From Mucilaginibacter kameinonensis (lineage in GTDB: Bacteria; Bacteroidota; Bacteroidia; Sphingobacteriales; Sphingobacteriaceae): a DNA stretch of 64,000 nt. How positions within the stretch are numbered: position 1 is the first letter of the stretch; every line of letters begins with the position of its first letter. Shown piece by piece: positions 1 to 64,000 of this stretch. The notes under the pieces are model-generated. The model ran no database searches. It worked only from the letters and a program-made list of their open reading frames with translations, and had not been told where the DNA came from. A program made the position numbers and the translations under genes. The stretch is from contig NZ_RCWZ01000002.1 of assembly GCF_003675385.1 (NCBI RefSeq), positions 1,426,001 to 1,490,000 of the forward strand. The letters run 5' to 3'.

Positions 1-159
1 AAATCAAAAGTGCCTGGTAGCGAGCTTGCTGCCGACGGTCCAATGGTTAAAGACGATGTACCATTGCAGCCGCATCAATTATATAGGCCTGATATTGCTG
101 CTCAGCCTGACGCTGAACAGGTTGACGCGACATTTCAACTACAGCCTGTAAAAGCGTAA
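1..159 (+). CDS. C-terminal fragment of an unidentified protein
   Basis: An open frame runs in from the left edge and stops at 157-159; its TAA overlaps the ATG of the next gene as TAATG. Only 52 codons are visible. The residues are Pro-, Gln- and Asp-rich and low in hydrophobics, with a short PHQLYRP stretch. I recognise no domain. The stop/start overlap suggests translational coupling to the formylglycine-generating enzyme gene, so it is probably part of the same transcription unit. It could also be a short complete gene whose start lies just outside the window. Confidence 0.5.
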   Translation, partial: KSKVPGSELAADGPMVKDDVPLQPHQLYRPDIAAQPDAEQVDATFQLQPVKA

Positions 160-1301
160 TGAAAAAGATTGTACTTATACTTTTTAGTACCGTATGGCTT
201 TTTTCATGCAAACAACCGGCGAAACCTGTGGCGAGTATTGCGGTAGCCACGGTTCCCGGTACTAAAAAGAAACTTTGCTGCGAATCGAATATTCCCAACA
301 GGTTTAAAGCGGCAGGACTAAGCGGTGCGGCGCTTAGTTTACCTGATACCGGTAATACCCATGCCAACCATGCGGGGATGGTATGGGTACCGGCCGGAAC
401 TTTTAGAATGGGAGCGGATAACCAACAGGCTGAACCTGATGAATATCCTAAGCACGATGTAACCGTAGATGGTTTCTGGATAGATAAAACCGAGGTTACC
501 AATGCCCAGTTCGGAAAATTTGTAAAGGCCACAGGTTATATCACCACTGCCGAACGCAAACCTGACTGGAACGAGCTCAAAAAGCAAATGCCCCCAGGCA
601 CCGAAAAACCTGCTGATAGTTTATTGGTACCGGCATCATTGGTGTTTGTACCGGCAGATCACCAGGTTAATCTGAACGATTACAGCCAGTGGTGGGAATG
701 GAAAACGGGAGCTAACTGGAAACACCCACACGGGCCGGGCAGCGACATCAAGGGTAAAGATAATTATCCGGTGGTGCAGGTTTCTTGGTTCGATGCCGTA
801 GCTTACAGCAAATGGGCCGGTAAACGTTTGCCAACCGAAGCCGAATGGGAGCGGGCCGCAAGGGGAGGATTGGAAGATAAGATCTATCCCTGGGGCAACG
901 AAAAAGTGAATGAAGGCCAGCCGAAAGCAAATACCTGGGAGGGAAGTTTTCCCTATAAAAACACCCAGCGCGATCATTATTATTATTTAGCACCGGTGAG
1001 TTCATTTGCGCCCAACGGATATGGTTTATATGACATGGCCGGTAATGTGTGGGAGTGGTGTGCCGACTTATATAACAACAACTATTATAAAACGGTAAAC
1101 AGCCCGGCAGGGATTAAAAATCCTAAAGGAGCCTCAAAATCATATGATCCCGATGAGCCTTATGCTATAAAACGGGTAGTGCGCGGAGGATCATTTTTGT
1201 GTAACGATAGTTATTGTTCCGGATACCGTGTATCCCGCCGCATGAAAACTACTGAAGACAGCGGGATGGAGCACCTTGGTTTCCGCTGTGTGAGCAACTA
1301 A
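159..1301 (+). CDS. Formylglycine-generating enzyme (SUMF1/FGE family), lipoprotein
   Basis: FGE oxidises the cysteine of the sulfatase CxPxR motif to formylglycine. Residues 1-17 form a lipoprotein signal (LFSC, Cys17), so the enzyme should be anchored in the periplasm or outer membrane. The FGE-sulfatase domain starts near residue 74 (MVWVPAGTFRMG). It includes RLPTEAEWERAARGG (223-237) and GLYDMAGNVWEWC (289-301). The diagnostic segment RGGSFLCNDSYC (342-353) supplies the cysteine pair Cys348/Cys353, matching the catalytic pair of true aerobic FGEs; many SUMF1-fold relatives lack it. The length of 380 aa is normal for the family plus a lipoprotein leader. It heads a locus with three S1 sulfatases, all with CxPxR motifs, which are its likely clients. 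Start: the ATG overlaps the upstream stop and gives a good signal peptide. Confidence 0.9.
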   Translation: MKKIVLILFSTVWLFSCKQPAKPVASIAVATVPGTKKKLCCESNIPNRFKAAGLSGAALSLPDTGNTHANHAGMVWVPAGTFRMGADNQQAEPDEYPKHDVTVDGFWIDKTEVTNAQFGKFVKATGYITTAERKPDWNELKKQMPPGTEKPADSLLVPASLVFVPADHQVNLNDYSQWWEWKTGANWKHPHGPGSDIKGKDNYPVVQVSWFDAVAYSKWAGKRLPTEAEWERAARGGLEDKIYPWGNEKVNEGQPKANTWEGSFPYKNTQRDHYYYLAPVSSFAPNGYGLYDMAGNVWEWCADLYNNNYYKTVNSPAGIKNPKGASKSYDPDEPYAIKRVVRGGSFLCNDSYCSGYRVSRRMKTTEDSGMEHLGFRCVSN

Positions 1302-1397
1302 AATAATACCCCGAATTAAGTAATTGATCCGCCTGCCAAAACGGGCATAATAAAGAAAGGACTATGAAATAATCATAACAGGTACATAAACAAATAA

Positions 1398-1467
1398 GGG
1401 AAAAGCGATGCTTTTCCCCGGTCATTAAAACAACGAAACAGGGATCGATTGGCGTTGAGCCTGTTTC
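1398..1467. other. Two hairpin-forming inverted repeats between FGE and SusC
   Basis: The 367 bases between the FGE stop and the SusC start hold two inverted repeats. One is a perfect 9-bp stem (1398-1406 with 1410-1418) around a 3-nt loop. The other is an 8-bp stem, GAAACAGG (1435-1442) with CCTGTTTC (1460-1467). Neither is followed by a T-run, so neither is a classic terminator. They may stabilise or process the mRNA between genes. Confidence 0.45.
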
Positions 1468-1495
1468 AATGGTGTCATTTTAACTATTCAAATCT

Positions 1496-1672
1496 ATGCA
1501 AAATATTGCAAACGAGGCGAGGGGCTATGTTTTGCCCTTTACCTTGCCGGCAGCATCATTTACGCTGCAAATAATTGAGGATGCTTTTCATCCGCAGCAA
1601 TTGTATATGCCGTTTAACGCGGTTGCTGATCAGTCGTCCGGTTTTTCATCATTTAAAAACCCGTCGACATGA
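1496..1672 (+). CDS. Possible small protein overlapping the SusC start
   Basis: A 58-codon frame starts at ATG 1496 and ends with a TGA that overlaps the SusC ATG as ATGA, the geometry of translational coupling. The product has no signal peptide and no domain I know. It contains a HPQQLYMP stretch that loosely resembles PHQLYRP in the fragment at the window's left edge, which also overlaps the next start. No clear ribosome-binding site is visible, but these organisms often lack one. It could be a real small protein, a leader peptide, or chance. Confidence 0.3.
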   Translation: MQNIANEARGYVLPFTLPAASFTLQIIEDAFHPQQLYMPFNAVADQSSGFSSFKNPST

Positions 1673-4600
1673 AAAAACTTTTATTAATCCCATTCCTGTT
1701 GCTTATCGGGTTTCCACTGTTGATAATCGCGCAGCAAACCCAGCCTACCATCAATTCACATTTGGTTGGGCGTGTAATAGATAGCGCAACCCGCGAGCCA
1801 TTGCCTGGCGCTGTGGTTAAAATTCAAGGCACTACACACGTAGTTTCAACGGATATTGAAGGTAAATTCAGTTTTGTTACCGGTCAGAAGTTTCCGTATA
1901 AGCTCATCATCACCTTCACCGGATACGAAAAAAAGGAGTTTATAGCCGATGGCAGCCCGGTTGAAATTAAACTGAAAGATGCCCAGACACAACTCAACCA
2001 GGTAGTTGTAGTGGGCTACGGTACACAGAAACGTAAAGATATTACCGGTTCGGTGGCATCTGTACCCGCGCTTGCATTAAAGCAACCGGTTCCCTCGCTC
2101 GACAGGGCTTTGCAGGGCTCTGTTTCGGGCATCCAGGTAACACAGGCAACAGGACAACCCGGCGCAGGCGTAACTGTGCAGGTGCGCGGTGTAAACTCAA
2201 TTAACGCTGTTGCCGAGCCATTGTATGTGATAGATGGTTTCCCGACTTCAAACAGCAATTCGCTTACGGATGCGGGGGTAACCAATGGGCCTAAGATCAA
2301 CCCGCTGGCTTCTATCAATACTTCGGATATTGAAAGTATCGAAGTGTTAAAAGATGCATCGGCTACGGCAATTTATGGTACGCGTGGTGCAAACGGCGTA
2401 ATCATCATTACTACTAAAAAAGGCAAAGCAGGTGTTTCATCTATCAATTATGACGGCAGTTATGGAAAACAAGAGGTGATCAAAACCTTATCATTGCTTA
2501 ACACCCCGCAATGGGAGGCGTTACGTAACGATGCTTTGGTGAACAGTGGTAAAACAGCCCAAACCGAAGCCCAGCTTAATCCTTACAATGCCAATACCGA
2601 CTGGCAGGATGCCGCCTTCCGCAAGGGAACTTCGCAAAATCATAGCCTTTCTATATTTTCAGGCACAGAGCGTACCCGACTGGCGTTTTCCGGTAACTAT
2701 TTTAAACAGGACGGTATTCTGCAAAATACCAATTTTGAGCGCTATGCCGGTCGTGTAAATGTGGAGCATGATTATAACGATAAGTTCAAGATCTCGTCAT
2801 TTATTACAGGTAGCCGCACTACCGCACAGATAGCGCCTCAAGGTGTGGTACCCGCCATCTTATTGATGACACCGACCACCCCGGTTTATAATAGTGATGG
2901 CTCGTTCTTTGTGAAAAATATATTTGAGGGTACGTATGGCAACCCTATTAATACGCTGTATAATCAAACCAACACAACTACCACAAGCCGTATTTTGGGT
3001 AACATTGCAGGTGATTACAAGATCTCCGAAAACCTTACCGCAAGGGTATTGGCCGGTATCGATATCATCGACAATAAACAAAACCGCTACCTGCCTTCTA
3101 CAGTGTATGAAGGTTCGGGCTACTCGGGTCTTGGCGAAGTAGGTACGCTTAACTCCTTTAACTGGCTTAATGAAAACACGCTTACCTACAATAAAAAGTT
3201 TGGCAAGCACTCATTAAATGTACTGGCAGGTTTTACCCAGCAGCAGTTTAAGGCCGAGGGCTCTATCAACGGTTCGTCAGGTTTCGTGAGCGATTACGAT
3301 ACTTTTAATAACCTGGGTTCCGGGAGCGTTACTTCTATATCAGGCAGTGGTTTTGCCATAGCGCCATCTTCGTCATCAAATATATGGGCGTTAAAATCAT
3401 ATTTGGGCAGGATAAACTACGGCTTTAACAGCAAATACCTGTTAACCTTAACTCTACGGGCCGATGGTTCATCAAAATTTGCTCCCGGTCATCAATGGGC
3501 TTCATTCCCTTCGGCAGCAGTGGCCTGGAACGCCTCGAGCGAAGATTTTCTGAAAAATGTAACCGCTATCAGCCAGTTAAAATTACGCCTGAGCGCCGGA
3601 CAAACCGGTAACAGCGATATCCCGGCTTATCAGTCTTATTCGCAATTAGGCTACTATCGCTACAATTTTGGTAACTCAACAGTTGCCGGTTTTGCGCCAA
3701 ACAGTCTTTATAACCCTAACCTAACCTGGGAAAAGACAAGTCAGTATGATTTTGGTTTTGATTTGGGCTTGTTTAAAGACAGGATCAGTATTACAGCAGA
3801 TATTTATTATAAGAAAACTACCAACCTGTTACTTTACCTGCCGCTACCGGCCACAAGCGGTTTAACTATCATTACCAACACCGCAATCACCAATCCACAG
3901 CAGTATGAAAACGTAGGATCGGTGCAAAACAAAGGCTTTGAGATTGGTATTAATTCACGCAACCTTACAGGCGGTTTTGTTTGGAATACCAACCTGGTTT
4001 TTGCTGTAAACCGTAACAAAGTATTAAGCCTTGGCGGTAACGGCGTTAACCAGTTCATTCCCGATTCGTCACTACCATCTATTATTAAAGTTGGCGAGCC
4101 TATAGGTTCATTCATCGGTTATAAAACCAATGGGCTTATACAGGCTGGCGGCCCGGTACTTACCCCGGCAGCTAATACCCAACCCGGTGGCCAAAACTAC
4201 CAGGATATCAATGGCGACGGTAAAATTACACAGGCTGCCGATAGGGTGATCCTTGGTAATTCGCAGCCTAAATTTACCGGCGGTATCACCAACACCTTTT
4301 CATACAAGGGCATTGATCTGAGCGTATTCCTGCAAGGCTCTTATGGTAATAAGATCTACAACCAGCAAAGAGCTGTACTGGAGTTGGGCACAGGTTATAC
4401 CAATGCTACCACTACTTTGCTTAACCGTTGGACACCAACCAACACCAATACCGATGTGCACAGCGCGTACCAGGATCCGGCACCTACCATATCCGACAGG
4501 TTTGTCGAAAACGGTTCGTACCTGCGCCTCAAAAGCCTGAGCTTAGGTTACACTTTCCCGCAATCTGTGCTGTCACGGTCGCCAATTAAAAAGGTTAGGG

Positions 4601-4758
4601 TTTATGTAAATGCGCAAAACCTTGCTACCTGGACTAAATACACCGGCTATGATCCGGAGGTGAGCAGTAACGAGCAATCGGCCATTACATCGGGAGTTGA
4701 TAACGGAGCATATCCTAATAACAAATCATTTATTGTGGGTATAGGCGTAACCCTGTAG
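1669..4758 (+). CDS. SusC/RagA-family TonB-dependent outer-membrane transporter
   Basis: Imports oligosaccharides or other large ligands across the outer membrane using TonB energy, in complex with its SusD partner. The signal peptide is residues 1-21. A carboxypeptidase-regulatory-like domain follows (about 33-110). The family hallmark VVVVGYGTQKRKDITGSV starts near residue 112, then a plug with ASATAIYGTRGANGVIII near 230-250. The rest is a 22-strand barrel ending in a short hydrophobic strand. At 1029 aa it has the usual length and no N-terminal STN domain, so it is not the signalling type that talks to an anti-sigma factor. SusD follows after 24 nt. Since the surrounding genes are sulfatases and FGE, the ligand may be sulfated; that is inference from context. 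Confidence 0.95.
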   Translation: MKKLLLIPFLLLIGFPLLIIAQQTQPTINSHLVGRVIDSATREPLPGAVVKIQGTTHVVSTDIEGKFSFVTGQKFPYKLIITFTGYEKKEFIADGSPVEIKLKDAQTQLNQVVVVGYGTQKRKDITGSVASVPALALKQPVPSLDRALQGSVSGIQVTQATGQPGAGVTVQVRGVNSINAVAEPLYVIDGFPTSNSNSLTDAGVTNGPKINPLASINTSDIESIEVLKDASATAIYGTRGANGVIIITTKKGKAGVSSINYDGSYGKQEVIKTLSLLNTPQWEALRNDALVNSGKTAQTEAQLNPYNANTDWQDAAFRKGTSQNHSLSIFSGTERTRLAFSGNYFKQDGILQNTNFERYAGRVNVEHDYNDKFKISSFITGSRTTAQIAPQGVVPAILLMTPTTPVYNSDGSFFVKNIFEGTYGNPINTLYNQTNTTTTSRILGNIAGDYKISENLTARVLAGIDIIDNKQNRYLPSTVYEGSGYSGLGEVGTLNSFNWLNENTLTYNKKFGKHSLNVLAGFTQQQFKAEGSINGSSGFVSDYDTFNNLGSGSVTSISGSGFAIAPSSSSNIWALKSYLGRINYGFNSKYLLTLTLRADGSSKFAPGHQWASFPSAAVAWNASSEDFLKNVTAISQLKLRLSAGQTGNSDIPAYQSYSQLGYYRYNFGNSTVAGFAPNSLYNPNLTWEKTSQYDFGFDLGLFKDRISITADIYYKKTTNLLLYLPLPATSGLTIITNTAITNPQQYENVGSVQNKGFEIGINSRNLTGGFVWNTNLVFAVNRNKVLSLGGNGVNQFIPDSSLPSIIKVGEPIGSFIGYKTNGLIQAGGPVLTPAANTQPGGQNYQDINGDGKITQAADRVILGNSQPKFTGGITNTFSYKGIDLSVFLQGSYGNKIYNQQRAVLELGTGYTNATTTLLNRWTPTNTNTDVHSAYQDPAPTISDRFVENGSYLRLKSLSLGYTFPQSVLSRSPIKKVRVYVNAQNLATWTKYTGYDPEVSSNEQSAITSGVDNGAYPNNKSFIVGIGVTL

Positions 4759-4782
4759 CCGATAACCTTTGATTTTTTTAAC

Positions 4783-6339
4783 ATGAAAACGAAAAATATT
4801 AAATACCTGGTTTTGTTGATTGCTTTTGGTGCCGCCTCGTGTGCCAAACTCAATGAAGATCCACGGTCGTTCATTCCGGCGAGCCAGTTTTACAAAACCC
4901 AGGCCGACGCGGTATCTGCTGTTACGGCGGCTTATTCCCTGCTCAATGCAGGTGCTAATTCAGTGCAAACACCATATAATACACTTTTTAACACGGGCAT
5001 GAATTTTATGGCTGATGATGAAGGTCCGGGCCCCGGCGCTACCAACGCTGACGTACGCTCACAGGCGGTATTGGGGCATTCAGCAACCGGTTTGCGCATT
5101 TTGCAGATCTGGCAGCAACATTACGCAGCCATAAAAAAAGCCAATATCGCCATTGATACCATTCCTGATATTAAGTTTGATGCTACCTTAAATAAGCGAT
5201 TGGTAGCCGAAGCCAAGTTTTTAAGGGCGCTTTACTACTTTAACCTGGTGCGTTTGTATGGCGATGTACCGCTTGTGCTTCACGATCAAACGTCTATCAA
5301 CCTGTCTGATCTGCAAGTGCCAAGAACAGCCGCGGCAACAGTTTACACGCAGATAGAAACCGATTTAACCAGTGCTGCAACTGATTTGCCTAATAACTAT
5401 ACCGGTGCTGATGTAGGCAGGGCTACAGCCGGAGCGGCATATTCCTTACTGGCTAAAGTTTACCTTACTGAGCGTAAGTGGGATAAAGCTGTGGCGCAAG
5501 CCGAGGCGGTGATCAACGGCCCCTATGGGTACGATCTGTTTGCTAACTATGCTGATGTATTTTTGCCTGCATCTGAAAATGGTAAAGAACATATTTTTTC
5601 GGCGCAGTTTAAATCAAATTCGCAGGGGCAGGGTAACAACCAGGCGCCACGATCAATACTGAACGGCATCCCCGGTATGGTGGGCAGTTATGCCGATCAG
5701 GTGGTGTTTTATTCGGTGCCTGATGCTACCAAGCCAAACGGTGTAGATAAGTTTTTCAGTATTTATAAGCTGTACCCGGCCAATGACAAGCGCAAGCGGG
5801 TAAGCTTTGTAACCCGTTTTCAAAGCCCTACAACCAACCTGTGGTATGGTAAGCTGAATGATGCTACAATCGCTAATGATTCAATCCCTTTCTTTAATAA
5901 ATACTACGATCCGAGTGTTGCCGCTAATGAGGCCGAATCAGGAGCAAACGTACCCATCATTCGTTTTTCGGAAGTGCTGCTGATCCATGCCGAAGCGGAG
6001 AATGAGCTGAACGGCCCTACAGCCAAAGCCTATGTCTCTGTTAACAGGGTAAGGAGGCGTGCAGGGCTTGATGATCTTGCCGGGCTTGACCAGGCATCAT
6101 TCCGTGACGCGGTTTACCTGGAGCGCAGGCTGGAGTTTGTGTTTGAATATCAACGTTGGTTTGATTTGATCCGCGAGCGGGATGCTTCAGGTAATGGTAT
6201 CCTGGAAGCGAGCTTGCTTAAAGTGGGTAAAACTAACGTGAGCAAAGGGGCCAAGGGCAAGTTTTACCTGTTCCCGATACCGCAGCAGGAAATTGATAAT
6301 AGTAACGGTAAGCTGACCCAAAACCCTGGTTGGCAGTAA
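4783..6339 (+). CDS. SusD/RagB-family surface glycan-binding lipoprotein
   Basis: This is the outer-leaflet lid and binding subunit for the SusC transporter just upstream. Residues 1-20 form a lipoprotein signal (AASC, Cys20). The N-terminal SusD-like region has the conserved helix FLRALYYFNLVRLYGDVPLV (about 146-165). The C-terminal RagB/SusD region includes VPIIRFSEVLLIHAEAENEL and ERRLEFVFEYQRWFDLIRER. The length (518 aa) is typical. The binding specificity cannot be read from the sequence. A 183-nt gap with a large inverted repeat separates it from the next gene, which may be a partial transcription boundary. Confidence 0.95.
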   Translation: MKTKNIKYLVLLIAFGAASCAKLNEDPRSFIPASQFYKTQADAVSAVTAAYSLLNAGANSVQTPYNTLFNTGMNFMADDEGPGPGATNADVRSQAVLGHSATGLRILQIWQQHYAAIKKANIAIDTIPDIKFDATLNKRLVAEAKFLRALYYFNLVRLYGDVPLVLHDQTSINLSDLQVPRTAAATVYTQIETDLTSAATDLPNNYTGADVGRATAGAAYSLLAKVYLTERKWDKAVAQAEAVINGPYGYDLFANYADVFLPASENGKEHIFSAQFKSNSQGQGNNQAPRSILNGIPGMVGSYADQVVFYSVPDATKPNGVDKFFSIYKLYPANDKRKRVSFVTRFQSPTTNLWYGKLNDATIANDSIPFFNKYYDPSVAANEAESGANVPIIRFSEVLLIHAEAENELNGPTAKAYVSVNRVRRRAGLDDLAGLDQASFRDAVYLERRLEFVFEYQRWFDLIRERDASGNGILEASLLKVGKTNVSKGAKGKFYLFPIPQQEIDNSNGKLTQNPGWQ

Positions 6340-6392
6340 ACAAGTAATAGAAATAGCTTTTAAAAAGAATACGGGCAATGGCCTGTGCGGTT

Positions 6393-6496
6393 CCCCTCTT
6401 GAGAGGGGGGAGGGGTGTGTTATTCTACACGCGGCTTATCGCTCGTACAACACACCCCTCCCAACGCAAGGTCTTCGCGCCCCCTCTCAAGAGGGG
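6393..6496. repeat. Composite GC-rich inverted repeat element
   Basis: The left arm (6393-6421) reads CCCCTCTTGAGAGGGGGG followed by AGGGGTGTGTT. The right arm is its complement in two blocks, AACACACCCCTCCC (6449-6462) and CCCCCTCTCAAGAGGGG (6480-6496). Its size and shape suggest a dispersed intergenic (REP/MITE-like) element. It sits between SusD and the NTF2-like gene, and a small open frame across it is an artefact. It could fold into a strong RNA hairpin and lower downstream expression. Confidence 0.75.
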
Positions 6497-6522
6497 AGCA
6501 AGAAATTTAAAACCGATAAATT

Positions 6523-6999
6523 ATGAAAAAGATAGCAATGTTCCTGCTCATCCTGGTCGCCTTAATCAGTAAGATATCGGCCCAAACTGCCGCCACAGAA
6601 AATGGCTCGCATGGTATCGATCCACGGGTGAGTGCGGCTGTATTGCAGGTGCTTGACGAATACATGGCCACTTTCAATGCCAAAGACCTGAAAGGATGGG
6701 AGGATACTTACCAGTTTCCGCATTACAGGCTGGCCGGTGGTAAGATGTCGGTGCTAGAAAAGGCCGGTCTGCGGGATTCGGCCAGAGTATTCGGCGAATT
6801 GCAAAAGGCTGGCTGGGACCACAGCCAGTGGGATCGTCGCAACATTGTACAGGCATCGGCAGATAAGGTGCATGTTGATACCCGTTTTTCTCGCTTCCGG
6901 GCAGATGGCAGCCTGATAGGACATTATGAATCATTATACATTTTAACCAAAGAAAATGGCCGCTGGGGCGTGAAATTCCGCTCCAGTTACGCCGAATAA
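6523..6999 (+). CDS. Secreted NTF2/SnoaL-like protein
   Basis: A small exported protein of 158 aa with a signal peptide (1-20, cleavage after KISA). The mature part fits the NTF2/SnoaL-like cone fold: a helix with VLQVLDEYMATFNAKDLKGW (about 42-61), then FPHYRLAGGKMSVL, and a C-terminal sheet ending GHYESLYILTKENGRWGVKF. Such proteins are either small enzymes or ligand-binding partners; no catalytic residues can be assigned. It lies 11 nt upstream of the first sulfatase, so it is co-transcribed with it. A role in the sulfatase pathway is inference from position only. Confidence 0.7.
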   Translation: MKKIAMFLLILVALISKISAQTAATENGSHGIDPRVSAAVLQVLDEYMATFNAKDLKGWEDTYQFPHYRLAGGKMSVLEKAGLRDSARVFGELQKAGWDHSQWDRRNIVQASADKVHVDTRFSRFRADGSLIGHYESLYILTKENGRWGVKFRSSYAE

Positions 7000-7010
7000 A
7001 TTATTTACCA

Positions 7011-8846
7011 ATGAGAGCAAAGAAAATAACATTAGTCCTGTCGCTTGGCTTGCTTGCAGCATTTACAGCCAAAGCACAAAACGGACAGGCACCGGCATTT
7101 GGTGGCACGGTGGGTAAAACGCTTGATGAGTCGAAGGAGTGGTGGCCCGAGCCTCATAAAGCGCCCGCCGGTGCACCAAACGTATTGTGGATCATTTTAG
7201 ATGACGTAGGCTTTGGCGCTACAAGCACCTTCGGCGGCATCATCAAAACTCCTAATTTTGATACGCTGGCCAATAACGGCCTGCGTTACACCAATTTCCA
7301 CACGGCGGGTATTTGTGCGCCAACTCGTTCGGCCTTATTAACCGGGCGTAACCATCATTACGTTCACGAAGGTGGGTTTTCGCACGTGAGCATGTCGGCC
7401 GGTTTCCCCGGATATGACGGGCGTATCCCATCTGATAAGGGAACTATAGCCGAGGTATTACGCGAGAATGGTTATAACACCTTTGCGGTAGGTAAATACG
7501 GTTTAACGCCGGATGAGGATGCCACCGATGCAGGTCCATTTGACCGCTGGCCTACGGGTAAGGGCTTTGATCATTTTTTCGGGTTTTTAGGATCGGCAAC
7601 CGATCAGTACAAGCCCGACCTTGTGGAGGACAATGCCCACGTAACACCAGATGGCCGCCACCTTACCGACCAGATCACCGATAAAGCTATCTTTTACCTT
7701 ACACGCCAGCATAAAGTAGCGCCTGATAAACCGTTCTTTTTATACTATGCGCCGGGTGCTACCCACTCACCTCACCAGGTAGCTACCGAATGGAGCGATT
7801 TATACAAAGGTCAGTTTGACAGCGGTTGGGACGATTTCAGGGAAAAGGTTATCGCAAGGCAAAAAAAGTTAGGTATTATCCCAGCCTACGCAAAATTGCC
7901 TGAGCGTAACACACGGATCCCCGCCTGGAAATCACTGCCCGACGCCGAGAAAAAACTGTATGCCCGTTTCATGGAAGTTTATGCCGGATATTTAACCTAT
8001 ACCGATCATGAGGTTGGCAGGCTTATCAATCACCTTAAACAAAGCGGTCAGCTTGATAATACGCTGGTATTTGTGATCATTGGCGATAATGGGGCCAGTA
8101 AAGAAGGTACGGTTCATGGTGTTATCAACCCTAAAAAGAACTCACCCAAATTGGTTGCAGAAGATGCTTACCTGAAAACCAATATTGAGGATATCACAGA
8201 TATCGGCACGCCGCAAGCAAGTACCAACTACCCGCTGGGCTGGGCACAGGCTGCCAATACGCCGTTCAAATACTGGAAACAGGATGCTAACTCTGAAGGT
8301 GGTACGCGTAACCCATTGATTGTTTATTACCCAAAAGGCATCAAAGATAAGGGGACTATCCGTACCCAGTACGGCCATGTGATTGATGTATTGCCTACTA
8401 CGCTTGAGTACACCGGTATTAAACTGCCCGAATATATCAGGGGGATTAAACAGGATACCTTGCAGGGCACTTCATTGGTGTATTCGTTTGACCATCCCGA
8501 GGCAAAATCAAAGCATGTTTTGCAACACTATTACATTTTTGGTTCGAGGTCGATTTATAGCGATGGCTGGAAGGCAGAAGCCGCGCATCACCCGGATAAC
8601 GTAGAATTGGGCGATTTCAAGGTGGGCCAAAACGTACCTGATAAAAGCTTTGATGAGGATACCTGGGAACTCTATAACCTTAACGAAGATTTTAACGAGC
8701 GCATTGATCTCGCCAAAAAATATCCTGAAAAATTAAAGGAGCTTAAAGCTGTTTTTGAAGCGCAGGCGCAAAAAAACAATCTATATCCATTTATCGACTG
8801 GTATGATGTGTATCACCAGCGTATCCACAAAAACTATAAAAAGTAA
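7011..8846 (+). CDS. S1-family arylsulfatase, paralogue A
   Basis: Predicted sulfate-ester hydrolase of the alkaline-phosphatase superfamily, exported by a signal peptide (1-22). The metal pair is D64-D65 in IILDDVGFG. The formylglycine site is C102-A-P-T-R106, and SALLTGRN follows. APGATHSPHQ and the C-terminal GDNGAS segment are also present. The general look, with KAPAGAPNVLWIILDD and FDRWPTGKGFDHFFGFLG, is that of the S1_4-type arylsulfatases. At 611 aa it is slightly long. Oddity: the usual GKWH active-site motif reads GKYG (161-164), so the histidine is absent. The neighbour at 8867 is a close paralogue with the same loss. The substrate is unknown. Confidence 0.9.
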   Translation: MRAKKITLVLSLGLLAAFTAKAQNGQAPAFGGTVGKTLDESKEWWPEPHKAPAGAPNVLWIILDDVGFGATSTFGGIIKTPNFDTLANNGLRYTNFHTAGICAPTRSALLTGRNHHYVHEGGFSHVSMSAGFPGYDGRIPSDKGTIAEVLRENGYNTFAVGKYGLTPDEDATDAGPFDRWPTGKGFDHFFGFLGSATDQYKPDLVEDNAHVTPDGRHLTDQITDKAIFYLTRQHKVAPDKPFFLYYAPGATHSPHQVATEWSDLYKGQFDSGWDDFREKVIARQKKLGIIPAYAKLPERNTRIPAWKSLPDAEKKLYARFMEVYAGYLTYTDHEVGRLINHLKQSGQLDNTLVFVIIGDNGASKEGTVHGVINPKKNSPKLVAEDAYLKTNIEDITDIGTPQASTNYPLGWAQAANTPFKYWKQDANSEGGTRNPLIVYYPKGIKDKGTIRTQYGHVIDVLPTTLEYTGIKLPEYIRGIKQDTLQGTSLVYSFDHPEAKSKHVLQHYYIFGSRSIYSDGWKAEAAHHPDNVELGDFKVGQNVPDKSFDEDTWELYNLNEDFNERIDLAKKYPEKLKELKAVFEAQAQKNNLYPFIDWYDVYHQRIHKNYKK

Positions 8847-8866
8847 CCAATTAACCATTTACAATC

Positions 8867-10747
8867 ATGAAATCCGTTTATCAACGTATTGTCGCCTTAT
8901 CGGCAATAGCCGTAGCAATGAGCGCGCCCGCTTTTGCGCAATTGCCGCAGGTAAAGGTAACTCCGGCTAATATAGCGCCTATCGATCCCGCTAATTATAA
9001 GGGCGTGGAAGGTAAAACCCTTGCCGAATCAAAAGAGTGGTGGAATAAACCGCTTAAAGCGCCGAAAGGCGCACCTAACATTGTCTGGATTTTGCTGGAC
9101 GACGTAGGTTTTGGTGCATCAGGAACTTTTGGTGGCTTGATCAGCACGCCTAATTTTGATACGCTGGCTAATAATGGCTTGCGCTATGTCAATTTCCATA
9201 CGGCGGGTATTTGCGCGCCAACCCGCTCATCATTACTTACCGGGCGTAATCATCATTATGTACATATGGGTAATTTTGCCCACGCATCAACGGCTGCCGG
9301 TTTTCCGGGCTATGACGGTCGCATTCCGCCAGATAAGGGAACTATTGCCGAGGCTTTACGCTCTAACGGCTACAGTACTTTCGCGGTTGGTAAATGGGGG
9401 GTAACGCCTGATGAGGATACTACCGCCGTTGGGCCGTTTGATCGCTGGCCAACCGGTAAGGGTTTCGACCATCACTTCGGCTTCCTGGAATCGGCTACCG
9501 ACCAGTATAACCCGCCGCACTTGGTGGAGGATAATTTTCATATCAAACCTGATGGCCGCAACCTGAACGAGCAGATCACCGATAAAGCCATTGCTTACAT
9601 TGACGCCGCACATAAAGCAGCGCCTGATCAGCCTTTCTTTTTATACTATGCACCTGGAGCTACCCACGCGCCACACCAGGTTAGCCATGAATGGAGCGAC
9701 CTGTACAAAGGTAAATTTGATGAGGGTTGGGATGTTTACCGCCAAAAGGTTTTTGAAAACCAGAAGAAGGCCGGCTACATTCCTGCTTATGCTAAATTGC
9801 CCGAACGCAACGAGCGTATCCAGGCCTGGAATAGTTTACCTGCCGATCAGAAGAAATTGTACGCCAGGTTCATGGAAGTTTATGCAGGTTATCTGACTTA
9901 CATTGACCACCAGGTAGGCCGTGTGATCAGTTACCTGAAAGCTTCCGGTCAGTTTGATAATACTTTGGTTTTTGTGATGATAGGGGATAATGGGGCCAGT
10001 AAGGAAGGAACGGTTCATGGTGTTATCGATCCAAAAAACTCGGCTGCAACAACACTTGAGGCAGATTATATTAAGAAGAACGAAAGCGACTACGAAACCA
10101 TCGGCACACCAGAAGCTTCAACCAATTATCCTTTGGGCTGGGCACAGGCAGCCAATACGCCGTTTAAGTACTGGAAATCAGACGCTGACGCTGAAGGTGG
10201 TACCCATAACCCGCTCATTGTTTATTATCCAAAACTCATTACCGAAAAAGGAGGTATTCGTACCCAGTACAGTCACGTATCTGATGTATTCCCAACCACT
10301 ATTGAGGCTGCGGGTTTAAAATTACCGGAGTATGTTAAAGGCATTAAGCAGGATACCTTACAGGGCAAATCATTCTTTAGCTCGTTCAACAACGCGCAGG
10401 CAAAAACATTGCACACCCAGCAATACTATTACATTTTTACTTCGAGGTCTATTTACAAAGATGGCTGGAAAGCCGAGGCGGCGCACCGCCCGGATAATGT
10501 TGACCTGCTGAACTTCCCGAAAGAGAAAACCATCCCTGAGCGTGATTACGATAAGGATGTTTGGAAGCTTTACAACCTGAACGAGGATTTTAACGAGCGT
10601 GTAGACCTCGCCAAAAAATATCCTGAGAAGCTGAAAGAGCTTAAAGACCTGTTTGATGCCGAAGCTAAAAAGAACCATATCTATCCCTTTATTGACAGGG
10701 ACGATATCAACAATAAAAGGATCCATAAACTCGAAAATAACAACTAA
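8867..10747 (+). CDS. S1-family arylsulfatase, paralogue B
   Basis: Tandem paralogue of the preceding sulfatase; the two can be aligned over essentially their whole length with long identical blocks such as RFMEVYAGYLTY and GDNGASKEGTVHGVI. The signal peptide is residues 1-24. The metal pair is D78-D79 and the formylglycine motif is C116-A-P-T-R120. The GKWH motif reads GKWG (175-178), again without histidine. It starts 20 nt after paralogue A, so it probably arose by local duplication and sits in the same operon. Its differences from A lie mainly at the N-terminus and in the insert after VHGVI. The two may handle related substrates or different positions on one substrate; that is inference. 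Confidence 0.9.
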   Translation: MKSVYQRIVALSAIAVAMSAPAFAQLPQVKVTPANIAPIDPANYKGVEGKTLAESKEWWNKPLKAPKGAPNIVWILLDDVGFGASGTFGGLISTPNFDTLANNGLRYVNFHTAGICAPTRSSLLTGRNHHYVHMGNFAHASTAAGFPGYDGRIPPDKGTIAEALRSNGYSTFAVGKWGVTPDEDTTAVGPFDRWPTGKGFDHHFGFLESATDQYNPPHLVEDNFHIKPDGRNLNEQITDKAIAYIDAAHKAAPDQPFFLYYAPGATHAPHQVSHEWSDLYKGKFDEGWDVYRQKVFENQKKAGYIPAYAKLPERNERIQAWNSLPADQKKLYARFMEVYAGYLTYIDHQVGRVISYLKASGQFDNTLVFVMIGDNGASKEGTVHGVIDPKNSAATTLEADYIKKNESDYETIGTPEASTNYPLGWAQAANTPFKYWKSDADAEGGTHNPLIVYYPKLITEKGGIRTQYSHVSDVFPTTIEAAGLKLPEYVKGIKQDTLQGKSFFSSFNNAQAKTLHTQQYYYIFTSRSIYKDGWKAEAAHRPDNVDLLNFPKEKTIPERDYDKDVWKLYNLNEDFNERVDLAKKYPEKLKELKDLFDAEAKKNHIYPFIDRDDINNKRIHKLENNN

Positions 10748-10749
10748 TT

Positions 10750-11481
10750 ATGAAAAGCTTAAAAATTGTATTGCTTGCCCTACTGGTGGTTTTCATTGGC
10801 GAGGTAAAAGCGCAGTCGCCGGTTTTATTATCGCTTGAAGCCTTTGCGGCTAAATTGAAACAAGCAAAAGAGCCGCAGATCCTGGATGCGCGTTCGGCAG
10901 AAGAGTTTGCGCAGAACCATATTAAAGGTGCCGTAAATGTTGATGCCAAAGCTGCAGATTATCAGCAAAAACTGGATGGCTTGAGCAAGGAAAAGCCAAC
11001 TTTTGTTTACTCGATAGCAAATGGCCGCAGCACCGTGCTTTCACGCGAGTTGCAGGCTAAAGGCTTCAAGGATGTTGAGGAATTGCCAGGTGGTTTGGCC
11101 AACTGGATAGGTTCGGGGTATCCTATCATTTCAACAACAAAAAAAGGTGTGTCGCTGTCAAAAGCCCAGTTTAATGAACTGGCGGCATCATCATCTTTAG
11201 TATTGGTTGATTTTGGGTCGAGGTATTGCGGGGCCTGCAAAAAACTGGTACCGGTACTTGATTCGCTAAAGGCCAATACCGCTTTTACGCCCAAAGTGAT
11301 CAGTATTGAGGTTTATGACAATACCAACTTAGCCAAAGAGCTAAAAGTGAATGTACTGCCAACGCTGGTATTGTATAAAAACGGCAAGGAAGTTTGGAAA
11401 AAGCAGGGCTTTTCATCAACCACACAAATTGAAGCAGTTGCCGAACAAGCCAAAACCGGTTTGGCGGCAAGCGGCAAATAA
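10750..11481 (+). CDS. Exported rhodanese-thioredoxin fusion protein
   Basis: A signal peptide (1-22) precedes a rhodanese-like domain (about 27-127: ILDARSAEEFAQNHIKGAVN, then ELPGGLANWIGSGYP) and a thioredoxin domain (about 135-240). The thioredoxin redox motif is C160-G-A-C163, with the cis-proline in NVLPTL (Pro204). The rhodanese loop where the sulfur-carrying cysteine is expected reads YSIANGRS, with Ser88 in that place, so sulfurtransfer by the usual route is unlikely. It lies 2 nt after sulfatase B and 8 nt before sulfatase C. A reasonable role is keeping cysteines reduced in the periplasm, for instance as thiol donor to the locus FGE or as protector of immature sulfatase cysteines. 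That role is inference. Confidence 0.8.
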   Translation: MKSLKIVLLALLVVFIGEVKAQSPVLLSLEAFAAKLKQAKEPQILDARSAEEFAQNHIKGAVNVDAKAADYQQKLDGLSKEKPTFVYSIANGRSTVLSRELQAKGFKDVEELPGGLANWIGSGYPIISTTKKGVSLSKAQFNELAASSSLVLVDFGSRYCGACKKLVPVLDSLKANTAFTPKVISIEVYDNTNLAKELKVNVLPTLVLYKNGKEVWKKQGFSSTTQIEAVAEQAKTGLAASGK

Positions 11482-11489
11482 ACATAGCC

Positions 11490-13073
11490 ATGCTTAAAAA
11501 AATCAGCTACTTACTTATCGCTATATTTTACATGGGGCCTGCATTTGCGCAGGTCCCTAAACAAAAGCCCAATATGGTCATCATTCTGGCCGACGACATG
11601 GGCTTTTCTGATATCGGGTGTTTTGGCTCAGAGATCAGCACACCTAATATCGACAGGCTTGCCCGGGAAGGATTGAAAATGACGCAGTTTTATAATGCTG
11701 GCAGGTGTTGCCCCTCACGTGCTGCATTGTTAACCGGTTTATATCCGCATCAGGCTGGGGTTGGCGATATGGTGAAATATAAAGGTTCGCCAGCCTACCA
11801 GGGGTATTTAAACGAACACAGCGCTACCATTGCCGAGTTGCTGAAAGATGAGGCCGGTTATAATACCATAGTATCCGGCAAATGGCATGTGGGGCTGCAG
11901 CAATCTGCCTTAGCCTACAACCGCGGGTTTGATAAATCATTTACCATGCTGAATAACGGCAGCAGTTATTTTAATTCGGCGCCGTTGTATAATGATGGCA
12001 GCAAGATCACCTTTATGCTGAATGACAGGGAGATCACCCGAAGTGATACCTCGAAATACCTGACGCAAGCTATTACTGATTTCGCGATTAAATCATTAGA
12101 TGAGATCAAAGATCAGCAAAAGCCTTTTTTTATGTATGTAGCTTATAATGCCCCGCACTGGCCTATACAGGCGCTGCCCGAAGATATAGCGAAGTTTAAA
12201 GGCCGATACCTTAGAGGCTGGGATGTGTTACGGAAGCAGCATTATGAAAAACAGCTGGCAATAGGTATTATCAAAAAACAATGGCAGCTATCGGCCTGGG
12301 ATAAACGCGCGCCTGCATGGGATTCACTATCTCCCGAAGAAAAAGATAAATGGGATACCCGTATGGCCATTTACGCTGCCATGGTTTACCGCATGGATGC
12401 CTGTATTGGTGAGATCATGAGCAAACTGAAGCAATTGGGAAAAGATAAAAATACCATTGTCTTGTTTGCATCTGATAATGGAGGTAGTGCCGATGAAGTT
12501 AAAAGCTTATCGACCGTAATTCAAAAAAATGGCTCGCCGGGTTCTGTAAATTCAATCGACAGTTATGAGATCCCCTGGGCAAACGTAAGCAATACACCGT
12601 TTAAGTTATTCAAACGCAACACGCACGAAGGAGGCATAGCGACACCGCTTATAGCCTGGTATCCCGGGCACATAAAGGCCATGAGCTCCAATGATAGCCC
12701 GGGTCATTTGATTGACCTGATGCCTACCTGCCTTGAACTTGCCGGCATATCGTATCCAACTCAATTTAAAAATAGGCAGCTAACACCTTTAGCGGGTATT
12801 AGTTTGGTTAATGCTTTTAAAAGAAAATCTTATACAGGTAATGAAACTTTGTTTTGGGAACATGAGGGCAGCAGGGCCATAAGAAAAGGTCACTGGAAAT
12901 TAGTCGCTGAGATTGGTGAGCCCTGGGAATTATATGATCTGGAAGCTGACCGGTCGGAGATAAACAACCTTGCCGGTAAGTATCCAGATAAAGTTAAAGC
13001 GCTGGAAGCGGAATATCTGGGATGGGCGAAAAAAGTTGGCGTTGTTGATTGGAATACTATTAAAGGGTTATAA
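11490..13073 (+). CDS. S1-family sulfatase C
   Basis: Exported sulfatase (signal peptide 1-20) with a full classical active site. It has D35-D36 in ADDMGFSD, formylglycine motif C73-C-P-S-R77 followed by AALLTGLYPHQAG, GKWH (130-133), NAPHWPIQA and ASDNGGS. It is only distantly similar to the two paralogues upstream and belongs to a different S1 branch. The length of 527 aa is standard. It is the last gene of the sulfatase locus; a perfect 25-bp inverted repeat follows, then the convergent topoisomerase gene. The substrate is unknown, and the absence of glycoside hydrolases nearby leaves small aryl or alkyl sulfates as an option. Confidence 0.92.
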   Translation: MLKKISYLLIAIFYMGPAFAQVPKQKPNMVIILADDMGFSDIGCFGSEISTPNIDRLAREGLKMTQFYNAGRCCPSRAALLTGLYPHQAGVGDMVKYKGSPAYQGYLNEHSATIAELLKDEAGYNTIVSGKWHVGLQQSALAYNRGFDKSFTMLNNGSSYFNSAPLYNDGSKITFMLNDREITRSDTSKYLTQAITDFAIKSLDEIKDQQKPFFMYVAYNAPHWPIQALPEDIAKFKGRYLRGWDVLRKQHYEKQLAIGIIKKQWQLSAWDKRAPAWDSLSPEEKDKWDTRMAIYAAMVYRMDACIGEIMSKLKQLGKDKNTIVLFASDNGGSADEVKSLSTVIQKNGSPGSVNSIDSYEIPWANVSNTPFKLFKRNTHEGGIATPLIAWYPGHIKAMSSNDSPGHLIDLMPTCLELAGISYPTQFKNRQLTPLAGISLVNAFKRKSYTGNETLFWEHEGSRAIRKGHWKLVAEIGEPWELYDLEADRSEINNLAGKYPDKVKALEAEYLGWAKKVGVVDWNTIKGL

Positions 13074-13118
13074 GTATTATAAAAGGATTGCGCCGTTAAA
13101 GGAAGTAGTTATAAAATG

Positions 13119-13200
13119 CGTCATTGCGAGGTACGAAGCAATCCCCGACAAGTATGGTAGCTCTGTATAGTTCGCGATTGCTTCGTACCTCGCAATGACG
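13119..13200. repeat. Perfect 25-bp inverted repeat element
   Basis: The arms 13119-13143 and 13176-13200 are exact reverse complements, 25 bp each, around a 32-nt centre. The arm contains CATTGCGAGGTACGAAGCAA, which resembles a repeat I associate with intergenic regions of Mucilaginibacter-like genomes (from memory). It lies between two convergent genes, where a strong bidirectional hairpin would end both transcripts. A decayed relative seems to lie at 20688-20762. Confidence 0.8.
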
Positions 13201-13275
13201 TATGGGGCGCGGGATCTTTCATGAAGAATCCTTGTGGAGAACCTGAAGTATGTGCGCTAAAGTATTGAAAACTTA

Positions 13276-15135
13276 CTAAGTACTAACTTTAGTCCCGGTT
13301 GTTTGTGCAGCCGGGATTTTTAATGATTTACCTTGCGCCAGTAGTTCAGAAGTAATTGCGCGGGTATAGGTTTTAATTTCATTCTGAAAATCAGTAACTG
13401 AAGCTCCTGAACGGATCTCCTCGAGGCGCTTTTCCCAATTTCCTGTAAGTTCGGCCTGGGCTATTTGTTGATTTTTTACTACTTCGTAAACAGCGATGCC
13501 TGTAGCTGTGGGCACCAGGTTTTTCTTTTCCCTGATGATATAATTGCGCTTAATCAGCGTTTCTATGATGGAAGCCCTTGTCGCAGGAGTTCCCAAGCCG
13601 CTATCCTTCATGGCATAGCGTAGCTCTTCATCATCAATCTCTTTGCCCGCTGTTTCCAAGGCTTTTAGTAGCGTGGCTTCGTTGTATAAGGGCCGTGGTT
13701 TGGTTTGCTTTTCAAGCAAAGCTTTGGCGGTTATCGGCAGGTTTTCGCCTTGTACAACTTTAGGCAGCGTAGCGTTCTCCTCGTCTTTTTTATCGTCTTC
13801 TTTATCGTTAAATACAGACCTCCATCCGGCAGTATGGATCACCGTTCCGCTGGCATTGAATTTCGCGCCCGATTGTACAACAATCTTGGTCACCTCCTTA
13901 ATGCAATCCTGGTGAAAAGCTTCGAGCATACGACCGGCTACCATATCATAAACAGCCTGCTGATCAGCAGAAAGTTGATGCGGGTTTTCGCCGGTTGTGA
14001 GTACTGCGTGGTGATCCGTTACTTTTTTTGCGTTTACACTTCGTTTGTTAAGCGTGGCGCTGCCTAAGGCGGTAGCTTGTTTGCCAAAAAGCGGATGCTG
14101 TTCCAGCTTTTCAATCAGCGCAGGTACGCCTGCAAAAACATCATCACCTATATAGCGGCTGCCGGTACGGGGATATGTAACCAGCTTGTTTTCGTACAGG
14201 TTTTGGAGGATGGTAAGGGTTTGATCGGCAGTGAAACCTTTGCGCTTATTGGCTTCCTGTTGCAGGCTGCTCAAATCATGCAATAAAGGAGGTGGTTCTT
14301 TACGTGGTTTGGCTTCTACCTGTAAAATATGGCCACCCTGCGGAAAACCACCTTCAACATCCTGAACCTGGTCAAGTACGGCCTGCGCTTCTTCTTTTGT
14401 TTTATAATTTTCGGCCGATATGGCTTTAAATACCTGCCCGTCTTTATCCGGGTGGATGCTAACCTGGTAAAATGTTTCGGGAACAAAGTTTTTGTTTTCG
14501 AGGTACCGCGAACAGATCATGGCAAGGGTAGGGGTTTGTACCCGGCCCAGTGAAAGCACGGCACCGCGAATGCCCGACGAAAGGCTTAAGGCCTGCGTGG
14601 CATTCATACCCACTAACCAATCCGACTGAGAACGGCAATGGGCCGAATTGAACAGTGTATCATAATCGCTTCCCGGTTTCAGGTTGCGGAAACCCTCTTT
14701 GATAGCCTCATCTGTTTGTGATGAGATCCAGAGCCTTTTAAAGGGCTTTTTGCATTTCAAGTAGTAGTAAATATACCTGAAGATGAGTTCACCTTCACGC
14801 CCGGCATCCGTTGCCACAATGATTTCGCTGGCTTCGTCAAATAGCTTTTGGATGGTATCAAGTTGCTTTTTTACCGATGGGTCATCTACCACGCCATCTT
14901 TGGTTTTTACCTTGCGGATGGAGAGTTTAAATTTGTGTGGCAGCATGGGCAGGTGCTGAACACTCCAGCCGTAATAGCCGTATTCCTGCGGGGCGGCCAA
15001 CTGTAACAGGTGACCGAAAGCCCAGGTAAAGGTAAACCCTTTACCCTCGATATAGCCATCCTTTTTGGTAGTTGCCCCAAAAACTTTGGCGATATCCCTG
15101 GCTACAGATGGTTTTTCGGCTATAATTACTTTCAT
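13276..15135 (-). CDS. topB: DNA topoisomerase III (type IA)
   Basis: ATP-independent type IA enzyme that breaks and rejoins one DNA strand to remove negative supercoils and unlink recombination or replication intermediates. The N-terminal Toprim domain has MKVIIAEKPSVARDIAKVFG and IIVATDAGREGELIFRY. The catalytic tyrosine is Tyr321 in LVTYPRTGSRYI. The family signature GLGTPATRASIIETLIKRNY follows later. It is 619 aa with no zinc fingers at the C-terminus, as usual for the TopB group. I chose ATG at 15135 over the in-frame TTG at 15150, because translation should begin at MKVIIAEKPS and an AGGA lies 5 nt upstream. It is a housekeeping-type gene unrelated to its neighbours. Confidence 0.93.
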   Translation of the reverse strand: MKVIIAEKPSVARDIAKVFGATTKKDGYIEGKGFTFTWAFGHLLQLAAPQEYGYYGWSVQHLPMLPHKFKLSIRKVKTKDGVVDDPSVKKQLDTIQKLFDEASEIIVATDAGREGELIFRYIYYYLKCKKPFKRLWISSQTDEAIKEGFRNLKPGSDYDTLFNSAHCRSQSDWLVGMNATQALSLSSGIRGAVLSLGRVQTPTLAMICSRYLENKNFVPETFYQVSIHPDKDGQVFKAISAENYKTKEEAQAVLDQVQDVEGGFPQGGHILQVEAKPRKEPPPLLHDLSSLQQEANKRKGFTADQTLTILQNLYENKLVTYPRTGSRYIGDDVFAGVPALIEKLEQHPLFGKQATALGSATLNKRSVNAKKVTDHHAVLTTGENPHQLSADQQAVYDMVAGRMLEAFHQDCIKEVTKIVVQSGAKFNASGTVIHTAGWRSVFNDKEDDKKDEENATLPKVVQGENLPITAKALLEKQTKPRPLYNEATLLKALETAGKEIDDEELRYAMKDSGLGTPATRASIIETLIKRNYIIREKKNLVPTATGIAVYEVVKNQQIAQAELTGNWEKRLEEIRSGASVTDFQNEIKTYTRAITSELLAQGKSLKIPAAQTTGTKVST

Positions 15136-15262
15136 AAATCCTGCTCTCAACGCGTTGACCTATACCGGCGCTTGCTGATATGGGCGTCGAAAGTATGAAT
15201 TTAGCGAGGGTTGTGCAAGGTTTGTTGGTAACATTGTTCCGGTCGGCATGGTTACCTAAGCG

Positions 15263-16348
15263 CTAAATGCCATCGGTAGTAGCCAGTAATTCTTTATCAA
15301 CTCCGGCAATTATTTCTTTAAATTGAGGTTCGGCATTAGTATAACCTTCAAGCAATTTGAACTGGTTTTTAGCCCTGACTAAATTATGCCCTTCGTATTG
15401 CGCGCCGTAATAAATATCGTTATTTAAAAAGTCGGTTAAAAAGCGAAGCCCCTGCATGTAGATCATCATCTTACCCGAAAAAATGAAATATTGCTTTTCG
15501 GTTTCGGTAAGGATAGTGCCCATCTCGCTCATATATCCCTTATATATCGCCCTGAAAAAGTCAGTTCTGATGATGATCTGATCCAGATCATTTTCTTCTT
15601 CATTAGCGGGGGAAAGATAAGTGCGCATCATATCGCCAACATCGCTTAAATAATAACCCGGCATCACGGTATCCAGATCGACAAGGCAAAGGGCGTTTTG
15701 CTTATCATCAAACAGTACGTTATTTATTTTGGTGTCGTGATGTATTACGCGCAGTTTAATTTCGCTGTTTGCGGTAAACTGGTTGTAGGTATGCAATATG
15801 TCAATATAAGCACGTGCTTTTTCTACTTCGGCAGCAGCTTGTTTTAGTTTTTCTTCAGTAGCTGTTTGTAACGCCTGCTCAAATTGCTTAAACCGAAGTT
15901 TCAGGTTATGAAAATCTGTAAGCGTGTATTCAAGCTTGCTGATATCAAAATGGTTTAAAAGACGTGTAAACCTGCCAAACTGCACTGCGGCACTGTAGGC
16001 TTCTTTTGTATCCTGTAAAAAGTTTACCGTATGCGATCCCTCAATGAACGGAAACAGGCGATAAAATTTGCCATCAGCAGATTGAATGATAGATTTTCCG
16101 GTTTTGCTTTTTAACGGTGCAACAAACAAATAGCCCGGATTAGTTTCGTCAAGGTATTGCTTGATTAGCGCAAGGTTATTATCAATATGATCCGGGTGTT
16201 TAAAAACCGAATCGTTGATTTGCTGTAGGATAAATGCCTGGTTGGCACCACTTATTTTATAAGTATGATTTATTAAGCCCGAACCAAAGGACTTAATATT
16301 ATATTCAGAAACGTTTAATCCAAAATTTATAAGGATATCATTAAACAT
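15263..16348 (-). CDS. NahK-like N-acetylhexosamine kinase (APH fold)
   Basis: Aminoglycoside-phosphotransferase-fold kinase of 361 aa, close in length and layout to N-acetylhexosamine 1-kinase NahK, which makes GlcNAc/GalNAc 1-phosphate in the cytoplasm. The N-lobe begins near FGSGLINHTYKIS. The catalytic loop is H204-D205-T-K-I-N-N210 and the metal-binding segment is CLVDLDTVMPG (D224, D226). There is no signal peptide. Homologues are often misnamed mucin desulfatase. An operator for the adjacent LacI regulator lies 51 nt upstream of the start. Together with the GH109-like gene, this points to salvage of N-acetylhexosamine; the exact sugar is inference. Confidence 0.75.
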   Translation of the reverse strand: MFNDILINFGLNVSEYNIKSFGSGLINHTYKISGANQAFILQQINDSVFKHPDHIDNNLALIKQYLDETNPGYLFVAPLKSKTGKSIIQSADGKFYRLFPFIEGSHTVNFLQDTKEAYSAAVQFGRFTRLLNHFDISKLEYTLTDFHNLKLRFKQFEQALQTATEEKLKQAAAEVEKARAYIDILHTYNQFTANSEIKLRVIHHDTKINNVLFDDKQNALCLVDLDTVMPGYYLSDVGDMMRTYLSPANEEENDLDQIIIRTDFFRAIYKGYMSEMGTILTETEKQYFIFSGKMMIYMQGLRFLTDFLNNDIYYGAQYEGHNLVRAKNQFKLLEGYTNAEPQFKEIIAGVDKELLATTDGI

Positions 16349-16399
16349 ATTATAGCTGTTAACTATTCAAACATAGCTAATTGAAAAGCGATAGCCATG

Positions 16400-16411
16400 C
16401 GCAAACGTTTG
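16400..16411. promoter_or_regulatory. LacI-type operator upstream of the NahK-like gene
   Basis: Contains CGCAAACGTTTG, which on the minus strand reads CAAACGTTTGCG, the same 12-mer found at four other sites in this region. It lies between the lacI stop and the kinase start, giving the kinase its own control point. Confidence 0.75.
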
Positions 16412-16423
16412 AGTGTTTTTTAT

Positions 16424-17455
16424 TTAGTCTTGTTTTTTGTTTTCGACCAGTTGCGATTCAATAATCACCTTATAAAAGGCGCTTGGTTCGTTGCCGCCTG
16501 TGCCCTGGTGATGCAGCAGGTCCATCAGAATATCGGTTGCTTTTTGCCCCTGTAAATAAGGGAATTGCTCAACTGAAGCTGCTGGAATATTTTCCATATA
16601 ATTGATAAGCGGTAAATTGGCGTAGCTTACAAATTCAAGATCTTGGTTGACCCTGATATTTAACCTGGACGCGTGCTTTATGGCAAAAAGTGCCACATAA
16701 TCATTAAAGGTTACAATAGCGGTTGGTTTGCGTTTGCTGGCCAATAACTCGTCTAAAGCCTTCTTGGTACCTTCTTCTGTCAAATCGCAGGAAACTATAA
16801 GCGATGGATCATACTTGAGCCTGTTTTTGGTCATGGCTTTGATGTAGCCCTCTTTTCGTTCGCCGGTGGCTACCATGGTTTGTGGCCCGTTGATCATACC
16901 TATGGCGCGGTGGCCTTTTTTCAAAAGGTAACTGACGGCTTCAATGGTGCCAATCTCCATATTGCAGGCCACATAATGAATGTTGGGAATAGATGGGATC
17001 CTGTCGAAATAAACAACGGGGATATTATACTTTTTTAAATTTTCGAAATGCTGGTAGGAGGATGTGTTTTTCCCTACAGAAACCAATAAGCCATCAACCC
17101 GGTGATTCTTCATTTTTTCAACCAGTTGCTTTTCTTTTTGCTCATCATCGTGCGATTGTGCTAGCAATACCGTATAGTTCTTTTTATAGGCGGTATCTTC
17201 AATGGCGCTTATGGCCGATGAAAAGAATGCTTCCGAAAGTTCGGGCAATATAACCCCGATAGTAAGGGTTTTGCCTTTTTGCAAAAAGATGGCTGTTTGA
17301 TTGGGCTCGTAATTAAGTTCGCCGGCCAGTTTTTTAACTTTTGCCCTTGTGGTTAGTCCTATACTTGGATGATCATGCAAGGCCCTTGAAACTGTAGACA
17401 CCGAAATGCCTAATATTTGCGCTATTTCTTTTATTGTAGTTGGCTTTGTTTGCAT
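16424..17455 (-). CDS. LacI-family transcriptional regulator
   Basis: Ligand-responsive DNA-binding regulator of 343 aa. The N-terminal helix-turn-helix is TTIKEIAQILGISVSTVSRA (6-25) and the hinge helix follows near residue 50. The periplasmic-binding-protein-like core begins at LTIGVILPELSEAFFSSAIS and ends with an ILMDLLHH segment. The typical LacI half-site is AAACG, and five perfect AAACGTTT palindromes lie in this neighbourhood, one 76 nt upstream of its own start, which suggests autoregulation. The ligand is probably a sugar or sugar phosphate from the pathway (N-acetylhexosamine suspected). LacI control of a SusC/D locus is less common than hybrid two-component or ECF-sigma control in this phylum. 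Confidence 0.92.
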   Translation of the reverse strand: MQTKPTTIKEIAQILGISVSTVSRALHDHPSIGLTTRAKVKKLAGELNYEPNQTAIFLQKGKTLTIGVILPELSEAFFSSAISAIEDTAYKKNYTVLLAQSHDDEQKEKQLVEKMKNHRVDGLLVSVGKNTSSYQHFENLKKYNIPVVYFDRIPSIPNIHYVACNMEIGTIEAVSYLLKKGHRAIGMINGPQTMVATGERKEGYIKAMTKNRLKYDPSLIVSCDLTEEGTKKALDELLASKRKPTAIVTFNDYVALFAIKHASRLNIRVNQDLEFVSYANLPLINYMENIPAASVEQFPYLQGQKATDILMDLLHHQGTGGNEPSAFYKVIIESQLVENKKQD

Positions 17456-17531
17456 TAATTATGAGCTAACGTTGTTTTTATAGTTAAAGTTAAGCGATTA
17501 TTATCAAATTGTATTCGTTTAGTGCCCAATT

Positions 17532-17543
17532 GCAAACGTTTGC
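17532..17543. promoter_or_regulatory. LacI-type operator upstream of lacI
   Basis: A perfect 12-bp palindrome GCAAACGTTTGC followed by G, within the 430-nt divergent region between lacI and the DUF3472 gene. It probably mediates autoregulation. Confidence 0.8.
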
Positions 17544-17793
17544 GTAACCTTTTGCGTTGCCGACAGCTAATTTATAAACCTTATTCAACTGTTGTTAGGG
17601 AGATTTGAATATTGGCGTTACCGCGTTAGGAATCATCTGTTTTGATGATAAATGCGCCTGCCTGCGATGAAGGTTTTGAACAAATGAACGCTCCTGGGGC
17701 GATGCTTGTCTTCATTTTTTGAAGAGAAGGCCAAAACCTATAAATGCCTGCTATTCAATTAATGCCACTTAAAAGATAATTATGGCCATTTTT

Positions 17794-17805
17794 CAAACGT
17801 TTGCG
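17794..17805. promoter_or_regulatory. LacI-type operator upstream of the DUF3472 gene
   Basis: CAAACGTTTGCG, 80 nt before the start of the DUF3472 gene. The remaining 430 nt of this divergent region show no other gene or RNA that I can recognise. Confidence 0.8.
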
Positions 17806-17885
17806 TTGAAAATTGCGCTGTTTATTTTTTATTAAAGCCATTAATGCAATTACATTTATAAAACCGTACCAGCTTAATAAGCCAA

Positions 17886-19196
17886 ATGATTAAGAAAACG
17901 ACTATATTTTATCTCTCCCTATTATTTATTACGATCAGCAGTAAATTTGCTATAGCGCAAAGCGCACGTATTGACGCAACTAAATTGCGTCATATAATTC
18001 CGCTTGGCGGTAATGCCTGGGTTAGTGCTCCTGATACTATCACTGATGAAGGCTTAATCGGTCTGAAGAGTCCTAAATCGACTGCAGATATCTATTTCAG
18101 GCTTAATGCTGCGCAGGATATTCAGCTTGCATTGGTTGTGCGTGTTCCGCAAGGCAATAGCACATTGCAGTTATCAGCAGGGAAAAAAGCTTTTGTGAAA
18201 AAGCTAAGCAATGCAACATTTGATACCGTTAGTTTTGGAAAGCTACATGTTGAACCCGGTTATATAAAGCTAAGCCTTAAAGGTATCAATAAAACAGGAG
18301 CCGTTTATGCTGATGTTTCCGATTTGGTAGTTACGCTGCAAAAGGCGGATAATGATATTGCTTATGTTACCAAAAGAAGTTCATTCCATTTTGGCAGGAG
18401 GGGGCCTTCGGTGCACTTGCGCTATCCAGTTGCGGCAGACAAGGAGAATAAAGTAAAATGGTTTTATAACGAGATTATAGTACCCAAAGGACAGGACGTT
18501 ATAGGTTCTTATTTTATGGCCGATGGTTTTGGCGAAGGATATTTTGGTATGCAGGTAAACTCGGCTACCGAACGCCGGGTGCTGTTTTCGGTATGGAGCC
18601 CTTTTAATACCGAAGATCCTAAAAGCATCCCCGATAGTATGCGTATTAAATTGATAAAAAGCGGCAGCACTGTTCATATCGGCGAGTTCGGTAATGAAGG
18701 TTCGGGCGGACAAAGCTATATGCGTTTCCCATGGAAAGCCGGACAAGCCTATGCATTCCTGTTAAGCGCTGAGCCTGACAATGTAAAGCACACCACTACT
18801 TATACTGCTTATTTTAGAGATGTATCAGCCGGTAAATGGTTCTTAATAGCCAGCTTCACCCGGCCGCAAAAGGCTACCTACTTAACGCATTTATATTCGT
18901 TTGTAGAAAATTTTGAACCTGAAAACGGCGATAAGGTGCGCAGGGCGTATTTTACCAATCAATGGATAGGTGATAACGATAACAACTGGCAGGAGCTTAC
19001 ACATGCCATATACACGGGCGATGCTACAGCAAATGCCAATTACCGTAAGGATTACGCCGGAGGAAAAGAAGGCAACAAATTTTACCTGCAAAACGGCGGT
19101 TTCTTTAATAAATATATTCAGCTCAAAACTCCTTATGACCGTGAGCCAACAGGAAAGAAACCTGTAATTGATTTTGAAAAATTACCCAATAAATAA
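17886..19196 (+). CDS. Exported DUF5077/DUF3472 protein
   Basis: Secreted protein of 436 aa with signal peptide 1-24. An N-terminal beta-sandwich of DUF5077 type (about 35-155, IPLGGNAWVSAPDTI) is followed by a DUF3472 domain (about 165-410, with GRRGPSVHLRYP, WFYNEIIVPKGQD, GSYFMADGFGEGYFGMQV, SVWSPF). Both domains recur in Bacteroidota glycan loci, and carbohydrate binding or processing is suspected but not shown. An operator for the LacI regulator lies just upstream and the GH109-like gene follows after 24 nt, so it belongs to this regulon. Confidence 0.8.
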   Translation: MIKKTTIFYLSLLFITISSKFAIAQSARIDATKLRHIIPLGGNAWVSAPDTITDEGLIGLKSPKSTADIYFRLNAAQDIQLALVVRVPQGNSTLQLSAGKKAFVKKLSNATFDTVSFGKLHVEPGYIKLSLKGINKTGAVYADVSDLVVTLQKADNDIAYVTKRSSFHFGRRGPSVHLRYPVAADKENKVKWFYNEIIVPKGQDVIGSYFMADGFGEGYFGMQVNSATERRVLFSVWSPFNTEDPKSIPDSMRIKLIKSGSTVHIGEFGNEGSGGQSYMRFPWKAGQAYAFLLSAEPDNVKHTTTYTAYFRDVSAGKWFLIASFTRPQKATYLTHLYSFVENFEPENGDKVRRAYFTNQWIGDNDNNWQELTHAIYTGDATANANYRKDYAGGKEGNKFYLQNGGFFNKYIQLKTPYDREPTGKKPVIDFEKLPNK

Positions 19197-19220
19197 GCCC
19201 CAAAAACCTCAATATTATAT

Positions 19221-20570
19221 ATGGAAAGAAGACAATTTCTGAAAACCAGCGCTATAGCTGCCGCCGGTTTTAGCATTTTACCATCAGGAAGCCTGTTTGC
19301 GTCGGCACCTGCAAAGGTACGTTTAGGTTACATCGGTGTAGGTGCCCGTGGCATGAGCCATATTGCCGAAGGTTTGCTTCGCGATGATGTGGAGATCGTA
19401 GCCATTTGCGATACGCAGGAAAGCTCATTGAAAATTTGCCGCGAATACATCGCCAAAAAAGGCCATGCACCTGTAAAAGAATACACCGGCGGACTGGATG
19501 CCTACAAAAAACTGCTTGATCATAAGGATATTGATGCTGTAATTATAGCCACACCATGGCAGTTTCACCATCCGCAAGCTATCGACGCTATGAAAGCCGG
19601 AAAGTATGTAGGATGCGAAGTAATTGCCGGTCTTACAGTTGAAGACCACTGGGATATTGTTAATACTTCAGAAAAAACAGAGATGCCGTACATGACGCTT
19701 GAAAACGTTTGCTATCGTCGTGATGTAATGGCGGCATTGAACATGGCACGCCAGGACTTATTTGGCGAGATCGTTCATTTAGAGGGTGGTTATCAGCACA
19801 ATTTGAGAGGTGTATTATTCAACGATGGCAAGCGCTATTACGGCGGCGGCGTTGAGTTTGGCCCTAAAGCACTGAGCGAAGCACAATGGCGCACCCAGTT
19901 TAATATTGATGTAGATGGTGATATCTATCCAACGCATGGCGCTGGTCCGTGTATGCATTATGCCAATATCAATGCAGGTAACCGGTTTACCAATCTTGTA
20001 TCCTTTAGTTCAAAAGCGCGTGGTTTATCGGCCTACGTTGAGGAATTATCGCCCGGTCACCCGAATGCCAAGATCCATTATAAAAATGGCGACGTAACCA
20101 CTACCATGATCAACTGCGCCAATGGTGAAACGGTATTGCTGAGCCATGATACGCACCTGCCGCGCCCGTATTCATTAGGTTTCAGGGTTCAAGGTACAAA
20201 AGGACTTTGGATGGACGTGAACAAAAGCGTATACATAGACCATAAATCAAAAGAAGATGATTCATGGGATCCGGCAAAAGAATGGTTTGACAAATATGAC
20301 CACCCACTTTGGAAAAAATATGAAAAGTTTGCCGAAGGTGCGGGTCACGGTGGTATGGACTGGTTTGTATTTAACGCTTTTGTTGAGTCGGTTAAGCAAA
20401 AACGCCAAACGCCCATCGATGTTTATGATTCTGTTACCATGAGTGTAATTACTCCTTTATCAACCAAATCATTAAAAGAAGGCAATGCCAGCGTAGCATT
20501 CCCTGATTTTACCAAAGGCAAGTGGAAAGAGCGCAAAAATACCTTCGCGCTTGATGACAGCGGCTTTTAA
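19221..20570 (+). CDS. GH109-like Gfo/Idh/MocA protein (alpha-N-acetylgalactosaminidase-like)
   Basis: A Gfo/Idh/MocA-fold protein with a twin-arginine export signal (RRQFLK, 3-8, then a hydrophobic stretch to about residue 28). Export in a folded, cofactor-loaded state fits GH109 enzymes, which cleave glycosides such as alpha-GalNAc using a bound NAD. The Rossmann segment is LGYIGVGARGMSHIAEGLL (35-53). It has EVIAG near 133, ENVCYRR (161-167), YPTHGAGP (236-243) and a C-terminus with AGHGGMDWFVFNAFVES and DFTKGKWKERKNTFALDD, which I recall as typical of GH109. A different periplasmic sugar oxidoreductase role cannot be excluded. It lies directly after the DUF3472 gene and is followed by a terminator. 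Confidence 0.78.
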   Translation: MERRQFLKTSAIAAAGFSILPSGSLFASAPAKVRLGYIGVGARGMSHIAEGLLRDDVEIVAICDTQESSLKICREYIAKKGHAPVKEYTGGLDAYKKLLDHKDIDAVIIATPWQFHHPQAIDAMKAGKYVGCEVIAGLTVEDHWDIVNTSEKTEMPYMTLENVCYRRDVMAALNMARQDLFGEIVHLEGGYQHNLRGVLFNDGKRYYGGGVEFGPKALSEAQWRTQFNIDVDGDIYPTHGAGPCMHYANINAGNRFTNLVSFSSKARGLSAYVEELSPGHPNAKIHYKNGDVTTTMINCANGETVLLSHDTHLPRPYSLGFRVQGTKGLWMDVNKSVYIDHKSKEDDSWDPAKEWFDKYDHPLWKKYEKFAEGAGHGGMDWFVFNAFVESVKQKRQTPIDVYDSVTMSVITPLSTKSLKEGNASVAFPDFTKGKWKERKNTFALDDSGF

Positions 20571-20604
20571 TTATCGTTTATATTTTTTTGCATGTAATAT
20601 GTTT

Positions 20605-20636
20605 AGCCTGGTCAAAAGCCGGGCTTTACTTTTTTA
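20605..20636 (+). terminator. Intrinsic terminator after the GH109-like gene
   Basis: A 7-bp stem AGCCTGG / CCGGGCT (one U-G wobble, loop TCAAAAG) is followed by TTACTTTTTT. It ends the DUF3472-GH109 unit, so the SusC unit downstream needs its own promoter, consistent with its own two operators. Confidence 0.65.
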
Positions 20637-20687
20637 AAAGAATATCAATGGTACCGCTGCAAAGAGTAATAAAAATGTCTTTGCTGT

Positions 20688-20762
20688 AAGGTACGCAGCC
20701 ATCGCACGGAAGCAAAGCCGTTCTGTATAGTATGCCATTGCTTGGTCGTTCATCCCCACAAT
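20688..20762. repeat. Decayed copy of the 13119-13200 repeat family
   Basis: Within a 507-nt gene-free stretch, this segment shares CTGTATAGT, ATTGCTT and the general order with the perfect inverted repeat at 13119-13200, but the arms no longer match. It looks like a degenerate relic. The rest of the gap holds a terminator at its left and two operators at its right. Confidence 0.4.
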
Positions 20763-20912
20763 TACACAGCAGCCTTCAACCCACTCATAATCAAAATATT
20801 CGGGCGCAATCTCTAAATACGCAGAATCGGCGGAGCTGACATCCTTTTCATCCTGTTTGTCGTTCCAAAAACTTTCAAAAATTAGGCTTTATCGCTGCAA
20901 AATACTTTGATT

Positions 20913-20924
20913 CAAACGTTTGCG
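20913..20924. promoter_or_regulatory. LacI-type operator 1 upstream of SusC
   Basis: CAAACGTTTGCG, the first of two identical 12-mers before the second SusC gene. The two sites start 33 nt apart, about three helical turns, so dimers would bind on the same face of the DNA. Confidence 0.8.
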
Positions 20925-20945
20925 TAAGCTCAAATTCGTGCAAAA

Positions 20946-20957
20946 CAAACGTTTGCG
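20946..20957. promoter_or_regulatory. LacI-type operator 2 upstream of SusC
   Basis: CAAACGTTTGCG, 120 nt upstream of the SusC start. With the site at 20913 it makes a tandem operator, the only doubled site in the region, suggesting tighter control of the transporter operon. Confidence 0.8.
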
Positions 20958-21077
20958 CTGTGTTTGGAGGGGCGTTTTTTTGCTTTCAAAATCCTGTATT
21001 TCTAATTTCCATTATTCAAAAACAAAGCAAAATCGCAACAGAAAACTAACAATTAATTAATACTAACACCACCACGT

Positions 21078-24000
21078 ATGATTAAAATTTACTCAAACCC
21101 CGACAAGGGCTTCAGCAAATGCATTTATTTAAGGAGGCAGATCAGTGGCCTTTTTAAAGTAATGTGCTGTTGCCTGTTATTATTATTGCCCGTACTCGCG
21201 AACGCGCAAACAACTATCAGCGGTAGCGTGAAAGATAAAGATGGCCCAATCATTGGAGCTACTGTAACCCAAAAAGGGGTTAAAAACACAACTTCTACCG
21301 ATATAAACGGTAAGTTTAAACTTATACTAAAGGGTAACTCAACAGTATTGGTTGTTTCTTATGTTGGGTTCAAAACTCAGGAAGTATCCATAGGCAACTC
21401 AACTGATGTTGCCATCACATTACAGGAAGACCTTAACAAACTGAACGAGGTTGTTGTGGTTGGTTATGGTACAGTTAAAAAAGGCGACCTCACCGGTTCA
21501 ATCAGTTCTATAAAAAGTGATAACCTGATCCTTGGTGGTACTACGTCTAATATTGGCCAAGCCATTCAGGGTAAAGCTGCAGGTGTACAGGTACAACAAA
21601 CCAGCTTTGCTCCCGGTTCCGGTATCAATATTACTGTAAGGGGCGGTAATTCTATCAATACTTCTACGGCACCCTTATATGTAGTAGATGGTTTCATAAG
21701 CGAGGTTGGCAGCCAGGTTAACCCCAACGATATTGAAGATATTCAGGTATTGAAAGACGCGTCTGCAACCGCCATCTACGGTTCAAGAGGCGGTAATGGC
21801 GTTGTGTTGATCACTACAAAAAAAGGAAAAAACGGAAAGGTTTCTTTGGATGCCGATATATCAGGCGGTACCCAATATTTAACTTATAAGCCCGATTTGT
21901 TAACAGGACAGCAGTATACCGATATTCAAAATGCTACCGCTCTTGAAGACGGTAAACCACAGCCATATCCTTCAAGTTTTCAGGTAGCTAATACCAACTG
22001 GTTAAAACTGGCTACACGCAATGCAACCATTCAAAACCAAAGTATAAGCTTAAGCGCCGGCGACCAGAATTCAAAGATTTACGTTGCGGGTAACCACATA
22101 AAACAGGTTGGTGTATTGCAACGTACCGGTTTTGAACGGTACACGGCAAGGATTGGTGCTGAGAAAACCGTAAACGAAAACCTCAAGATCAGTGCTAATT
22201 TTTACGGTGCAAACTCAACAGCAACTTTACAATCGTACACTGGTGATATCACCGCACCGTTGTTTAGTTTGCTTACGGCACCACCAAACGTAGCACCCTA
22301 TAATGCCGATGGTACTTACAATTATTATGTTACTCAGGGAACAAAAACAAACGCGTTGGCCGGCCTTTTGGAGCCAACCAATAACAGCGGTAATAAATTA
22401 ATTAATGCCAATGTTGGTTTGGATTATAAGATTATTAACGGTTTAACTTATCACCTTACAGCCGGTACGGAATACAACCAAACCACTACCGGTCAATATC
22501 TGCCAACAACAACAATTGCAGGTGCAAAACAAGGTGGTGTGGCTGCAGAGCAGATCTATTCAAACTTCAGATGGATTACTGAAAACTACCTTACCTATAA
22601 GTTCAATATTAAAAAAGACCATGATTTTACCGTGTTGTTAGGTACATCAAACCAAAAAGATGTTGCTGAATCATTACTTTCCGGAGCAAAAGGCTTTTCA
22701 ACCGACGCGTTCCTGTACTATAATTTAAATGCCGGATCATTAAGTAATGGCTACGGAAGCAGTAAGGCAGAAGGTTTCCTTACATCGTACTTCACCAGGT
22801 TTAATTATGCTTATAAAGACAAAATCCTGGCGTCGTTCTCTTATCGCGACGACCGCTCGTCACAGTTTGGTTCAAACAGACGTTCAGGCTTTTTCCCGGC
22901 TGGTGCTGTAGCTTACAAATTAACAGATGAGGATTTTATAAAAAATCTGAATACTTTTTCTAATTTAAAAGCCCGTGTCAGCTACGGTGTTACCGGTAAC
23001 GACCGTATTCCTGCAAGTTTATACCTTGCAACCTTTGGGCCGTACAGTACAGTACTTAACGGAAGTGGTCAGCTACAAACAGGCATCGAACCCAAAAACC
23101 TTGCAAACCCTAATCTTCAATGGGAGGCAACAAGACAGTTGGATATTGGTTTAGATATGGGCTTTGCTAATGGACGTATCAATGCAAGTATTGATTATTA
23201 CAGCAAAAAAACTACCGATCTGCTTATTCAGGTTCCGATTGGAGCACAATGGGGAGCCACTAATGGAACCCAATACATCAATGGAGGTGCCGTTCAAAAC
23301 AGAGGCATCGAGCTTTCGCTAAATACAAGTAACCTGCGCAGTAAAGACCTGTCATGGAATACTACTGTTACCTTTGCCTACAACAAGCAAAAGACATTGA
23401 ATTTAGGCCCTGGTGTTTCAATAATAAGCACTAACACGGCTAACCCAAGCGGTACGGTTTCGGGCCAGGAGTTTACACGCGTTGTACCTGGTATTGAGTT
23501 AGGCGAGCTTTACGGCTATGTTTACGAAGGTGTTATAAAAACCGGCGAAAAATATGCTCCGCAACCAAACTCAAAAGCAGGCGATCCTAAATATAAAGAT
23601 GTTAATGGCGATGGTGTAATTACCCCGGCCGACCGCACCTACCTGGGTAATTCTAACCCGCATTATATGGCAGGTTTCGGTAACGATTTTCATTACAAAG
23701 GCATCGATCTGGGTATATTTTTCCAGGGAGCATTTGATTACTATCTGTATAACATGAATGCTATGGTATTAGAGTCAACCACTGGTGCTGCTGCATTAAA
23801 CAGGTTTGTTGCCGGTAAAAATGAAAATACTTCAATCCCGCGCGAAGGTTATTACCTGAGCACCTACGGTAGCTATGTAAACTCCCGTTTTGTTGAAAAT
23901 GCTTCTTACGTTCGCCTGAAATCGCTTACGCTGGCTTATAACTTCCCTGCCACGTTATTTCAGAATATGAAAATTCTGCAGGGCATCAGGATTTACGCCG

Positions 24001-24188
24001 AAGCTCAAAACCTGTGGACTATTACAGGTTATAAAGGCACCGACCCTGAAGCAAACGTACATGCAGATGATACCAATGCACACCCTGGTCAGGTAGCGTT
24101 AAGGTCGGCTACAGCGGGGGGTTTGGACTTTAACTCGTTCCCGGCATTTAAAACGGTAACATTCGGTATAAAAGCATCTATCCATTAA
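21078..24188 (+). CDS. SusC/RagA-family TonB-dependent transporter, second locus
   Basis: Outer-membrane importer paired with the SusD gene 40 nt downstream. It has a long N-terminal signal region with the hydrophobic core VMCCCLLLLLPVLANA and cleavage near residue 44. The carboxypeptidase-regulatory-like domain (about 46-125) is followed by VVVVGYGTVKKGDLTGSI and a plug with ASATAIYGSRGGNGVVLITT. The barrel ends TVTFGIKASIH. The length is 1036 aa. A shorter start is possible at an internal Met (for example VMCCC), since the first 28 residues are charged. Two LacI operators precede it, so it is expected to be induced with the kinase and GH109 genes. Confidence 0.95.
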   Translation: MIKIYSNPDKGFSKCIYLRRQISGLFKVMCCCLLLLLPVLANAQTTISGSVKDKDGPIIGATVTQKGVKNTTSTDINGKFKLILKGNSTVLVVSYVGFKTQEVSIGNSTDVAITLQEDLNKLNEVVVVGYGTVKKGDLTGSISSIKSDNLILGGTTSNIGQAIQGKAAGVQVQQTSFAPGSGINITVRGGNSINTSTAPLYVVDGFISEVGSQVNPNDIEDIQVLKDASATAIYGSRGGNGVVLITTKKGKNGKVSLDADISGGTQYLTYKPDLLTGQQYTDIQNATALEDGKPQPYPSSFQVANTNWLKLATRNATIQNQSISLSAGDQNSKIYVAGNHIKQVGVLQRTGFERYTARIGAEKTVNENLKISANFYGANSTATLQSYTGDITAPLFSLLTAPPNVAPYNADGTYNYYVTQGTKTNALAGLLEPTNNSGNKLINANVGLDYKIINGLTYHLTAGTEYNQTTTGQYLPTTTIAGAKQGGVAAEQIYSNFRWITENYLTYKFNIKKDHDFTVLLGTSNQKDVAESLLSGAKGFSTDAFLYYNLNAGSLSNGYGSSKAEGFLTSYFTRFNYAYKDKILASFSYRDDRSSQFGSNRRSGFFPAGAVAYKLTDEDFIKNLNTFSNLKARVSYGVTGNDRIPASLYLATFGPYSTVLNGSGQLQTGIEPKNLANPNLQWEATRQLDIGLDMGFANGRINASIDYYSKKTTDLLIQVPIGAQWGATNGTQYINGGAVQNRGIELSLNTSNLRSKDLSWNTTVTFAYNKQKTLNLGPGVSIISTNTANPSGTVSGQEFTRVVPGIELGELYGYVYEGVIKTGEKYAPQPNSKAGDPKYKDVNGDGVITPADRTYLGNSNPHYMAGFGNDFHYKGIDLGIFFQGAFDYYLYNMNAMVLESTTGAAALNRFVAGKNENTSIPREGYYLSTYGSYVNSRFVENASYVRLKSLTLAYNFPATLFQNMKILQGIRIYAEAQNLWTITGYKGTDPEANVHADDTNAHPGQVALRSATAGGLDFNSFPAFKTVTFGIKASIH

Positions 24189-24228
24189 TGAAAGTATCCA
24201 TTCAAGGGATCAACAAAATTTAAATCAA

Positions 24229-25749
24229 ATGAAAAAATATAATATTCTACTCCTGGCAGCAGCGGTGATTACGCAGTTTTCGTGTAACAAAACCAGCCTT
24301 GAACCTAAAATATACAGTAATTTAACAAGCCAAAACGCGTTCCTTACCAAGTCGGATGCTATTGCCGCCGTTAACGCGGTTTATGCCCGCCTTAAAGGTC
24401 CGGCAGTTGGTGATAACTTTGATTATTGGACAGTGAGGCATTTCGCCCTTACCGATTTAACTACCGATGTGGGCCACTGCAGCTATGCAGGTGACCCGGG
24501 GCAACTATCACAGGTGCAATGGAATTCGGCCAATGGCCTGATAGCTGAGGATTACAAGCAGATTTATAAATTAGTAGCCAACGCTAATAATGCCATCTAT
24601 AACATTTCGGCAATGAACAGCATTACTGCTGCTCAAAAAAGCCAGTTTTTGGCCGAGTTGAAATTCTTACGTGCTATTGCATATTCTGATCTTACCGACT
24701 CATGGGGGCCGGTGATCCTGAATACCGAGAAAGATATAGCCAATCCTGATTACAAAGCTCAAACGCCGCCAAGTCCGGTAGCGGATGTTGATGCGCTGAT
24801 GATTGGCGATCTGCAAAACGCAAGCACCGTATTGCCTGCCGATTATACCCAAAGTGATATTTACACAAGTAACGACGTTGGCCGCGCTACCAAAGGTGCA
24901 GCTATGTTCCTGTTAGCTAAGATCTATCTGCGTGAGCACCAATGGCAAAAAGCTGCTGATTTAACTAAGCAGGTAATGGATTTAGGTATTTACCAACTGT
25001 ATCCGTCTTACTCAGGTTTGTTTAAAGAGTCAAACACCTGGTGTTCTGAAAATATTTTCTCGGTATTGAGCGATGCCAACGTTAACGGAACCGAGTTACT
25101 GAACCATTTTGGCCCGTTGAGCCATCCGGTATTAACCGACAGGTGGCAGTACTACGCCGTTACCTGGGATTTCTACAACAGCTATGGCGATGAGGATGAC
25201 CGTAAAAAAATGTTTTTTACCCAATATCAGGGTGTTGACGGGTTAACGCACAAACAAGCTCCATCGCAGGGTGCTACCGCTCCGGATGGCGTATTGTATA
25301 TGCCTGATGTTGCAACCATGAAATATGCTGACCCTAACGGTGCAAACAGTTATTATGATGGCCATAGTGTTGATGTTTTACGCTATGCTGATGTGTTGCT
25401 GAGCCGTGCTGAAGCTTTAAATGAACTGGGCGGGCCAACTGCCGAAGCTGTTTCATTGGTAAACCAGGTTAAAGGCAGGTCACACGCCAAATTGTTGGTA
25501 CAGGGTAATCTAACCCAGGCTACTTTCCGTGATGCTTTATTGCAGGAACGTGGCTGGGAATTATATTACGAGGGCAAAAGAAGGGCCGACCTGAAACGTT
25601 TTGGAAAATACGATGTGATCGTGAACGCTTACCTGAAACGTATTGGTCAAACCAATACCGTGCAGTTGCCACGCGACGAGTATTTCCCGTATCCGCTTAA
25701 CCAGGTTAACATCAACCCTAACCTGAATAACGCGGGCAGGCAGCAATAA
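24229..25749 (+). CDS. SusD/RagB-family surface glycan-binding lipoprotein, second locus
   Basis: Partner of the preceding SusC. The lipoprotein signal is residues 1-19 (QFSC, Cys19). Conserved SusD segments are FLAELKFLRAIAYSDLTDSWGP, where the usual YxxLV is slightly altered, and VDVLRYADVLLSRAEALNEL and LLQERGWELYYEGKRRADLKR near the end. The length is 506 aa. The binding face cannot be read, but LacI-operon membership with the GH109-like enzyme and N-acetylhexosamine kinase suggests an amino-sugar glycan. A hairpin follows the stop. Confidence 0.95.
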   Translation: MKKYNILLLAAAVITQFSCNKTSLEPKIYSNLTSQNAFLTKSDAIAAVNAVYARLKGPAVGDNFDYWTVRHFALTDLTTDVGHCSYAGDPGQLSQVQWNSANGLIAEDYKQIYKLVANANNAIYNISAMNSITAAQKSQFLAELKFLRAIAYSDLTDSWGPVILNTEKDIANPDYKAQTPPSPVADVDALMIGDLQNASTVLPADYTQSDIYTSNDVGRATKGAAMFLLAKIYLREHQWQKAADLTKQVMDLGIYQLYPSYSGLFKESNTWCSENIFSVLSDANVNGTELLNHFGPLSHPVLTDRWQYYAVTWDFYNSYGDEDDRKKMFFTQYQGVDGLTHKQAPSQGATAPDGVLYMPDVATMKYADPNGANSYYDGHSVDVLRYADVLLSRAEALNELGGPTAEAVSLVNQVKGRSHAKLLVQGNLTQATFRDALLQERGWELYYEGKRRADLKRFGKYDVIVNAYLKRIGQTNTVQLPRDEYFPYPLNQVNINPNLNNAGRQQ

Positions 25750-25768
25750 GCATAAAATTCAACTATCG

Positions 25769-25809
25769 GTAAAGAGTATACAGCTTTTAATGGGTTGTAT
25801 ATTCTTTAC
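25769..25809 (+). other. Intercistronic hairpin after SusD
   Basis: GTAAAGAGTATAC (25769-25781) pairs with GTATATTCTTTAC (25797-25809) through 13 positions with a single U-G wobble. There is no T-run, so it is more likely an mRNA-stabilising or processing hairpin between the transporter genes and the sulfotransferase-like gene than a full terminator. Confidence 0.5.
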
Positions 25810-25837
25810 TGTTTAACCGGTATTACAAAATTTAGTG

Positions 25838-27238
25838 ATGAAGGATTGGTTTAAAGTTTTAGCGGCAGGATTGTTAGTTTCAATCATCTGTGGTTGCTCG
25901 GGCGGTAACCTTGTAAAAGAAATTCATATAGGGTTGTACAATAACAACGAGTTGAAAATTAAGCTTGAGGTTATGACCAGCAAGCCTGTTGATCTGTATG
26001 CTGAATACTGGATAGAGGGCAAGCAGCCGGTAAAATACCGGTCGACCACTACGGGAAATGGTACATCGTATAAGCTTGTGCTTTGTAATATTTTGCCTGA
26101 TACTACTTACTCATATCATATTGTAACTGTTGATGGTGGCGACACCGTGGTGAGCAAACCCCATACTTTTAAATCGCATCAACTGCCGTTGTTTTTACAG
26201 GAACAGTTTCACGCTAAAACGGCCGCTAAAGCCTCGCTGCCGGCACAGTTTAATGACGGTTTGATGCTCATCAACAAACGTTATGCTCCCGGTGTGGCTT
26301 ATCTGGTTGATAACAAAGGGCAGATCAGGTGGTATCACATGATTGACAGGCTGGGTTTTAAAGTGATCAATTTCACTAAGGATAGAACGCTGCTCTCTAT
26401 TTTGGGCCGTAACGATGAGCCTACCAGCTACGGCAGTGAAATATTAGAGATCAATATGCTGGGCGACACGCTGCTGCACCTTACCAAAGGACAGGGCGAT
26501 TTCAAGCAAACCATCCATCACGAGATACTGAAAAATGATAAAGGCGAGCTGGTAACCATTTTTGTTGATCAGCGCTTAATGGACCTCACGTCTATCGGCG
26601 GCGGCAAACAGGATACTATTAACGGCGATGGTATTATGGTGATGGACAAAACTGGCAAGCAGCTTTATAAATGGAGCGTATTTGATGTGATGGATCCGCT
26701 GAAAGATCCTAAGATTCTGAAAACTAAAAAAGACTGGATGCATGCCAATAGCCTCAGCTATGATACAGACGGCAATTACCTGATGTCGTTTTACAACAAC
26801 GGGCAGATCTGGAAAATTGATGCCCATAGCGGAAAAGTTATTTACAAGTTTGGCAAAGGCGGTACTATTGCCATGCCTGCCGATTGCAACTTTACCCAGG
26901 CTCATGCTGCCCATATCAATAAACAAGGAAACCTGATGTTTTTTGATAACGGGGTAGAAAAACACCAATCAGGAGTATACGCCATGAAAATTGATGAGAA
27001 AAACCAAACCTCGACCATTGCCATGCACATCACACTCCCTAAAGAAATTTTTAACGGCAGAATGGGCAGCGCCTACATGATTAACGATACTGCTACGCTG
27101 GTCTGCTGTTCCAAAAGGCACATTATAGTACTGGCAAATAATAAAGGTGTATTACAATGGACGATGGAAACATCGGTGCCAACTTACCGTGCAGGTTTTA
27201 TCAAATACGAACAGCTTGATCCATATTTAAAACCATAG
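25838..27238 (+). CDS. Arylsulfotransferase (ASST)-like lipoprotein
   Basis: Beta-propeller protein of the aryl-sulfate sulfotransferase family, which moves sulfate between phenolic compounds without PAPS through a histidine intermediate. It has a lipoprotein signal (IICGC, lipid Cys20). A small beta domain (25-115) resembles the ASST N-terminal domain. Key histidines appear in IHHEIL (His227/228), WMHANSL (His302) and TQAHAAHIN (His356), the last about 13 residues before FDNG as in catalytic His436 of E. coli ASST (numbering from memory). The arginine expected in the LSxR segment seems to be tyrosine (LMSFYNNGQIWKID), so activity is uncertain. I prefer ATG 25838 over GTG 25835. The cytochrome gene follows after 10 nt. 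Confidence 0.75.
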   Translation: MKDWFKVLAAGLLVSIICGCSGGNLVKEIHIGLYNNNELKIKLEVMTSKPVDLYAEYWIEGKQPVKYRSTTTGNGTSYKLVLCNILPDTTYSYHIVTVDGGDTVVSKPHTFKSHQLPLFLQEQFHAKTAAKASLPAQFNDGLMLINKRYAPGVAYLVDNKGQIRWYHMIDRLGFKVINFTKDRTLLSILGRNDEPTSYGSEILEINMLGDTLLHLTKGQGDFKQTIHHEILKNDKGELVTIFVDQRLMDLTSIGGGKQDTINGDGIMVMDKTGKQLYKWSVFDVMDPLKDPKILKTKKDWMHANSLSYDTDGNYLMSFYNNGQIWKIDAHSGKVIYKFGKGGTIAMPADCNFTQAHAAHINKQGNLMFFDNGVEKHQSGVYAMKIDEKNQTSTIAMHITLPKEIFNGRMGSAYMINDTATLVCCSKRHIIVLANNKGVLQWTMETSVPTYRAGFIKYEQLDPYLKP

Positions 27239-27248
27239 ATCATTAAAA

Positions 27249-28262
27249 ATGAAAAAGAAATATCAATATATAACTTTCCTGTTGCTGTTATTTGCTTTGG
27301 CAAATGTTGCTCAATTGGTATCATGCAGCGGAAGCAAAGCGGAAGAAGCGGATAAGGCTGATTCTGCTGCTGTGAGTCTTGTTTCTGTAGATACCGGCAA
27401 AATGCCCGGCGGTAAATATGGTGACGCCGTACGTTATGGCCGCGAACTGATGCTGCATACTGCCTATTATATAGGTCCCGAAGGTATTAACGGTCATTAT
27501 ACCGGTAATAAAATGAATTGTACCAATTGCCACCGCGATGCCGGTACAAGGCCATACGCTTTTAACCTGGTACGGTCGTTTCGTGATTATCCGCAGTACC
27601 GCGCACGAGAAGGTAGAATTTTATCCTTAGCCGAACGTATCAACAATTGCGTAATGCGCCCTAACCTGGGTAGACCTTTGCCATTGGACGGAAAAGAGAT
27701 GATCTCGATCATGGCTTACCTTAAGTTTTTGAGCGATTCGTCAAATGTTTCTAAAACCACCAAAGGTTTAAAAAATTTGGAGGTTGAGCTGCCCAATGTA
27801 GCGGCTTCATCAGACAGGGGCGAGGTTTTATATACTCAAAATTGCGAGCGTTGCCATGCCAAAAACGGCGAAGGCAAAATGCGTTTTGATAATGTAACTT
27901 ACGAGTATCCGCCGGTATGGGGATTATTAGCTTATCGTCCTGGTTCAAGCATGCACCGTGTGGTTAAGTTGGCGCAATGGTTAAAAGGCAATATGCCTTA
28001 TGATAAAACCGCCGAAGGAAAACCTTTCCTGACCGACGCAGAGGCGCTTGATATCGCCGCATTTGTTAATGACGATAAAAAGCATAAACGTCCATTGCCT
28101 AAAACCACGAAGGAAGTTGATTATCCGCATTACGAAGAAAAAGCAATTGATTACGATAAAGGGCCTTTTAAAGATCCTTTTTCAGAAGAACAGCATAAGT
28201 ACGGGCCGTATAAACCGATCATTGACTATTGGGAAGGGCAGGGGATAACACCTGCTATTTAA
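27249..28262 (+). CDS. TsdA-like diheme cytochrome c lipoprotein
   Basis: Periplasmic lipoprotein (LVSC, Cys26) with two haem c sites, CTNCH (91-95) and CERCH (199-203). The first half resembles thiosulfate dehydrogenase TsdA: GRELMLHTAYYIGPEG before the first haem, then CHRDAGTRPYAF, YRAREGRI, and AERINNC with Cys134 placed 39 residues after the haem histidine. In TsdA a cysteine in this region is the unusual axial ligand of haem 1. Met249 (KGNMPY) is a fitting ligand for haem 2. So it may oxidise thiosulfate or reduce tetrathionate, or pass electrons from another periplasmic oxidation. Its position next to an arylsulfotransferase-like gene within a SusC/D operon is unusual. Confidence 0.75.
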   Translation: MKKKYQYITFLLLLFALANVAQLVSCSGSKAEEADKADSAAVSLVSVDTGKMPGGKYGDAVRYGRELMLHTAYYIGPEGINGHYTGNKMNCTNCHRDAGTRPYAFNLVRSFRDYPQYRAREGRILSLAERINNCVMRPNLGRPLPLDGKEMISIMAYLKFLSDSSNVSKTTKGLKNLEVELPNVAASSDRGEVLYTQNCERCHAKNGEGKMRFDNVTYEYPPVWGLLAYRPGSSMHRVVKLAQWLKGNMPYDKTAEGKPFLTDAEALDIAAFVNDDKKHKRPLPKTTKEVDYPHYEEKAIDYDKGPFKDPFSEEQHKYGPYKPIIDYWEGQGITPAI

Positions 28263-28274
28263 AAAACAATAAGT

Positions 28275-28378
28275 GCCGTCGCTCGGCTCCAGCCGAGTGA
28301 CCGCTATCTCCAGGCCTCTGGCCTCTACACGGCGACCAGGGTCGCAAAATAGTTGCCACTCGGCTAGAGCCAAGCGGC
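28275..28378. repeat. Imperfect GC-rich inverted repeat element
   Basis: The left arm (28275-28299) and right arm (28357-28378) share CTCGGCT and AGCCGAGTG / CACTCGGCT cores with a few mismatches and a length difference. The centre has further small inverted repeats (CAGGCCTCTGGCCT). It lies in the 178-nt gap between the cytochrome and the GH123-like gene and looks like a dispersed intergenic element. Confidence 0.65.
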
Positions 28379-28387
28379 GGAGGTTTT

Positions 28388-28403
28388 AGGAATTATAATT
28401 CCT
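28388..28403. promoter_or_regulatory. Perfect 16-bp palindrome
   Basis: AGGAATTATAATTCCT is identical to its reverse complement and lies 37 nt before the GH123-like start. It could be an operator or a small hairpin; no binding protein can be assigned. Confidence 0.35.
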
Positions 28404-28440
28404 GAAACAACATTATAAAAAGACTGACTAAATTTATTTC

Positions 28441-31425
28441 ATGAAAAAACAATTTTTAGCTATCACTTTCCTTTTATCAGGCTTTGCGGCTTCGGCGCAA
28501 AAAGTACCTTATACCAATTGCGATAAATGCTGGCTGGCCGATTCATTAGGTAACCATCGTGTGGTATTAACCTTTAATGGTACAGGTAAAGTGGCTAAAG
28601 CGGTGATTAACTGGAGGCGCAGGGATAATGAGCCCGAGAACAAGCGGATCATTATTGAAGATGCTAAAACCAAACAAAAAATAACCAACGTAAAAATTGG
28701 TTCAGTAAACCGTGAAAGCGGTGAACTGTATTTTGAGCCAACATCGGGTAAGGGTACTTACTTTGTGTATTACATGCCTTATAAAAATGAGGGGCGCTCA
28801 AACTATCCTAAAGGTGTTTATCTCAAACCCGAAAATACAGCCTCAGCCGAATGGCTAAGTGCTGTAAATAGCAAGCAAACGCCTTTAGCTTCGGTAAAAG
28901 AATTTCAGTCGATAGATGCTTTTAACAGTTTTTACCCAATGGAGGTAATTGCTACAAAAGCAGAAACCGAAGCGTTACTGAATAAGCACAAATCTGAAAC
29001 ATTTTTAGTTTTTCCGGAAGATAGGATGAACTCCATCCGCATGACCAAAGATTTGCCACAACGCTGGATTGAGCTTGGTGCGCAAAGTAAATATACCGGT
29101 GAAGCTGCCCGCGGCGAAAACTTTGCATTTCAGCTGGGTATTTACGCGTTACAGAATCTTGAAAATGTACAGGTTTCATTCAGCGATTTGAAATCTGCTA
29201 CCGGTAAGGTGATCCCGGCTTCGGCACTGTTTTGTATCAATACCGGCGGCACCACTTATGATGCTAAGCCACTTACTAAGGTTGTGAACGTAGCCAAAGG
29301 CGATATCCAGGCCTTATGGTGTGGGGTAGATGTGCCTGCCGCAATACTGCCTTCGGTTTATACAGGTAAGGCTACCATCAGCATCAACGGTAAACCGGCA
29401 AAAACAATTACTTTATCTGTTAAGGTAAATAACAAAATTTCAAAAGATGGCGGCGTAAGTGAGCCTTATAAAATGACCCGCCTGGGTTGGTTAAACTCAA
29501 CCATGGCACAACAAAATACGGTCATCGCGCCGTATACCCCGCTTGAAATAAGTGGCAACACAGTTAGTTTGTTAGGCCGTAAGGTAGAAGTGAATAAGGA
29601 CGGTTTCCCAAAACAGATCCAGACTTATTTCACGCCGGAAATGACAGAATATGCGGCAACGCCTAACAACCTGCTTACCGAAGGTATTCACTTTCATTTT
29701 ATCGACGCCGCTGGCAAAAAAATAAACCTGAAAAGCCAGGGTGTACAGTTCATCAAAAAAGAAGCCGGAACAGTGCAGTGGACTGCTGTAAGCGCTAACG
29801 ATAGCTTGCGGATGGATGTAACCGCTTCGCTGGAGTTTGACGGCTTTATGGCTTACACTGTAAAAGTAAAAGCCCTGCAGAACGTTAGCCTGAAAGATGT
29901 TACCATGCATATCCCGTTTAAAAAGGATTTTGCTAAATATATGATGGGCCTTGGTCAAAAAGGAGGTTATCGCCCCGAAAACTTTGAGTGGAAATGGGAT
30001 GTAGCCCATAAAAACCAGGATGGTGCCTGGATAGGTAATGTGAACGGCGGTTTGCAGTATTCATTGCGGGATGAAAAATATGTTCGTCCGCTGAATACCA
30101 ATTTTTACCTGCAAAAGCCTTTATTGTTGCCAACCTCATGGGGCAATGATAACAAAGGCGGTATTAAGGTAGCCTTTGATGGTAAAGCGGTATTAGCTAA
30201 TAACTACAGCGGCGAGCATGACTTGAAAAAAGGCGATGAGCTCTATTATAACTTTACCCTGTTGGTAACACCTTTCCATACCATTAATACCGATTTTCAG
30301 TGGGCTACAAGGTTTTATCATTCATATAAACCCATTGATACCATCAAAAAAGCGGGGGCAACGCTTATCAATATTCACCATGCTACAGCAATAAATCCTA
30401 CTATCAATTACCCGTTTATTGCCTGGCAAAAAATGAAGGCCTATGATGATTCGGCCCATGCTGCCGGGTTAAAGGTGAAAATCTACAATACCATCCGCGA
30501 GTTATCAAACCACGCCTATGAAACTTTTGCTTTGCGTAGCCTGGGTCATGAAATTTATTCGCCGGGTAAGGGCGGAGGCTTTAGCTGGTTGCAGGAGCAC
30601 GTGGGCGATGATTACATAGCCGCATGGTTTGTACCCGAAATTAAAGATGCTGCCATCATTAACAGCGGCATGAACCGTTGGCATAATTACTATGTGGAGG
30701 GTATGAATTGGTTAACCCAAAACGTAGGTATCGATGGTATCTACCTGGATGATGTGGCCTTTGACCGTGTTACCATGAAACGTATTAAACGTGTATTGAC
30801 TAAAGATGGTCACCCGGGAATTATCGATCTGCACTCGGCTAATCAATACAATAAAAGCGATGGTTTCAATAACAGCGCCAACCTGTATATGGAGCATTTT
30901 CCTTATCTGAACCGTTTATGGTTTGGTGAGTATTTCGATTACGAGAAAAACGATCCAGATTTCTTCCTGACCGAAGTGAGCGGTATTCCGTTTGGCTTAA
31001 TGGGCGAGATGCTGCAGGGTGGTGGTAACAAATGGCGTGGCATGGTTTACGGCATGACTAACCGTATGCCATGGAGCGATGGCGCAGATCCGCGCCCGAT
31101 TTGGAAAGCCTGGGATAATTTTGGTATTAAAGGAACCAAAATGATTGGTTACTGGGTTGACAACAACCCGGTAAAAACCGATAAAGCTAAGGTTATAGCA
31201 ACCGTTTATAAAAAGGATGGCGCTGCCATGGTGGCCATTGCCAGTTGGGAAGATGCTGATACAGATTTTCAATTAAATATCGACTGGAAAAAATTAGGCA
31301 TCGATCCTGCTAAGGCGACTATCACGGCGCCGGAAATTAAAAGCTATCAGCCGGGCAAAACATTTGGCCTGAATGACAGGATCCCGGTTGAAAAAGGCAA
31401 AGGGTGGTTGCTGGTGATTAAATAA
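28441..31425 (+). CDS. GH123/DUF6067-like putative glycoside hydrolase
   Basis: Large exported protein of 994 aa with signal peptide 1-19. N-terminal beta-rich domains lead to a segment like the GH123 N-terminal domain (about 200-340: YTGEAARGENFAFQLGIYAL). A long sandwich follows, then a TIM-barrel-like region (about 620-900) with KMKAYDDSAHAAGLKVKIY and the strand-end IDGIYLDDVAFDR, whose acidic residues (DD) are plausible catalysts. The C-terminus is a small beta domain. I recall such proteins as DUF6067 or glycoside hydrolase domain-containing. GH123 enzymes release beta-GalNAc, which would match the GH109-like gene and the kinase. The enzymatic assignment is inference. Confidence 0.65.
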   Translation: MKKQFLAITFLLSGFAASAQKVPYTNCDKCWLADSLGNHRVVLTFNGTGKVAKAVINWRRRDNEPENKRIIIEDAKTKQKITNVKIGSVNRESGELYFEPTSGKGTYFVYYMPYKNEGRSNYPKGVYLKPENTASAEWLSAVNSKQTPLASVKEFQSIDAFNSFYPMEVIATKAETEALLNKHKSETFLVFPEDRMNSIRMTKDLPQRWIELGAQSKYTGEAARGENFAFQLGIYALQNLENVQVSFSDLKSATGKVIPASALFCINTGGTTYDAKPLTKVVNVAKGDIQALWCGVDVPAAILPSVYTGKATISINGKPAKTITLSVKVNNKISKDGGVSEPYKMTRLGWLNSTMAQQNTVIAPYTPLEISGNTVSLLGRKVEVNKDGFPKQIQTYFTPEMTEYAATPNNLLTEGIHFHFIDAAGKKINLKSQGVQFIKKEAGTVQWTAVSANDSLRMDVTASLEFDGFMAYTVKVKALQNVSLKDVTMHIPFKKDFAKYMMGLGQKGGYRPENFEWKWDVAHKNQDGAWIGNVNGGLQYSLRDEKYVRPLNTNFYLQKPLLLPTSWGNDNKGGIKVAFDGKAVLANNYSGEHDLKKGDELYYNFTLLVTPFHTINTDFQWATRFYHSYKPIDTIKKAGATLINIHHATAINPTINYPFIAWQKMKAYDDSAHAAGLKVKIYNTIRELSNHAYETFALRSLGHEIYSPGKGGGFSWLQEHVGDDYIAAWFVPEIKDAAIINSGMNRWHNYYVEGMNWLTQNVGIDGIYLDDVAFDRVTMKRIKRVLTKDGHPGIIDLHSANQYNKSDGFNNSANLYMEHFPYLNRLWFGEYFDYEKNDPDFFLTEVSGIPFGLMGEMLQGGGNKWRGMVYGMTNRMPWSDGADPRPIWKAWDNFGIKGTKMIGYWVDNNPVKTDKAKVIATVYKKDGAAMVAIASWEDADTDFQLNIDWKKLGIDPAKATITAPEIKSYQPGKTFGLNDRIPVEKGKGWLLVIK

Positions 31426-31434
31426 AACGGAAAC

Positions 31435-34400
31435 ATGAATAAAAAATGGTTTATCGCCGTATGCCTTTGCATTGGCGGCCTGAAGGCTTTTGCCCAGCAA
31501 ACGGCAAGTATCCGCGAGTATACTAAAGCTATTACCACTTATCCGTTTTCGGATCCTAATCCGATACCGGCATTCACCAATATTTATCCGTATTTCCGTT
31601 ACGACGGATTTACGGATAAACCGGTGCAAAAGGAGTGGAAAATAATTGAGCTGGAAAACACGTATATCAGGTTAACCATTTTACCCCAGATAGGCGGCAA
31701 GATCTGGTCGGCCGTTGAAAAATCGACAGGTAAGCCAATTGTTTATGAAAACCATGTAGTGAAATTCAGGGATATTGCCATGCGCGGCCCCTGGACAAGC
31801 GGAGGCATCGAACCTAATTATGGTATCATTGGGCATACCCCAAATTCGGTTACCCCGGTTGATTACCTTACCCGCACAAATGCCGATGGTAGTGTAAGTT
31901 GTTTCATCAGCGTGCTTGACCTGCTTACCAATACCTCTTGGACAATGGAAGTAAATCTTCCGGCAGATAGAGCTTATTTCACTACCAAATCATTCTGGCA
32001 TAACTCAACACCGCTTGAGCAGCCTTATTACCACTGGATGAATACGGGGATCAAAACCAGCGGTAAACTTGAATATATTTTCCCCGGCACCAAACACCTC
32101 GGTCACCAGGGGGAGTATGCCGATTGGCCCATCAATAAACAGAACGGAAAGGATCTTTCCTTTTATGATAATAACAATTTTGGTGGCTATAAATCATACC
32201 ATGTGTTTGGCAAGTACACCGATTTTTTTGGTGCTTACTGGCATAACGATGATTTTGGTATGGCTCGCTATGGTGGTCACGAGGACAAAGCCGGCAAAAA
32301 GATCTGGATCTGGGGACTGTCAGATCAGGGTATGATATGGGAAAAGCAGCTTACTGATAACGATGGTCAGTATTCTGAAATTCAATCGGGCAGGCTGTTT
32401 AATCAAACAGCAGTTAAAAGCACGTTCACGCCTTTTAAACACAAAGGTTTTGCGCCTGGCACTTCAGATACCTGGACAGAATACTGGTACCCGGTACTCA
32501 AAACCAAGGGCTTTGTACAGGCCAATAACTATGGCGCGCTGAATGTGAAGGCCGATGGCGGCTTGTTGAAACTGTATTTTAACCCGGTTCAAAAAATAGC
32601 CGATACCCTGAAGGTAAAGCAGGGCGATAAGCTGATCTATAGTAAAAAAGTAACATTACAGCCCTTGCAATTATTTACAGATTCGGTTAAGGCTGATGCC
32701 GGGGATGTGCTTGTAACTTTAGGTACTAATAAACTTATCTATAATTCAAAGCCCGAGGCAGATAACCTCAATCGCCCGGTTGATTTGCCGAAGGATTTTG
32801 ACTGGAACAGCGCTTATGGCTTATATACCCAGGGCAAAGAGTTCATGGATCAAAAAATGTACCCCGAAGCAGAAGAAAAACTGCAGGCAGCCTTAAAAAA
32901 AGATCCATACTTTTTACCGGCGCTGGTACAATCGGCAGCACTGACGTACCGTGATATGCGTTATGCCGAAGCTTTGGCTTTTGCCAAAACTGCCTTGAGC
33001 ATCAATACTAATGATGACGGAGCAAACTACTATTATGGTATTATTAATGCGCAATTGGGTAACGTGGCTGATGCTAAAGATGGTTTTGATATGGCCGGTT
33101 TATCGGTTGAATACCGTAATGCGGCTTACTCAGCGTTGAGCAGTTTGTATTTAAAAGAAAACGACTATCTAAAAGCTTTAGAATTTGCTTCGAAAGCGCT
33201 GGATTTTAACAGGCTTGATGTGTCTTCGCTACAGGTGCAAGCCATAGCTTACCGCCATTTAAACGAGCGCAAAAACGCCGAGCAGGTTTTGGACACCATA
33301 TTGGCTTACGAACCGCTTAATCATTTTGCCCGGTTTGAGCAGTTTTTATGGCAACCCTCTGATGCTACAAAAAACGGATTTACCTCAATGATTCGGAACG
33401 AACAGCCTATTGAAAGCTACCTTGATCTGGCAGATTGGTATGATCACAACGGCTGTATAGAGGAAAGCGAAAAAGTTTTACAACTTTCACCTGCCAATGC
33501 ACTTGTGCATTATAAACTGGCGTTTTTGCAATATAAAGAGGCAAAGCCATTTAGTGAGACGCTAAATAAAGCCAATGCAGCAACGGCGGCATTTGTATTT
33601 CCTTTCCGCAACAGCGATGAGGAAGTATTGCAATGGGCCGCGCAACAAAGCAATAGCTGGAAGCCTAAGTATTTTCTGGCATTGCTTTACAAAGACCGCA
33701 ATCGGATTGACGAAAGTAAAGAGTTGTTTGCTGCATGTGGTAGCCAACCAGATTTTGCACCTTTCTATGTAGCGCGGGCTGCAATGCAAACGGGAGATAA
33801 TGCTCTGATCGATTTAAATACCGCGGCCAAACTTGATAAAGGCTGGCGGTATAACAAGCTGCTTGGCGAATATTATGTTAATAATAAGCAATACGCTAAA
33901 GCACTAACTACTGTTGAGCCGTTTTATAAATCGCACCGTGATAATTACATCATTGGTATGCTCTACGCCAAAACGTTGCTCCTGAATAAGCGGTACAAAG
34001 AATGCGGAGAGCTTTTATCGCACATTGATATCTTACCTTTTGAAGGCGCTACTATTGGTCGTGAGTTATACCGGGAAACTGAGTTGATGCAGGCGGTTCA
34101 AAAGATAGATGCTAAAAATTACAAAGCAGCTTTAAGCTATATTGCAGACGCTAAAAAATGGCCTGCAAACCTTGGGGTAGGTAAACCATACGCCGAAAAT
34201 ATTGACGAGCGTTTGGAGGACTGGATGAGTTACCTGTGTTATATCAAAATGGGTAAGACTAACGAAGCCACACAGTACCTGAAAAAAATAACAGCCTTTA
34301 ATCCTCAAATCGATAATACAGTGAGTAATTTTCTTTCGCCCAATCATCTGGTTACAGCATGGGCCATTGAAAAGCTGAATGACCATGCGGCGGCAATCAA

Positions 34401-34536
34401 TTGGTTGGACTCCGAAATTCAAAAGTACGCGGATGATAAAGTGATCAAATGGTGTAAGGAAGTTTATGAAAGCAATGCTTCCAAGGAAAACGAGGTGAGC
34501 GATGCAAACATCAGGATACTGGAACGTTTGATGTGA
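31435..34536 (+). CDS. DUF5107 and TPR-repeat exported protein
   Basis: Exported (signal peptide 1-20) protein of 1033 aa. The N-terminal half (about 35-350) is a DUF5107-type galactose-mutarotase-like sandwich: IIELENTYIRLTILPQIGGK, MRGPWTSGGIEPNYGIIGHT, YYHWMNTGIKTSG and YGGHEDKAGKKIWIWG. The second half (about 460-1000) is a run of TPR helices, for example LYTQGKEFMDQKMYPEAEEK and YFLPALVQSAALTYRDMRYA. The conserved Glu/His/Trp pattern of the sandwich hints at a carbohydrate-active role, but its reaction is not known to me. It is 9 nt after the GH123-like gene and its stop touches the convergent AraC gene with no gap. Confidence 0.75.
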   Translation: MNKKWFIAVCLCIGGLKAFAQQTASIREYTKAITTYPFSDPNPIPAFTNIYPYFRYDGFTDKPVQKEWKIIELENTYIRLTILPQIGGKIWSAVEKSTGKPIVYENHVVKFRDIAMRGPWTSGGIEPNYGIIGHTPNSVTPVDYLTRTNADGSVSCFISVLDLLTNTSWTMEVNLPADRAYFTTKSFWHNSTPLEQPYYHWMNTGIKTSGKLEYIFPGTKHLGHQGEYADWPINKQNGKDLSFYDNNNFGGYKSYHVFGKYTDFFGAYWHNDDFGMARYGGHEDKAGKKIWIWGLSDQGMIWEKQLTDNDGQYSEIQSGRLFNQTAVKSTFTPFKHKGFAPGTSDTWTEYWYPVLKTKGFVQANNYGALNVKADGGLLKLYFNPVQKIADTLKVKQGDKLIYSKKVTLQPLQLFTDSVKADAGDVLVTLGTNKLIYNSKPEADNLNRPVDLPKDFDWNSAYGLYTQGKEFMDQKMYPEAEEKLQAALKKDPYFLPALVQSAALTYRDMRYAEALAFAKTALSINTNDDGANYYYGIINAQLGNVADAKDGFDMAGLSVEYRNAAYSALSSLYLKENDYLKALEFASKALDFNRLDVSSLQVQAIAYRHLNERKNAEQVLDTILAYEPLNHFARFEQFLWQPSDATKNGFTSMIRNEQPIESYLDLADWYDHNGCIEESEKVLQLSPANALVHYKLAFLQYKEAKPFSETLNKANAATAAFVFPFRNSDEEVLQWAAQQSNSWKPKYFLALLYKDRNRIDESKELFAACGSQPDFAPFYVARAAMQTGDNALIDLNTAAKLDKGWRYNKLLGEYYVNNKQYAKALTTVEPFYKSHRDNYIIGMLYAKTLLLNKRYKECGELLSHIDILPFEGATIGRELYRETELMQAVQKIDAKNYKAALSYIADAKKWPANLGVGKPYAENIDERLEDWMSYLCYIKMGKTNEATQYLKKITAFNPQIDNTVSNFLSPNHLVTAWAIEKLNDHAAAINWLDSEIQKYADDKVIKWCKEVYESNASKENEVSDANIRILERLM

Positions 34537-35355
34537 TCACCTCAACTGCTTGGCAAAATCGGATGGCCTGATATTGGTAAGTTGGTAAAATATAGCGCTA
34601 AAGGCAGATAAACTATTGTATCCTAATTTATAAGCGATCTCGCTCATGGACATATCGGTTTGCAGCATCAGCTCGATGGCTTTTACCATTTTTAGCAATT
34701 TGAAATATTGCAAAAACGAAGTGTTAAGGGTTGATTGGAAAAGGCGTGAAAGTGTCCTTTCGCTGAAGCCGGTTTCTTCACTTACAGATGAAAGGGTTAG
34801 TGGCTCAAATGCATTTTTATTCATATAATCCAGTACGGGGTGCATCCGGGTGTTATCAGTGGTAGGTAAGGCCACTGGTAAAGATTTTTTGCTGATCTCC
34901 GGCAATATCGCCTTTATTCCCGCTAAAAAATGGAATGCCTGTTCATCAGGGAATACATTGCCATCCCAACGCTCTGAGTAAATGAGCATCTGAAATAGTA
35001 AATTATTGATAGGATAGATTCCGCCTTTGGTGTAAAACGGGTTGCTGTTATCATCGTGCCAGTAAAAATAAACCGTGCGGGTAATTGCCGATTTGTGCAT
35101 TTCCACAAAATGCATCATCCCGCCAGGAATCCATACATAATGCCTTGCCGGGATAACCAGTGTTTTATCGGTTAAGTGAATATAGGCGATGCCTCCTTCT
35201 ATGTAAATCAGTTGACCTTTTTTGTGATTATGGTTAGGGAAGTTCCGTTCTGTTTTCCAGTTAATTACATAAACGGATTCGGGATATTGATCAATATCCC
35301 GGAAAAAGTTATCAGCGGTAACTTTGTCTATGTTTTGGCTGGAATGAATAAACAT
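34537..35355 (-). CDS. AraC-family transcriptional regulator
   Basis: 272 aa with an N-terminal cupin-like sensor (about 30-140: NFPNHNHKKGQLIYIEGGIA and LVIPARHYVWIPGGMMHFVE) and a C-terminal double helix-turn-helix (about 180-270: LTLSSVSEETGFSERTLSRL and MSMSEIAYKLGYNSLSAFSA). This is the layout of the NimR/YdiP-like AraC regulators that control divergently placed efflux genes. The efflux operon starts 61 nt away on the other strand, so it is the likely target. A very good promoter lies so close to the start that the mRNA may be leaderless. Confidence 0.9.
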   Translation of the reverse strand: MFIHSSQNIDKVTADNFFRDIDQYPESVYVINWKTERNFPNHNHKKGQLIYIEGGIAYIHLTDKTLVIPARHYVWIPGGMMHFVEMHKSAITRTVYFYWHDDNSNPFYTKGGIYPINNLLFQMLIYSERWDGNVFPDEQAFHFLAGIKAILPEISKKSLPVALPTTDNTRMHPVLDYMNKNAFEPLTLSSVSEETGFSERTLSRLFQSTLNTSFLQYFKLLKMVKAIELMLQTDMSMSEIAYKLGYNSLSAFSAIFYQLTNIRPSDFAKQLR

Positions 35356-35359
35356 TTGG

Positions 35360-35388
35360 CAAATTTAAATAAAATAAGCTTTTAACAA
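35360..35388 (-). promoter_or_regulatory. Promoter of the AraC gene (Bacteroidota type)
   Basis: On the minus strand, TTG (35388-35386), 18 nt, then TAAATTTG (35367-35360) match the TTG / TAnnTTTG pattern of this phylum exactly. Transcription should start around 35355, the first base of the ATG, so translation may begin without a 5' leader. The site lies in the 61-nt divergent region and would overlap any promoter for the efflux operon. Confidence 0.5.
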
Positions 35389-35416
35389 CTGCCGAACTTT
35401 GTACTATTAAATCACC

Positions 35417-36757
35417 ATGAACTTTAATAGTAAATTTTATCTGGCCTTGTTGCCAGTTTTGTTGTTGGCCTTTTCGTTAAAAGCCCAACAACCCGCTGCC
35501 GATAGCAGCAAAAACCTATCCTTAACCATAGCACAGGTTTGGCAAAAAGCAGCCACAAACAGCAAAGCTGTACAAATTAAGCAGTTGAAGGTAGCCAGTA
35601 GCGCCGAAGGTATTAAAGATGCCAAAGCAGAGCGCCTGCCCGAGATTAATATTAACGGCGAATATGCCCGTGTAAGCAATATGCCGGTTTACGAAAACGG
35701 TATTTTTAATGCACCAACTCAATTTCCTGTGTTGCATACTACCTACACTGTAGGCGGCGAGGCTTATTTAAATATTTATAACGGTAATAAAACTAACCTT
35801 GAAATTGACGCCCGCAAACGCGAGAATAACATCGCAGGGGAACAGCAAAAGCTGACCCTTTCGGAGGTGAAGCTACACGCAGCGGCTTATTACCTGGATA
35901 TGCAGCGCAGTATCATATTTAAAGACCTGTTACTGAAAGATATCGCCGCGCAGGAAAAGCAGCTTTTGCAGATCAAAACCCTTCAAAAAAACGGCGTAGT
36001 TTTAAAGAGCGATGTACTACGGGCGGAGTTGAAACTTTCTAAGCAGAAACTCTCTTTGGTTCAGTTGGATAATGATTTGGCCATAGCTAATCAAAAACTG
36101 AATATCCTGATAGGCTTGCCTGATGATCAGCAGATAAATCCGGTTGAAGCTGTTCAGTTAGATACAGCAGGCAAAGAAACGTACGACGAGTATTTAACCG
36201 ATGCCGGGAAGAATGCCTATCAGCTTAAGATCTCTGAACAGGAAACCGAACTAAGCAAGCTTAAGTTAAAGAATGTAAAAGCAAACGTATCGCCTAAAGT
36301 AGGTTTGTTTGCGGCGTATAATTATAGCTACCCGCAGATCCTGTTTTATCCCTACTCGCCAAGTTTGTACGGTTTAGGTTTTGCAGGGGTAAAAGCTTCG
36401 TTTTCTATTTCCTCATTTTATCATAACAGCCACAAGGTAAAAGTGGCAAGGCTCGATCTTGAAAGCCAGGAAATTGAGCACGCACAAACAGAAGATGGCG
36501 TACGTCAGCAGGTTAATGAGGCCTGGCTAAGGTACAAGGAAGCGCTGAACAGGGTAGATGTAAGTCGGGTTAATGTGCAGCAGGCCACCGAAAACAGGCG
36601 TATTATAAACAATACCTACTTTAACCAGCTATCGCTGATAACCGATTTGCTTGACGCGGATACACAGTTATTACAAACCCGCTTTGATCTGGCTGCTGCC
36701 AGAATAGCCGCTCAACTTCAATATTATCAATTACAAAACGTAACCGGGAAACTTTAA
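35417..36757 (+). CDS. TolC-family outer-membrane efflux protein
   Basis: Outer-membrane exit duct of a tripartite pump. It has a signal peptide (1-23, cleavage before QQ) and two long alpha-helical OEP repeats: the first covers about 35-225 (LTIAQVWQKAATNSKAVQIK, then EINGEYARVSN-type strands) and the second about 255-446 (ISEQETELSKLKLKNVKANV, SPKVGLFAAYNYSYP, LLDADTQLLQTRFDLAAARI). The 446-aa length is normal. It is the first gene of a three-gene operon with 2- and 8-nt spacing. It could serve as duct for other pumps as well. Confidence 0.92.
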   Translation: MNFNSKFYLALLPVLLLAFSLKAQQPAADSSKNLSLTIAQVWQKAATNSKAVQIKQLKVASSAEGIKDAKAERLPEININGEYARVSNMPVYENGIFNAPTQFPVLHTTYTVGGEAYLNIYNGNKTNLEIDARKRENNIAGEQQKLTLSEVKLHAAAYYLDMQRSIIFKDLLLKDIAAQEKQLLQIKTLQKNGVVLKSDVLRAELKLSKQKLSLVQLDNDLAIANQKLNILIGLPDDQQINPVEAVQLDTAGKETYDEYLTDAGKNAYQLKISEQETELSKLKLKNVKANVSPKVGLFAAYNYSYPQILFYPYSPSLYGLGFAGVKASFSISSFYHNSHKVKVARLDLESQEIEHAQTEDGVRQQVNEAWLRYKEALNRVDVSRVNVQQATENRRIINNTYFNQLSLITDLLDADTQLLQTRFDLAAARIAAQLQYYQLQNVTGKL

Positions 36758-36759
36758 TC

Positions 36760-37815
36760 ATGAACAAACATATAAACACTTATACCGCAACTGATAAGTT
36801 AATAACTAAAATAACCACGTGGATAGCCGGCATAGTTGCAGCTGGCTTATTGGTATGGGGTATTATAACGTTGGTACACTTGTACAGCTATGAAGAAACC
36901 GATGACGCCCAGGTTGAAGCCTATATTAATCCTATTACAGCAAGGGTAAGCGGTTTCATCAAAGAAATAAGGTACGACGAAAACCAGGACGTAAAAAAAG
37001 GAGATACTCTGCTCGTTATTGATAACCGTGAATACCAGATACAGCAGGAAGAAGCAGGCGCTGGCCTGCAAAATGCACGCGAACAGGTAAGCGTGTTGGA
37101 AAGTAATGTAGAGACCGCTGCTAAAATTGCCGAAGTCAATAAGGTTCAGATAGCAGCAACCAAGGCTAAATTAGTAAAAGCCGAACAAGAGTTTGGTCGG
37201 TTCACAAAGCTGTATGAAGCTGAATCGGCTACCAAGCAGCAACTGGAAAATGTACAAAGCGCATTGGATGTTGCCCGGTCTGATTATCAGGCGTCCTTGA
37301 ACAATTACCAGGCATCACTGTCGAAAGTAAATGATAGCCGCTCGCAGATCTCGCCGGTAATGTCGGAGATCAAACGTCGTGAATTGGTATTACAGCGTAA
37401 TAAGCTTGATGTTTCTTACACTGTGGTAACTGCGCCTTATGATGGCAAAATGGGCAAAAGAACTATCCAACCTGGTCAGCAGATTCAGTTGGGGCAAACG
37501 CTTGCTTATATAGTTGATAAAGAAACTGGCCTTTGGGTGGTAGCCAATTTTAAAGAAACACAATTACATAACATGCGGATAGGCGAGGGTGTTGAAATTA
37601 CTACAGATGCCTATCCCGATAGGAAAATAAAAGGAGAGATCCTTTCTTTATCACCGGCAACGGGCTCGAGATTTTCCTTATTACCTCCGGATAATTCAAC
37701 CGGTAACTTTGTGAAAATAGCGCAGCGTATCCCGGTAAAAATTAAAATAGATAATAAGGCTGTCGATTTTTTAAGCGCGGGTATGAATGCCAGCGTAACT
37801 GTACCTAAAAACTAA
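36760..37815 (+). CDS. HlyD/EmrA-family membrane fusion protein
   Basis: Periplasmic adaptor linking the MFS pump to the TolC duct. There is one N-terminal membrane helix (about 18-42), then the lipoyl-like half TDDAQVEAYINPITARVSGF (50-70) and DVKKGDTLLVIDNREYQ. A coiled-coil hairpin spans about 85-205, the second half-motif is VTAPYDGKMGKRTIQPGQQI, and a C-terminal beta-barrel includes LWVVANFKETQLHNMRIGE. The length (351 aa) and features match EmrA/EmrK. It is encoded 2 nt after the TolC gene and 8 nt before the transporter gene. Confidence 0.92.
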   Translation: MNKHINTYTATDKLITKITTWIAGIVAAGLLVWGIITLVHLYSYEETDDAQVEAYINPITARVSGFIKEIRYDENQDVKKGDTLLVIDNREYQIQQEEAGAGLQNAREQVSVLESNVETAAKIAEVNKVQIAATKAKLVKAEQEFGRFTKLYEAESATKQQLENVQSALDVARSDYQASLNNYQASLSKVNDSRSQISPVMSEIKRRELVLQRNKLDVSYTVVTAPYDGKMGKRTIQPGQQIQLGQTLAYIVDKETGLWVVANFKETQLHNMRIGEGVEITTDAYPDRKIKGEILSLSPATGSRFSLLPPDNSTGNFVKIAQRIPVKIKIDNKAVDFLSAGMNASVTVPKN

Positions 37816-37823
37816 GAGCCATC

Positions 37824-39419
37824 ATGAGCAATCAAATTCCGGTTTTTAAACCCTGGGTACCTGAGTGGCTTATACGTATCACCTTGCTGTTGGTGGTACT
37901 GCCAGGCATTATTTTGTTTTCGTTGTCTATCAGTAATGTTAGCGCCGCTGCAGGTTATTATGGTATAAGCCCTAATGACGCTCAGTTTTCGATGATTATC
38001 CTATACGCCGCAACTGCAAGCTTTGTAGTGTTGGAAAAGCGCTTTTTTAAAAATATCGCCAGTAAAATGTACCTGCTCATCAGCGTGTTGTTACTGGTTA
38101 CTACCTGTTATATCTGTTATCACGTGCGCGACTTTTTTGTGCTTCTGATCTTCAGGTATATACAAGGTTTGCTAACCTGTACAAGCCTTAGCATCACGCT
38201 AACGCTGATGTTTACGCGCTTGCATACCGAACGCTCAAAGGAGATAGGCTATTCAGTTGTTTATTGTATCCTGCTTTGCGTATCGCCTTTGTCAACCTTA
38301 TTTACGGCATCTATTATTGATAATTTCAATTTTAATGTGATATATAAATGCGCCATCTATTCCTTTTTGCCGGGTGCAGCGTTAATGTGTATCATCATGA
38401 ATAATGTGCGCCTTGATCGTAAATTGCCTTTATATCAGTTGGATTGGGCAAGCTTTGTGATTTACTCGGCGGGGCTTTGTCTTGTTGGTTATGTTATGGT
38501 ATATGGCCAGCAGTATGATTGGTTTGATGATAACCGTATCCTTTACAGTGTAATAGCCATTGCTGTATTATTTTTTGTATTTGTGGTGAGGCAACTCAGT
38601 TCAAAAAGACCTTACTTTCATATCCAGGCATTTAAATACCGCAAGTTTGTGCTGGCCGCATTACTGCTGTTTGTGTTTTATATCTGCCGTGGCTCATTCG
38701 GGATTACTACATCGTTTATGAGCAGCACCATGGGTATGGACCCAATACACGTTGGTTATTTGCTTATTTATAACCTTGCAGCTATTATTATTAGTGTTAC
38801 CATCTCATCAAGATTTTTACTGATGAAGAAGCCCTTGCGGCAGATCCTCATTTTGGGCTTTACTTTCCTGTTGGCTTTTCATGTGTATATGTGTTTTGTA
38901 TTTTCGGCGCAGGTTAATACCGAAGATCTGATCATCCCGGTAATATTACAAGGCATGGGCGCTGGTATGTTAATGACCCCGGTTATTTTGTTTGTGATAT
39001 CATCATCGCCGGTTAAATATGGTACAACAGGCTCGGCAGTAGGCATTTTTATGCGTTTTACCGGGTTTAGCAGCAGTATTGCGCTAATTAACTATTTTCA
39101 ATTATATAGGCAAAATGACCATGCCAATCGTTTCCAGGAGCAGCTAAGTCAGTTAAATCCGCTTGCTGTTCAAAAGCTGGCTGTGTACAAACAAGCCTTG
39201 ACCGGTAAGGGCGTAGCTGCAGACCAGGCCGCGAAAATTGCCAAGGGTTTGCTGAGCAGAAATATAAGCGCGCAAGCCCAGCTGCGTTTTGCTGTTGATT
39301 ATTATCAGTTTATCAGCTGGGTGTTGCTGGCTATTATACTAATTGTTGTTTTATTCCCATCGGCCAACCGGACAATTATTAATCTTAAATCCAACCAGCC
39401 AGCACCTGTTGTTTATTAA
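37824..39419 (+). CDS. MFS drug transporter, EmrB/DHA2-like
   Basis: Inner-membrane proton-driven exporter of 531 aa with about 14 hydrophobic helices, which fits the DHA2 drug:H+ antiporters that work with EmrA and TolC. The first helix is IRITLLLVVLPGIILFSLSI. A central helical pair and an extended loop before the last helix (QEQLSQLNPLAVQKLAVYKQ), as in EmrB relatives, can be seen. The classical MFS motif A is weak. Substrates are unknown; export of toxic organics, controlled by the divergent AraC protein, is the plausible role. It ends the operon. Confidence 0.9.
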   Translation: MSNQIPVFKPWVPEWLIRITLLLVVLPGIILFSLSISNVSAAAGYYGISPNDAQFSMIILYAATASFVVLEKRFFKNIASKMYLLISVLLLVTTCYICYHVRDFFVLLIFRYIQGLLTCTSLSITLTLMFTRLHTERSKEIGYSVVYCILLCVSPLSTLFTASIIDNFNFNVIYKCAIYSFLPGAALMCIIMNNVRLDRKLPLYQLDWASFVIYSAGLCLVGYVMVYGQQYDWFDDNRILYSVIAIAVLFFVFVVRQLSSKRPYFHIQAFKYRKFVLAALLLFVFYICRGSFGITTSFMSSTMGMDPIHVGYLLIYNLAAIIISVTISSRFLLMKKPLRQILILGFTFLLAFHVYMCFVFSAQVNTEDLIIPVILQGMGAGMLMTPVILFVISSSPVKYGTTGSAVGIFMRFTGFSSSIALINYFQLYRQNDHANRFQEQLSQLNPLAVQKLAVYKQALTGKGVAADQAAKIAKGLLSRNISAQAQLRFAVDYYQFISWVLLAIILIVVLFPSANRTIINLKSNQPAPVVY

Positions 39420-39427
39420 TCGATATC

Positions 39428-39551
39428 TTATTCGCTTTTCAGGCTCTTTACCGGGTTTTCAAGTGTTTTGGTAATATGTGTTCATGAGGATGCCAACTGC
39501 CGTTACCGGAACTATCCGCAAGGATATTTCGGTACGGTATTGGTGATTCAT
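39428..39551 (-). pseudogene. Frameshifted C-terminal remnant of an FtsX/MacB-type ABC permease
   Basis: On the minus strand one frame reads HQYRTEISLRIV..AVGIL and, after a frame change near 39483, another reads TKTLENPVKSLKSE and stop (39428-39430). The RTEIS and NPVKSLxxE pieces in this order and spacing are the typical last 40 residues of MacB/FtsX-like ABC transporter permeases. No start or earlier part is visible, so this is a relic of a deleted gene between the efflux operon and the small HTH gene. Confidence 0.5.
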
Positions 39552-39648
39552 ATTATTGGGCCGGGGAGGGGATATATGAGATGTTTCCCTGGCTCAGGAC
39601 GATAGCAGAATTCCTTACTTGGTTTTTGGGAAACTGTGAAAATTAACG

Positions 39649-39681
39649 CGCATTTAAATGCTTAATACACATTTAAATGCG
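39649..39681. terminator. Double-palindrome inverted repeat downstream of the small HTH gene
   Basis: CGCATTTAAATG (39649-39660) and CATTTAAATGCG (39670-39681) form a perfect 12-bp stem around a 9-nt loop, and each arm carries the self-complementary core CATTTAAATG. It lies 18 nt past the stop of the leftward HTH gene, as a terminator would, but could also be a twin protein-binding site. Confidence 0.45.
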
Positions 39682-39699
39682 GCAATTAATTAATTTAAC

Positions 39700-40032
39700 T
39701 TATTCGGCAGATAGCAACTGGATGTACTGCTCAAGTAAAACAATGTATTTGTCTTTCCAGATATTTACCCTGTTTTGATTGGGGCGCATTTCGCCACTCC
39801 GCGGATCAATTATATCAGAGTTTTTTTTCTGATAATATTCTGGAAATTCTTTTGAAAAGTCGTGGTCTACAATTCTGCCAATCCGGTGTATAATATCCGC
39901 ATTTAATTCTTTTCTGTTAAACCACTGATATACCACACTTCGGCTTACATCCGAGTGTTGAGCGAGTTCGGTAATACTGAATCCTTTTTTTCTAACGAGT
40001 ATCTCTACAATCTGACCGTGATGTTTTTGCAT
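39700..40032 (-). CDS. Small helix-turn-helix protein, paralogue 1
   Basis: 110-aa protein with a helix-turn-helix near the N-terminus (KKGFSITELAQHSDVSRSVV, about 15-34, then YQWFNRKEL), a linker, and a helical C-terminus (DKYIVLLEQYIQLLSAE). It aligns along its length with the 122-aa protein at 41624-41992: SIxExA, VYxWFN, HDFSxEFP and WxDKYIxLLExY are shared. Probably a DNA-binding regulator; its target is unknown. The gene points away from pyrophosphatase and is followed by a double palindrome. Confidence 0.75.
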   Translation of the reverse strand: MQKHHGQIVEILVRKKGFSITELAQHSDVSRSVVYQWFNRKELNADIIHRIGRIVDHDFSKEFPEYYQKKNSDIIDPRSGEMRPNQNRVNIWKDKYIVLLEQYIQLLSAE

Positions 40033-40877
40033 AATTTTTAGCTGTAAAAAGTTAAAAAACTAATCAAAATAAGCTTAGGTGCCAGTAATAATTAGTTGTT
40101 AATCAGTTTACTAACTATTGACAGGTGACTATGTAATGCAACTTCTATGCCAGTGCGCCAAATTTAATCTTGACGAAATTGATAGAATATGTTGGTTGGA
40201 CAATAAAAAGGATTTCCAACTTTTAAGAATAATTTTAACTTTTAGATTATTTATTTTCCCTTGTTTTTTGAGTGAATAAAATTCCGTGTATTTAATTACG
40301 CACGAAGTGTGGAATAATGTATACATAGTGTGAAAATTTATTCCCCATTTAGTGGTTTTGAAATAGGCGTGTTTAGATGGAAAAGAAATAGTGAGAAGTT
40401 AATCCTCGAAATGCTACAATAATGTTACAAGTTTAGCCTGCTCTTTGAAAATATGAAAATCTGTGCCATAATATTTTCTGTTAGTCCTTATTATATTAAT
40501 AGTTAATTAATATGGAATTAATCTGAAGATCAGGCTTCTTTGAAAATCTTTGGATCAAACTTTCTATATAATTGTTGAAGGGGAACTTTAGATTTTGAAG
40601 TTATCCCCCCTTATATATATTGTAGTAGTAGTTTTGATAGAAATAGTAATGATGTTTTTAACCACTAAAGCGATATTGTTTTGGTACTCAAATTTGTTTT
40701 TCGGCTATTTCACTGTTTTATAATGCGCTGTAAGTCAGTTAAAAGTGAAAGAGATGTTGAGTTGAGAAGTATTTGAGCAATAAAGTGTATAAAAAATAGA
40801 ATGGGGATTTTTCAATAAAATTGCCAAAATGTTAGTACTTTCATAAAAAAAATACTAAAATATTAAAATTACTACCA
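40033..40877. other. Long AT-rich intergenic region without a recognisable gene
   Basis: 845 nt, strongly AT-rich, between the divergently read small HTH gene and pyrophosphatase. I find no convincing coding frame (a 65-codon minus-strand frame has no supporting features), no tRNA and no repeat family. It should contain the promoters of both neighbours. The segment 40090-40120 has loose inverted repeats (TAGTT .. AACTA) resembling AACTAATAGTT near 42905-42915, a possible shared binding motif, but only weakly supported. Confidence 0.5.
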
Positions 40878-41444
40878 ATGAATACACAACATCCATGGCA
40901 TGAAGTTTCAACGGGGCCTAAAGTTCCTTACGTTGTAAACGCTGTTATTGAAATTCCCAAAGGGTCAAAAGCTAAGTACGAGATTGATAAAGAATCCGGC
41001 CTTTTAAAATTAGATCGCGTGCTTTTTTCATCTGTAATGTACCCGGCCAATTATGGATTTATTCCGCAAACCTATTGTGATGATCAGGATCCGCTTGATA
41101 TATTGGTAATATGCTCGGTTGATGTTTTTCCGATGTCAATTATCGAAGCAAAGGTGATAGGGGTAATGCATATGATTGATAATGGTGAGCAGGATGATAA
41201 AATTATTGCTGTAGCTAATAATGATATGTCAGTAAATTATATAAATGATTTAAGCGAATTGCCTCCACATACTATTAAAGAGATTGAGTGCTTCTTTAAA
41301 GACTACAAAGTTTTAGAAGGTAAAAATGTAACTGTTGAGCGCTGGATGGGTGTTAGCTATGCACACCGTGTTATTGAAGATAGCCAGGTGTTATATGATG
41401 TTAACTTTAAATCGACTCAAAACGAAGTTAAAGTAGCCGGCTAA
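40878..41444 (+). CDS. ppa: Inorganic pyrophosphatase (family I)
   Basis: Cytoplasmic Mg-dependent enzyme that hydrolyses pyrophosphate and so pulls nucleotide-sugar and polymer synthesis forward. It has 188 aa, the normal size for the single-domain bacterial type. It contains EIPKGSKAKYEIDKESGLLK, YPANYGFIPQTYCDDQDPLDILV (the D-x-D-P-x-D metal site about 71-76), then KVIGVMHMIDNGEQDDKIIA and a C-terminal KDYKVLEGKNV segment. It is flanked by paralogous small HTH genes on the other strand and by the start of the polysaccharide locus. A perfect 17-bp hairpin follows its stop. Confidence 0.95.
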   Translation: MNTQHPWHEVSTGPKVPYVVNAVIEIPKGSKAKYEIDKESGLLKLDRVLFSSVMYPANYGFIPQTYCDDQDPLDILVICSVDVFPMSIIEAKVIGVMHMIDNGEQDDKIIAVANNDMSVNYINDLSELPPHTIKEIECFFKDYKVLEGKNVTVERWMGVSYAHRVIEDSQVLYDVNFKSTQNEVKVAG

Positions 41445-41460
41445 GTATAACTGAAAGCTA

Positions 41461-41512
41461 AAAATGCTTAATCCGGCTCCTTTATTAATTGGGTTGCCGG
41501 ATTAAGCATTTT
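41461..41512. terminator. Bidirectional terminator after pyrophosphatase
   Basis: AAAATGCTTAATCCGGC (41461-41477) and GCCGGATTAAGCATTTT (41496-41512) pair perfectly over 17 bp with an 18-nt loop. The A-run on the left and T-run on the right allow it to end transcription from both sides, which fits its place between ppa and the convergent HTH gene. Confidence 0.75.
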
Positions 41513-41623
41513 CAGTTTAGTATAATTAGGTTTATAAGTTTAGGTTATTACCGTTGTTTGCTCTGTTTTTATTTATATAAGTGATCGCCGCTTGATGTTT
41601 AATCAATTTAGCAAGGTATATTA

Positions 41624-41992
41624 TTAACGCTGGTTAAATTTCTTTTTTGAATTTTCAAGCAGGCTTTTATTGTATTTCTCTAATAGTTCAATGTATTTAT
41701 CCCGCCAGTATGAATCCTCCATTTCATCTGCATGATAATCAGGAGCGTGGGTGTAACCTTGGTTTTTAATATTGTCAAATTCTCCCTCAGTAAATAAATG
41801 AGGAAATTCAACAGAAAAATCATGCTTTAGGCAAAGGCCTATTTTGTATATGATTTTCGGTTTTAGGTATTTTTGATTAAACCAGTAATAAACTGAACGT
41901 CTGTTAACATTAGTAAATCGTGCGATTTCGCTTATGCTGCAGCCTTTGCGCCTAACCACTTTCTCTACTATTTCACCATGGTGCAAATCCAT
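41624..41992 (-). CDS. Small helix-turn-helix protein, paralogue 2
   Basis: 122-aa paralogue of the protein at 39700-40032. The helix-turn-helix is RKGCSISEIARFTNVNRRSV (about 15-34) and YYWFNQKYL follows; the C-terminal helix DKYIELLEKYNKSLLENSKK is longer and Lys-rich. No ligand-binding domain is present, so it may act as a simple repressor or a partner for another factor. It lies just downstream, on the same strand, of the UpxY-like antiterminator gene (102-nt gap), hinting at joint control of the polysaccharide region. Function is inferred from the fold only. Confidence 0.75.
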   Translation of the reverse strand: MDLHHGEIVEKVVRRKGCSISEIARFTNVNRRSVYYWFNQKYLKPKIIYKIGLCLKHDFSVEFPHLFTEGEFDNIKNQGYTHAPDYHADEMEDSYWRDKYIELLEKYNKSLLENSKKKFNQR

Positions 41993-42094
41993 AAGTTTTA
42001 TAAAATGAGTTTTGAACTACTTAATAGCAATCGTAATTTTAATTAAGTTCTATAATAAAAAATAAGAAGCAAGTTAATAATACGTCTTTAGAAG

Positions 42095-42625
42095 TTAACT
42101 TGCAACATTTAAACAAATTTGATCTACGTTTACCTTTACTGTTAAAACGCAGTTCAATTGTTCTATGGTCATCAATATGGTTTTGCCCATAATTTGAGTA
42201 ACTACGCCTTGGTAGTTATACAATAATCCATCCTTTATTTTAACCTTGTTGCCAATGTTTAAATTTTGGATGCTCATTAACTCAACTTCTGAGTAATTGT
42301 TAACTATTGATTTTATTCGGTCAATTTCCTCGTCGTTTAGTACTACAGGTTTTCCGCAATAGGAAACGAAATTTACCACTCCGGGAACCTGCTTTACTTT
42401 AAGCTGTTCACCGGCATTTGCCCTGACAAAAACGTATGATGGAAATAATGGAGTCTCTATCATTTTGTTTCGGTCGGCCCATTTTTTTAATGATTTAATC
42501 ACCGGACAAAAGGAGGTGATATGATTGTCATTTAAAGTTCTGTCTATTTTTTTCTCAAATCTGGATCTTGTGTACACAACCATCCAATTTGCAGGTGTAG
42601 GTTTAATTATAACAGCGTTTTTCAT
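42095..42625 (-). CDS. UpxY/NusG-like transcription antiterminator
   Basis: 176-aa specialised NusG paralogue. The NusG N-terminal domain covers about 12-105 (NWMVVYTRSRFEKKIDRTLN, then ETPLFPSYVFVRA, VPGVVNFVSYCGKPVVLNDE). A KOW-type C-terminal segment covers about 122-150 (NIGNKVKIKDGLLYNYQGVV). In Bacteroides, UpxY proteins bind RNA polymerase in the leader of one capsule operon and prevent early termination. There the gene normally leads the operon; here it is read away from the exopolysaccharide genes, with an 831-nt gap between the starts. It therefore may act in trans on the long leader of that operon. Confidence 0.85.
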   Translation of the reverse strand: MKNAVIIKPTPANWMVVYTRSRFEKKIDRTLNDNHITSFCPVIKSLKKWADRNKMIETPLFPSYVFVRANAGEQLKVKQVPGVVNFVSYCGKPVVLNDEEIDRIKSIVNNYSEVELMSIQNLNIGNKVKIKDGLLYNYQGVVTQIMGKTILMTIEQLNCVLTVKVNVDQICLNVAS

Positions 42626-42665
42626 TATAGTGCATTTTTATTTGTTTGATAATTAGGTAGATGAT

Positions 42666-42695
42666 CAAACTAAATGTTCTTCAATTCAAGTGCAA
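42666..42695 (-). promoter_or_regulatory. Probable promoter of the UpxY-like gene
   Basis: On the minus strand, TTG (42695-42693), 19 nt, then TTAGTTTG (42673-42666), one base off TAnnTTTG. Transcription would start near 42660, giving a leader of about 36 nt before the ATG at 42625. Confidence 0.4.
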
Positions 42696-43106
42696 TATTT
42701 TCATAAAAATCGCCATTTAGTTTAATAATTCGCATGGTCCCTCATAATTTGTTTTCAAACTGTGAAAAAAGTGTGGTGTAAAAAATACACATGTTTTAAA
42801 GATGTGTTTAAACAGCTATCGGCGGTTGCCGGCAGCGCATTTTAACCCGGGAACCCCAAAATCAATAAAAAAATTAATAATTAGTTACGCGAAAAAGTCA
42901 ATTAACTAATAGTTGTTAGAAAAGGAAGCTTATTTTCTTTTTTCGTTAAGTTGATATGTGGAGTTGCCTGGGATTGGGGGTTTGTTCGGAAACTGGTTTT
43001 TACCTGTTTAATGAAGGAGATTTCCTTACGTAAATGATGGTTGGTTTGTTACATGAATGTGAATAATATCACACTTTTGTACATTTCACAACAATCGGCA
43101 GTTTTG

Positions 43107-43138
43107 TTGATGAAAAGTAAATTATATGGCTAATTTTG
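43107..43138 (+). promoter_or_regulatory. Probable promoter of the exopolysaccharide locus
   Basis: TTG (43107-43109), 21 nt, then TAATTTTG (43131-43138), an exact TAnnTTTG box. A start near 43143 would leave a leader of about 310 nt before the ATG at 43457, the sort of leader on which UpxY-type antiterminators act. Confidence 0.45.
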
Positions 43139-43161
43139 TATCAATGTGTTAAATAAAATTC

Positions 43162-43177
43162 ATGTTTAATTAAACAT
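43162..43177. promoter_or_regulatory. Perfect 16-bp AT-rich palindrome in the leader
   Basis: ATGTTTAATTAAACAT equals its reverse complement. It lies 25 nt after the predicted promoter box. The longer arms TCAATGT (43141-43147) and ACATTGA (43174-43180) offer an alternative fold. It could be an operator or an RNA hairpin. Confidence 0.4.
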
Positions 43178-43294
43178 TGATAATGAATTAATAAGCTGAC
43201 ACAGTGGTTTTTAATTGAAAATAGCTCATTGTAAGCGAAATGGCGAAGCTATACTCAATTATTAATTAATGTCTCTAACCAATCCGATAGTTAC

Positions 43295-43379
43295 TGCAGC
43301 CACCGTACCCAAGTTAATTTAATTAGATATACAGAATACCGATGTATGCATCTTGGACGGCTGCAACGTGAATTAACTT
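43295..43379 (+). ncRNA. Leader RNA element with crossing inverted repeats (possible pseudoknot)
   Basis: TGCAGCC (43295-43301) is complementary to GGCTGCA (43359-43365), and AAGTTAATT (43311-43319) is complementary to AATTAACTT (43371-43379). The order is a, b, a', b', so the two helices cross: an H-type pseudoknot, or two mutually exclusive hairpins. Both pairings are perfect. It ends 77 nt before the first gene. I know no named riboswitch with this shape. Confidence 0.4.
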
Positions 43380-43456
43380 TAGACGAATTGGGCTCTGGCA
43401 TTACTTAGTTTAATAATAACCGGGGTTTTTAACCCTCTCGCTGATAACTTAATCAA

Positions 43457-44758
43457 ATGAATAAGCCAAACGCATCGAGCAAAAAGATATTAGTTATAGG
43501 CATCAACTTTTCTCCAGAATTGACGGGTATTGGAAAATATACCGGAGATATGGTTGAATGGTTTGTTGATAATAATTATGAATGTACTGTAATAACATCT
43601 TTTCCTTACTATCCATTTTGGAAGGTGCAACCGCCATATACCAATAAATTTTATAAACGTGAAGTACTCAAAGATGGTAAGCTTATTGTATACAGGTGCC
43701 CGTTATATGTACCTGAAAAACCTGGAGGTTTGAAGCGACTTATTCACGAAGCTACCTTTTTTCTGTCGGCTTATTTTGTGCTTATATCCTTGTTATTTAA
43801 GTCTAAGAATGATTATATATTTTGTATAGCTCCGCCTTTTCATTTAGGCTTTTTAGGCTTGTTTTACCGGTTTTTTAAACGGGGCGAAATCATTTATCAC
43901 ATTCAGGACCTGCAAATTGAGGCTGCGCGCGATTTGAACATGCTCAAATCGAAAAGAGCATTTAAAATTTTGTTTGCGATGGAGAAATTTATCATGCACA
44001 AGGTAGATTTCGTAAGCTCAATTTCAAAAGGCATGCTTAAAAAGATCAGTGTTAAAACTAACCGGGAGATCACCTTTTTTCCCAACTGGGTTGATACTGA
44101 CACTTGTTACCCAATAGCTAATTCTGCCGAATTGAAATCGATGTGGAATTTTGATGCGGATGACAAAGTAGTACTATATTCTGGCAGTATTGGCGAGAAG
44201 CAAGGAATTGAAGCTATTTTAGATGTAGCTGAACAGCTTAAACAGGTAAGTTTCATAAAATTTGTTATTTGCGGCACCGGGCCGCACAAGGATAAACTCA
44301 TCCAGCGGGCTAAGCAGCAGCAACTTGATAACGTAAGTTTCTTTCCGCTGCAGGAGCGTCATCTGTTTAACAGCTTTTTGAATATGGCCGATGTGCATCT
44401 TGTTTTGCAGAAAAAGAGTGCCGCTGACCTGGTTATGCCATCAAAACTGACCACCATTTTGGCTGTAGGCGGTCTGGCGCTGGTAACAGCAGAGCAGGGC
44501 ACCACTTTGTATGAAGTTATAAAAGATAACAACATGGGGGTTGTAATCCCGCCAGAAGATATTGATCAACTAAAGGCAGCCATATTTAACTGCTGTACAT
44601 CTGATAATACTGAAATTAAGCTAAATGCCCGCGACTATGCTGAAAATCATCTTAATATCAGCAAAGTGATTAAAAGGATGATGTCAAATATGCAGAAAAC
44701 GGTATATCCCGAACCGAAAGGAATTACATATTTAAGATTGGACAGGGACGCGGATTAG
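43457..44758 (+). CDS. WcaI-family glycosyltransferase (GT4)
   Basis: Cytoplasmic GT-B glycosyltransferase of 433 aa. It has the WcaI-like N-terminus VIGINFSPELTGIGKYTGDM and the segment VITSFPYYPFWKVQPPY. A membrane-associating hydrophobic stretch is near LSAYFVLISLLF. The C-terminal half includes VVLYSGSIGEKQGIEAILDV and LVMPSKLTTILAVGGLALVT, where the donor sugar binds. WcaI of the colanic acid locus is a probable fucosyltransferase; the sugar here is unknown. It is the first gene after the long leader and is cut off from the main operon by two small leftward genes and a response regulator. Confidence 0.85.
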   Translation: MNKPNASSKKILVIGINFSPELTGIGKYTGDMVEWFVDNNYECTVITSFPYYPFWKVQPPYTNKFYKREVLKDGKLIVYRCPLYVPEKPGGLKRLIHEATFFLSAYFVLISLLFKSKNDYIFCIAPPFHLGFLGLFYRFFKRGEIIYHIQDLQIEAARDLNMLKSKRAFKILFAMEKFIMHKVDFVSSISKGMLKKISVKTNREITFFPNWVDTDTCYPIANSAELKSMWNFDADDKVVLYSGSIGEKQGIEAILDVAEQLKQVSFIKFVICGTGPHKDKLIQRAKQQQLDNVSFFPLQERHLFNSFLNMADVHLVLQKKSAADLVMPSKLTTILAVGGLALVTAEQGTTLYEVIKDNNMGVVIPPEDIDQLKAAIFNCCTSDNTEIKLNARDYAENHLNISKVIKRMMSNMQKTVYPEPKGITYLRLDRDAD

Positions 44759-44770
44759 AATTAAAATTAG

Positions 44771-44992
44771 TTACACAGTATCTTCAATGTGAAAGCGGGA
44801 CGCGGGGCCTGATAATAAAATTTCGGGCTGGGAGTAAAGAAAATTAGATGATGAATATTCATACACGGTAACATTATTCAATAAAACCGTGACATTTTCA
44901 TCCTTTTTTTCAAAGGATTTAACCTCGCCCAAAAAGGTAAGGTCGGTGTTGAGATCGGTGATATATATTTTTCTTGTAACGGGCTCACTCAT
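44771..44992 (-). CDS. Small unknown protein, paralogue A
   Basis: 73-aa protein without signal peptide or membrane helix, predicted mostly beta. It aligns clearly with the 81-aa protein at 45559-45804: both share KIYxTDL, LTFxG, a KS[FY]xxxxxN segment, VY[ED]Y[ST]SS and a final short strand ending I[EY]. I recognise no family. It is read tail-to-tail with the WcaI-type gene with a 12-nt gap. Conservation between two diverged copies argues that it is a true gene. Confidence 0.65.
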   Translation of the reverse strand: MSEPVTRKIYITDLNTDLTFLGEVKSFEKKDENVTVLLNNVTVYEYSSSNFLYSQPEILLSGPASRFHIEDTV

Positions 44993-45165
44993 AGTTTAAT
45001 TATTGGCGCAAAGAAAATAAAATTTTATGGCAATCTTTTTTCAGATAGAAAGAAAAATGATTGTTTTTTAATGCTATGTGATCGTTTTAATTGGTATGAA
45101 AATCTGAAACAGGTAGCTAAATACTTGTTCAATAATAAATAATATAAAACCTAACCTTAACCTGT

Positions 45166-45555
45166 GTGAAATTAATATTTATTGACGATGAACCAATTCA
45201 GCATTTCATAATTCAACGAATGATTGAAACCTACCTATCATATCAGCCAGTAACTCAATATTATTTCGATGCAACAAAAGTTCTGGAGTTTTTAATTAAA
45301 AACAAAAGTAACAGCGATGAATTGCCCGATATGATATTTGTTGATATTAATATGGCTATTATGAGTGGTTCCTCATTTCTTCATAAATATAATAAACTAA
45401 GATCCGGTTTAGCAAGGAAAATAGATGTTTATATTATGTCATCGTCAATTGATCCGATGGACCTGGCCCTGGCAAAAAAATACGATTTTGTTTTAGATTA
45501 TATTATAAAACCCTTGACAAAGGTTACGCTCAAAAAAATATTAGAGCCTGCGTAA
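45166..45555 (+). CDS. Single-domain response regulator (CheY-like)
   Basis: 129-aa stand-alone receiver domain. It has acidic residues D7-D8, phospho-acceptor D60 in MIFVDINM, the Ser at 92-93 in YIMSSS, and K115 in YIIKPL. No output domain follows, so it should work by protein contact or in a phosphorelay. The usual proline after the phospho-acceptor loop methionine is alanine (INMAIMSG). The start is GTG at 45166, required to keep the first strand LIFIDDEP. It stands between two leftward copies of the small unknown protein, close to the Wza gene, which suggests control of polysaccharide production or of a partner kinase encoded elsewhere. Confidence 0.88.
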   Translation: MKLIFIDDEPIQHFIIQRMIETYLSYQPVTQYYFDATKVLEFLIKNKSNSDELPDMIFVDINMAIMSGSSFLHKYNKLRSGLARKIDVYIMSSSIDPMDLALAKKYDFVLDYIIKPLTKVTLKKILEPA

Positions 45556-45558
45556 GGA

Positions 45559-45804
45559 TCAGCACAAAGCCTCGGCGCTCAGGCAGGCAACATTTTCGAT
45601 ATAGATTTTACTCTTACTTTTTGTTAAGGTTGTCTCCGCTAAGCTAAACAGCGGTGTTGATGAAGTGTAATCATAAACTTCAATATCGTACAGGGTAGCA
45701 ATAATATTATCATTTGCTTCCTTATATGATTTCAGGAAGCCCTCAAAGGTCAGATTTTGTTCTAAGTCAGTTAAATAAATTTTCTTTTTAGGGGATAAAG
45801 TCAT
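45559..45804 (-). CDS. Small unknown protein, paralogue B
   Basis: 81-aa paralogue of the protein at 44771-44992, with a short C-terminal extension ending in Cys (VACLSAEALC). The core (KKIYLTDLEQNLTFEGFLKS, then IEVYDYTSSTPLFS) is conserved with paralogue A, although the overall residues have diverged strongly. It is read tail-to-tail with the response-regulator gene with a 3-nt gap. The function is unknown; pairing with the regulator is suggested by position only. Confidence 0.65.
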   Translation of the reverse strand: MTLSPKKKIYLTDLEQNLTFEGFLKSYKEANDNIIATLYDIEVYDYTSSTPLFSLAETTLTKSKSKIYIENVACLSAEALC

Positions 45805-45862
45805 TGCAAATACGCTTGAGTAAAGAATAAAAAGTATTTATTGTGTATACGGTGCTCCCCGG

Positions 45863-45939
45863 ATAATGTTGCAACAATTATTTAATCATTTATTGTTACT
45901 GTATTAACTATCCATATGCTGTTCACAGCTTGAGCTGTG
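45863..45939. promoter_or_regulatory. Two inverted repeats upstream of the Wza gene
   Basis: ATAATGTTGCAACAATTAT (45863-45881) is a near-perfect palindrome with core GTTGCAAC. CACAGCT TG AGCTGTG (45924-45939) is a perfect 7-bp inverted repeat. Both lie between the leftward small gene and the Wza start and are candidates for an operator and a hairpin in the operon's control region. Confidence 0.35.
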
Positions 45940-46007
45940 CTAACTCTTCACAAGCGCCCGGAGATAAACCCGTGGCCCGTCTTTTTTAGGAAATAATTAA
46001 ATCGATC

Positions 46008-46793
46008 ATGATGAAAAATCAATTATTAACAACATTTTTAATTTTAATGGCATTGCTGACGTCATGCGCCAGCTATAAGGAGAATAGCTACTTTCAGGGA
46101 CTTGAGAGGAACCCGGAGATGGCTTATAAGATCACCAATTTTTCTCCGCCGACGATACAACCTGGTGATATTTTATCATTAAGCGTTAAAAGCCTAAACT
46201 CAGACGGCTCAGCTATCTTCAATAGTGGAGCTGTAACTATGGCTAAGGGTAAAGACGGTAGCAGCAGTGCCGCATCGTCGGCAAATGACGGGTACCTGGT
46301 AAATAAGGACGGTGAAATTCAGTTGCCTTTGGTACACGGTGTAAAAGTAGGTCAGCTTTCGCTTGAAGACGCGGCCGCTCTCATAAAAGGTAAAATTTTA
46401 CCGTATCTTAAAGAGCCTGAAGTATCACTGGCTTTCACCAATTTTAAAGTTTCGGTATTGGGCGATGTAGCCCATCCAGATGTGATTACAGTTGATGGCG
46501 AAAGATTTTCAATTACCGACGCGCTTAGCAAAGCCGGCGATCTTACCGCTACCGCCAATCGCAAAAATGTTTTATTGGTTAGGGAAGTTGACGGCAAACG
46601 GAAATATATAAATATCGACCTCACTTCGCCAAGGCTATTTGAATCGCCATATTATTATCTCAAAAGCAACGATTTGATTTACGTTGAAGCCGGTAAAGCA
46701 AAATTTGCAACCCAAAGCACATTTGTTAAAGTACTCCCAATTGTGATTTCCATAGCATCATTGATCTTGATCGCTATACAAGTAAGTAAATAA
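46008..46793 (+). CDS. Wza-type polysaccharide export lipoprotein
   Basis: Outer-membrane export channel subunit. It has a lipoprotein signal (LTSC) near residue 20. The Poly_export domain begins at TIQPGDILSLSV (about 48), followed by a low-complexity Ser/Ala stretch and GYLVNKDGEIQLPLVHGVKVGQL. One SLBB-type segment (FKVSVLGDVAHPDVITVDGE) follows. A C-terminal hydrophobic helix (VLPIVISIASLILIAIQV) may correspond to the Wza barrel helix. The length of 261 aa is typical of Bacteroidota. Two adjacent ATG codons make the start uncertain by one residue. It is the first gene of the main operon, and Wzc follows after 32 nt. Confidence 0.92.
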   Translation: MMKNQLLTTFLILMALLTSCASYKENSYFQGLERNPEMAYKITNFSPPTIQPGDILSLSVKSLNSDGSAIFNSGAVTMAKGKDGSSSAASSANDGYLVNKDGEIQLPLVHGVKVGQLSLEDAAALIKGKILPYLKEPEVSLAFTNFKVSVLGDVAHPDVITVDGERFSITDALSKAGDLTATANRKNVLLVREVDGKRKYINIDLTSPRLFESPYYYLKSNDLIYVEAGKAKFATQSTFVKVLPIVISIASLILIAIQVSK

Positions 46794-46825
46794 CTGCAAA
46801 AAATATACATATACCTTCAAATATT

Positions 46826-49159
46826 ATGGACGCTTCTAATTCAAATGATGCCGGATCGGCTAAAATCAGTAATTTTTTTAACCGGTTATTGTTTCATTGG
46901 CCTTTATTCCTGATCTTTTTTGTTATATGTTTTTGCCTTGCTGTGTTTTATTTAAAATATAAAAGGCCTGTTTATCAGATTTTTGGCAAGGTGATGGTTA
47001 AGGATCAGCAAAAGGAAGCCAATAAAGCGGCCCTGGAAGCTATCAATTTAACTGAAAACCAAACCGGCATAGATGAGCAAATGAGCCTCATGAGTTCAAT
47101 TCCCGTTACAAGACAGGTGGTTGAAGACCTGCAGTTATGGGTTACATATCTTCAGAAAACGCCGTATTATTCTTACAGGGATATTTACTCTGATACTCCG
47201 GTTCAGTTTAAATTAATAAGCCGCGGAAAAGGCTCATTGAATTCGACATTTGATATTGTAATTGAAAGCGATAGCACATACCTGATAAAACAGCCTAACG
47301 GCAAATTGATCAGGTTTGCGTTCCAAAGTAACCTTACCAATAGCTTTGGTACCTGGAGGCTTGATAAAACAGCCGACTTTAAACAGTACATCGGCAAAAC
47401 GGTACGTATAAAATTACGCGAAATAGATGATGTAGTTGGCTATTACCAAGGCGCCATTCATGAATCGCCAATAGCCAAGAGTTCGGTTGTTGTTTTCAGA
47501 CTGGATGATGAAGTGCCCGAAAGAGGGCGTGAAATTATTGATGACCTGATAAGGGTTTATATGGCAGCTTCAGTTGAGCAAAAACGCAGATCGACCCAAA
47601 ATACCATTAAGTTTGTTGAAGAGCGTTTAGGATCGATCACCAGCGAGCTAAATAATGTAGAAAGTAAATACCAGGGTTATAAAAGCGCGCGCGGAATTAC
47701 CGAATTAGCCGATCAGTCATCGGTATACGTAGGTAATGCCCAAACAAACGAAAAGCAAGTTAACGATCTGAAAATTCAGCTTAGTGTGCTTGATGGTATC
47801 GAGCGTTATTTGAACTCCAACGATGGTAAAGGTACAATGCCTTCAATTATCGGATTTTCTGATGCTACCCTGCAATCATTAACAGACAGGCTTACTGATT
47901 TGCAGATGGAGAAAACAAAGTTGCTAACCACCTTACCTGAAAATAACCCCTTGTTTAATCCGATAAATCAGCAAATAAACGCTACGAGAGTTTCCCTGCG
48001 TGAAAACTTAAAAACCACCAGGGCTTCATTAGTAGCTACCCTGCAAAGTTTGCAAAATGTTGGCACAGGCTTTAAATCAAACATTCGCGCGTTGCCCGGC
48101 GCCGAGCGGGATTTGAGCGACATAAAACGTATGCAGGGTATTAAAGAAAATCTTTACATCTATCTGCTGCAGAAAAAAGAAGAACTCAGCCTGGATTACG
48201 CCTCAACAATTTCTGATGCGGTGGTAATTGAACAAGCTCATGTTGGGGGGCCGCCAACACCTATACCGGGTTCTGTTTATGCTACAGCATTGATATTAGG
48301 CCTTGTATTCCCGGTTGGTATGGTATATGGTCGTACCGCGTTAAAAAACAAGGTATCAAGTAAAGGCTCAGTAATTTCGGCCACCGGGTTGCCAGTTTTG
48401 CTTGAAATTGTACAATCTGAAACTGATGAGCCAATAGTTGTACTTAATCAAAAAACCTTTATCGGCGAACAGTTCCGCGATCTCCGGACCAAATTGGCTT
48501 ATCTGCATAAAAACAATAACAACCCCGGCAAAACCACCATTTTTACATCAAGCATGCAGGGCGAGGGTAAGAGTTTTGTATTGAGTAACCTCGGAACTGT
48601 ATTAGCGATAGCCGGGAAAAAAACGGTACTTCTTGAATTGGATTTAAGAAAACCAACGCTTGCGAAACGATTTAATTTAAATCCATCGGCAGCAGGTGTA
48701 ACAGATTTTATTATTGGTAATGCCTCGCAGGCCCAGATCGTACAGCGTTCAAGCATCTCTGAGGATTTGGACATCATTTGCGGCGGCGCAATACCTCCTA
48801 ATCCTTCGGAGTTGCTTGAAAGCATACAATTGGTAGAACTGATAACCAATCTGAAATTAAAGTACGATCATATCCTTATTGATACGCCGCCGGTTCACAT
48901 TTTGGCCGATGCCATGATCATTGCCCATATGTGTGATCTTTGCTTATACGTGATCCGCCAGGATTATACCCCTAACCAGGAACTGGAGTTTATTAGGGAA
49001 ATAAAAGCAGAAAACAAGCTGCCACGCATGAAACTGATCTTTAATGCGGTAAAAAGTGAACAAAGTGCCAATAGCTATATCTACCAGAAAAACAGCTATA
49101 TAAAAGAGCCCACAAAGAGCGTGAAAAACCGGATGAAAAAATTTGCGAGCCGGTTTTAA
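46826..49159 (+). CDS. Wzc-type chain-length regulator and BY tyrosine kinase
   Basis: Inner-membrane copolymerase and autokinase of 777 aa controlling export and chain length. The Wzz-like domain lies between membrane helices near 28-48 and 483-505, with a long periplasmic coiled-coil region (about 250-440). The cytoplasmic kinase has Walker A SMQGEGKSF (about 574-583), Walker A' LLELDLRKP (about 601) and Walker B HILIDTPPV (about 681). The C-terminal tail has only a small tyrosine cluster (YIYQKNSY), fewer than in E. coli Wzc. No separate Wzb phosphatase gene is seen in the window. Confidence 0.93.
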   Translation: MDASNSNDAGSAKISNFFNRLLFHWPLFLIFFVICFCLAVFYLKYKRPVYQIFGKVMVKDQQKEANKAALEAINLTENQTGIDEQMSLMSSIPVTRQVVEDLQLWVTYLQKTPYYSYRDIYSDTPVQFKLISRGKGSLNSTFDIVIESDSTYLIKQPNGKLIRFAFQSNLTNSFGTWRLDKTADFKQYIGKTVRIKLREIDDVVGYYQGAIHESPIAKSSVVVFRLDDEVPERGREIIDDLIRVYMAASVEQKRRSTQNTIKFVEERLGSITSELNNVESKYQGYKSARGITELADQSSVYVGNAQTNEKQVNDLKIQLSVLDGIERYLNSNDGKGTMPSIIGFSDATLQSLTDRLTDLQMEKTKLLTTLPENNPLFNPINQQINATRVSLRENLKTTRASLVATLQSLQNVGTGFKSNIRALPGAERDLSDIKRMQGIKENLYIYLLQKKEELSLDYASTISDAVVIEQAHVGGPPTPIPGSVYATALILGLVFPVGMVYGRTALKNKVSSKGSVISATGLPVLLEIVQSETDEPIVVLNQKTFIGEQFRDLRTKLAYLHKNNNNPGKTTIFTSSMQGEGKSFVLSNLGTVLAIAGKKTVLLELDLRKPTLAKRFNLNPSAAGVTDFIIGNASQAQIVQRSSISEDLDIICGGAIPPNPSELLESIQLVELITNLKLKYDHILIDTPPVHILADAMIIAHMCDLCLYVIRQDYTPNQELEFIREIKAENKLPRMKLIFNAVKSEQSANSYIYQKNSYIKEPTKSVKNRMKKFASRF

Positions 49160-49242
49160 TTGTCACTTACCATCTATTTATAATAACAACTCTTTTTAAA
49201 TATGCAATTGATACTTCAATTTCATAAACCATCGCCTGCTAT

Positions 49243-50547
49243 ATGAAAAGTTTAACAAGCGAGGTTGTTGCCGATAATAAATTTGCTAAATGGCAGCAAT
49301 GGACTAAGCTTATCGCCGTTACGTTCTCGGCTCAGGCAATTATACAATTACTGGGATTAGTAACCGGGATATTGATAGTGAGGCTGCTACCCACAACCGA
49401 ATACGCGTTTTATACACTGGCCAATACAATGCTCGGCACAATGACAGTATTGGCCGACGGCGGAATTTCATCAGGAGTGATGGCGCAAGGGGGCAAGGTT
49501 TGGCAAGATCGCCAGAAACTGGGAACCGTAATAGCCAGCGGACTTAAGCTCCGTAAGATATTTGGCATGTTTAGCTTGCTGATCTCTTTACCAATCCTGT
49601 TTTACCTGCTTATCCGTAACGGTGCTTCGCCTATTGCTTCGGGTTTAATTGTGTTGGCGATCATTCCATCATTTTTTGCAGCCTTGAGTGATACATTGCT
49701 CGAAACCGCGTCGAAACTTCACCAGGGAATAAACAAACTCCAAAAAAATCAGCTATCTGCGGGGCTTGGCCGTTTTGTGCTGATGGTAGGATCGCTTTTG
49801 GTTTTTCCGTTTACCTATATAGCTATACTGGGCAACGGTATACCCCGTATGTGGGCCAATATCCGGCTACGTAAAATCTCGGCCGAATATGCAGACCCAG
49901 AACAAAAGTCAGATCCTGCTGTAGAAAAGGAGATACTTGCCATTGTAAAGCGGTCGTTGCCCGGCGCCATTTACTTTTGCGTATCCGGGCAGATCACTAT
50001 TTGGTTAATCTCGGTTTTTGGCAATACACAATCTATAGCGCACGTAGGGGCATTAAGCCGTTTGACTACGGTATTAACTGTATTTACTACTTTATTCAGC
50101 ACATTGGTAGTACCGCGCTTTGCCCGCCTGCCCGAGAAAAAGAATTTGCTGGTGCAACGCTTTATACAAATAGAAGCGGCGCTTTTTGTTATCAGCTTTA
50201 TAATTATAGCGATAGTGATGCTATTCCCGGCACAGGTACTCTGGATATTGGGTAAAGGTTATTCCAACCTTAATACTGAGATCTTATTACTCACCATATC
50301 AAGCTGCCTTACTATGCTGGCAGGCGTTACTTACTCGGTATTGGTTTCGCGCGGATGGATTATAAAGCCGGTCATTAACTTATCGGTGAACATATTATTC
50401 CAGCTAATCCTGGTAGTTACTATGGACCTTTCAAAAACTACCAATGTGTTGATGTTTTCCATAGTCGATTTTTTGCTTGCTTTTGTAATCTTAATTATAT
50501 ACTTCATTTACAGGGTGTCTAAATTACCCAAACAATCCATTTCATGA
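49243..50547 (+). CDS. Wzx-type polysaccharide flippase
   Basis: Polytopic inner-membrane protein of 434 aa (about 12 helices) of the oligosaccharide flippase family, moving lipid-linked repeat units to the periplasmic side. It begins with a cytoplasmic stretch and the helix FSAQAIIQLLGLVTGILIVR, has the loop LPTTEYAFYTLANTMLGTMT and later SLPGAIYFCVSGQITIWLIS. It ends at 50547 and overlaps the next gene by 4 nt (ATGA), showing tight coupling. Together with the Wzy at 55504 it indicates the Wzx/Wzy-dependent route. Confidence 0.88.
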   Translation: MKSLTSEVVADNKFAKWQQWTKLIAVTFSAQAIIQLLGLVTGILIVRLLPTTEYAFYTLANTMLGTMTVLADGGISSGVMAQGGKVWQDRQKLGTVIASGLKLRKIFGMFSLLISLPILFYLLIRNGASPIASGLIVLAIIPSFFAALSDTLLETASKLHQGINKLQKNQLSAGLGRFVLMVGSLLVFPFTYIAILGNGIPRMWANIRLRKISAEYADPEQKSDPAVEKEILAIVKRSLPGAIYFCVSGQITIWLISVFGNTQSIAHVGALSRLTTVLTVFTTLFSTLVVPRFARLPEKKNLLVQRFIQIEAALFVISFIIIAIVMLFPAQVLWILGKGYSNLNTEILLLTISSCLTMLAGVTYSVLVSRGWIIKPVINLSVNILFQLILVVTMDLSKTTNVLMFSIVDFLLAFVILIIYFIYRVSKLPKQSIS

Positions 50548-51101
50548 AACAGAGATACCCTGCGATGCTGAGGCATAAACTTAGCAATGTTAGTATATCG
50601 CTCCGGAAAAAGTACTATAAGTTTTTAGGCATGCAGATTAACAATGGGGTAGTATTAGGCAAAATAAAATGTAAATGGCCAGACAAGATCAGCGTTGGAA
50701 CCGAAAGTGTAATTGAAGATGACGTTGTTTTTAAAACCCCACAGCCATTTGCCGAAACCAATTTTGTGAAAATTGGAGAGCGTGTATTTATTGGCCATGG
50801 ATGCGATTTTAACATAACCTTAGGACTGACAATAGGCGATGATTGTCTGATAGCCGCCAATACCACATTTGTTGATGCCGGTCGCGAAATGAAGCGCGAT
50901 TTACCCATCAATCAGCAACCTGTGATACACAAACCAATAATTTTAAAGAACGATGTATGGATTGGGGCGCATAGTATTATCCTTCAGGGGGTAACTATTG
51001 GAGAGGGTAGTATTGTGGGTGCAGGTTCTTTGGTTAACAAATCAATTCCCGATTACCAGATATGGGCCGGTACACCCGCCCGCTTTATAAAAAACAGATA
51101 A
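50544..51101 (+). CDS. Left-handed beta-helix acyltransferase
   Basis: 185-aa hexapeptide-repeat protein, probably an O-acetyl- or acyltransferase that decorates the repeat unit. Repeat turns include VGTESVIEDDVVF, IGERVFIGHGCDF, IGDDCLIAANTTF, then NDVWIGAHSIILQGVTIGEG and SIVGAGSLVNKSIPDYQIWA. The catalytic-type His in IGAHS and the C-terminal GTPARFIKNR match the family. An N-terminal basic stretch (RHKLSNVSISLRKKYYKFLG) is typical of polysaccharide locus members. It overlaps the flippase gene by 4 nt. Confidence 0.85.
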   Translation: MKQRYPAMLRHKLSNVSISLRKKYYKFLGMQINNGVVLGKIKCKWPDKISVGTESVIEDDVVFKTPQPFAETNFVKIGERVFIGHGCDFNITLGLTIGDDCLIAANTTFVDAGREMKRDLPINQQPVIHKPIILKNDVWIGAHSIILQGVTIGEGSIVGAGSLVNKSIPDYQIWAGTPARFIKNR

Positions 51102-51108
51102 AACACCT

Positions 51109-52077
51109 ATGCAATCAGTTATTTGTACCCTTTTTGAAGGACATTACCACCTCGGTGTCGCGGCATTTGTCAATTCACTTTATAAACATGGCTTTAAAGG
51201 TGATATCTATGCCGGTTATTTAGGCGAGTTGCCTCCCTGGGCCAAAACGACAGATTCATCTCTTTTCGGCGATCTGCAATTAGCAACTTATAAGGTTAAT
51301 GAGGAGATAAACATCCACTTTGTTAAACTAAAAACCAGCTACCACTTAGCCAATTATAAACCTGATTTTTTGAAGTGGCTTTTTGAAGGCCCTGCACAGC
51401 AAGTGGACAATATCTTTTATTTCGACCCGGATATCATTTTAGATTACAGCTGGGATTTTTACGAAGAATGGGTGTCTTTTGGTGTTACAGTTTGTGAGGA
51501 TGTGAATTCGCCACTTCCTCCAAACCATCCCCGTAAAATGGCCTGGAAAAAGTATTTCGGGCAGTTTAACATTGATCTTGACCTGAGCCGAGATGTTTAT
51601 GTAAACTCTGGGTTTATAGGTGTCAATAAAAAAGATATCGGTTTAGTTGATACCTGGATAATGATCCAGGAAAAAATTGGCCCCGTAATAGGCGGATTAA
51701 GCCGGGCGCCATTCCCTGGCGAAGCCAATCTTGCAAAAGAGCACGCGGGCGACTATGCGCCTTTCAGTAAAACTGATCAGGATGCTTTGAACATAGCCAT
51801 TGCAGCGTGGAGCGGAGTTGTGAGCTTTGTAGGTAAAGAGGGTATGGGTCTGCAAGGAGGTGCCACACTAATGCTTCATGCTTTAGGAAATCCCAAACCA
51901 TGGAAAATTAAATTTTTGAAACAATCATTTTTGGGAATCAGCCCGAGAAGCGTTGATAAGAAATACTGGAAATGTGTTGATCATCCGATTTCAATATTCA
52001 ACAATAATTATGTTCAGCGGAAAAGCCTCGTTGTAAATATGGGTGCGTTTATAGGCAGATTTTATACGAGAAACTAA
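51109..52077 (+). CDS. Putative glycosyltransferase, GT-A / GT8-like fold
   Basis: 322-aa protein with an N-terminal nucleotide-sugar-binding pattern (SVICTLFEGHYHLGVAAFVN) and the metal-binding motif D106-P-D108 in NIFYFDPDIIL. VNSGFIGV follows near 163 (the conserved NSG), and HALGNPKPWK at the C-terminus carries a conserved histidine as in GT8 enzymes. The overall match to named families is weak. It lies 7 nt after the acyltransferase gene within the operon, so it probably adds one sugar of the repeat unit. Confidence 0.65.
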   Translation: MQSVICTLFEGHYHLGVAAFVNSLYKHGFKGDIYAGYLGELPPWAKTTDSSLFGDLQLATYKVNEEINIHFVKLKTSYHLANYKPDFLKWLFEGPAQQVDNIFYFDPDIILDYSWDFYEEWVSFGVTVCEDVNSPLPPNHPRKMAWKKYFGQFNIDLDLSRDVYVNSGFIGVNKKDIGLVDTWIMIQEKIGPVIGGLSRAPFPGEANLAKEHAGDYAPFSKTDQDALNIAIAAWSGVVSFVGKEGMGLQGGATLMLHALGNPKPWKIKFLKQSFLGISPRSVDKKYWKCVDHPISIFNNNYVQRKSLVVNMGAFIGRFYTRN

Positions 52078-52110
52078 ACCTGCAGCCTTTTATACTATTC
52101 TACCGGTTAT

Positions 52111-53232
52111 ATGAAAATTTTACTTGTTTGCGCTTCGCTGGAGCCTGGTCTTGATGGGGTAGGAGATTACGTAAGAAGGTTAGCAGCGGAGTTTTGTAAA
52201 ACTGGTCATGGCGTTATGCTGGTGGCGTTAAATGACAGGTATATAAACGAGTTAACTGAAGATAGCACCAACAATTTCGGAATAACAAGGCTCCCGAAAT
52301 CAATGCCTGAGCAGGAACGCTATAAAGCTTTTCAAACCGTATTAGATGACTTTAATCCTGATTGGCTGAGCTTACAATACGTTTGCTATTCTTTCGAAAA
52401 AAGGGGCATAACCTTTAACCTGGTAAAGCAACTCAAAAAGGTTAAGATCAAGGCCAAGATCCACATCATGTTTCACGAGATATGGATAGGAGAATCAAAC
52501 GAAAGTACCTGGAAAGATAAAATAACAGGCTTTTTACAACGGTGGGCAGTATCGGCATTAATTAAAACATTAAAGCCCGCCGGTATTTCAACATCAAACT
52601 CGTTTTACAAAAACTGCCTTGCAAAAGCGGGTATCCAAGCCAATAAGATCCCAATATTCAGTAATATGCCTGTTGGCAATCCAACCGGCAAAAAAATATA
52701 TGAGCAGTTGCCTGCCGAAGTTCAAAGTAGCCGTTCGGCATACGTTTTGGCCACCTTCTTTGGTGGGTTTCACTATCGCGATCAGCTTGATTCAAAACTT
52801 ATCCGCTTAGCACAGCATGTTAACCAGGAAATGAAAAAGAAGCTGGTGATCACTCATGTAGGTAAAAGCTCCGGTATCGAAGAACAGTTTGAACGGTTAG
52901 CACAAACTACCAAAATCCCGATGAAGGTATTAGGTACATGGGATGCTCAGGATATTGCCGATTATTTCAGTTTATGCGATGTAAGCCTCGCCAATCATCC
53001 CCTGGTACTATTTGAAAAAAGCGGAAGTATTGCCGCGGCCCTTTACAATAAATGCCCGGTTATAGTTTTAAGAGATAACATTGCTGCCGATGATCAAAAA
53101 ACTGCCGAGGTCGAGCAAGTGGAAAGGATTGATAACATTGAAAAATTTATAAATCAGGAAACCGGTTTTTCTGAAAAATACAACCCGGAAAGTGTAGCAG
53201 GGCAGTACCTGACAATGTTTAAAGCAAGCTGA
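52111..53232 (+). CDS. GT4-like glycosyltransferase with altered donor-site motif
   Basis: 373-aa GT-B protein. The N-terminal glycine loop LEPGLDGVGDYVRRLAAEF is typical of GT4 enzymes, and the acceptor-domain segment IHIMFHEIWIGES is present. In the C-domain, where GT4 enzymes have E-x7-E, the sequence reads FEKSGSIAAALYNKCPVIVL, so only the first glutamate is present. This is common in divergent members and does not prove inactivity. It is in the operon with 33- and 48-nt gaps on either side. Confidence 0.75.
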   Translation: MKILLVCASLEPGLDGVGDYVRRLAAEFCKTGHGVMLVALNDRYINELTEDSTNNFGITRLPKSMPEQERYKAFQTVLDDFNPDWLSLQYVCYSFEKRGITFNLVKQLKKVKIKAKIHIMFHEIWIGESNESTWKDKITGFLQRWAVSALIKTLKPAGISTSNSFYKNCLAKAGIQANKIPIFSNMPVGNPTGKKIYEQLPAEVQSSRSAYVLATFFGGFHYRDQLDSKLIRLAQHVNQEMKKKLVITHVGKSSGIEEQFERLAQTTKIPMKVLGTWDAQDIADYFSLCDVSLANHPLVLFEKSGSIAAALYNKCPVIVLRDNIAADDQKTAEVEQVERIDNIEKFINQETGFSEKYNPESVAGQYLTMFKAS

Positions 53233-53280
53233 TAATCATAGCGATATAATAGTCCGTGTTTACCAAGCAATAAAACCAAT

Positions 53281-54324
53281 ATGCTTAAGCCTTTAAAAAT
53301 TTTATTTATAACCCATAAATTTTATCCTGATCTGGGTGGTACGGAAGCTAACGCCGAATTTTTAGCGGGGGCGTTTCACGATAAGGGTGCAATTGTACAC
53401 CTGCTCACCTGGACAAAAGACTCTGGAACAAAAGAATTTCCTTACAGAATTGTTCGCAACCCGGGCTTGTTGCAGATAATAAGTGAGCATGCCTGGGCTG
53501 ATGTGGTTTTTGAAAATAGCCCGGTTTTACGCTTGTCATGGCCTGCCGCGTTTTTCAACAAACGGTTGGTAGTGGTTTTAAATACCTGGCTTAGTAATGA
53601 AGATGGCTCCAAATCAATGCAGGCACGGCTCAAATATGCATGGCTTAAAAAGGCTACCAAAGTGATCACAGTAAGTGATGCGCTCCGGAAAAAATGCTGG
53701 CCGGCAGCTACAGTAGTAGAAAACGCCTACAACGACAAACTTTTTGTAAGGACTAACGCAGAAGCCCAGCGGACTAAACGCTTTGTCTTTTTAGGAAGGG
53801 TAGTATCTGACAAAGGGGCCGACATGGCAATCGAGGCTATCAGTAAATTAAAACAGGAGCATGCAAATCAACTCCTCGGCGATATTTCATTGACCGTTAT
53901 AGGAGAAGGGAAAGATCTTGCCAAACTGAGACAATATGTGAAAGATCTGGAAATTGAAGATCTGGTAACGTTTGAAGGAAGTTTAACCGGCGAAAGATTG
54001 GTGGCATCTTTAAATCAACATAACTATTTGTTGGTACCATCACGGTGGGAAGAACCCTTTGGCATAGTAGCATTAGAAGGTCTTGCTTGTGGTTGTATCC
54101 CCGTAGTTTCTGATGGTGGCGGTCTGCCTGATGCGGTTGGCGATGCAGGTATAGTTTTTAAGAGGGGGGATATTGATGATATGGTAAACTCAATCACCAA
54201 TGTATTAACAGATACATCTTTACAACAACGCCTTAAAGCAGCAGCAAATAAGCATTTACAGGAGCATAGCAGCGAAGTAGTTGCTCAACAGTACTTTGAT
54301 ATTATAGAAGCATCGGTGAATTAA
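53281..54324 (+). CDS. GT4 glycosyltransferase
   Basis: 347-aa retaining GT-B enzyme. The N-domain begins LFITHKFYPDLGGTEANAEF (9-28). The C-domain has RFVFLGRVVSDKGADMAIEA and the donor motif RWEEPFGIVALEGLACGCIP with both glutamates of E-x7-E. The sugar and acceptor are unknown. The next gene follows after 4 nt. Confidence 0.88.
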   Translation: MLKPLKILFITHKFYPDLGGTEANAEFLAGAFHDKGAIVHLLTWTKDSGTKEFPYRIVRNPGLLQIISEHAWADVVFENSPVLRLSWPAAFFNKRLVVVLNTWLSNEDGSKSMQARLKYAWLKKATKVITVSDALRKKCWPAATVVENAYNDKLFVRTNAEAQRTKRFVFLGRVVSDKGADMAIEAISKLKQEHANQLLGDISLTVIGEGKDLAKLRQYVKDLEIEDLVTFEGSLTGERLVASLNQHNYLLVPSRWEEPFGIVALEGLACGCIPVVSDGGGLPDAVGDAGIVFKRGDIDDMVNSITNVLTDTSLQQRLKAAANKHLQEHSSEVVAQQYFDIIEASVN

Positions 54325-54328
54325 AAAC

Positions 54329-55492
54329 ATGAAAGTAATATATACATCGCCTAACAGTAGTCACCACTATCGTTATGCACGCATGCTTCATGAGGCTGGC
54401 GTGCTGCACAAGTTTGTAAGTGGGTTTTCAAGATTGAGCCCCCGGGCGGCGCTTGACGAATTAGGTGACGAGTTGGTTCGTAAAGACTTTCTTCAAACAG
54501 TCTATCTGGTTAGCTTAAGATCTAAGATTCCTGTTTCTGTTAGCCGGCAGATAGCTTACCTGGCTAAAATTGAACAAGACAATGCCTGCAAGCGTTATCT
54601 TGATGGAGCCGATATCTTCATGTACTACAATGGGAGCGGGTTAAACACCAGCAAAGCGGCCAAGAAAAAAGGTAAGATAGTTATAGTGGAAGCCGTAAAC
54701 AGTCACGTGCAATACCAGGAAGATTTAATGAAAGAAGAATATGAATCATTAGGGCTGCCCTGGGTTCCGTTTTATGCTAAAGAAAAGGCAAGGCGCTTAG
54801 CCGAATACCAACTGGCCGATTACATATTACTTCCGTCAAATTTTGTGAAAAGGAGCTTTATTCAAGCTGGTTTCCCCGAAAAAATGTTGTTGAGGGTGCC
54901 TTACGGCTTTAGTCAGTTAACTTCTGATATTATAGAAAATGCTGAAAACGAGCAAAGGGAATTTGTGGTTTTATACGTCGGCAGCATTTCGGTACGTAAG
55001 GGCTTGAGATATTTGATTAAAGCTTTTGAACAGCTTGATCACCCGCATAAAAAATTGATGATAGTAGGCCCGGAAAATAACCCCAACGGTTTAAATGATA
55101 TAGTAATACCGGAAGGTGTGGTTTTTACCGGCATATTAAAAGGCGAGCAGCTTAATGCCGCATATAGAGGCGCGAGCGTTTTTTGCCTGCCATCTATCGA
55201 AGAAGGTCTCGCCTTGGTATTAGGCGAAGCCTTATCATTTGGTGTGCCAATAATCGCTACAGACAATACAGGTGCAGACGATATTATTACTAATGGCGAA
55301 GAGGGATTTATAGTGCCGATAAGAGATAGCAACAGCATTCGTGAAAAACTGCAATTGCTTGCTGATGACAAGGATGCTTATAACGCTATGAAAGAAAAAG
55401 CGGTTAAAAAAGCCGGCAGCCTTAAAGGTTGGGACGAAACCGGGCGTTTGTTGGTAGCATCACTTAATGATGTATTTACCGCCAGGGTTTAA
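54329..55492 (+). CDS. GT4 glycosyltransferase
   Basis: 387-aa GT-B enzyme. The N-terminus is MKVIYTSPNSSHHYRYARML. The C-domain has VVLYVGSISVRKGLRYLIKA and the complete donor motif IEEGLALVLGEALSFGVPII, then GADDIITNGEEGFIVPI. The helical N-domain has a long insertion rich in charged residues near 60-120, as in some capsular enzymes. It starts 4 nt after the previous glycosyltransferase, so their products are probably made in step. Confidence 0.88.
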   Translation: MKVIYTSPNSSHHYRYARMLHEAGVLHKFVSGFSRLSPRAALDELGDELVRKDFLQTVYLVSLRSKIPVSVSRQIAYLAKIEQDNACKRYLDGADIFMYYNGSGLNTSKAAKKKGKIVIVEAVNSHVQYQEDLMKEEYESLGLPWVPFYAKEKARRLAEYQLADYILLPSNFVKRSFIQAGFPEKMLLRVPYGFSQLTSDIIENAENEQREFVVLYVGSISVRKGLRYLIKAFEQLDHPHKKLMIVGPENNPNGLNDIVIPEGVVFTGILKGEQLNAAYRGASVFCLPSIEEGLALVLGEALSFGVPIIATDNTGADDIITNGEEGFIVPIRDSNSIREKLQLLADDKDAYNAMKEKAVKKAGSLKGWDETGRLLVASLNDVFTARV

Positions 55493-55503
55493 AGAAAATA
55501 TAC

Positions 55504-56889
55504 ATGAACAAAGCTCAGGAGAGATTAAGGATACGCTGTAAGCAACTACTATATGTTATAGTGTTAGTGCTTATTTTTGAGGGAGTTGTCCGCAAATTGG
55601 TGCCGGCAGCAGGCATGCTTATTTTCTTCCTAAAGGACATTTTATGCATTATTGGTTTGGTATTGATTAAAAATGCAAAACTATCCGGCTTGACCATCAG
55701 GTTGGTGCAAAAATGGAAAGTAATGCTGATGGTGTTTGCTCCGCTGGTTTTGTTCACCCTCTTTCACGATGCTCTTTTAAGCATTTTTGGATTAAAGCAA
55801 TACCTGCTGTTCCCGATTGTGGGGGTCCTGATGCCTTTCGCTTTTCCGGCCGATAAAATTGAAGAGTTTAAACAGTTTGTGCTGATCATTACTCTATCCT
55901 TAGTTCCTACATCGGTAGTTGCTATCATACAAAACTCGTTGCCGGCTACTCACTGGTTAAACATGAGCGTTGAAGGGACTTCATTGGAAGGTTTTTCTGC
56001 TGCTGGTCGCCTTAGGGTTAGTTCAACGTTTTCATTTACAGGACAATATTCCTGGTTTCTGAATTTTGTGTGTACGTTTTTAACGCTTTGTTTCTTTTGG
56101 CCTAATAAAACTAAAGAGAAAAGCGGGTTTAAAAAAATGGCTTTATTGGTGGCTGCAAGCATCGCATTGATCATTGGTATATTTATAACAGGTGGGCGTA
56201 CCGCTGTATTGGGTTGCGGTTTTTGCTTTGTCGGCGGGCTGGCCTTTTCGGCGGTAAAAGCGCCCGGAAAAATAATAACAAGAGCACTGGTTGGCATTGT
56301 AGCGTTTGCGGTTTTATTAGGGGGGATACGTGCTGTTAAACCCGAATTTTTTGCCGCGTATGATGAACGCTCAAGCGACCACGGTGATGGTTCGCAAACC
56401 AACGAGATCTCGGGCAGGGTACAGGATGGCTTTTTAAATTGGACAAACTGGGTATTTGAACAGGACATTGTTGCTGTGCTGTTTGGTAACGGCCTCGGTG
56501 TAATGAGCAACGGATCAGAAAGGATAAGCTATTACGCTAACGACCTGAAATCAAAAGGATTTAGTACAGAAAGCGATCTTGATACAACCATTTATGAGGG
56601 CGGATTGTACCTTGCCATAAGCTGGTATGCGTTTAGAATTGGCCTTATTTTCTTCGCCCTTAATCTTTGGCAAAAGATGAAGAGTAAAGAACTAAGTATA
56701 GTTGTTTCATTTTTATTGGCCTACATCATCATGACTGCCTCGTTTGGGGTTGTAGCCAGAAACCCACCACTCAACATTTGGTTATGGCTGGCTATAGGCA
56801 GCGTGGTAATCATCAAAAACTACGACGAGCAGCAACAAAAAGAACTAAAGGTGTCAAAGCCGGAACCAGAATCGGTTTTCGCGATATAG
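55504..56889 (+). CDS. Wzy-type polysaccharide polymerase / O-antigen-ligase-like protein
   Basis: 461-aa polytopic membrane protein with about 11 helices, beginning LLYVIVLVLIFEGVVRKLVP. A conserved segment is RLRVSSTFSFTGQYSWFLNF (around 160-180), and a large periplasmic loop follows (about 280-350, SSDHGDGSQTNEISGRVQDG, then FGNGLGVMSNGSE). These are features of Wzy and WaaL families; the loop with conserved Arg and charged residues would be catalytic. Given the Wzx in the same operon, polymerase is the better guess. Sequence similarity within this family is always low, so the name rests on topology and context. Confidence 0.75.
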   Translation: MNKAQERLRIRCKQLLYVIVLVLIFEGVVRKLVPAAGMLIFFLKDILCIIGLVLIKNAKLSGLTIRLVQKWKVMLMVFAPLVLFTLFHDALLSIFGLKQYLLFPIVGVLMPFAFPADKIEEFKQFVLIITLSLVPTSVVAIIQNSLPATHWLNMSVEGTSLEGFSAAGRLRVSSTFSFTGQYSWFLNFVCTFLTLCFFWPNKTKEKSGFKKMALLVAASIALIIGIFITGGRTAVLGCGFCFVGGLAFSAVKAPGKIITRALVGIVAFAVLLGGIRAVKPEFFAAYDERSSDHGDGSQTNEISGRVQDGFLNWTNWVFEQDIVAVLFGNGLGVMSNGSERISYYANDLKSKGFSTESDLDTTIYEGGLYLAISWYAFRIGLIFFALNLWQKMKSKELSIVVSFLLAYIIMTASFGVVARNPPLNIWLWLAIGSVVIIKNYDEQQQKELKVSKPEPESVFAI

Positions 56890-56908
56890 ATATTCTCATT
56901 ATAATCTT

Positions 56909-58120
56909 ATGTCAAACAATAATTTTCGGGTAGCCATAGTTGTATCCCACCCAATCCAACATTTTTGTCCGCAGTATATAAGCTTTACAAAAATGAAGGA
57001 TGTTGAAGTAAAGCTGTTTTTTGCCTCGATGCTGGGCTATAAAAAATATGTCGACAAAAATTTCGGGCAGGAAATATCCTGGAACAACCTCCGGTTAGAC
57101 GAATTTGATCATGAATTTTTGAATGGCGAACAGGTACTGCCATCAACAAAAGAGCTTGATGCCCCATCAATAACCGAGGAACTGGATAATTACAATCCTG
57201 ACGCTATCATAACTTACGGGCATTTTCAAAAAGTGCAGCGCAGGGCGCACAAATGGGCGAAAGCCAATAATGTGCCTATCGTGTACATTACCGATTCTGA
57301 AAACCGTCAGCGCCGTAAATGGTATAAACTTTTGGCCAAATTCTTTTTGCTAAGGCAATATTACAACAAGGTGAACTACTTTTTTACCGTTGGCGATGCG
57401 AATGAAGCCTATTTCAAACTTTACGGTGTACCCGAAAAGAAATTTATCAGGATGCATTACCCAATTGATGTTGATGTATACGCCGATGCTTACCAAAACA
57501 AAGCTGCCTTACGTAGTCAAATTCGCGAGCAATACGGCATCCCCAAAGAAGATTTTGTGATAGCTGTAGTAGGTAAGCTGGTAACCTGGAAAAACCAGGA
57601 ACACCTGATAGATCTTTTGATCGATCTGGAGAGTAAAGGTCAAAAAGCGCACGCGTTCATCCTCGGCTCTGGTAAAACCCTTGATGGTTTAAAGCAAAAA
57701 GCCGAACAATTAAAGGTTAACAAAGCTCATTTCACAGGCTTTGTTGATCCGTTAAGCCTGCCTGCATATTACGCTGCCATTGATGCCTACGTACACCCAG
57801 CCAGCATCGAACCGCACTCTTTAGCTATAAGCGAAGCCATTTACATGGGATGCCCTGTAATTTTGAGTAGCACCTGTGGCAGCTACGGCGATACCGATGA
57901 CGTTCAGGTAAACAAGAACGGTTATGTGTATAACTTTGGTGATATCCAGGAACTTTCTGAGAAAGTTATAAAGCTGATCAACGATCAGCAGTTACGCCAG
58001 CAATTCAGCGATCATTCACGCAAGATCTCCCTGAAATTTCAGCAGCGCGCACACCGCGATTCCATGCTTGATTTGATAAACAAGGTTAATAAAAGCAAAC
58101 GCAAAGCTGTATCTGTTTAA
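56909..58120 (+). CDS. GT4-like glycosyltransferase
   Basis: 403-aa GT-B protein. The N-terminus is RVAIVVSHPIQHFCPQYISF, a pattern I associate with capsule glycosyltransferases. Mid-part IVYITDSENRQRRKWYKLLA is basic and membrane-near. The C-domain has IAVVGKLVTWKNQEHLIDLL and the donor motif IEPHSLAISEAIYMGCPVIL with both glutamates. The C-terminus is basic. The next gene starts 3 nt later. Confidence 0.85.
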   Translation: MSNNNFRVAIVVSHPIQHFCPQYISFTKMKDVEVKLFFASMLGYKKYVDKNFGQEISWNNLRLDEFDHEFLNGEQVLPSTKELDAPSITEELDNYNPDAIITYGHFQKVQRRAHKWAKANNVPIVYITDSENRQRRKWYKLLAKFFLLRQYYNKVNYFFTVGDANEAYFKLYGVPEKKFIRMHYPIDVDVYADAYQNKAALRSQIREQYGIPKEDFVIAVVGKLVTWKNQEHLIDLLIDLESKGQKAHAFILGSGKTLDGLKQKAEQLKVNKAHFTGFVDPLSLPAYYAAIDAYVHPASIEPHSLAISEAIYMGCPVILSSTCGSYGDTDDVQVNKNGYVYNFGDIQELSEKVIKLINDQQLRQQFSDHSRKISLKFQQRAHRDSMLDLINKVNKSKRKAVSV

Positions 58121-58123
58121 ATT

Positions 58124-59287
58124 ATGCGCATCGTTTTCTTCACGCATCCTTCGTTTTTAGGTTCGCAGAGTATGCCCCGGTTTGCCAACATGCTTACTAA
58201 CGGCATGCAGCAACGTGGGCATGAAACCGAAGTTTGGACACCCGAGGCTTTCTTGTATAATCTCGGCGTACCAAAGAGCCTAAAGAAATGGCTCGGCTAT
58301 ATTGATCAATACATTCTGTTCCCGGGCCAGGTTCGTAAACGATTAAAAGCTTATCCAGCGGAAACACTGTTCGTATTTACAGATCACGCTCTTGGCCCAT
58401 GGATCCCGTTAGTAGCTAAACGACCACATGTAATTCATTGCCACGATTTTTTAGCGCAGCAATCCGCATTAGGGATGATTGCCGAAAACAAAACAGGAAA
58501 TAGCGGTAAAAAATATCAGCGATATATCCGCAGTGGGTATAGTAAAGGCAAAAACTTTATTTCGGTTTCAGTTAAAACACAAACTGATCTGCACCAGATG
58601 CTGGGTTCAAAGCCTGCAGTGTCAGAAGTGGTATATAACGGTTTAAACCAGGATTTTACTTCTTCTGAAGTAAGCCTTGTGAGGATGCAGTTAAGCAAGG
58701 AAACAAATATTGATCTCAGCGGCGGCTATATATTGCACATCGGAGGTAATCAGTGGTATAAAAACCGCGTGGGAGTAATCCAAATTTACAATGCCTGGCG
58801 GGCTAAAAACGATAGCAAGTTGCCGCTAATGATGTTAGGTGTGACGCCTAATCCAAAAATTATGGCGGAATATGACCAGTCGCCATATAAAAATGATATC
58901 CACTTGCTTTCGGGCAAAAGCGACCTTTTTGTAAGAAATGCTTACGCTGGTGCATCTGTGCTTTTGTTCCCTTCGCTTGCCGAAGGTTTTGGCTGGCCCA
59001 TTGCCGAGGCGATGGCTTCAGGATGCCCGGTTATCACAACCGGTGAAGCACCCATGACGGAAGTAGGAGGAGACGCGGCATTTTATATCCCTCGTCAGCC
59101 TCAAAACGCAGCTGATCTAAATGAATGGTTGCAAACCGCAAGTAACCTGCTAAATACTGTTTTAACGTCATCGGCACAACAACGTACCGAGATCATTAGC
59201 AAGGGTTTCATAAACGTAGGCCGCTTTGATACCGATGTCACTTTAAATGAAATTGAAAAGATATACCAACAAATAGTAGCCAGCTAA
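58124..59287 (+). CDS. GT4 glycosyltransferase
   Basis: 387-aa GT-B protein. The N-terminus is MRIVFFTHPSFLGSQSMPRF. The core has VIHCHDFLAQQSALG and a C-domain with GGYILHIGGNQWYKNRVGVI and the complete donor motif LAEGFGWPIAEAMASGCPVI. A GEAPMTEVGGDAAFYIP stretch follows, as in mannosyl- and related transferases. It is coupled to the preceding gene (3 nt) and followed by the acyltransferase-3 gene. Confidence 0.87.
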   Translation: MRIVFFTHPSFLGSQSMPRFANMLTNGMQQRGHETEVWTPEAFLYNLGVPKSLKKWLGYIDQYILFPGQVRKRLKAYPAETLFVFTDHALGPWIPLVAKRPHVIHCHDFLAQQSALGMIAENKTGNSGKKYQRYIRSGYSKGKNFISVSVKTQTDLHQMLGSKPAVSEVVYNGLNQDFTSSEVSLVRMQLSKETNIDLSGGYILHIGGNQWYKNRVGVIQIYNAWRAKNDSKLPLMMLGVTPNPKIMAEYDQSPYKNDIHLLSGKSDLFVRNAYAGASVLLFPSLAEGFGWPIAEAMASGCPVITTGEAPMTEVGGDAAFYIPRQPQNAADLNEWLQTASNLLNTVLTSSAQQRTEIISKGFINVGRFDTDVTLNEIEKIYQQIVAS

Positions 59288-59314
59288 AACTAATTCAAAC
59301 GCAATTACATTGAT

Positions 59315-60397
59315 ATGGAAAGAAATACCGATACCCTGTATATTTTACGTTTTATAGCCGCGATAATGGTGGTTTGGTATCACTTTGGCAGCCCTACATT
59401 TTTTTCTTACAATGGCGGCGAGGCGGTTAACTTTTTCTTCTTTATTTCCGGCTTTGTCATGATTGTTGCCAATGCGAGGTATTTCAAAAGCGAAAACACC
59501 GAGTTTGCGAGGAAAGAATTTTATGTAAAGCGCTTTGCACGTATTTATCCTTTATACTTTTTAGCGTTGCTGGCACAGGCTATTTTTCATTATTGCATTA
59601 AAACTATTGATACCCCTACAGTAAAATACAGGTTAATATTTGAGGTTTTAGGTATTGAACGCTGGCTATACGTTGGCGCGTTTAACGCCCCGGGCTGGAC
59701 AATATCATGCGAATTTTTTTTCTACCTTTTCTTCCCGTTCCTTATCGTCTACATGCGCAAAAATGAGAAAAGGTTCAAAACAGTGGCCTGGGCATATTTC
59801 ATTTTTACTTATTGCCTAACGCTGGTTTTATCATATTTAACTGAACTTCATTTGCCTACCATTCCTAAATTGGTTGTTACTGGACTGCGCCTTAATCCTG
59901 TATTCCTGATCTCAATTTTTATGTTGGGGATGTTATGCGGTAAGGTATTTCTTGACAGAAAGGCACGTTTTTTCAGGAATCAAATAAACTCTTTAATAAC
60001 GGTGGTACTGTGTATCGCAATCGTATTCCTGGTTAAGTTTTACGTACCGGGCTATTATGTACTTGCCAACGGTTTGCTGTCGCCGGTTTATTTTGTGATG
60101 ATATTGGCCATCACCAGCTTTAAGAAAAAAGATACGACCTTCTTTAGCGCAAAACCATTAATTTTTTTAGGTGACATCAGTTACAGTATCTATATTTTTC
60201 AGGCTCCCTTCATGAATTACTTTAAAATGTTTGTGATGCCCATAGGTACATGGCCGGCCTTAATAGTTGCCACACTTGCACTCATAGCGTTTTGCAGCGT
60301 TTTGTATTTTACTGTTGAAATGCCTTGCAAAAACCTGATCCTGAATTTTTTTAACAGAAAGCGGGCGCCTAAAGAGCCGGACTTTGCTGTATTATAA
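59315..60397 (+). CDS. Acyltransferase-3 family membrane O-acyltransferase
   Basis: 360-aa protein with about 10 membrane helices of the OafA/acyltransferase-3 type, which O-acetylates sugars on the periplasmic side. The family's first helix is LYILRFIAAIMVVWYHFGSP with the active-type histidine His22-region (WYHF). KRFARIYPLYFLALLAQAIF carries the conserved R-x-x-R-I-x-P-x-Y pattern. NAPGWTISCEFFFYLFFPFL supplies the W-S-x-E-like segment with Glu. It would decorate the exopolysaccharide repeat unit or polymer. Confidence 0.88.
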   Translation: MERNTDTLYILRFIAAIMVVWYHFGSPTFFSYNGGEAVNFFFFISGFVMIVANARYFKSENTEFARKEFYVKRFARIYPLYFLALLAQAIFHYCIKTIDTPTVKYRLIFEVLGIERWLYVGAFNAPGWTISCEFFFYLFFPFLIVYMRKNEKRFKTVAWAYFIFTYCLTLVLSYLTELHLPTIPKLVVTGLRLNPVFLISIFMLGMLCGKVFLDRKARFFRNQINSLITVVLCIAIVFLVKFYVPGYYVLANGLLSPVYFVMILAITSFKKKDTTFFSAKPLIFLGDISYSIYIFQAPFMNYFKMFVMPIGTWPALIVATLALIAFCSVLYFTVEMPCKNLILNFFNRKRAPKEPDFAVL

Positions 60398-60439
60398 TTC
60401 TATCAAATATTCTTTAAATCGGTTATAGCTGATTGAAAA

Positions 60440-61012
60440 ATGGAAACTACTATTTACCCTATGCAAACGGATCTTTCAAAATTTACTATTGGCGATTATA
60501 AAAACGGCAATAAATTAAAAGTAACCGTTTGGTATTTTATCAACTACTTCATCTTTAACAGCGCGTTTCCCTGGCCTTATAAAATGAAAGTGGCTTTACT
60601 TCGTTTGTTTGGTTCAAAGGTGGGCAATGGTGTTGTTATCAAAACAAAAGTTAAAATTAAAAACCCCTGGCGATTAACCATTGGCGATCATACCTGGATA
60701 GGCGAATCGGTTTGGATAGACAACCTGGAAGATGTGAGCATCGGGAAAAACGTTTGTATTTCGCAGGATGCCATGCTGCTTACCGGTAACCATGACTACA
60801 CGAAAGCAGATTTTCCATATCGCTTGGGTAAGATCACGCTTCATGATGGTACATGGATTGGCGCAAAAAGCGTAGTATGCCCCGGAGTGGTTTGCCGCAG
60901 TCATTCTATTTTAACTGTTAACTCTGTTGCCACTAAAGACCTTGAGCAATGGAGTATCTACTCAGGAAACCCGGCATCTTTTGTAAGGGCGAGAAAAGGC
61001 ATTACCGATTAA
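60440..61012 (+). CDS. WcaF-type polysaccharide acetyltransferase
   Basis: 190-aa left-handed beta-helix enzyme very like WcaF of the colanic acid locus: LKVTVWYFINYFIFNSAFPW and KMKVALLRLFGSKVGNGVVI lead into repeats (TIGDHTWIGESVWIDNLEDV, then SIGKNVCISQDAMLLTGNHD, the last carrying the conserved histidine). The C-terminus is NPASFVRARKG. The start may be ATG 60440 or an internal Met at residue 8. It is the last clear polysaccharide gene; the thioesterase starts 16 nt downstream, so transcription is likely to continue. Confidence 0.9.
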   Translation: METTIYPMQTDLSKFTIGDYKNGNKLKVTVWYFINYFIFNSAFPWPYKMKVALLRLFGSKVGNGVVIKTKVKIKNPWRLTIGDHTWIGESVWIDNLEDVSIGKNVCISQDAMLLTGNHDYTKADFPYRLGKITLHDGTWIGAKSVVCPGVVCRSHSILTVNSVATKDLEQWSIYSGNPASFVRARKGITD

Positions 61013-61028
61013 TACAGTTTCAGCAAAG

Positions 61029-61748
61029 ATGAGTGAAAAGATCAACTTAGTTTGCCTGCCATTTGCCGGTGGAAACAAGTATTCTTACAGGCCATTATTT
61101 GCCGAAAGTTCGGCGATATTCGATGCTACTACTCTTGAATACCCGGGCAGGGGAACGCGGATTTTTGAAGAGCTTACGGCAGATATCGATACGCTGGTTA
61201 ACGATTTGTTTAACCAACTGAAACCGATACTAAGCAAAGGTAATTATGCCATATATGGTCATAGCCTGGGTGGTTTGCTGGCCTATTTACTTGCGGTGAA
61301 AATCCGTGAGTATAACTACGAGTTGCCTAAACATATCTTTATTACCGGCGCTTCAGGCCCGTCGGCAGTATCGCGTCAAACAAAAAAATTTCATTTATAT
61401 CCTCATAAAGAATTTATTGATGAGGTGATCATATTAGGCGGCATGCCCGACGAGATTTTGCAGGACAATGCCATGCTGGAATTTCTTGAACCAATTCTGC
61501 GTAATGATTTTAAGGTGAGCGAAACCTATATCCACAAAGCTGCCGAACCACTGAATATCCCTTTTACGGTTATTACGGGTACAGACGAAGATCTTAAAGC
61601 CGACGAAGTTTTGCTGTGGCAAAATGAAAGTATTCCTGCGGTTGACTTTATACAGTTGGAAGGTGATCATTTTTTTATCATGCAGCATAGGGCTTTTATT
61701 ATCAATGCTATCGCTGAAAAGCTGATTAAACAATTAGAAACATTTTAG
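61029..61748 (+). CDS. Type II thioesterase (GrsT/SrfD-like)
   Basis: 239-aa alpha/beta hydrolase that clears misprimed or stalled acyl and aminoacyl groups from carrier proteins of nonribosomal synthetases. It has the N-terminal LVCLPFAGGNKYSYRPL and YPGRGTR. The nucleophile is Ser79 in GHSLGG, with Asp186 (ITGTDED) and His214 (EGDHFFI) completing the triad. Length and motifs are diagnostic for the family. It lies 2 nt before the hydroxylase gene, directly marking the start of the NRPS part. Confidence 0.9.
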   Translation: MSEKINLVCLPFAGGNKYSYRPLFAESSAIFDATTLEYPGRGTRIFEELTADIDTLVNDLFNQLKPILSKGNYAIYGHSLGGLLAYLLAVKIREYNYELPKHIFITGASGPSAVSRQTKKFHLYPHKEFIDEVIILGGMPDEILQDNAMLEFLEPILRNDFKVSETYIHKAAEPLNIPFTVITGTDEDLKADEVLLWQNESIPAVDFIQLEGDHFFIMQHRAFIINAIAEKLIKQLETF

Positions 61749-61750
61749 TC

Positions 61751-63373
61751 ATGAACGAGGAACAATTATATCTGAAACCCAATGTGGTAATGGAGCCACT
61801 GGTAGACAAATGGTATGCCTGGAGTCACCTGATCTCTCCGGCAACAGCCGCCATGAATATAGTTGGAAGGCACTTGGCCATTATCGAATCGTATTTAATG
61901 GCCCCGGCCATCCATGCCAATGCTGTGCTCAATCCTAAAATGAAAGGTGGCCCCTTCATGGATTTCGGTGGGGGAAGAATTGAGGAGGTGACTGAATTGC
62001 AAGACCAATCGCTTGAAAAACAGAATAAAGTTATTGAGTTTGCCAAAGCGATAAAAACATTAGACAGGCTATTGGATGCTGAAGCAACAGGCTATGGTCT
62101 GGAAGATTTGTACACAAAAGTTCCCGATATTTTAAGAGGTTACGTTGAGTTGTATTATGATCGTAATAACAACCCCGGTTTCCGGTTTTTTGAATCATTG
62201 CTGTACCAAAGCGAGTTTTATAACAAAAGCTCGCAAAGCCTGGCCATGTGGATCACCAATAACGATGAGCGCCCGTTTTGCCTGAGTACACCACGCCTTA
62301 ACGAACCGGATGTTTTAAGTTTGAACGTACCGTTTGACCATGCTTGCATTGATGCTTTGGCCGAAATGAAACGCACAGCCAATAGCTACGCGGCTATTAA
62401 AGAAATCTGCGGCATCACGCCGGAGCAAGAGCCATTGTTTAAAACGTTTTTTACAGAAACTCCGCCGCCGCCCTACGAAAAATATACCGGCGACAAGATC
62501 AGGATGCGCTATTTTGGCCATGCCTGTATCCTGGTTGAAACTAAGGATATCAGTATTTTGGTCGACCCTCTGATTAGTTATTATGGTTATAGCTCGGATG
62601 TTCAGCATTTTTCGGATGTTGACCTGCCGGATACTATCGATTATGTACTGATCACCCACAATCACCAGGATCATATCCTGTTTGAAACCCTGTTGCCTTT
62701 AAGACATAAAATCAAAAACCTGATAGTTCCCCGTACATCAAGCGGTAAACTGGAAGATCCAGATCTGAAGTTGATGTTCAATAACATAGGCTTTAACAAT
62801 GTTATGGATATCAGCGAAATGCAAACCATTCATTTTAACGATGCCATTATCACCGGTTTGCCTTTTATAGGAGAGCATAGCGATATGAACATCCTTACCA
62901 AAGCTTGCTACCTGGTAAAAATAGGCGATTTTAAACTGCTCTTCCTGGCCGATTCAAGAATTGTGGAACCTCGTTTATATGAGCTGGTTCACAAATTTAT
63001 TGGCAATGTAGATGTGCTTTTTATTGGTATGGAATGCGATGGCGCGCCTTTAACATGGCTGTACGGTCCGCTGCTTACCAAGAAACTGGCAAGGGATATG
63101 GATGGCAGCAGGCGCCTTGCCGGCTCCGATTGTGATAAAGGAATGGCGCTTATAGACATTTTTCAACCTAAAGAGGCTTATGTGTACGCCATGGGTCAGG
63201 AGCCATGGGTTGAGTTTATCAGCAGTATCAAATACACCGACGAATCAAACCCGATTGTACAATCAGATAAGCTGGTAAAGCTATGTACAGACCGGGGGAT
63301 AATTGCCGAACGCCTTTACGGCGAAAAGGAGCTATTGTACAATAAGCAGGTTGATAGCCTTATAGCGCAATAA
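61751..63373 (+). CDS. CmlA-type diiron beta-hydroxylase (metallo-beta-lactamase fold)
   Basis: 540-aa protein with a helical N-terminal domain (about 1-245) and a metallo-beta-lactamase-fold domain (about 250-540), the layout of CmlA. CmlA is a diiron oxygenase that beta-hydroxylates an amino acid while it is loaded on an NRPS carrier domain. The metal motif is H303-N-H305-Q-D307-H308. A third ligand is glutamate, not histidine (E375 in IGEHSD), then D401 (FLADSR) and E428 (IGMECDG). From memory, CmlA uses H305, H307, D309, H310, E377, D403 and E430, each exactly two residues higher. It is coupled to the type II thioesterase (2 nt) and precedes an NRPS gene. Confidence 0.85.
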   Translation: MNEEQLYLKPNVVMEPLVDKWYAWSHLISPATAAMNIVGRHLAIIESYLMAPAIHANAVLNPKMKGGPFMDFGGGRIEEVTELQDQSLEKQNKVIEFAKAIKTLDRLLDAEATGYGLEDLYTKVPDILRGYVELYYDRNNNPGFRFFESLLYQSEFYNKSSQSLAMWITNNDERPFCLSTPRLNEPDVLSLNVPFDHACIDALAEMKRTANSYAAIKEICGITPEQEPLFKTFFTETPPPPYEKYTGDKIRMRYFGHACILVETKDISILVDPLISYYGYSSDVQHFSDVDLPDTIDYVLITHNHQDHILFETLLPLRHKIKNLIVPRTSSGKLEDPDLKLMFNNIGFNNVMDISEMQTIHFNDAIITGLPFIGEHSDMNILTKACYLVKIGDFKLLFLADSRIVEPRLYELVHKFIGNVDVLFIGMECDGAPLTWLYGPLLTKKLARDMDGSRRLAGSDCDKGMALIDIFQPKEAYVYAMGQEPWVEFISSIKYTDESNPIVQSDKLVKLCTDRGIIAERLYGEKELLYNKQVDSLIAQ

Positions 63374-63407
63374 TCATTCGGCTTTAAGCATTTAGAAAAA
63401 CAGCAGC

Positions 63408-64000
63408 ATGTCAAGGCTTCAATTTCCATTACATCCCGCCCAACGGGAAGTTTACGTAAACCAACTTTTACATATGGATAGCGCGCAATATAATATTGGC
63501 GGCTATATCATATTAAAGGGCGCTTTGAACGTGGGAAAATTTCACGAAACGGTGAGCTCGCTTCCGCTGGTTTTTGATGCTTTTAAAATGAGTTTTGATT
63601 TAACAACACCAGATTTTGTTTATCAGCTCAATACCGATTATAATGCCTGCGAATTGATTGAAGCGGATTTTAGCACACAGGCCAATCCGGAAGCTGAAGC
63701 TAATATATGGATGCGCCAAACTTTTAGCGCTCCTTTTGATTTAACCCGTGATAAGTTTCCGTTTGAGCATTATTTGATAAAGATTGCAGATAATGAGTAT
63801 TGGTTTTTAATGAAATATCATCATTTAATTACCGATGGCTATGGCTTTATTGTAAGCATTCAATATCTGGCTAAAAAATACGAGTCGCTGACTACAGGGC
63901 AACCTTTTATATTCAATGCCCCATCTTATCAAACGGAGACCATTCGCGCTAATGAATATTATCATTCAGAAAACTATCAAAAGGATGGGGATTACTGGAA
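63408..64000 (+). CDS. NRPS condensation-domain protein, N-terminal part
   Basis: An open frame from ATG 63408 runs off the right edge (197 codons visible). It starts like a condensation domain (LQFPLHPAQREVYVNQLLHM) and carries the active-site motif H138-H-L-I-T-D143-G in KYHHLITDGYGF. Residue spacing from the N-terminus to the HHxxxDG motif (about 138) is normal. Other domains (adenylation, carrier) must lie outside the window. The N-terminal C domain suggests an acceptor of an upstream acyl or peptidyl group, or a starter C domain. It follows the hydroxylase by 34 nt. Confidence 0.85.
   Translation, partial: MSRLQFPLHPAQREVYVNQLLHMDSAQYNIGGYIILKGALNVGKFHETVSSLPLVFDAFKMSFDLTTPDFVYQLNTDYNACELIEADFSTQANPEAEANIWMRQTFSAPFDLTRDKFPFEHYLIKIADNEYWFLMKYHHLITDGYGFIVSIQYLAKKYESLTTGQPFIFNAPSYQTETIRANEYYHSENYQKDGDYW

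Follow-up and report, generated by a model that had tools for sequence, protein, structure and literature searches.

A predicted lipopeptide biosynthesis block, consisting of a type II thioesterase, a CmlA-type hydroxylase, three nonribosomal peptide synthetases (NRPS) and an ABC exporter, is located inside a Wzx/Wzy-type, colanic-acid-like exopolysaccharide locus of Mucilaginibacter kameinonensis, with polysaccharide genes annotated on either side of it and one strand used throughout. Mucilaginibacter species are soil and plant bacteria. The reading that we favor, and hold to be probable, is that this block is self-contained, that it would share a transcript with the polysaccharide genes, and that its peptide would be secreted free rather than bound to sugar. 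We analyzed 64,000 nucleotides of contig NZ_RCWZ01000002.1 (the window) and extended its coordinates to the contig end at 102672.

Layout of the locus

The genes on which the analysis rests are the following.

42095-42625, - strand: UpxY-family paralogue of NusG, a specialised antiterminator, encoded divergently from the operon (NF033644, 132.8 bits, cutoff 100; PF02357)
43457-44758, + strand: WcaI-family glycosyltransferase (NF007640, 418.6 bits, cutoff 276)
45166-45555, + strand: response-regulator receiver protein (PF00072)
46008-46793, + strand: Wza-type polysaccharide export protein (Poly_export, PF02563)
46826-49159, + strand: Wzc-type chain-length/tyrosine autokinase (TIGR01007, 139.3 bits, cutoff 108)
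49243-50547, + strand: membrane protein, putative Wzx flippase (from position and presumed sequence type)
50544-51101, + strand: hexapeptide acyltransferase (PF00132)
51109-52077, + strand: gtA, putative glycosyltransferase (without Pfam match)
52111-53232, + strand: gtB, putative glycosyltransferase (weak match, below cutoff)
53281-54324, + strand: gtC, putative glycosyltransferase (PF00534)
54329-55492, + strand: gtD, putative glycosyltransferase (PF00534)
55504-56889, + strand: putative Wzy polymerase (PF04932, Wzy_C, 21 bits, below cutoff)
56909-58120, + strand: gtE, glycosyltransferase (PF00534/PF13692)
58124-59287, + strand: gtF, glycosyltransferase (PF00534/PF13692)
59315-60397, + strand: membrane acyltransferase, AT3 (PF01757, 110 bits)
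60440-61012, + strand: WcaF-family acetyltransferase, the final polysaccharide gene ahead of the NRPS block (NF007797, 214 bits, cutoff 192)
61029-61748, + strand: stand-alone (type II) thioesterase, with which the NRPS block begins (PF00975, 111 bits)
61751-63373, + strand: CmlA/FrsH-type diiron beta-hydroxylase (PF18456, 299 bits; PF13483)
63408-69701, + strand: NRPS 1 (C-A-T-C-A-T), its start in the window at 63408-64000 (PF00668, 114 bits for the first condensation domain)
69758-84010, + strand: NRPS 2 (beyond the window)
84023-97636, + strand: NRPS 3 (beyond the window)
97652-99454, + strand: ABC exporter (beyond the window)
99519-100361, + strand: GT2, polysaccharide gene (beyond the window)
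100410-101531, + strand: GT4, polysaccharide gene (beyond the window)
101630-102556, + strand: nucleotidyl transferase, polysaccharide gene (beyond the window)

The initial annotation had placed about 15 kb of Wzx/Wzy-type genes ahead of the block. This stands for Wza, Wzc, WcaI, gtC to gtF and the acyltransferases, and among the components by which a Wzx/Wzy exopolysaccharide locus is recognized, Wza, Wzc, glycosyltransferases and acetyltransferases are present. The matches of Wzy and gtB are weak, and no Pfam family matches the putative Wzx and gtA at E ≤ 0.1; we presume these two names from sequence type. An initiating sugar-phosphate transferase is not found in the locus; the genome contains four PF02397 matches, of which the nearest precedes the WcaI gene by ~109 kb.

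At the junction, gene order, strand and spacing are as originally claimed, with gaps of 16, 2 and 34 nt (WcaF/thioesterase, thioesterase/CmlA and CmlA/NRPS, respectively), and the families are confirmed by profile matches, which rules out mis-annotation. The same-strand run extends from 46008 to 102556 with no intergenic gap larger than 107 nt. Since further polysaccharide genes come after the NRPS block, the possibility that it closes the polysaccharide operon is ruled out, and since GT2 and GT4 share a locus with WcaF in the NRPS-less relatives that we read, we place the block inside the polysaccharide locus.

The NRPS block and its predicted peptide

The type II thioesterase has RifR and the surfactin thioesterase subunit among its PDB relatives. 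The CmlA protein combines a complete CmlA_N domain (PF18456, 1-232/232) with a metallo-beta-lactamase domain (PF13483), and the CmlA-type diiron hydroxylases 8a90 (which we take to be FrsH), 4jo0 and 5kik are near-full-length homologues (466 and 383 bits) that share its metal-binding motif. It keeps HxHxDH as THNHQDH, and its GEHSD, ADS and GME align with acidic residues of 4jo0 and 8a90 that are presumably metal ligands. Values of dN/dS are low, 0.016-0.026 for CmlA and 0.07-0.10 for the NRPS genes. The domain matches bear out the suggested system of type II thioesterase, CmlA-type hydroxylase and NRPS. What had appeared to be a single nonribosomal-peptide module became, after extending the sequence rightwards, three proteins of 2097, 4750 and 4537 aa with ten modules (10 A, 10 T and 10 C domains, one extra E-type domain and one TE), and this number together with the low dN/dS rules out that the NRPS part is just one module or has decayed.

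The first C domain is by similarity of starter type: its best PDB match is 7c1k/7c1h with 105 bits, of which we take 7c1k to be a starter C domain, while surfactin C (2vsq) reaches 38 bits and the other C domains at most 66 bits. A point against this typing is that the first C domain of CDA, presumably also a starter, scores below EntF. Since the first C domain appears to be of starter type, the product is likely a lipopeptide, as had been suggested. The A-domain specificity codes, with nine positions read from the alignment and the tenth, K, set as constant, predict in module order aromatic?-Val-Asp-Pro?-Lys-Asn(then epimerised)-Ser-Lys-Asp-X, under the residue meanings that we assume for them. 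There is no phosphopantetheinyl transferase in the NRPS block, and three family matches lie elsewhere in the genome.

Judging from these domains, a fatty acid would be joined to residue 1 by the starter-type C domain, and about ten residues would be added by the NRPS modules. One or more carrier-bound residues would be hydroxylated by CmlA, and mis-loaded carriers would be cleared by the type II thioesterase. The end thioesterase, with its Cys nucleophile, would release the chain, probably as a macrocycle, and the free peptide, not covalently bound to the sugar polymer, would be secreted via the ABC exporter and may serve in or around the slime as surfactant, antimicrobial or matrix partner. 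The product would most likely be a lipopeptide that is beta-hydroxylated, probably cyclic and secreted free, and it would be co-expressed with the polysaccharide.

The nucleophile motif GHCLGG is found in all five genomes that have this layout (see below), and its Cys, in a block that also encodes a beta-hydroxylase, could point to ObiF-like formation of a beta-lactone. An Asp of the end thioesterase aligns, in a part where the alignment is weak, with the Asp of AB3403 (4zxh), which follows strand 6; AB3403 likewise has a Cys in its motif. The ObiF and SulM thioesterases use Cys as well, but differ from almost all other thioesterases in that their Asp comes after strand 7 (PMC11298585). We consider a beta-lactone extremely improbable.

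Pedobacter belongs to the same family as Mucilaginibacter. Its cryopeptin cluster (CrpA) resembles the block in having a CmlA/FrsH-like protein and NRPS with a condensation starter domain, but it has two NRPS genes and no predicted epimerisation domain (PMC12181424). In Chitinophaga, also of the Bacteroidota, the chitinopeptin NRPS clusters likewise encode lipopeptide synthesis and a CmlA-like metallo-hydrolase, whose gene, like one annotated as thioester reductase domain, adjoins the NRPS genes; chitinopeptins carry beta-hydroxy Asp, Phe and Ile, and differ in their 14-15 residues, Dap and N-methyl Val (PMC9248904). The main text of the chitinopeptin paper does not contain the word exopolysaccharide (PMC9248904), and that of the cryopeptin paper contains no word starting with polysaccharide (PMC12181424). 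Predicted NRPS clusters have been reported for Mucilaginibacter, whose secondary metabolites are little known (PMC9843747). The initial annotation knew of no described system of this layout, and our searches of open-licence papers on NRPS with polysaccharide loci and on Mucilaginibacter likewise brought up no description of an NRPS block in a polysaccharide locus.

Transcription across the junction

A terminator or separate promoter between 61012 and 61029, together with uncorrelated expression, had been named as a sign of mere proximity. The 16 nt are too short for a terminator, and neither kind of site exceeds shuffled sequences across 45500-64000, where a sigma-70 scan, of a type that covers Bacteroidota poorly, gave 45 promoter-like sites (49.0 in shuffles) and a terminator scan gave 13 terminator-like sites (19.9 in shuffles). 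A promoter may still lie within a coding sequence. TTTG-N17-21-TANNTTTG, which we take to be the Bacteroidota promoter pattern, occurs three times in the window (3.2 expected) and never on the + strand of 43457-102672.

Co-expression of polysaccharide and peptide is plausible. One long transcript starting upstream would carry both sets of genes, possibly aided by antitermination through the divergently encoded UpxY-type protein. This protein scores above its family cutoff and is encoded at the locus head. Among specialised NusG paralogues, LoaP genes are often found beside secondary-metabolite or polysaccharide operons (PMC12691694). The difference that we propose here is that peptide and polysaccharide genes would share both a transcript and a single such factor.

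Distribution, and the relation of peptide to polymer

The full layout is present in 5 of the 149 genomes of the genus, NRPS 3 corresponding to two ORFs in one of them (G015). In these five, WcaF and thioesterase are 13-23 nt apart and the gap at the exit of the block is 64-66 nt. Since the layout recurs in five genomes with such a short first gap, it is not due to chance, and several species share a genuine linkage of the block to polysaccharide genes. The specificity codes are nearly invariant, with modules 1-8 identical in all five. The polymer genes vary: Wzy, gtB, gtC and gtF match at 56-69% between two subgroups of the five genomes, and G090 and G026 have a dissimilar protein in place of AT3. 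Downstream of the block, G052 and G090 encode sugar-nucleotide enzymes. A sixth genome, the fragmented MAG G113, has both block ends on two contigs (WcaF...CmlA and NRPS end...GT2), which we infer to belong together; its thioesterase is truncated and lies 490 bp from WcaF, and its NRPS end is just 55% identical. G093 (CmlA 84%) has its cassette on a short contig, where no WcaF precedes it.

Fourteen genomes have GT2 and lack the layout; in these, GT2 and WcaF are less than 100 bp apart (11 genomes) or ~3.4 kb apart (3 genomes). The six such loci that we read have the gene order GT4-GT2-WcaF, with no NRPS between WcaF and GT2, whereas the order in layout genomes is WcaF-[NRPS]-GT2-GT4. A plain insertion between WcaF and GT2 is therefore ruled out, since GT2 is upstream of WcaF in these relatives and the order has changed too. 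WcaF, WcaI, GT2, GT4, UGDH, GMD and an epimerase that we call UXS are features shared with the colanic-acid-like Mucilaginibacter loci.

The comparison with relatives called for in the initial annotation gave a divided answer. The parts lie together in the five genomes and, as both block ends, in G113. Outside this group separation is the rule: of the 14 Mucilaginibacter genomes in which CmlA has a match, 9 have the two parts apart, and in 76 of 80 related CmlA loci the flanks that we fetched show no polysaccharide genes comparable to this set. The thioesterase-CmlA-NRPS cassette occurs elsewhere without polysaccharide genes, once (L016) adjoining a 55%-identical ABC exporter. The 76 loci would suit a different explanation, namely that an NRPS cluster landed once in an ancestral polysaccharide locus, with no functional tie and its own promoter within the WcaF or thioesterase gene. 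So would the GT2 and WcaF trees, where the five layout genomes, which are close kin, form one group, so that the layout may be one inherited event; since G113 is unplaced in both trees, one or two origins are both possible. Promoter-like sites inside genes, though not above shuffles, also fit such a landing. It is at odds with the narrow range of both gaps in all five genomes despite the divergence of Wzy, gtB, gtC and gtF and the replacement of AT3, with the position of the block inside the locus rather than at its edge, and with the two preserved ends in G113 despite the low identity of its NRPS end. We regard mere neighborhood as unlikely but, because the polymer genes differ between two subgroups only, as a serious competitor.

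The idea of a peptide that decorates the polysaccharide or anchors it fares worse. A covalent link, or a role as anchor, is suggested by the position of the block among glycosyl- and acyltransferase genes, by two Lys, two Asp and one Ser that would offer attachment points if the assumed code meanings hold, and by the putative Wzy, which weakly matches a family with O-antigen ligases among its members. However, a release thioesterase and an ABC exporter are encoded in the block itself, no enzyme that would join peptide and sugar, by an amide bond or otherwise, was recognized among the scanned locus proteins (Wzx and gtA being without family), the peptide codes are constant where polysaccharide genes change, and the same cassette is found elsewhere without polysaccharide genes. 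We consider attachment very improbable. A two-product "matrix operon" is a somewhat better, though still doubtful, prospect: the lipopeptide would be a working slime component (a non-covalent or covalent anchor, or a surfactant), and selection would have kept the block between WcaF and GT2, with the polymer variable and the peptide constant.

Our preferred reading remains a freely secreted lipopeptide made from a joint transcript. If co-expression is true, this would be a natural case of a genetic tie between a lipopeptide that is secreted and the polysaccharide of the matrix, and it would offer a direct route to the role of a lipopeptide inside a slime layer. The locus provides a candidate ten-residue Mucilaginibacter lipopeptide with a predicted sequence, whose codes are kept in sister species while the polymer genes vary.

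Gene order and possible co-transcription across the junction

The window occupies C6:1426001-1490000 in a 7.3-Mb genome of 13 contigs. The four junction genes and the gaps of 16, 2, and 34 nt between them proved to be as the initial annotation had described, and extending the sequence to the right, as it had suggested, gave three NRPS proteins with ten adenylation (A)-domain codes.

Genes across the junction (extended coordinates continue the window numbering past 64000; NRPS domains from Pfam and motifs; docking-domain matches of NRPS 2 and NRPS 3 are near or below the cutoff in full-length scans)
60440-61012, WcaF
61029-61748, thioesterase, 16 nt after WcaF
61751-63373, CmlA-type protein, 2 nt after the thioesterase
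from 63408, condensation-domain start, 34 nt after the CmlA-type gene
63408-69701, NRPS 1, 2097 aa, C-A-T-C-A-T
69758-84010, NRPS 2, 4750 aa, docking-(C-A-T)x4 plus an extra condensation-family domain with an E-type motif
84023-97636, NRPS 3, 4537 aa, docking-(C-A-T)x4-TE
97652-99454 (extended), ABC exporter
99519-100361 (extended), GT2 glycosyltransferase
100410-101531 (extended), GT4 glycosyltransferase
101630-102556 (extended), nucleotidyl transferase

The contig ends ~85 bases inside the next gene, whose counterpart in G052 is a nucleotide-sugar (UDP-glucose type) dehydrogenase. From 46008 to 102556 the widest intergenic gap is 107 nt, and upstream of 46008 gaps of 407 and 452 nt flank a response-regulator gene. 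A terminator or separate promoter at the WcaF–thioesterase junction, together with uncorrelated expression, had been proposed as the mark of mere neighborhood; as far as sequence bears on this, 16 nt is too short for a terminator, and neither terminator-like nor promoter-like sites exceeded those in shuffles. The divergent gene at 42095-42625 encodes an UpxY-family antiterminator (132.8 bits, cutoff 100), and LoaP genes often adjoin secondary-metabolite or polysaccharide operons, according to passages of PMC12691694. On these grounds, one long transcript common to the polysaccharide and NRPS genes is plausible.

Near the UpxY gene, two similar small minus-strand proteins (39700-40032 and 41624-41992), helix-turn-helix-like by eye, flank an inorganic pyrophosphatase gene; both are present in G015 and G052, and the 41624-41992 one also in G090. 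Elsewhere, NusG-like matches occur in the fetched flanks of seven of the best 80 of 368 other CmlA loci (L015, L022, L025, L030, L050, L076, and L079), and Bacteroidota NRPS operons may recruit antiterminators.

Position and occurrence among Mucilaginibacter genomes

In a CmlA search, the closest named relatives were M. endophyticus RS1 (98%), Mucilaginibacter sp. SMC90 (96%), and M. gossypiicola (96%), and all three carry the WcaF-thioesterase-CmlA-NRPS junction, a comparison the initial annotation had called for. CmlA was found at E<=1e-50 in 14 of 149 genus genomes, five of which (G000, G015, G052, G090, and G026; CmlA 96-100%) share the layout, with junction gaps of 13-23 nt and exit gaps of 64-66 nt. 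NRPS 3 of G015 appears as two ORFs, through either misassembly or a genuine break, and the G026 contig starts just past GT4, its upstream reading reaching WcaI. The other nine (52-84% identity) show no WcaF-CmlA link, a WcaF-like gene lying on a separate contig in eight and being absent from G093. Flank reading covered these nine except G068 and G103: no polysaccharide gene was found at E<=1e-8 in six (L181-L186), and the short G093 contig (L009) has a different gene upstream of the cassette. Relatives with the two parts always apart would have spoken for mere neighborhood; the two parts lie together in 5/14 CmlA genomes and apart in 9/14.

At E<=1e-40, WcaF-like genes occur in 129/149 genomes and GT2 in 20/149, six of the latter being the five layout genomes and G113, a fragmented MAG. 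By match coordinates, GT2 lies <100 bp from WcaF in 11 of the other 14 and ~3.4 kb away in three. We read WcaF neighborhoods in 13 genomes, six of them with GT2 and without NRPS. The order is gtF-GT4-GT2-WcaF-WcaI-GMD-...-UGDH-UXS in G019, G002, and G123; G012 has the same order with two genes separating GT4 from GT2, in the part of G032 that was read, neither UGDH nor UXS is present, and G037 has GT2-WcaF-WcaI with a weaker, more distant GT4 match. Among the other seven are G113 and genomes with WcaF in dissimilar gene sets. Layout genomes run gtF-acyltransferase-WcaF-[NRPS block]-GT2-GT4. Where the contig continues, G052 goes on with a nucleotidyl transferase, UGDH, an epimerase, and then a gene of mannose-1-phosphate guanylyltransferase type, and G090 with the epimerase, GMD, and a guanylyltransferase-type gene. 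These gene orders place the NRPS block within the polysaccharide locus, and they show that the GT4, GT2, and WcaF order is also altered relative to NRPS-less relatives.

Related loci

In G113, missed at the CmlA threshold of E<=1e-50, one contig has WcaF (76%) and, 490 bp further on, a thioesterase that is truncated; the contig then ends after the first 41 residues of CmlA (83%). A second contig carries an NRPS end (55%) and then GT2 (71%), with GT4 3.4 kb beyond, past two opposite-strand genes. Since G113 contains several similar NRPS ends, the two contigs are joined only presumptively. Such ends, with Cys thioesterases, lie on C9, C11, C28, and C84, so G113 may carry several related clusters.

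Among the best 80 of 368 CmlA loci in the genome collection, polysaccharide genes accompany CmlA in L007, L008, and L017 (Mucilaginibacter) and in L013 (Segetibacter MAG RYN_279); L062 and L065, with one weaker match each, were not counted, and 74 gave no match to this locus's own genes. Since flanks were <=10 kb (some contigs being shorter) and queries came from this locus only, 76/80 without a polysaccharide set is an upper figure. In L013 (1-4825), GT2-like and WcaI-like genes precede, by 864 bp and on one strand, a 79%-identical CmlA and an NRPS, possibly a second, independent case in another family. In L172 (G057; reversed, from 12170), an NRPS-like protein of 1285 aa on the opposite strand, 40% identical to NRPS 3 and with Ser in its thioesterase motif, abuts a WcaF-WcaI-RmlD-like run, whose third gene we take to be RmlD-like.

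Predicted peptide and its conservation

The first C domain best matched 7c1k/7c1h (105 bits), followed by EntF (66), CDA (55), and a series of lower matches that reaches 38 bits with surfactin 2vsq; we take 7c1k to be a lipid-starting C domain. A-domain codes were taken from an alignment, with nine positions read and the last letter K assumed. They presumably specify an aromatic residue (module 1, DAYVVAAVCK, low confidence), Val (2, DAFWLGGTFK), Asp (3, DLTKIGHIGK), a Pro-like residue (4, DVQFIAQVVK, low confidence), Lys (5, DTESIGSVCK), Asn (6, DATKVGEVGK, followed by the epimerization-type domain), Ser (7, DVWHLSLIDK), Lys (8, DTESIGSVCK), and Asp (9, DLTKVGHIGK); module 10 (DANIIAGVCK) has no residue assignment. 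In the TE ending NRPS 3 (~97043-97060, extended coordinates), Cys replaces Ser (GHCLGG) in 5/5 layout genomes, as in four G113 NRPS ends of the same kind; Cys is not rare among TE motifs of the fetched set (17 Ser vs 16 Cys matches, with repeated counting of copies). Candidate phosphopantetheinyl transferase genes are found in other parts of the genome. In chitinopeptins, as portions of PMC9248904 describe, Asp, Phe, and Ile are hydroxylated and a CmlA-like gene is proposed.

Compared with G090, identity is 95% for WcaF, 96% for CmlA, 80-83% for the NRPS, 91% for GT2, and 88-93% for gtA, gtE, Wzx, and the hexapeptide acyltransferase; it falls to 64-65% for Wzy, 60% for gtF, 69% for gtC, and 56% for gtB, and AT3 is replaced. 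Because G026 resembles G090, and the named polysaccharide proteins of G015 and G052 are 93-100% like those of the window, the polysaccharide change lies between two subgroups. The five layout genomes share the same codes in modules 1-8, with slight variation in module 9 and two forms of module 10. The NRPS genes have dN/dS ratios of 0.07-0.10, the thioesterase gene 0.05-0.08, and the CmlA gene 0.016-0.026, rough values since dS is >1 for G090 and G026. These sequence comparisons indicate purifying selection on the peptide machinery and retention of peptide codes where polymer genes diverge.

The lipopeptide cluster and the polysaccharide locus are each of known kind; in searches of the open-licence full-text literature, we found no description of a full lipopeptide cluster nested inside a polysaccharide locus. 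The initial annotation had suggested that the peptide decorates or anchors the polysaccharide; this is not supported, no enzyme joining peptide to sugar being recognized among the locus proteins scanned. As predicted from its domains, the NRPS block holds what a free lipopeptide requires: starter C domain, hydroxylase, editing thioesterase, release domain, and exporter. On the best reading, the bacterium would secrete a lipopeptide and co-express it with the slime polymer.
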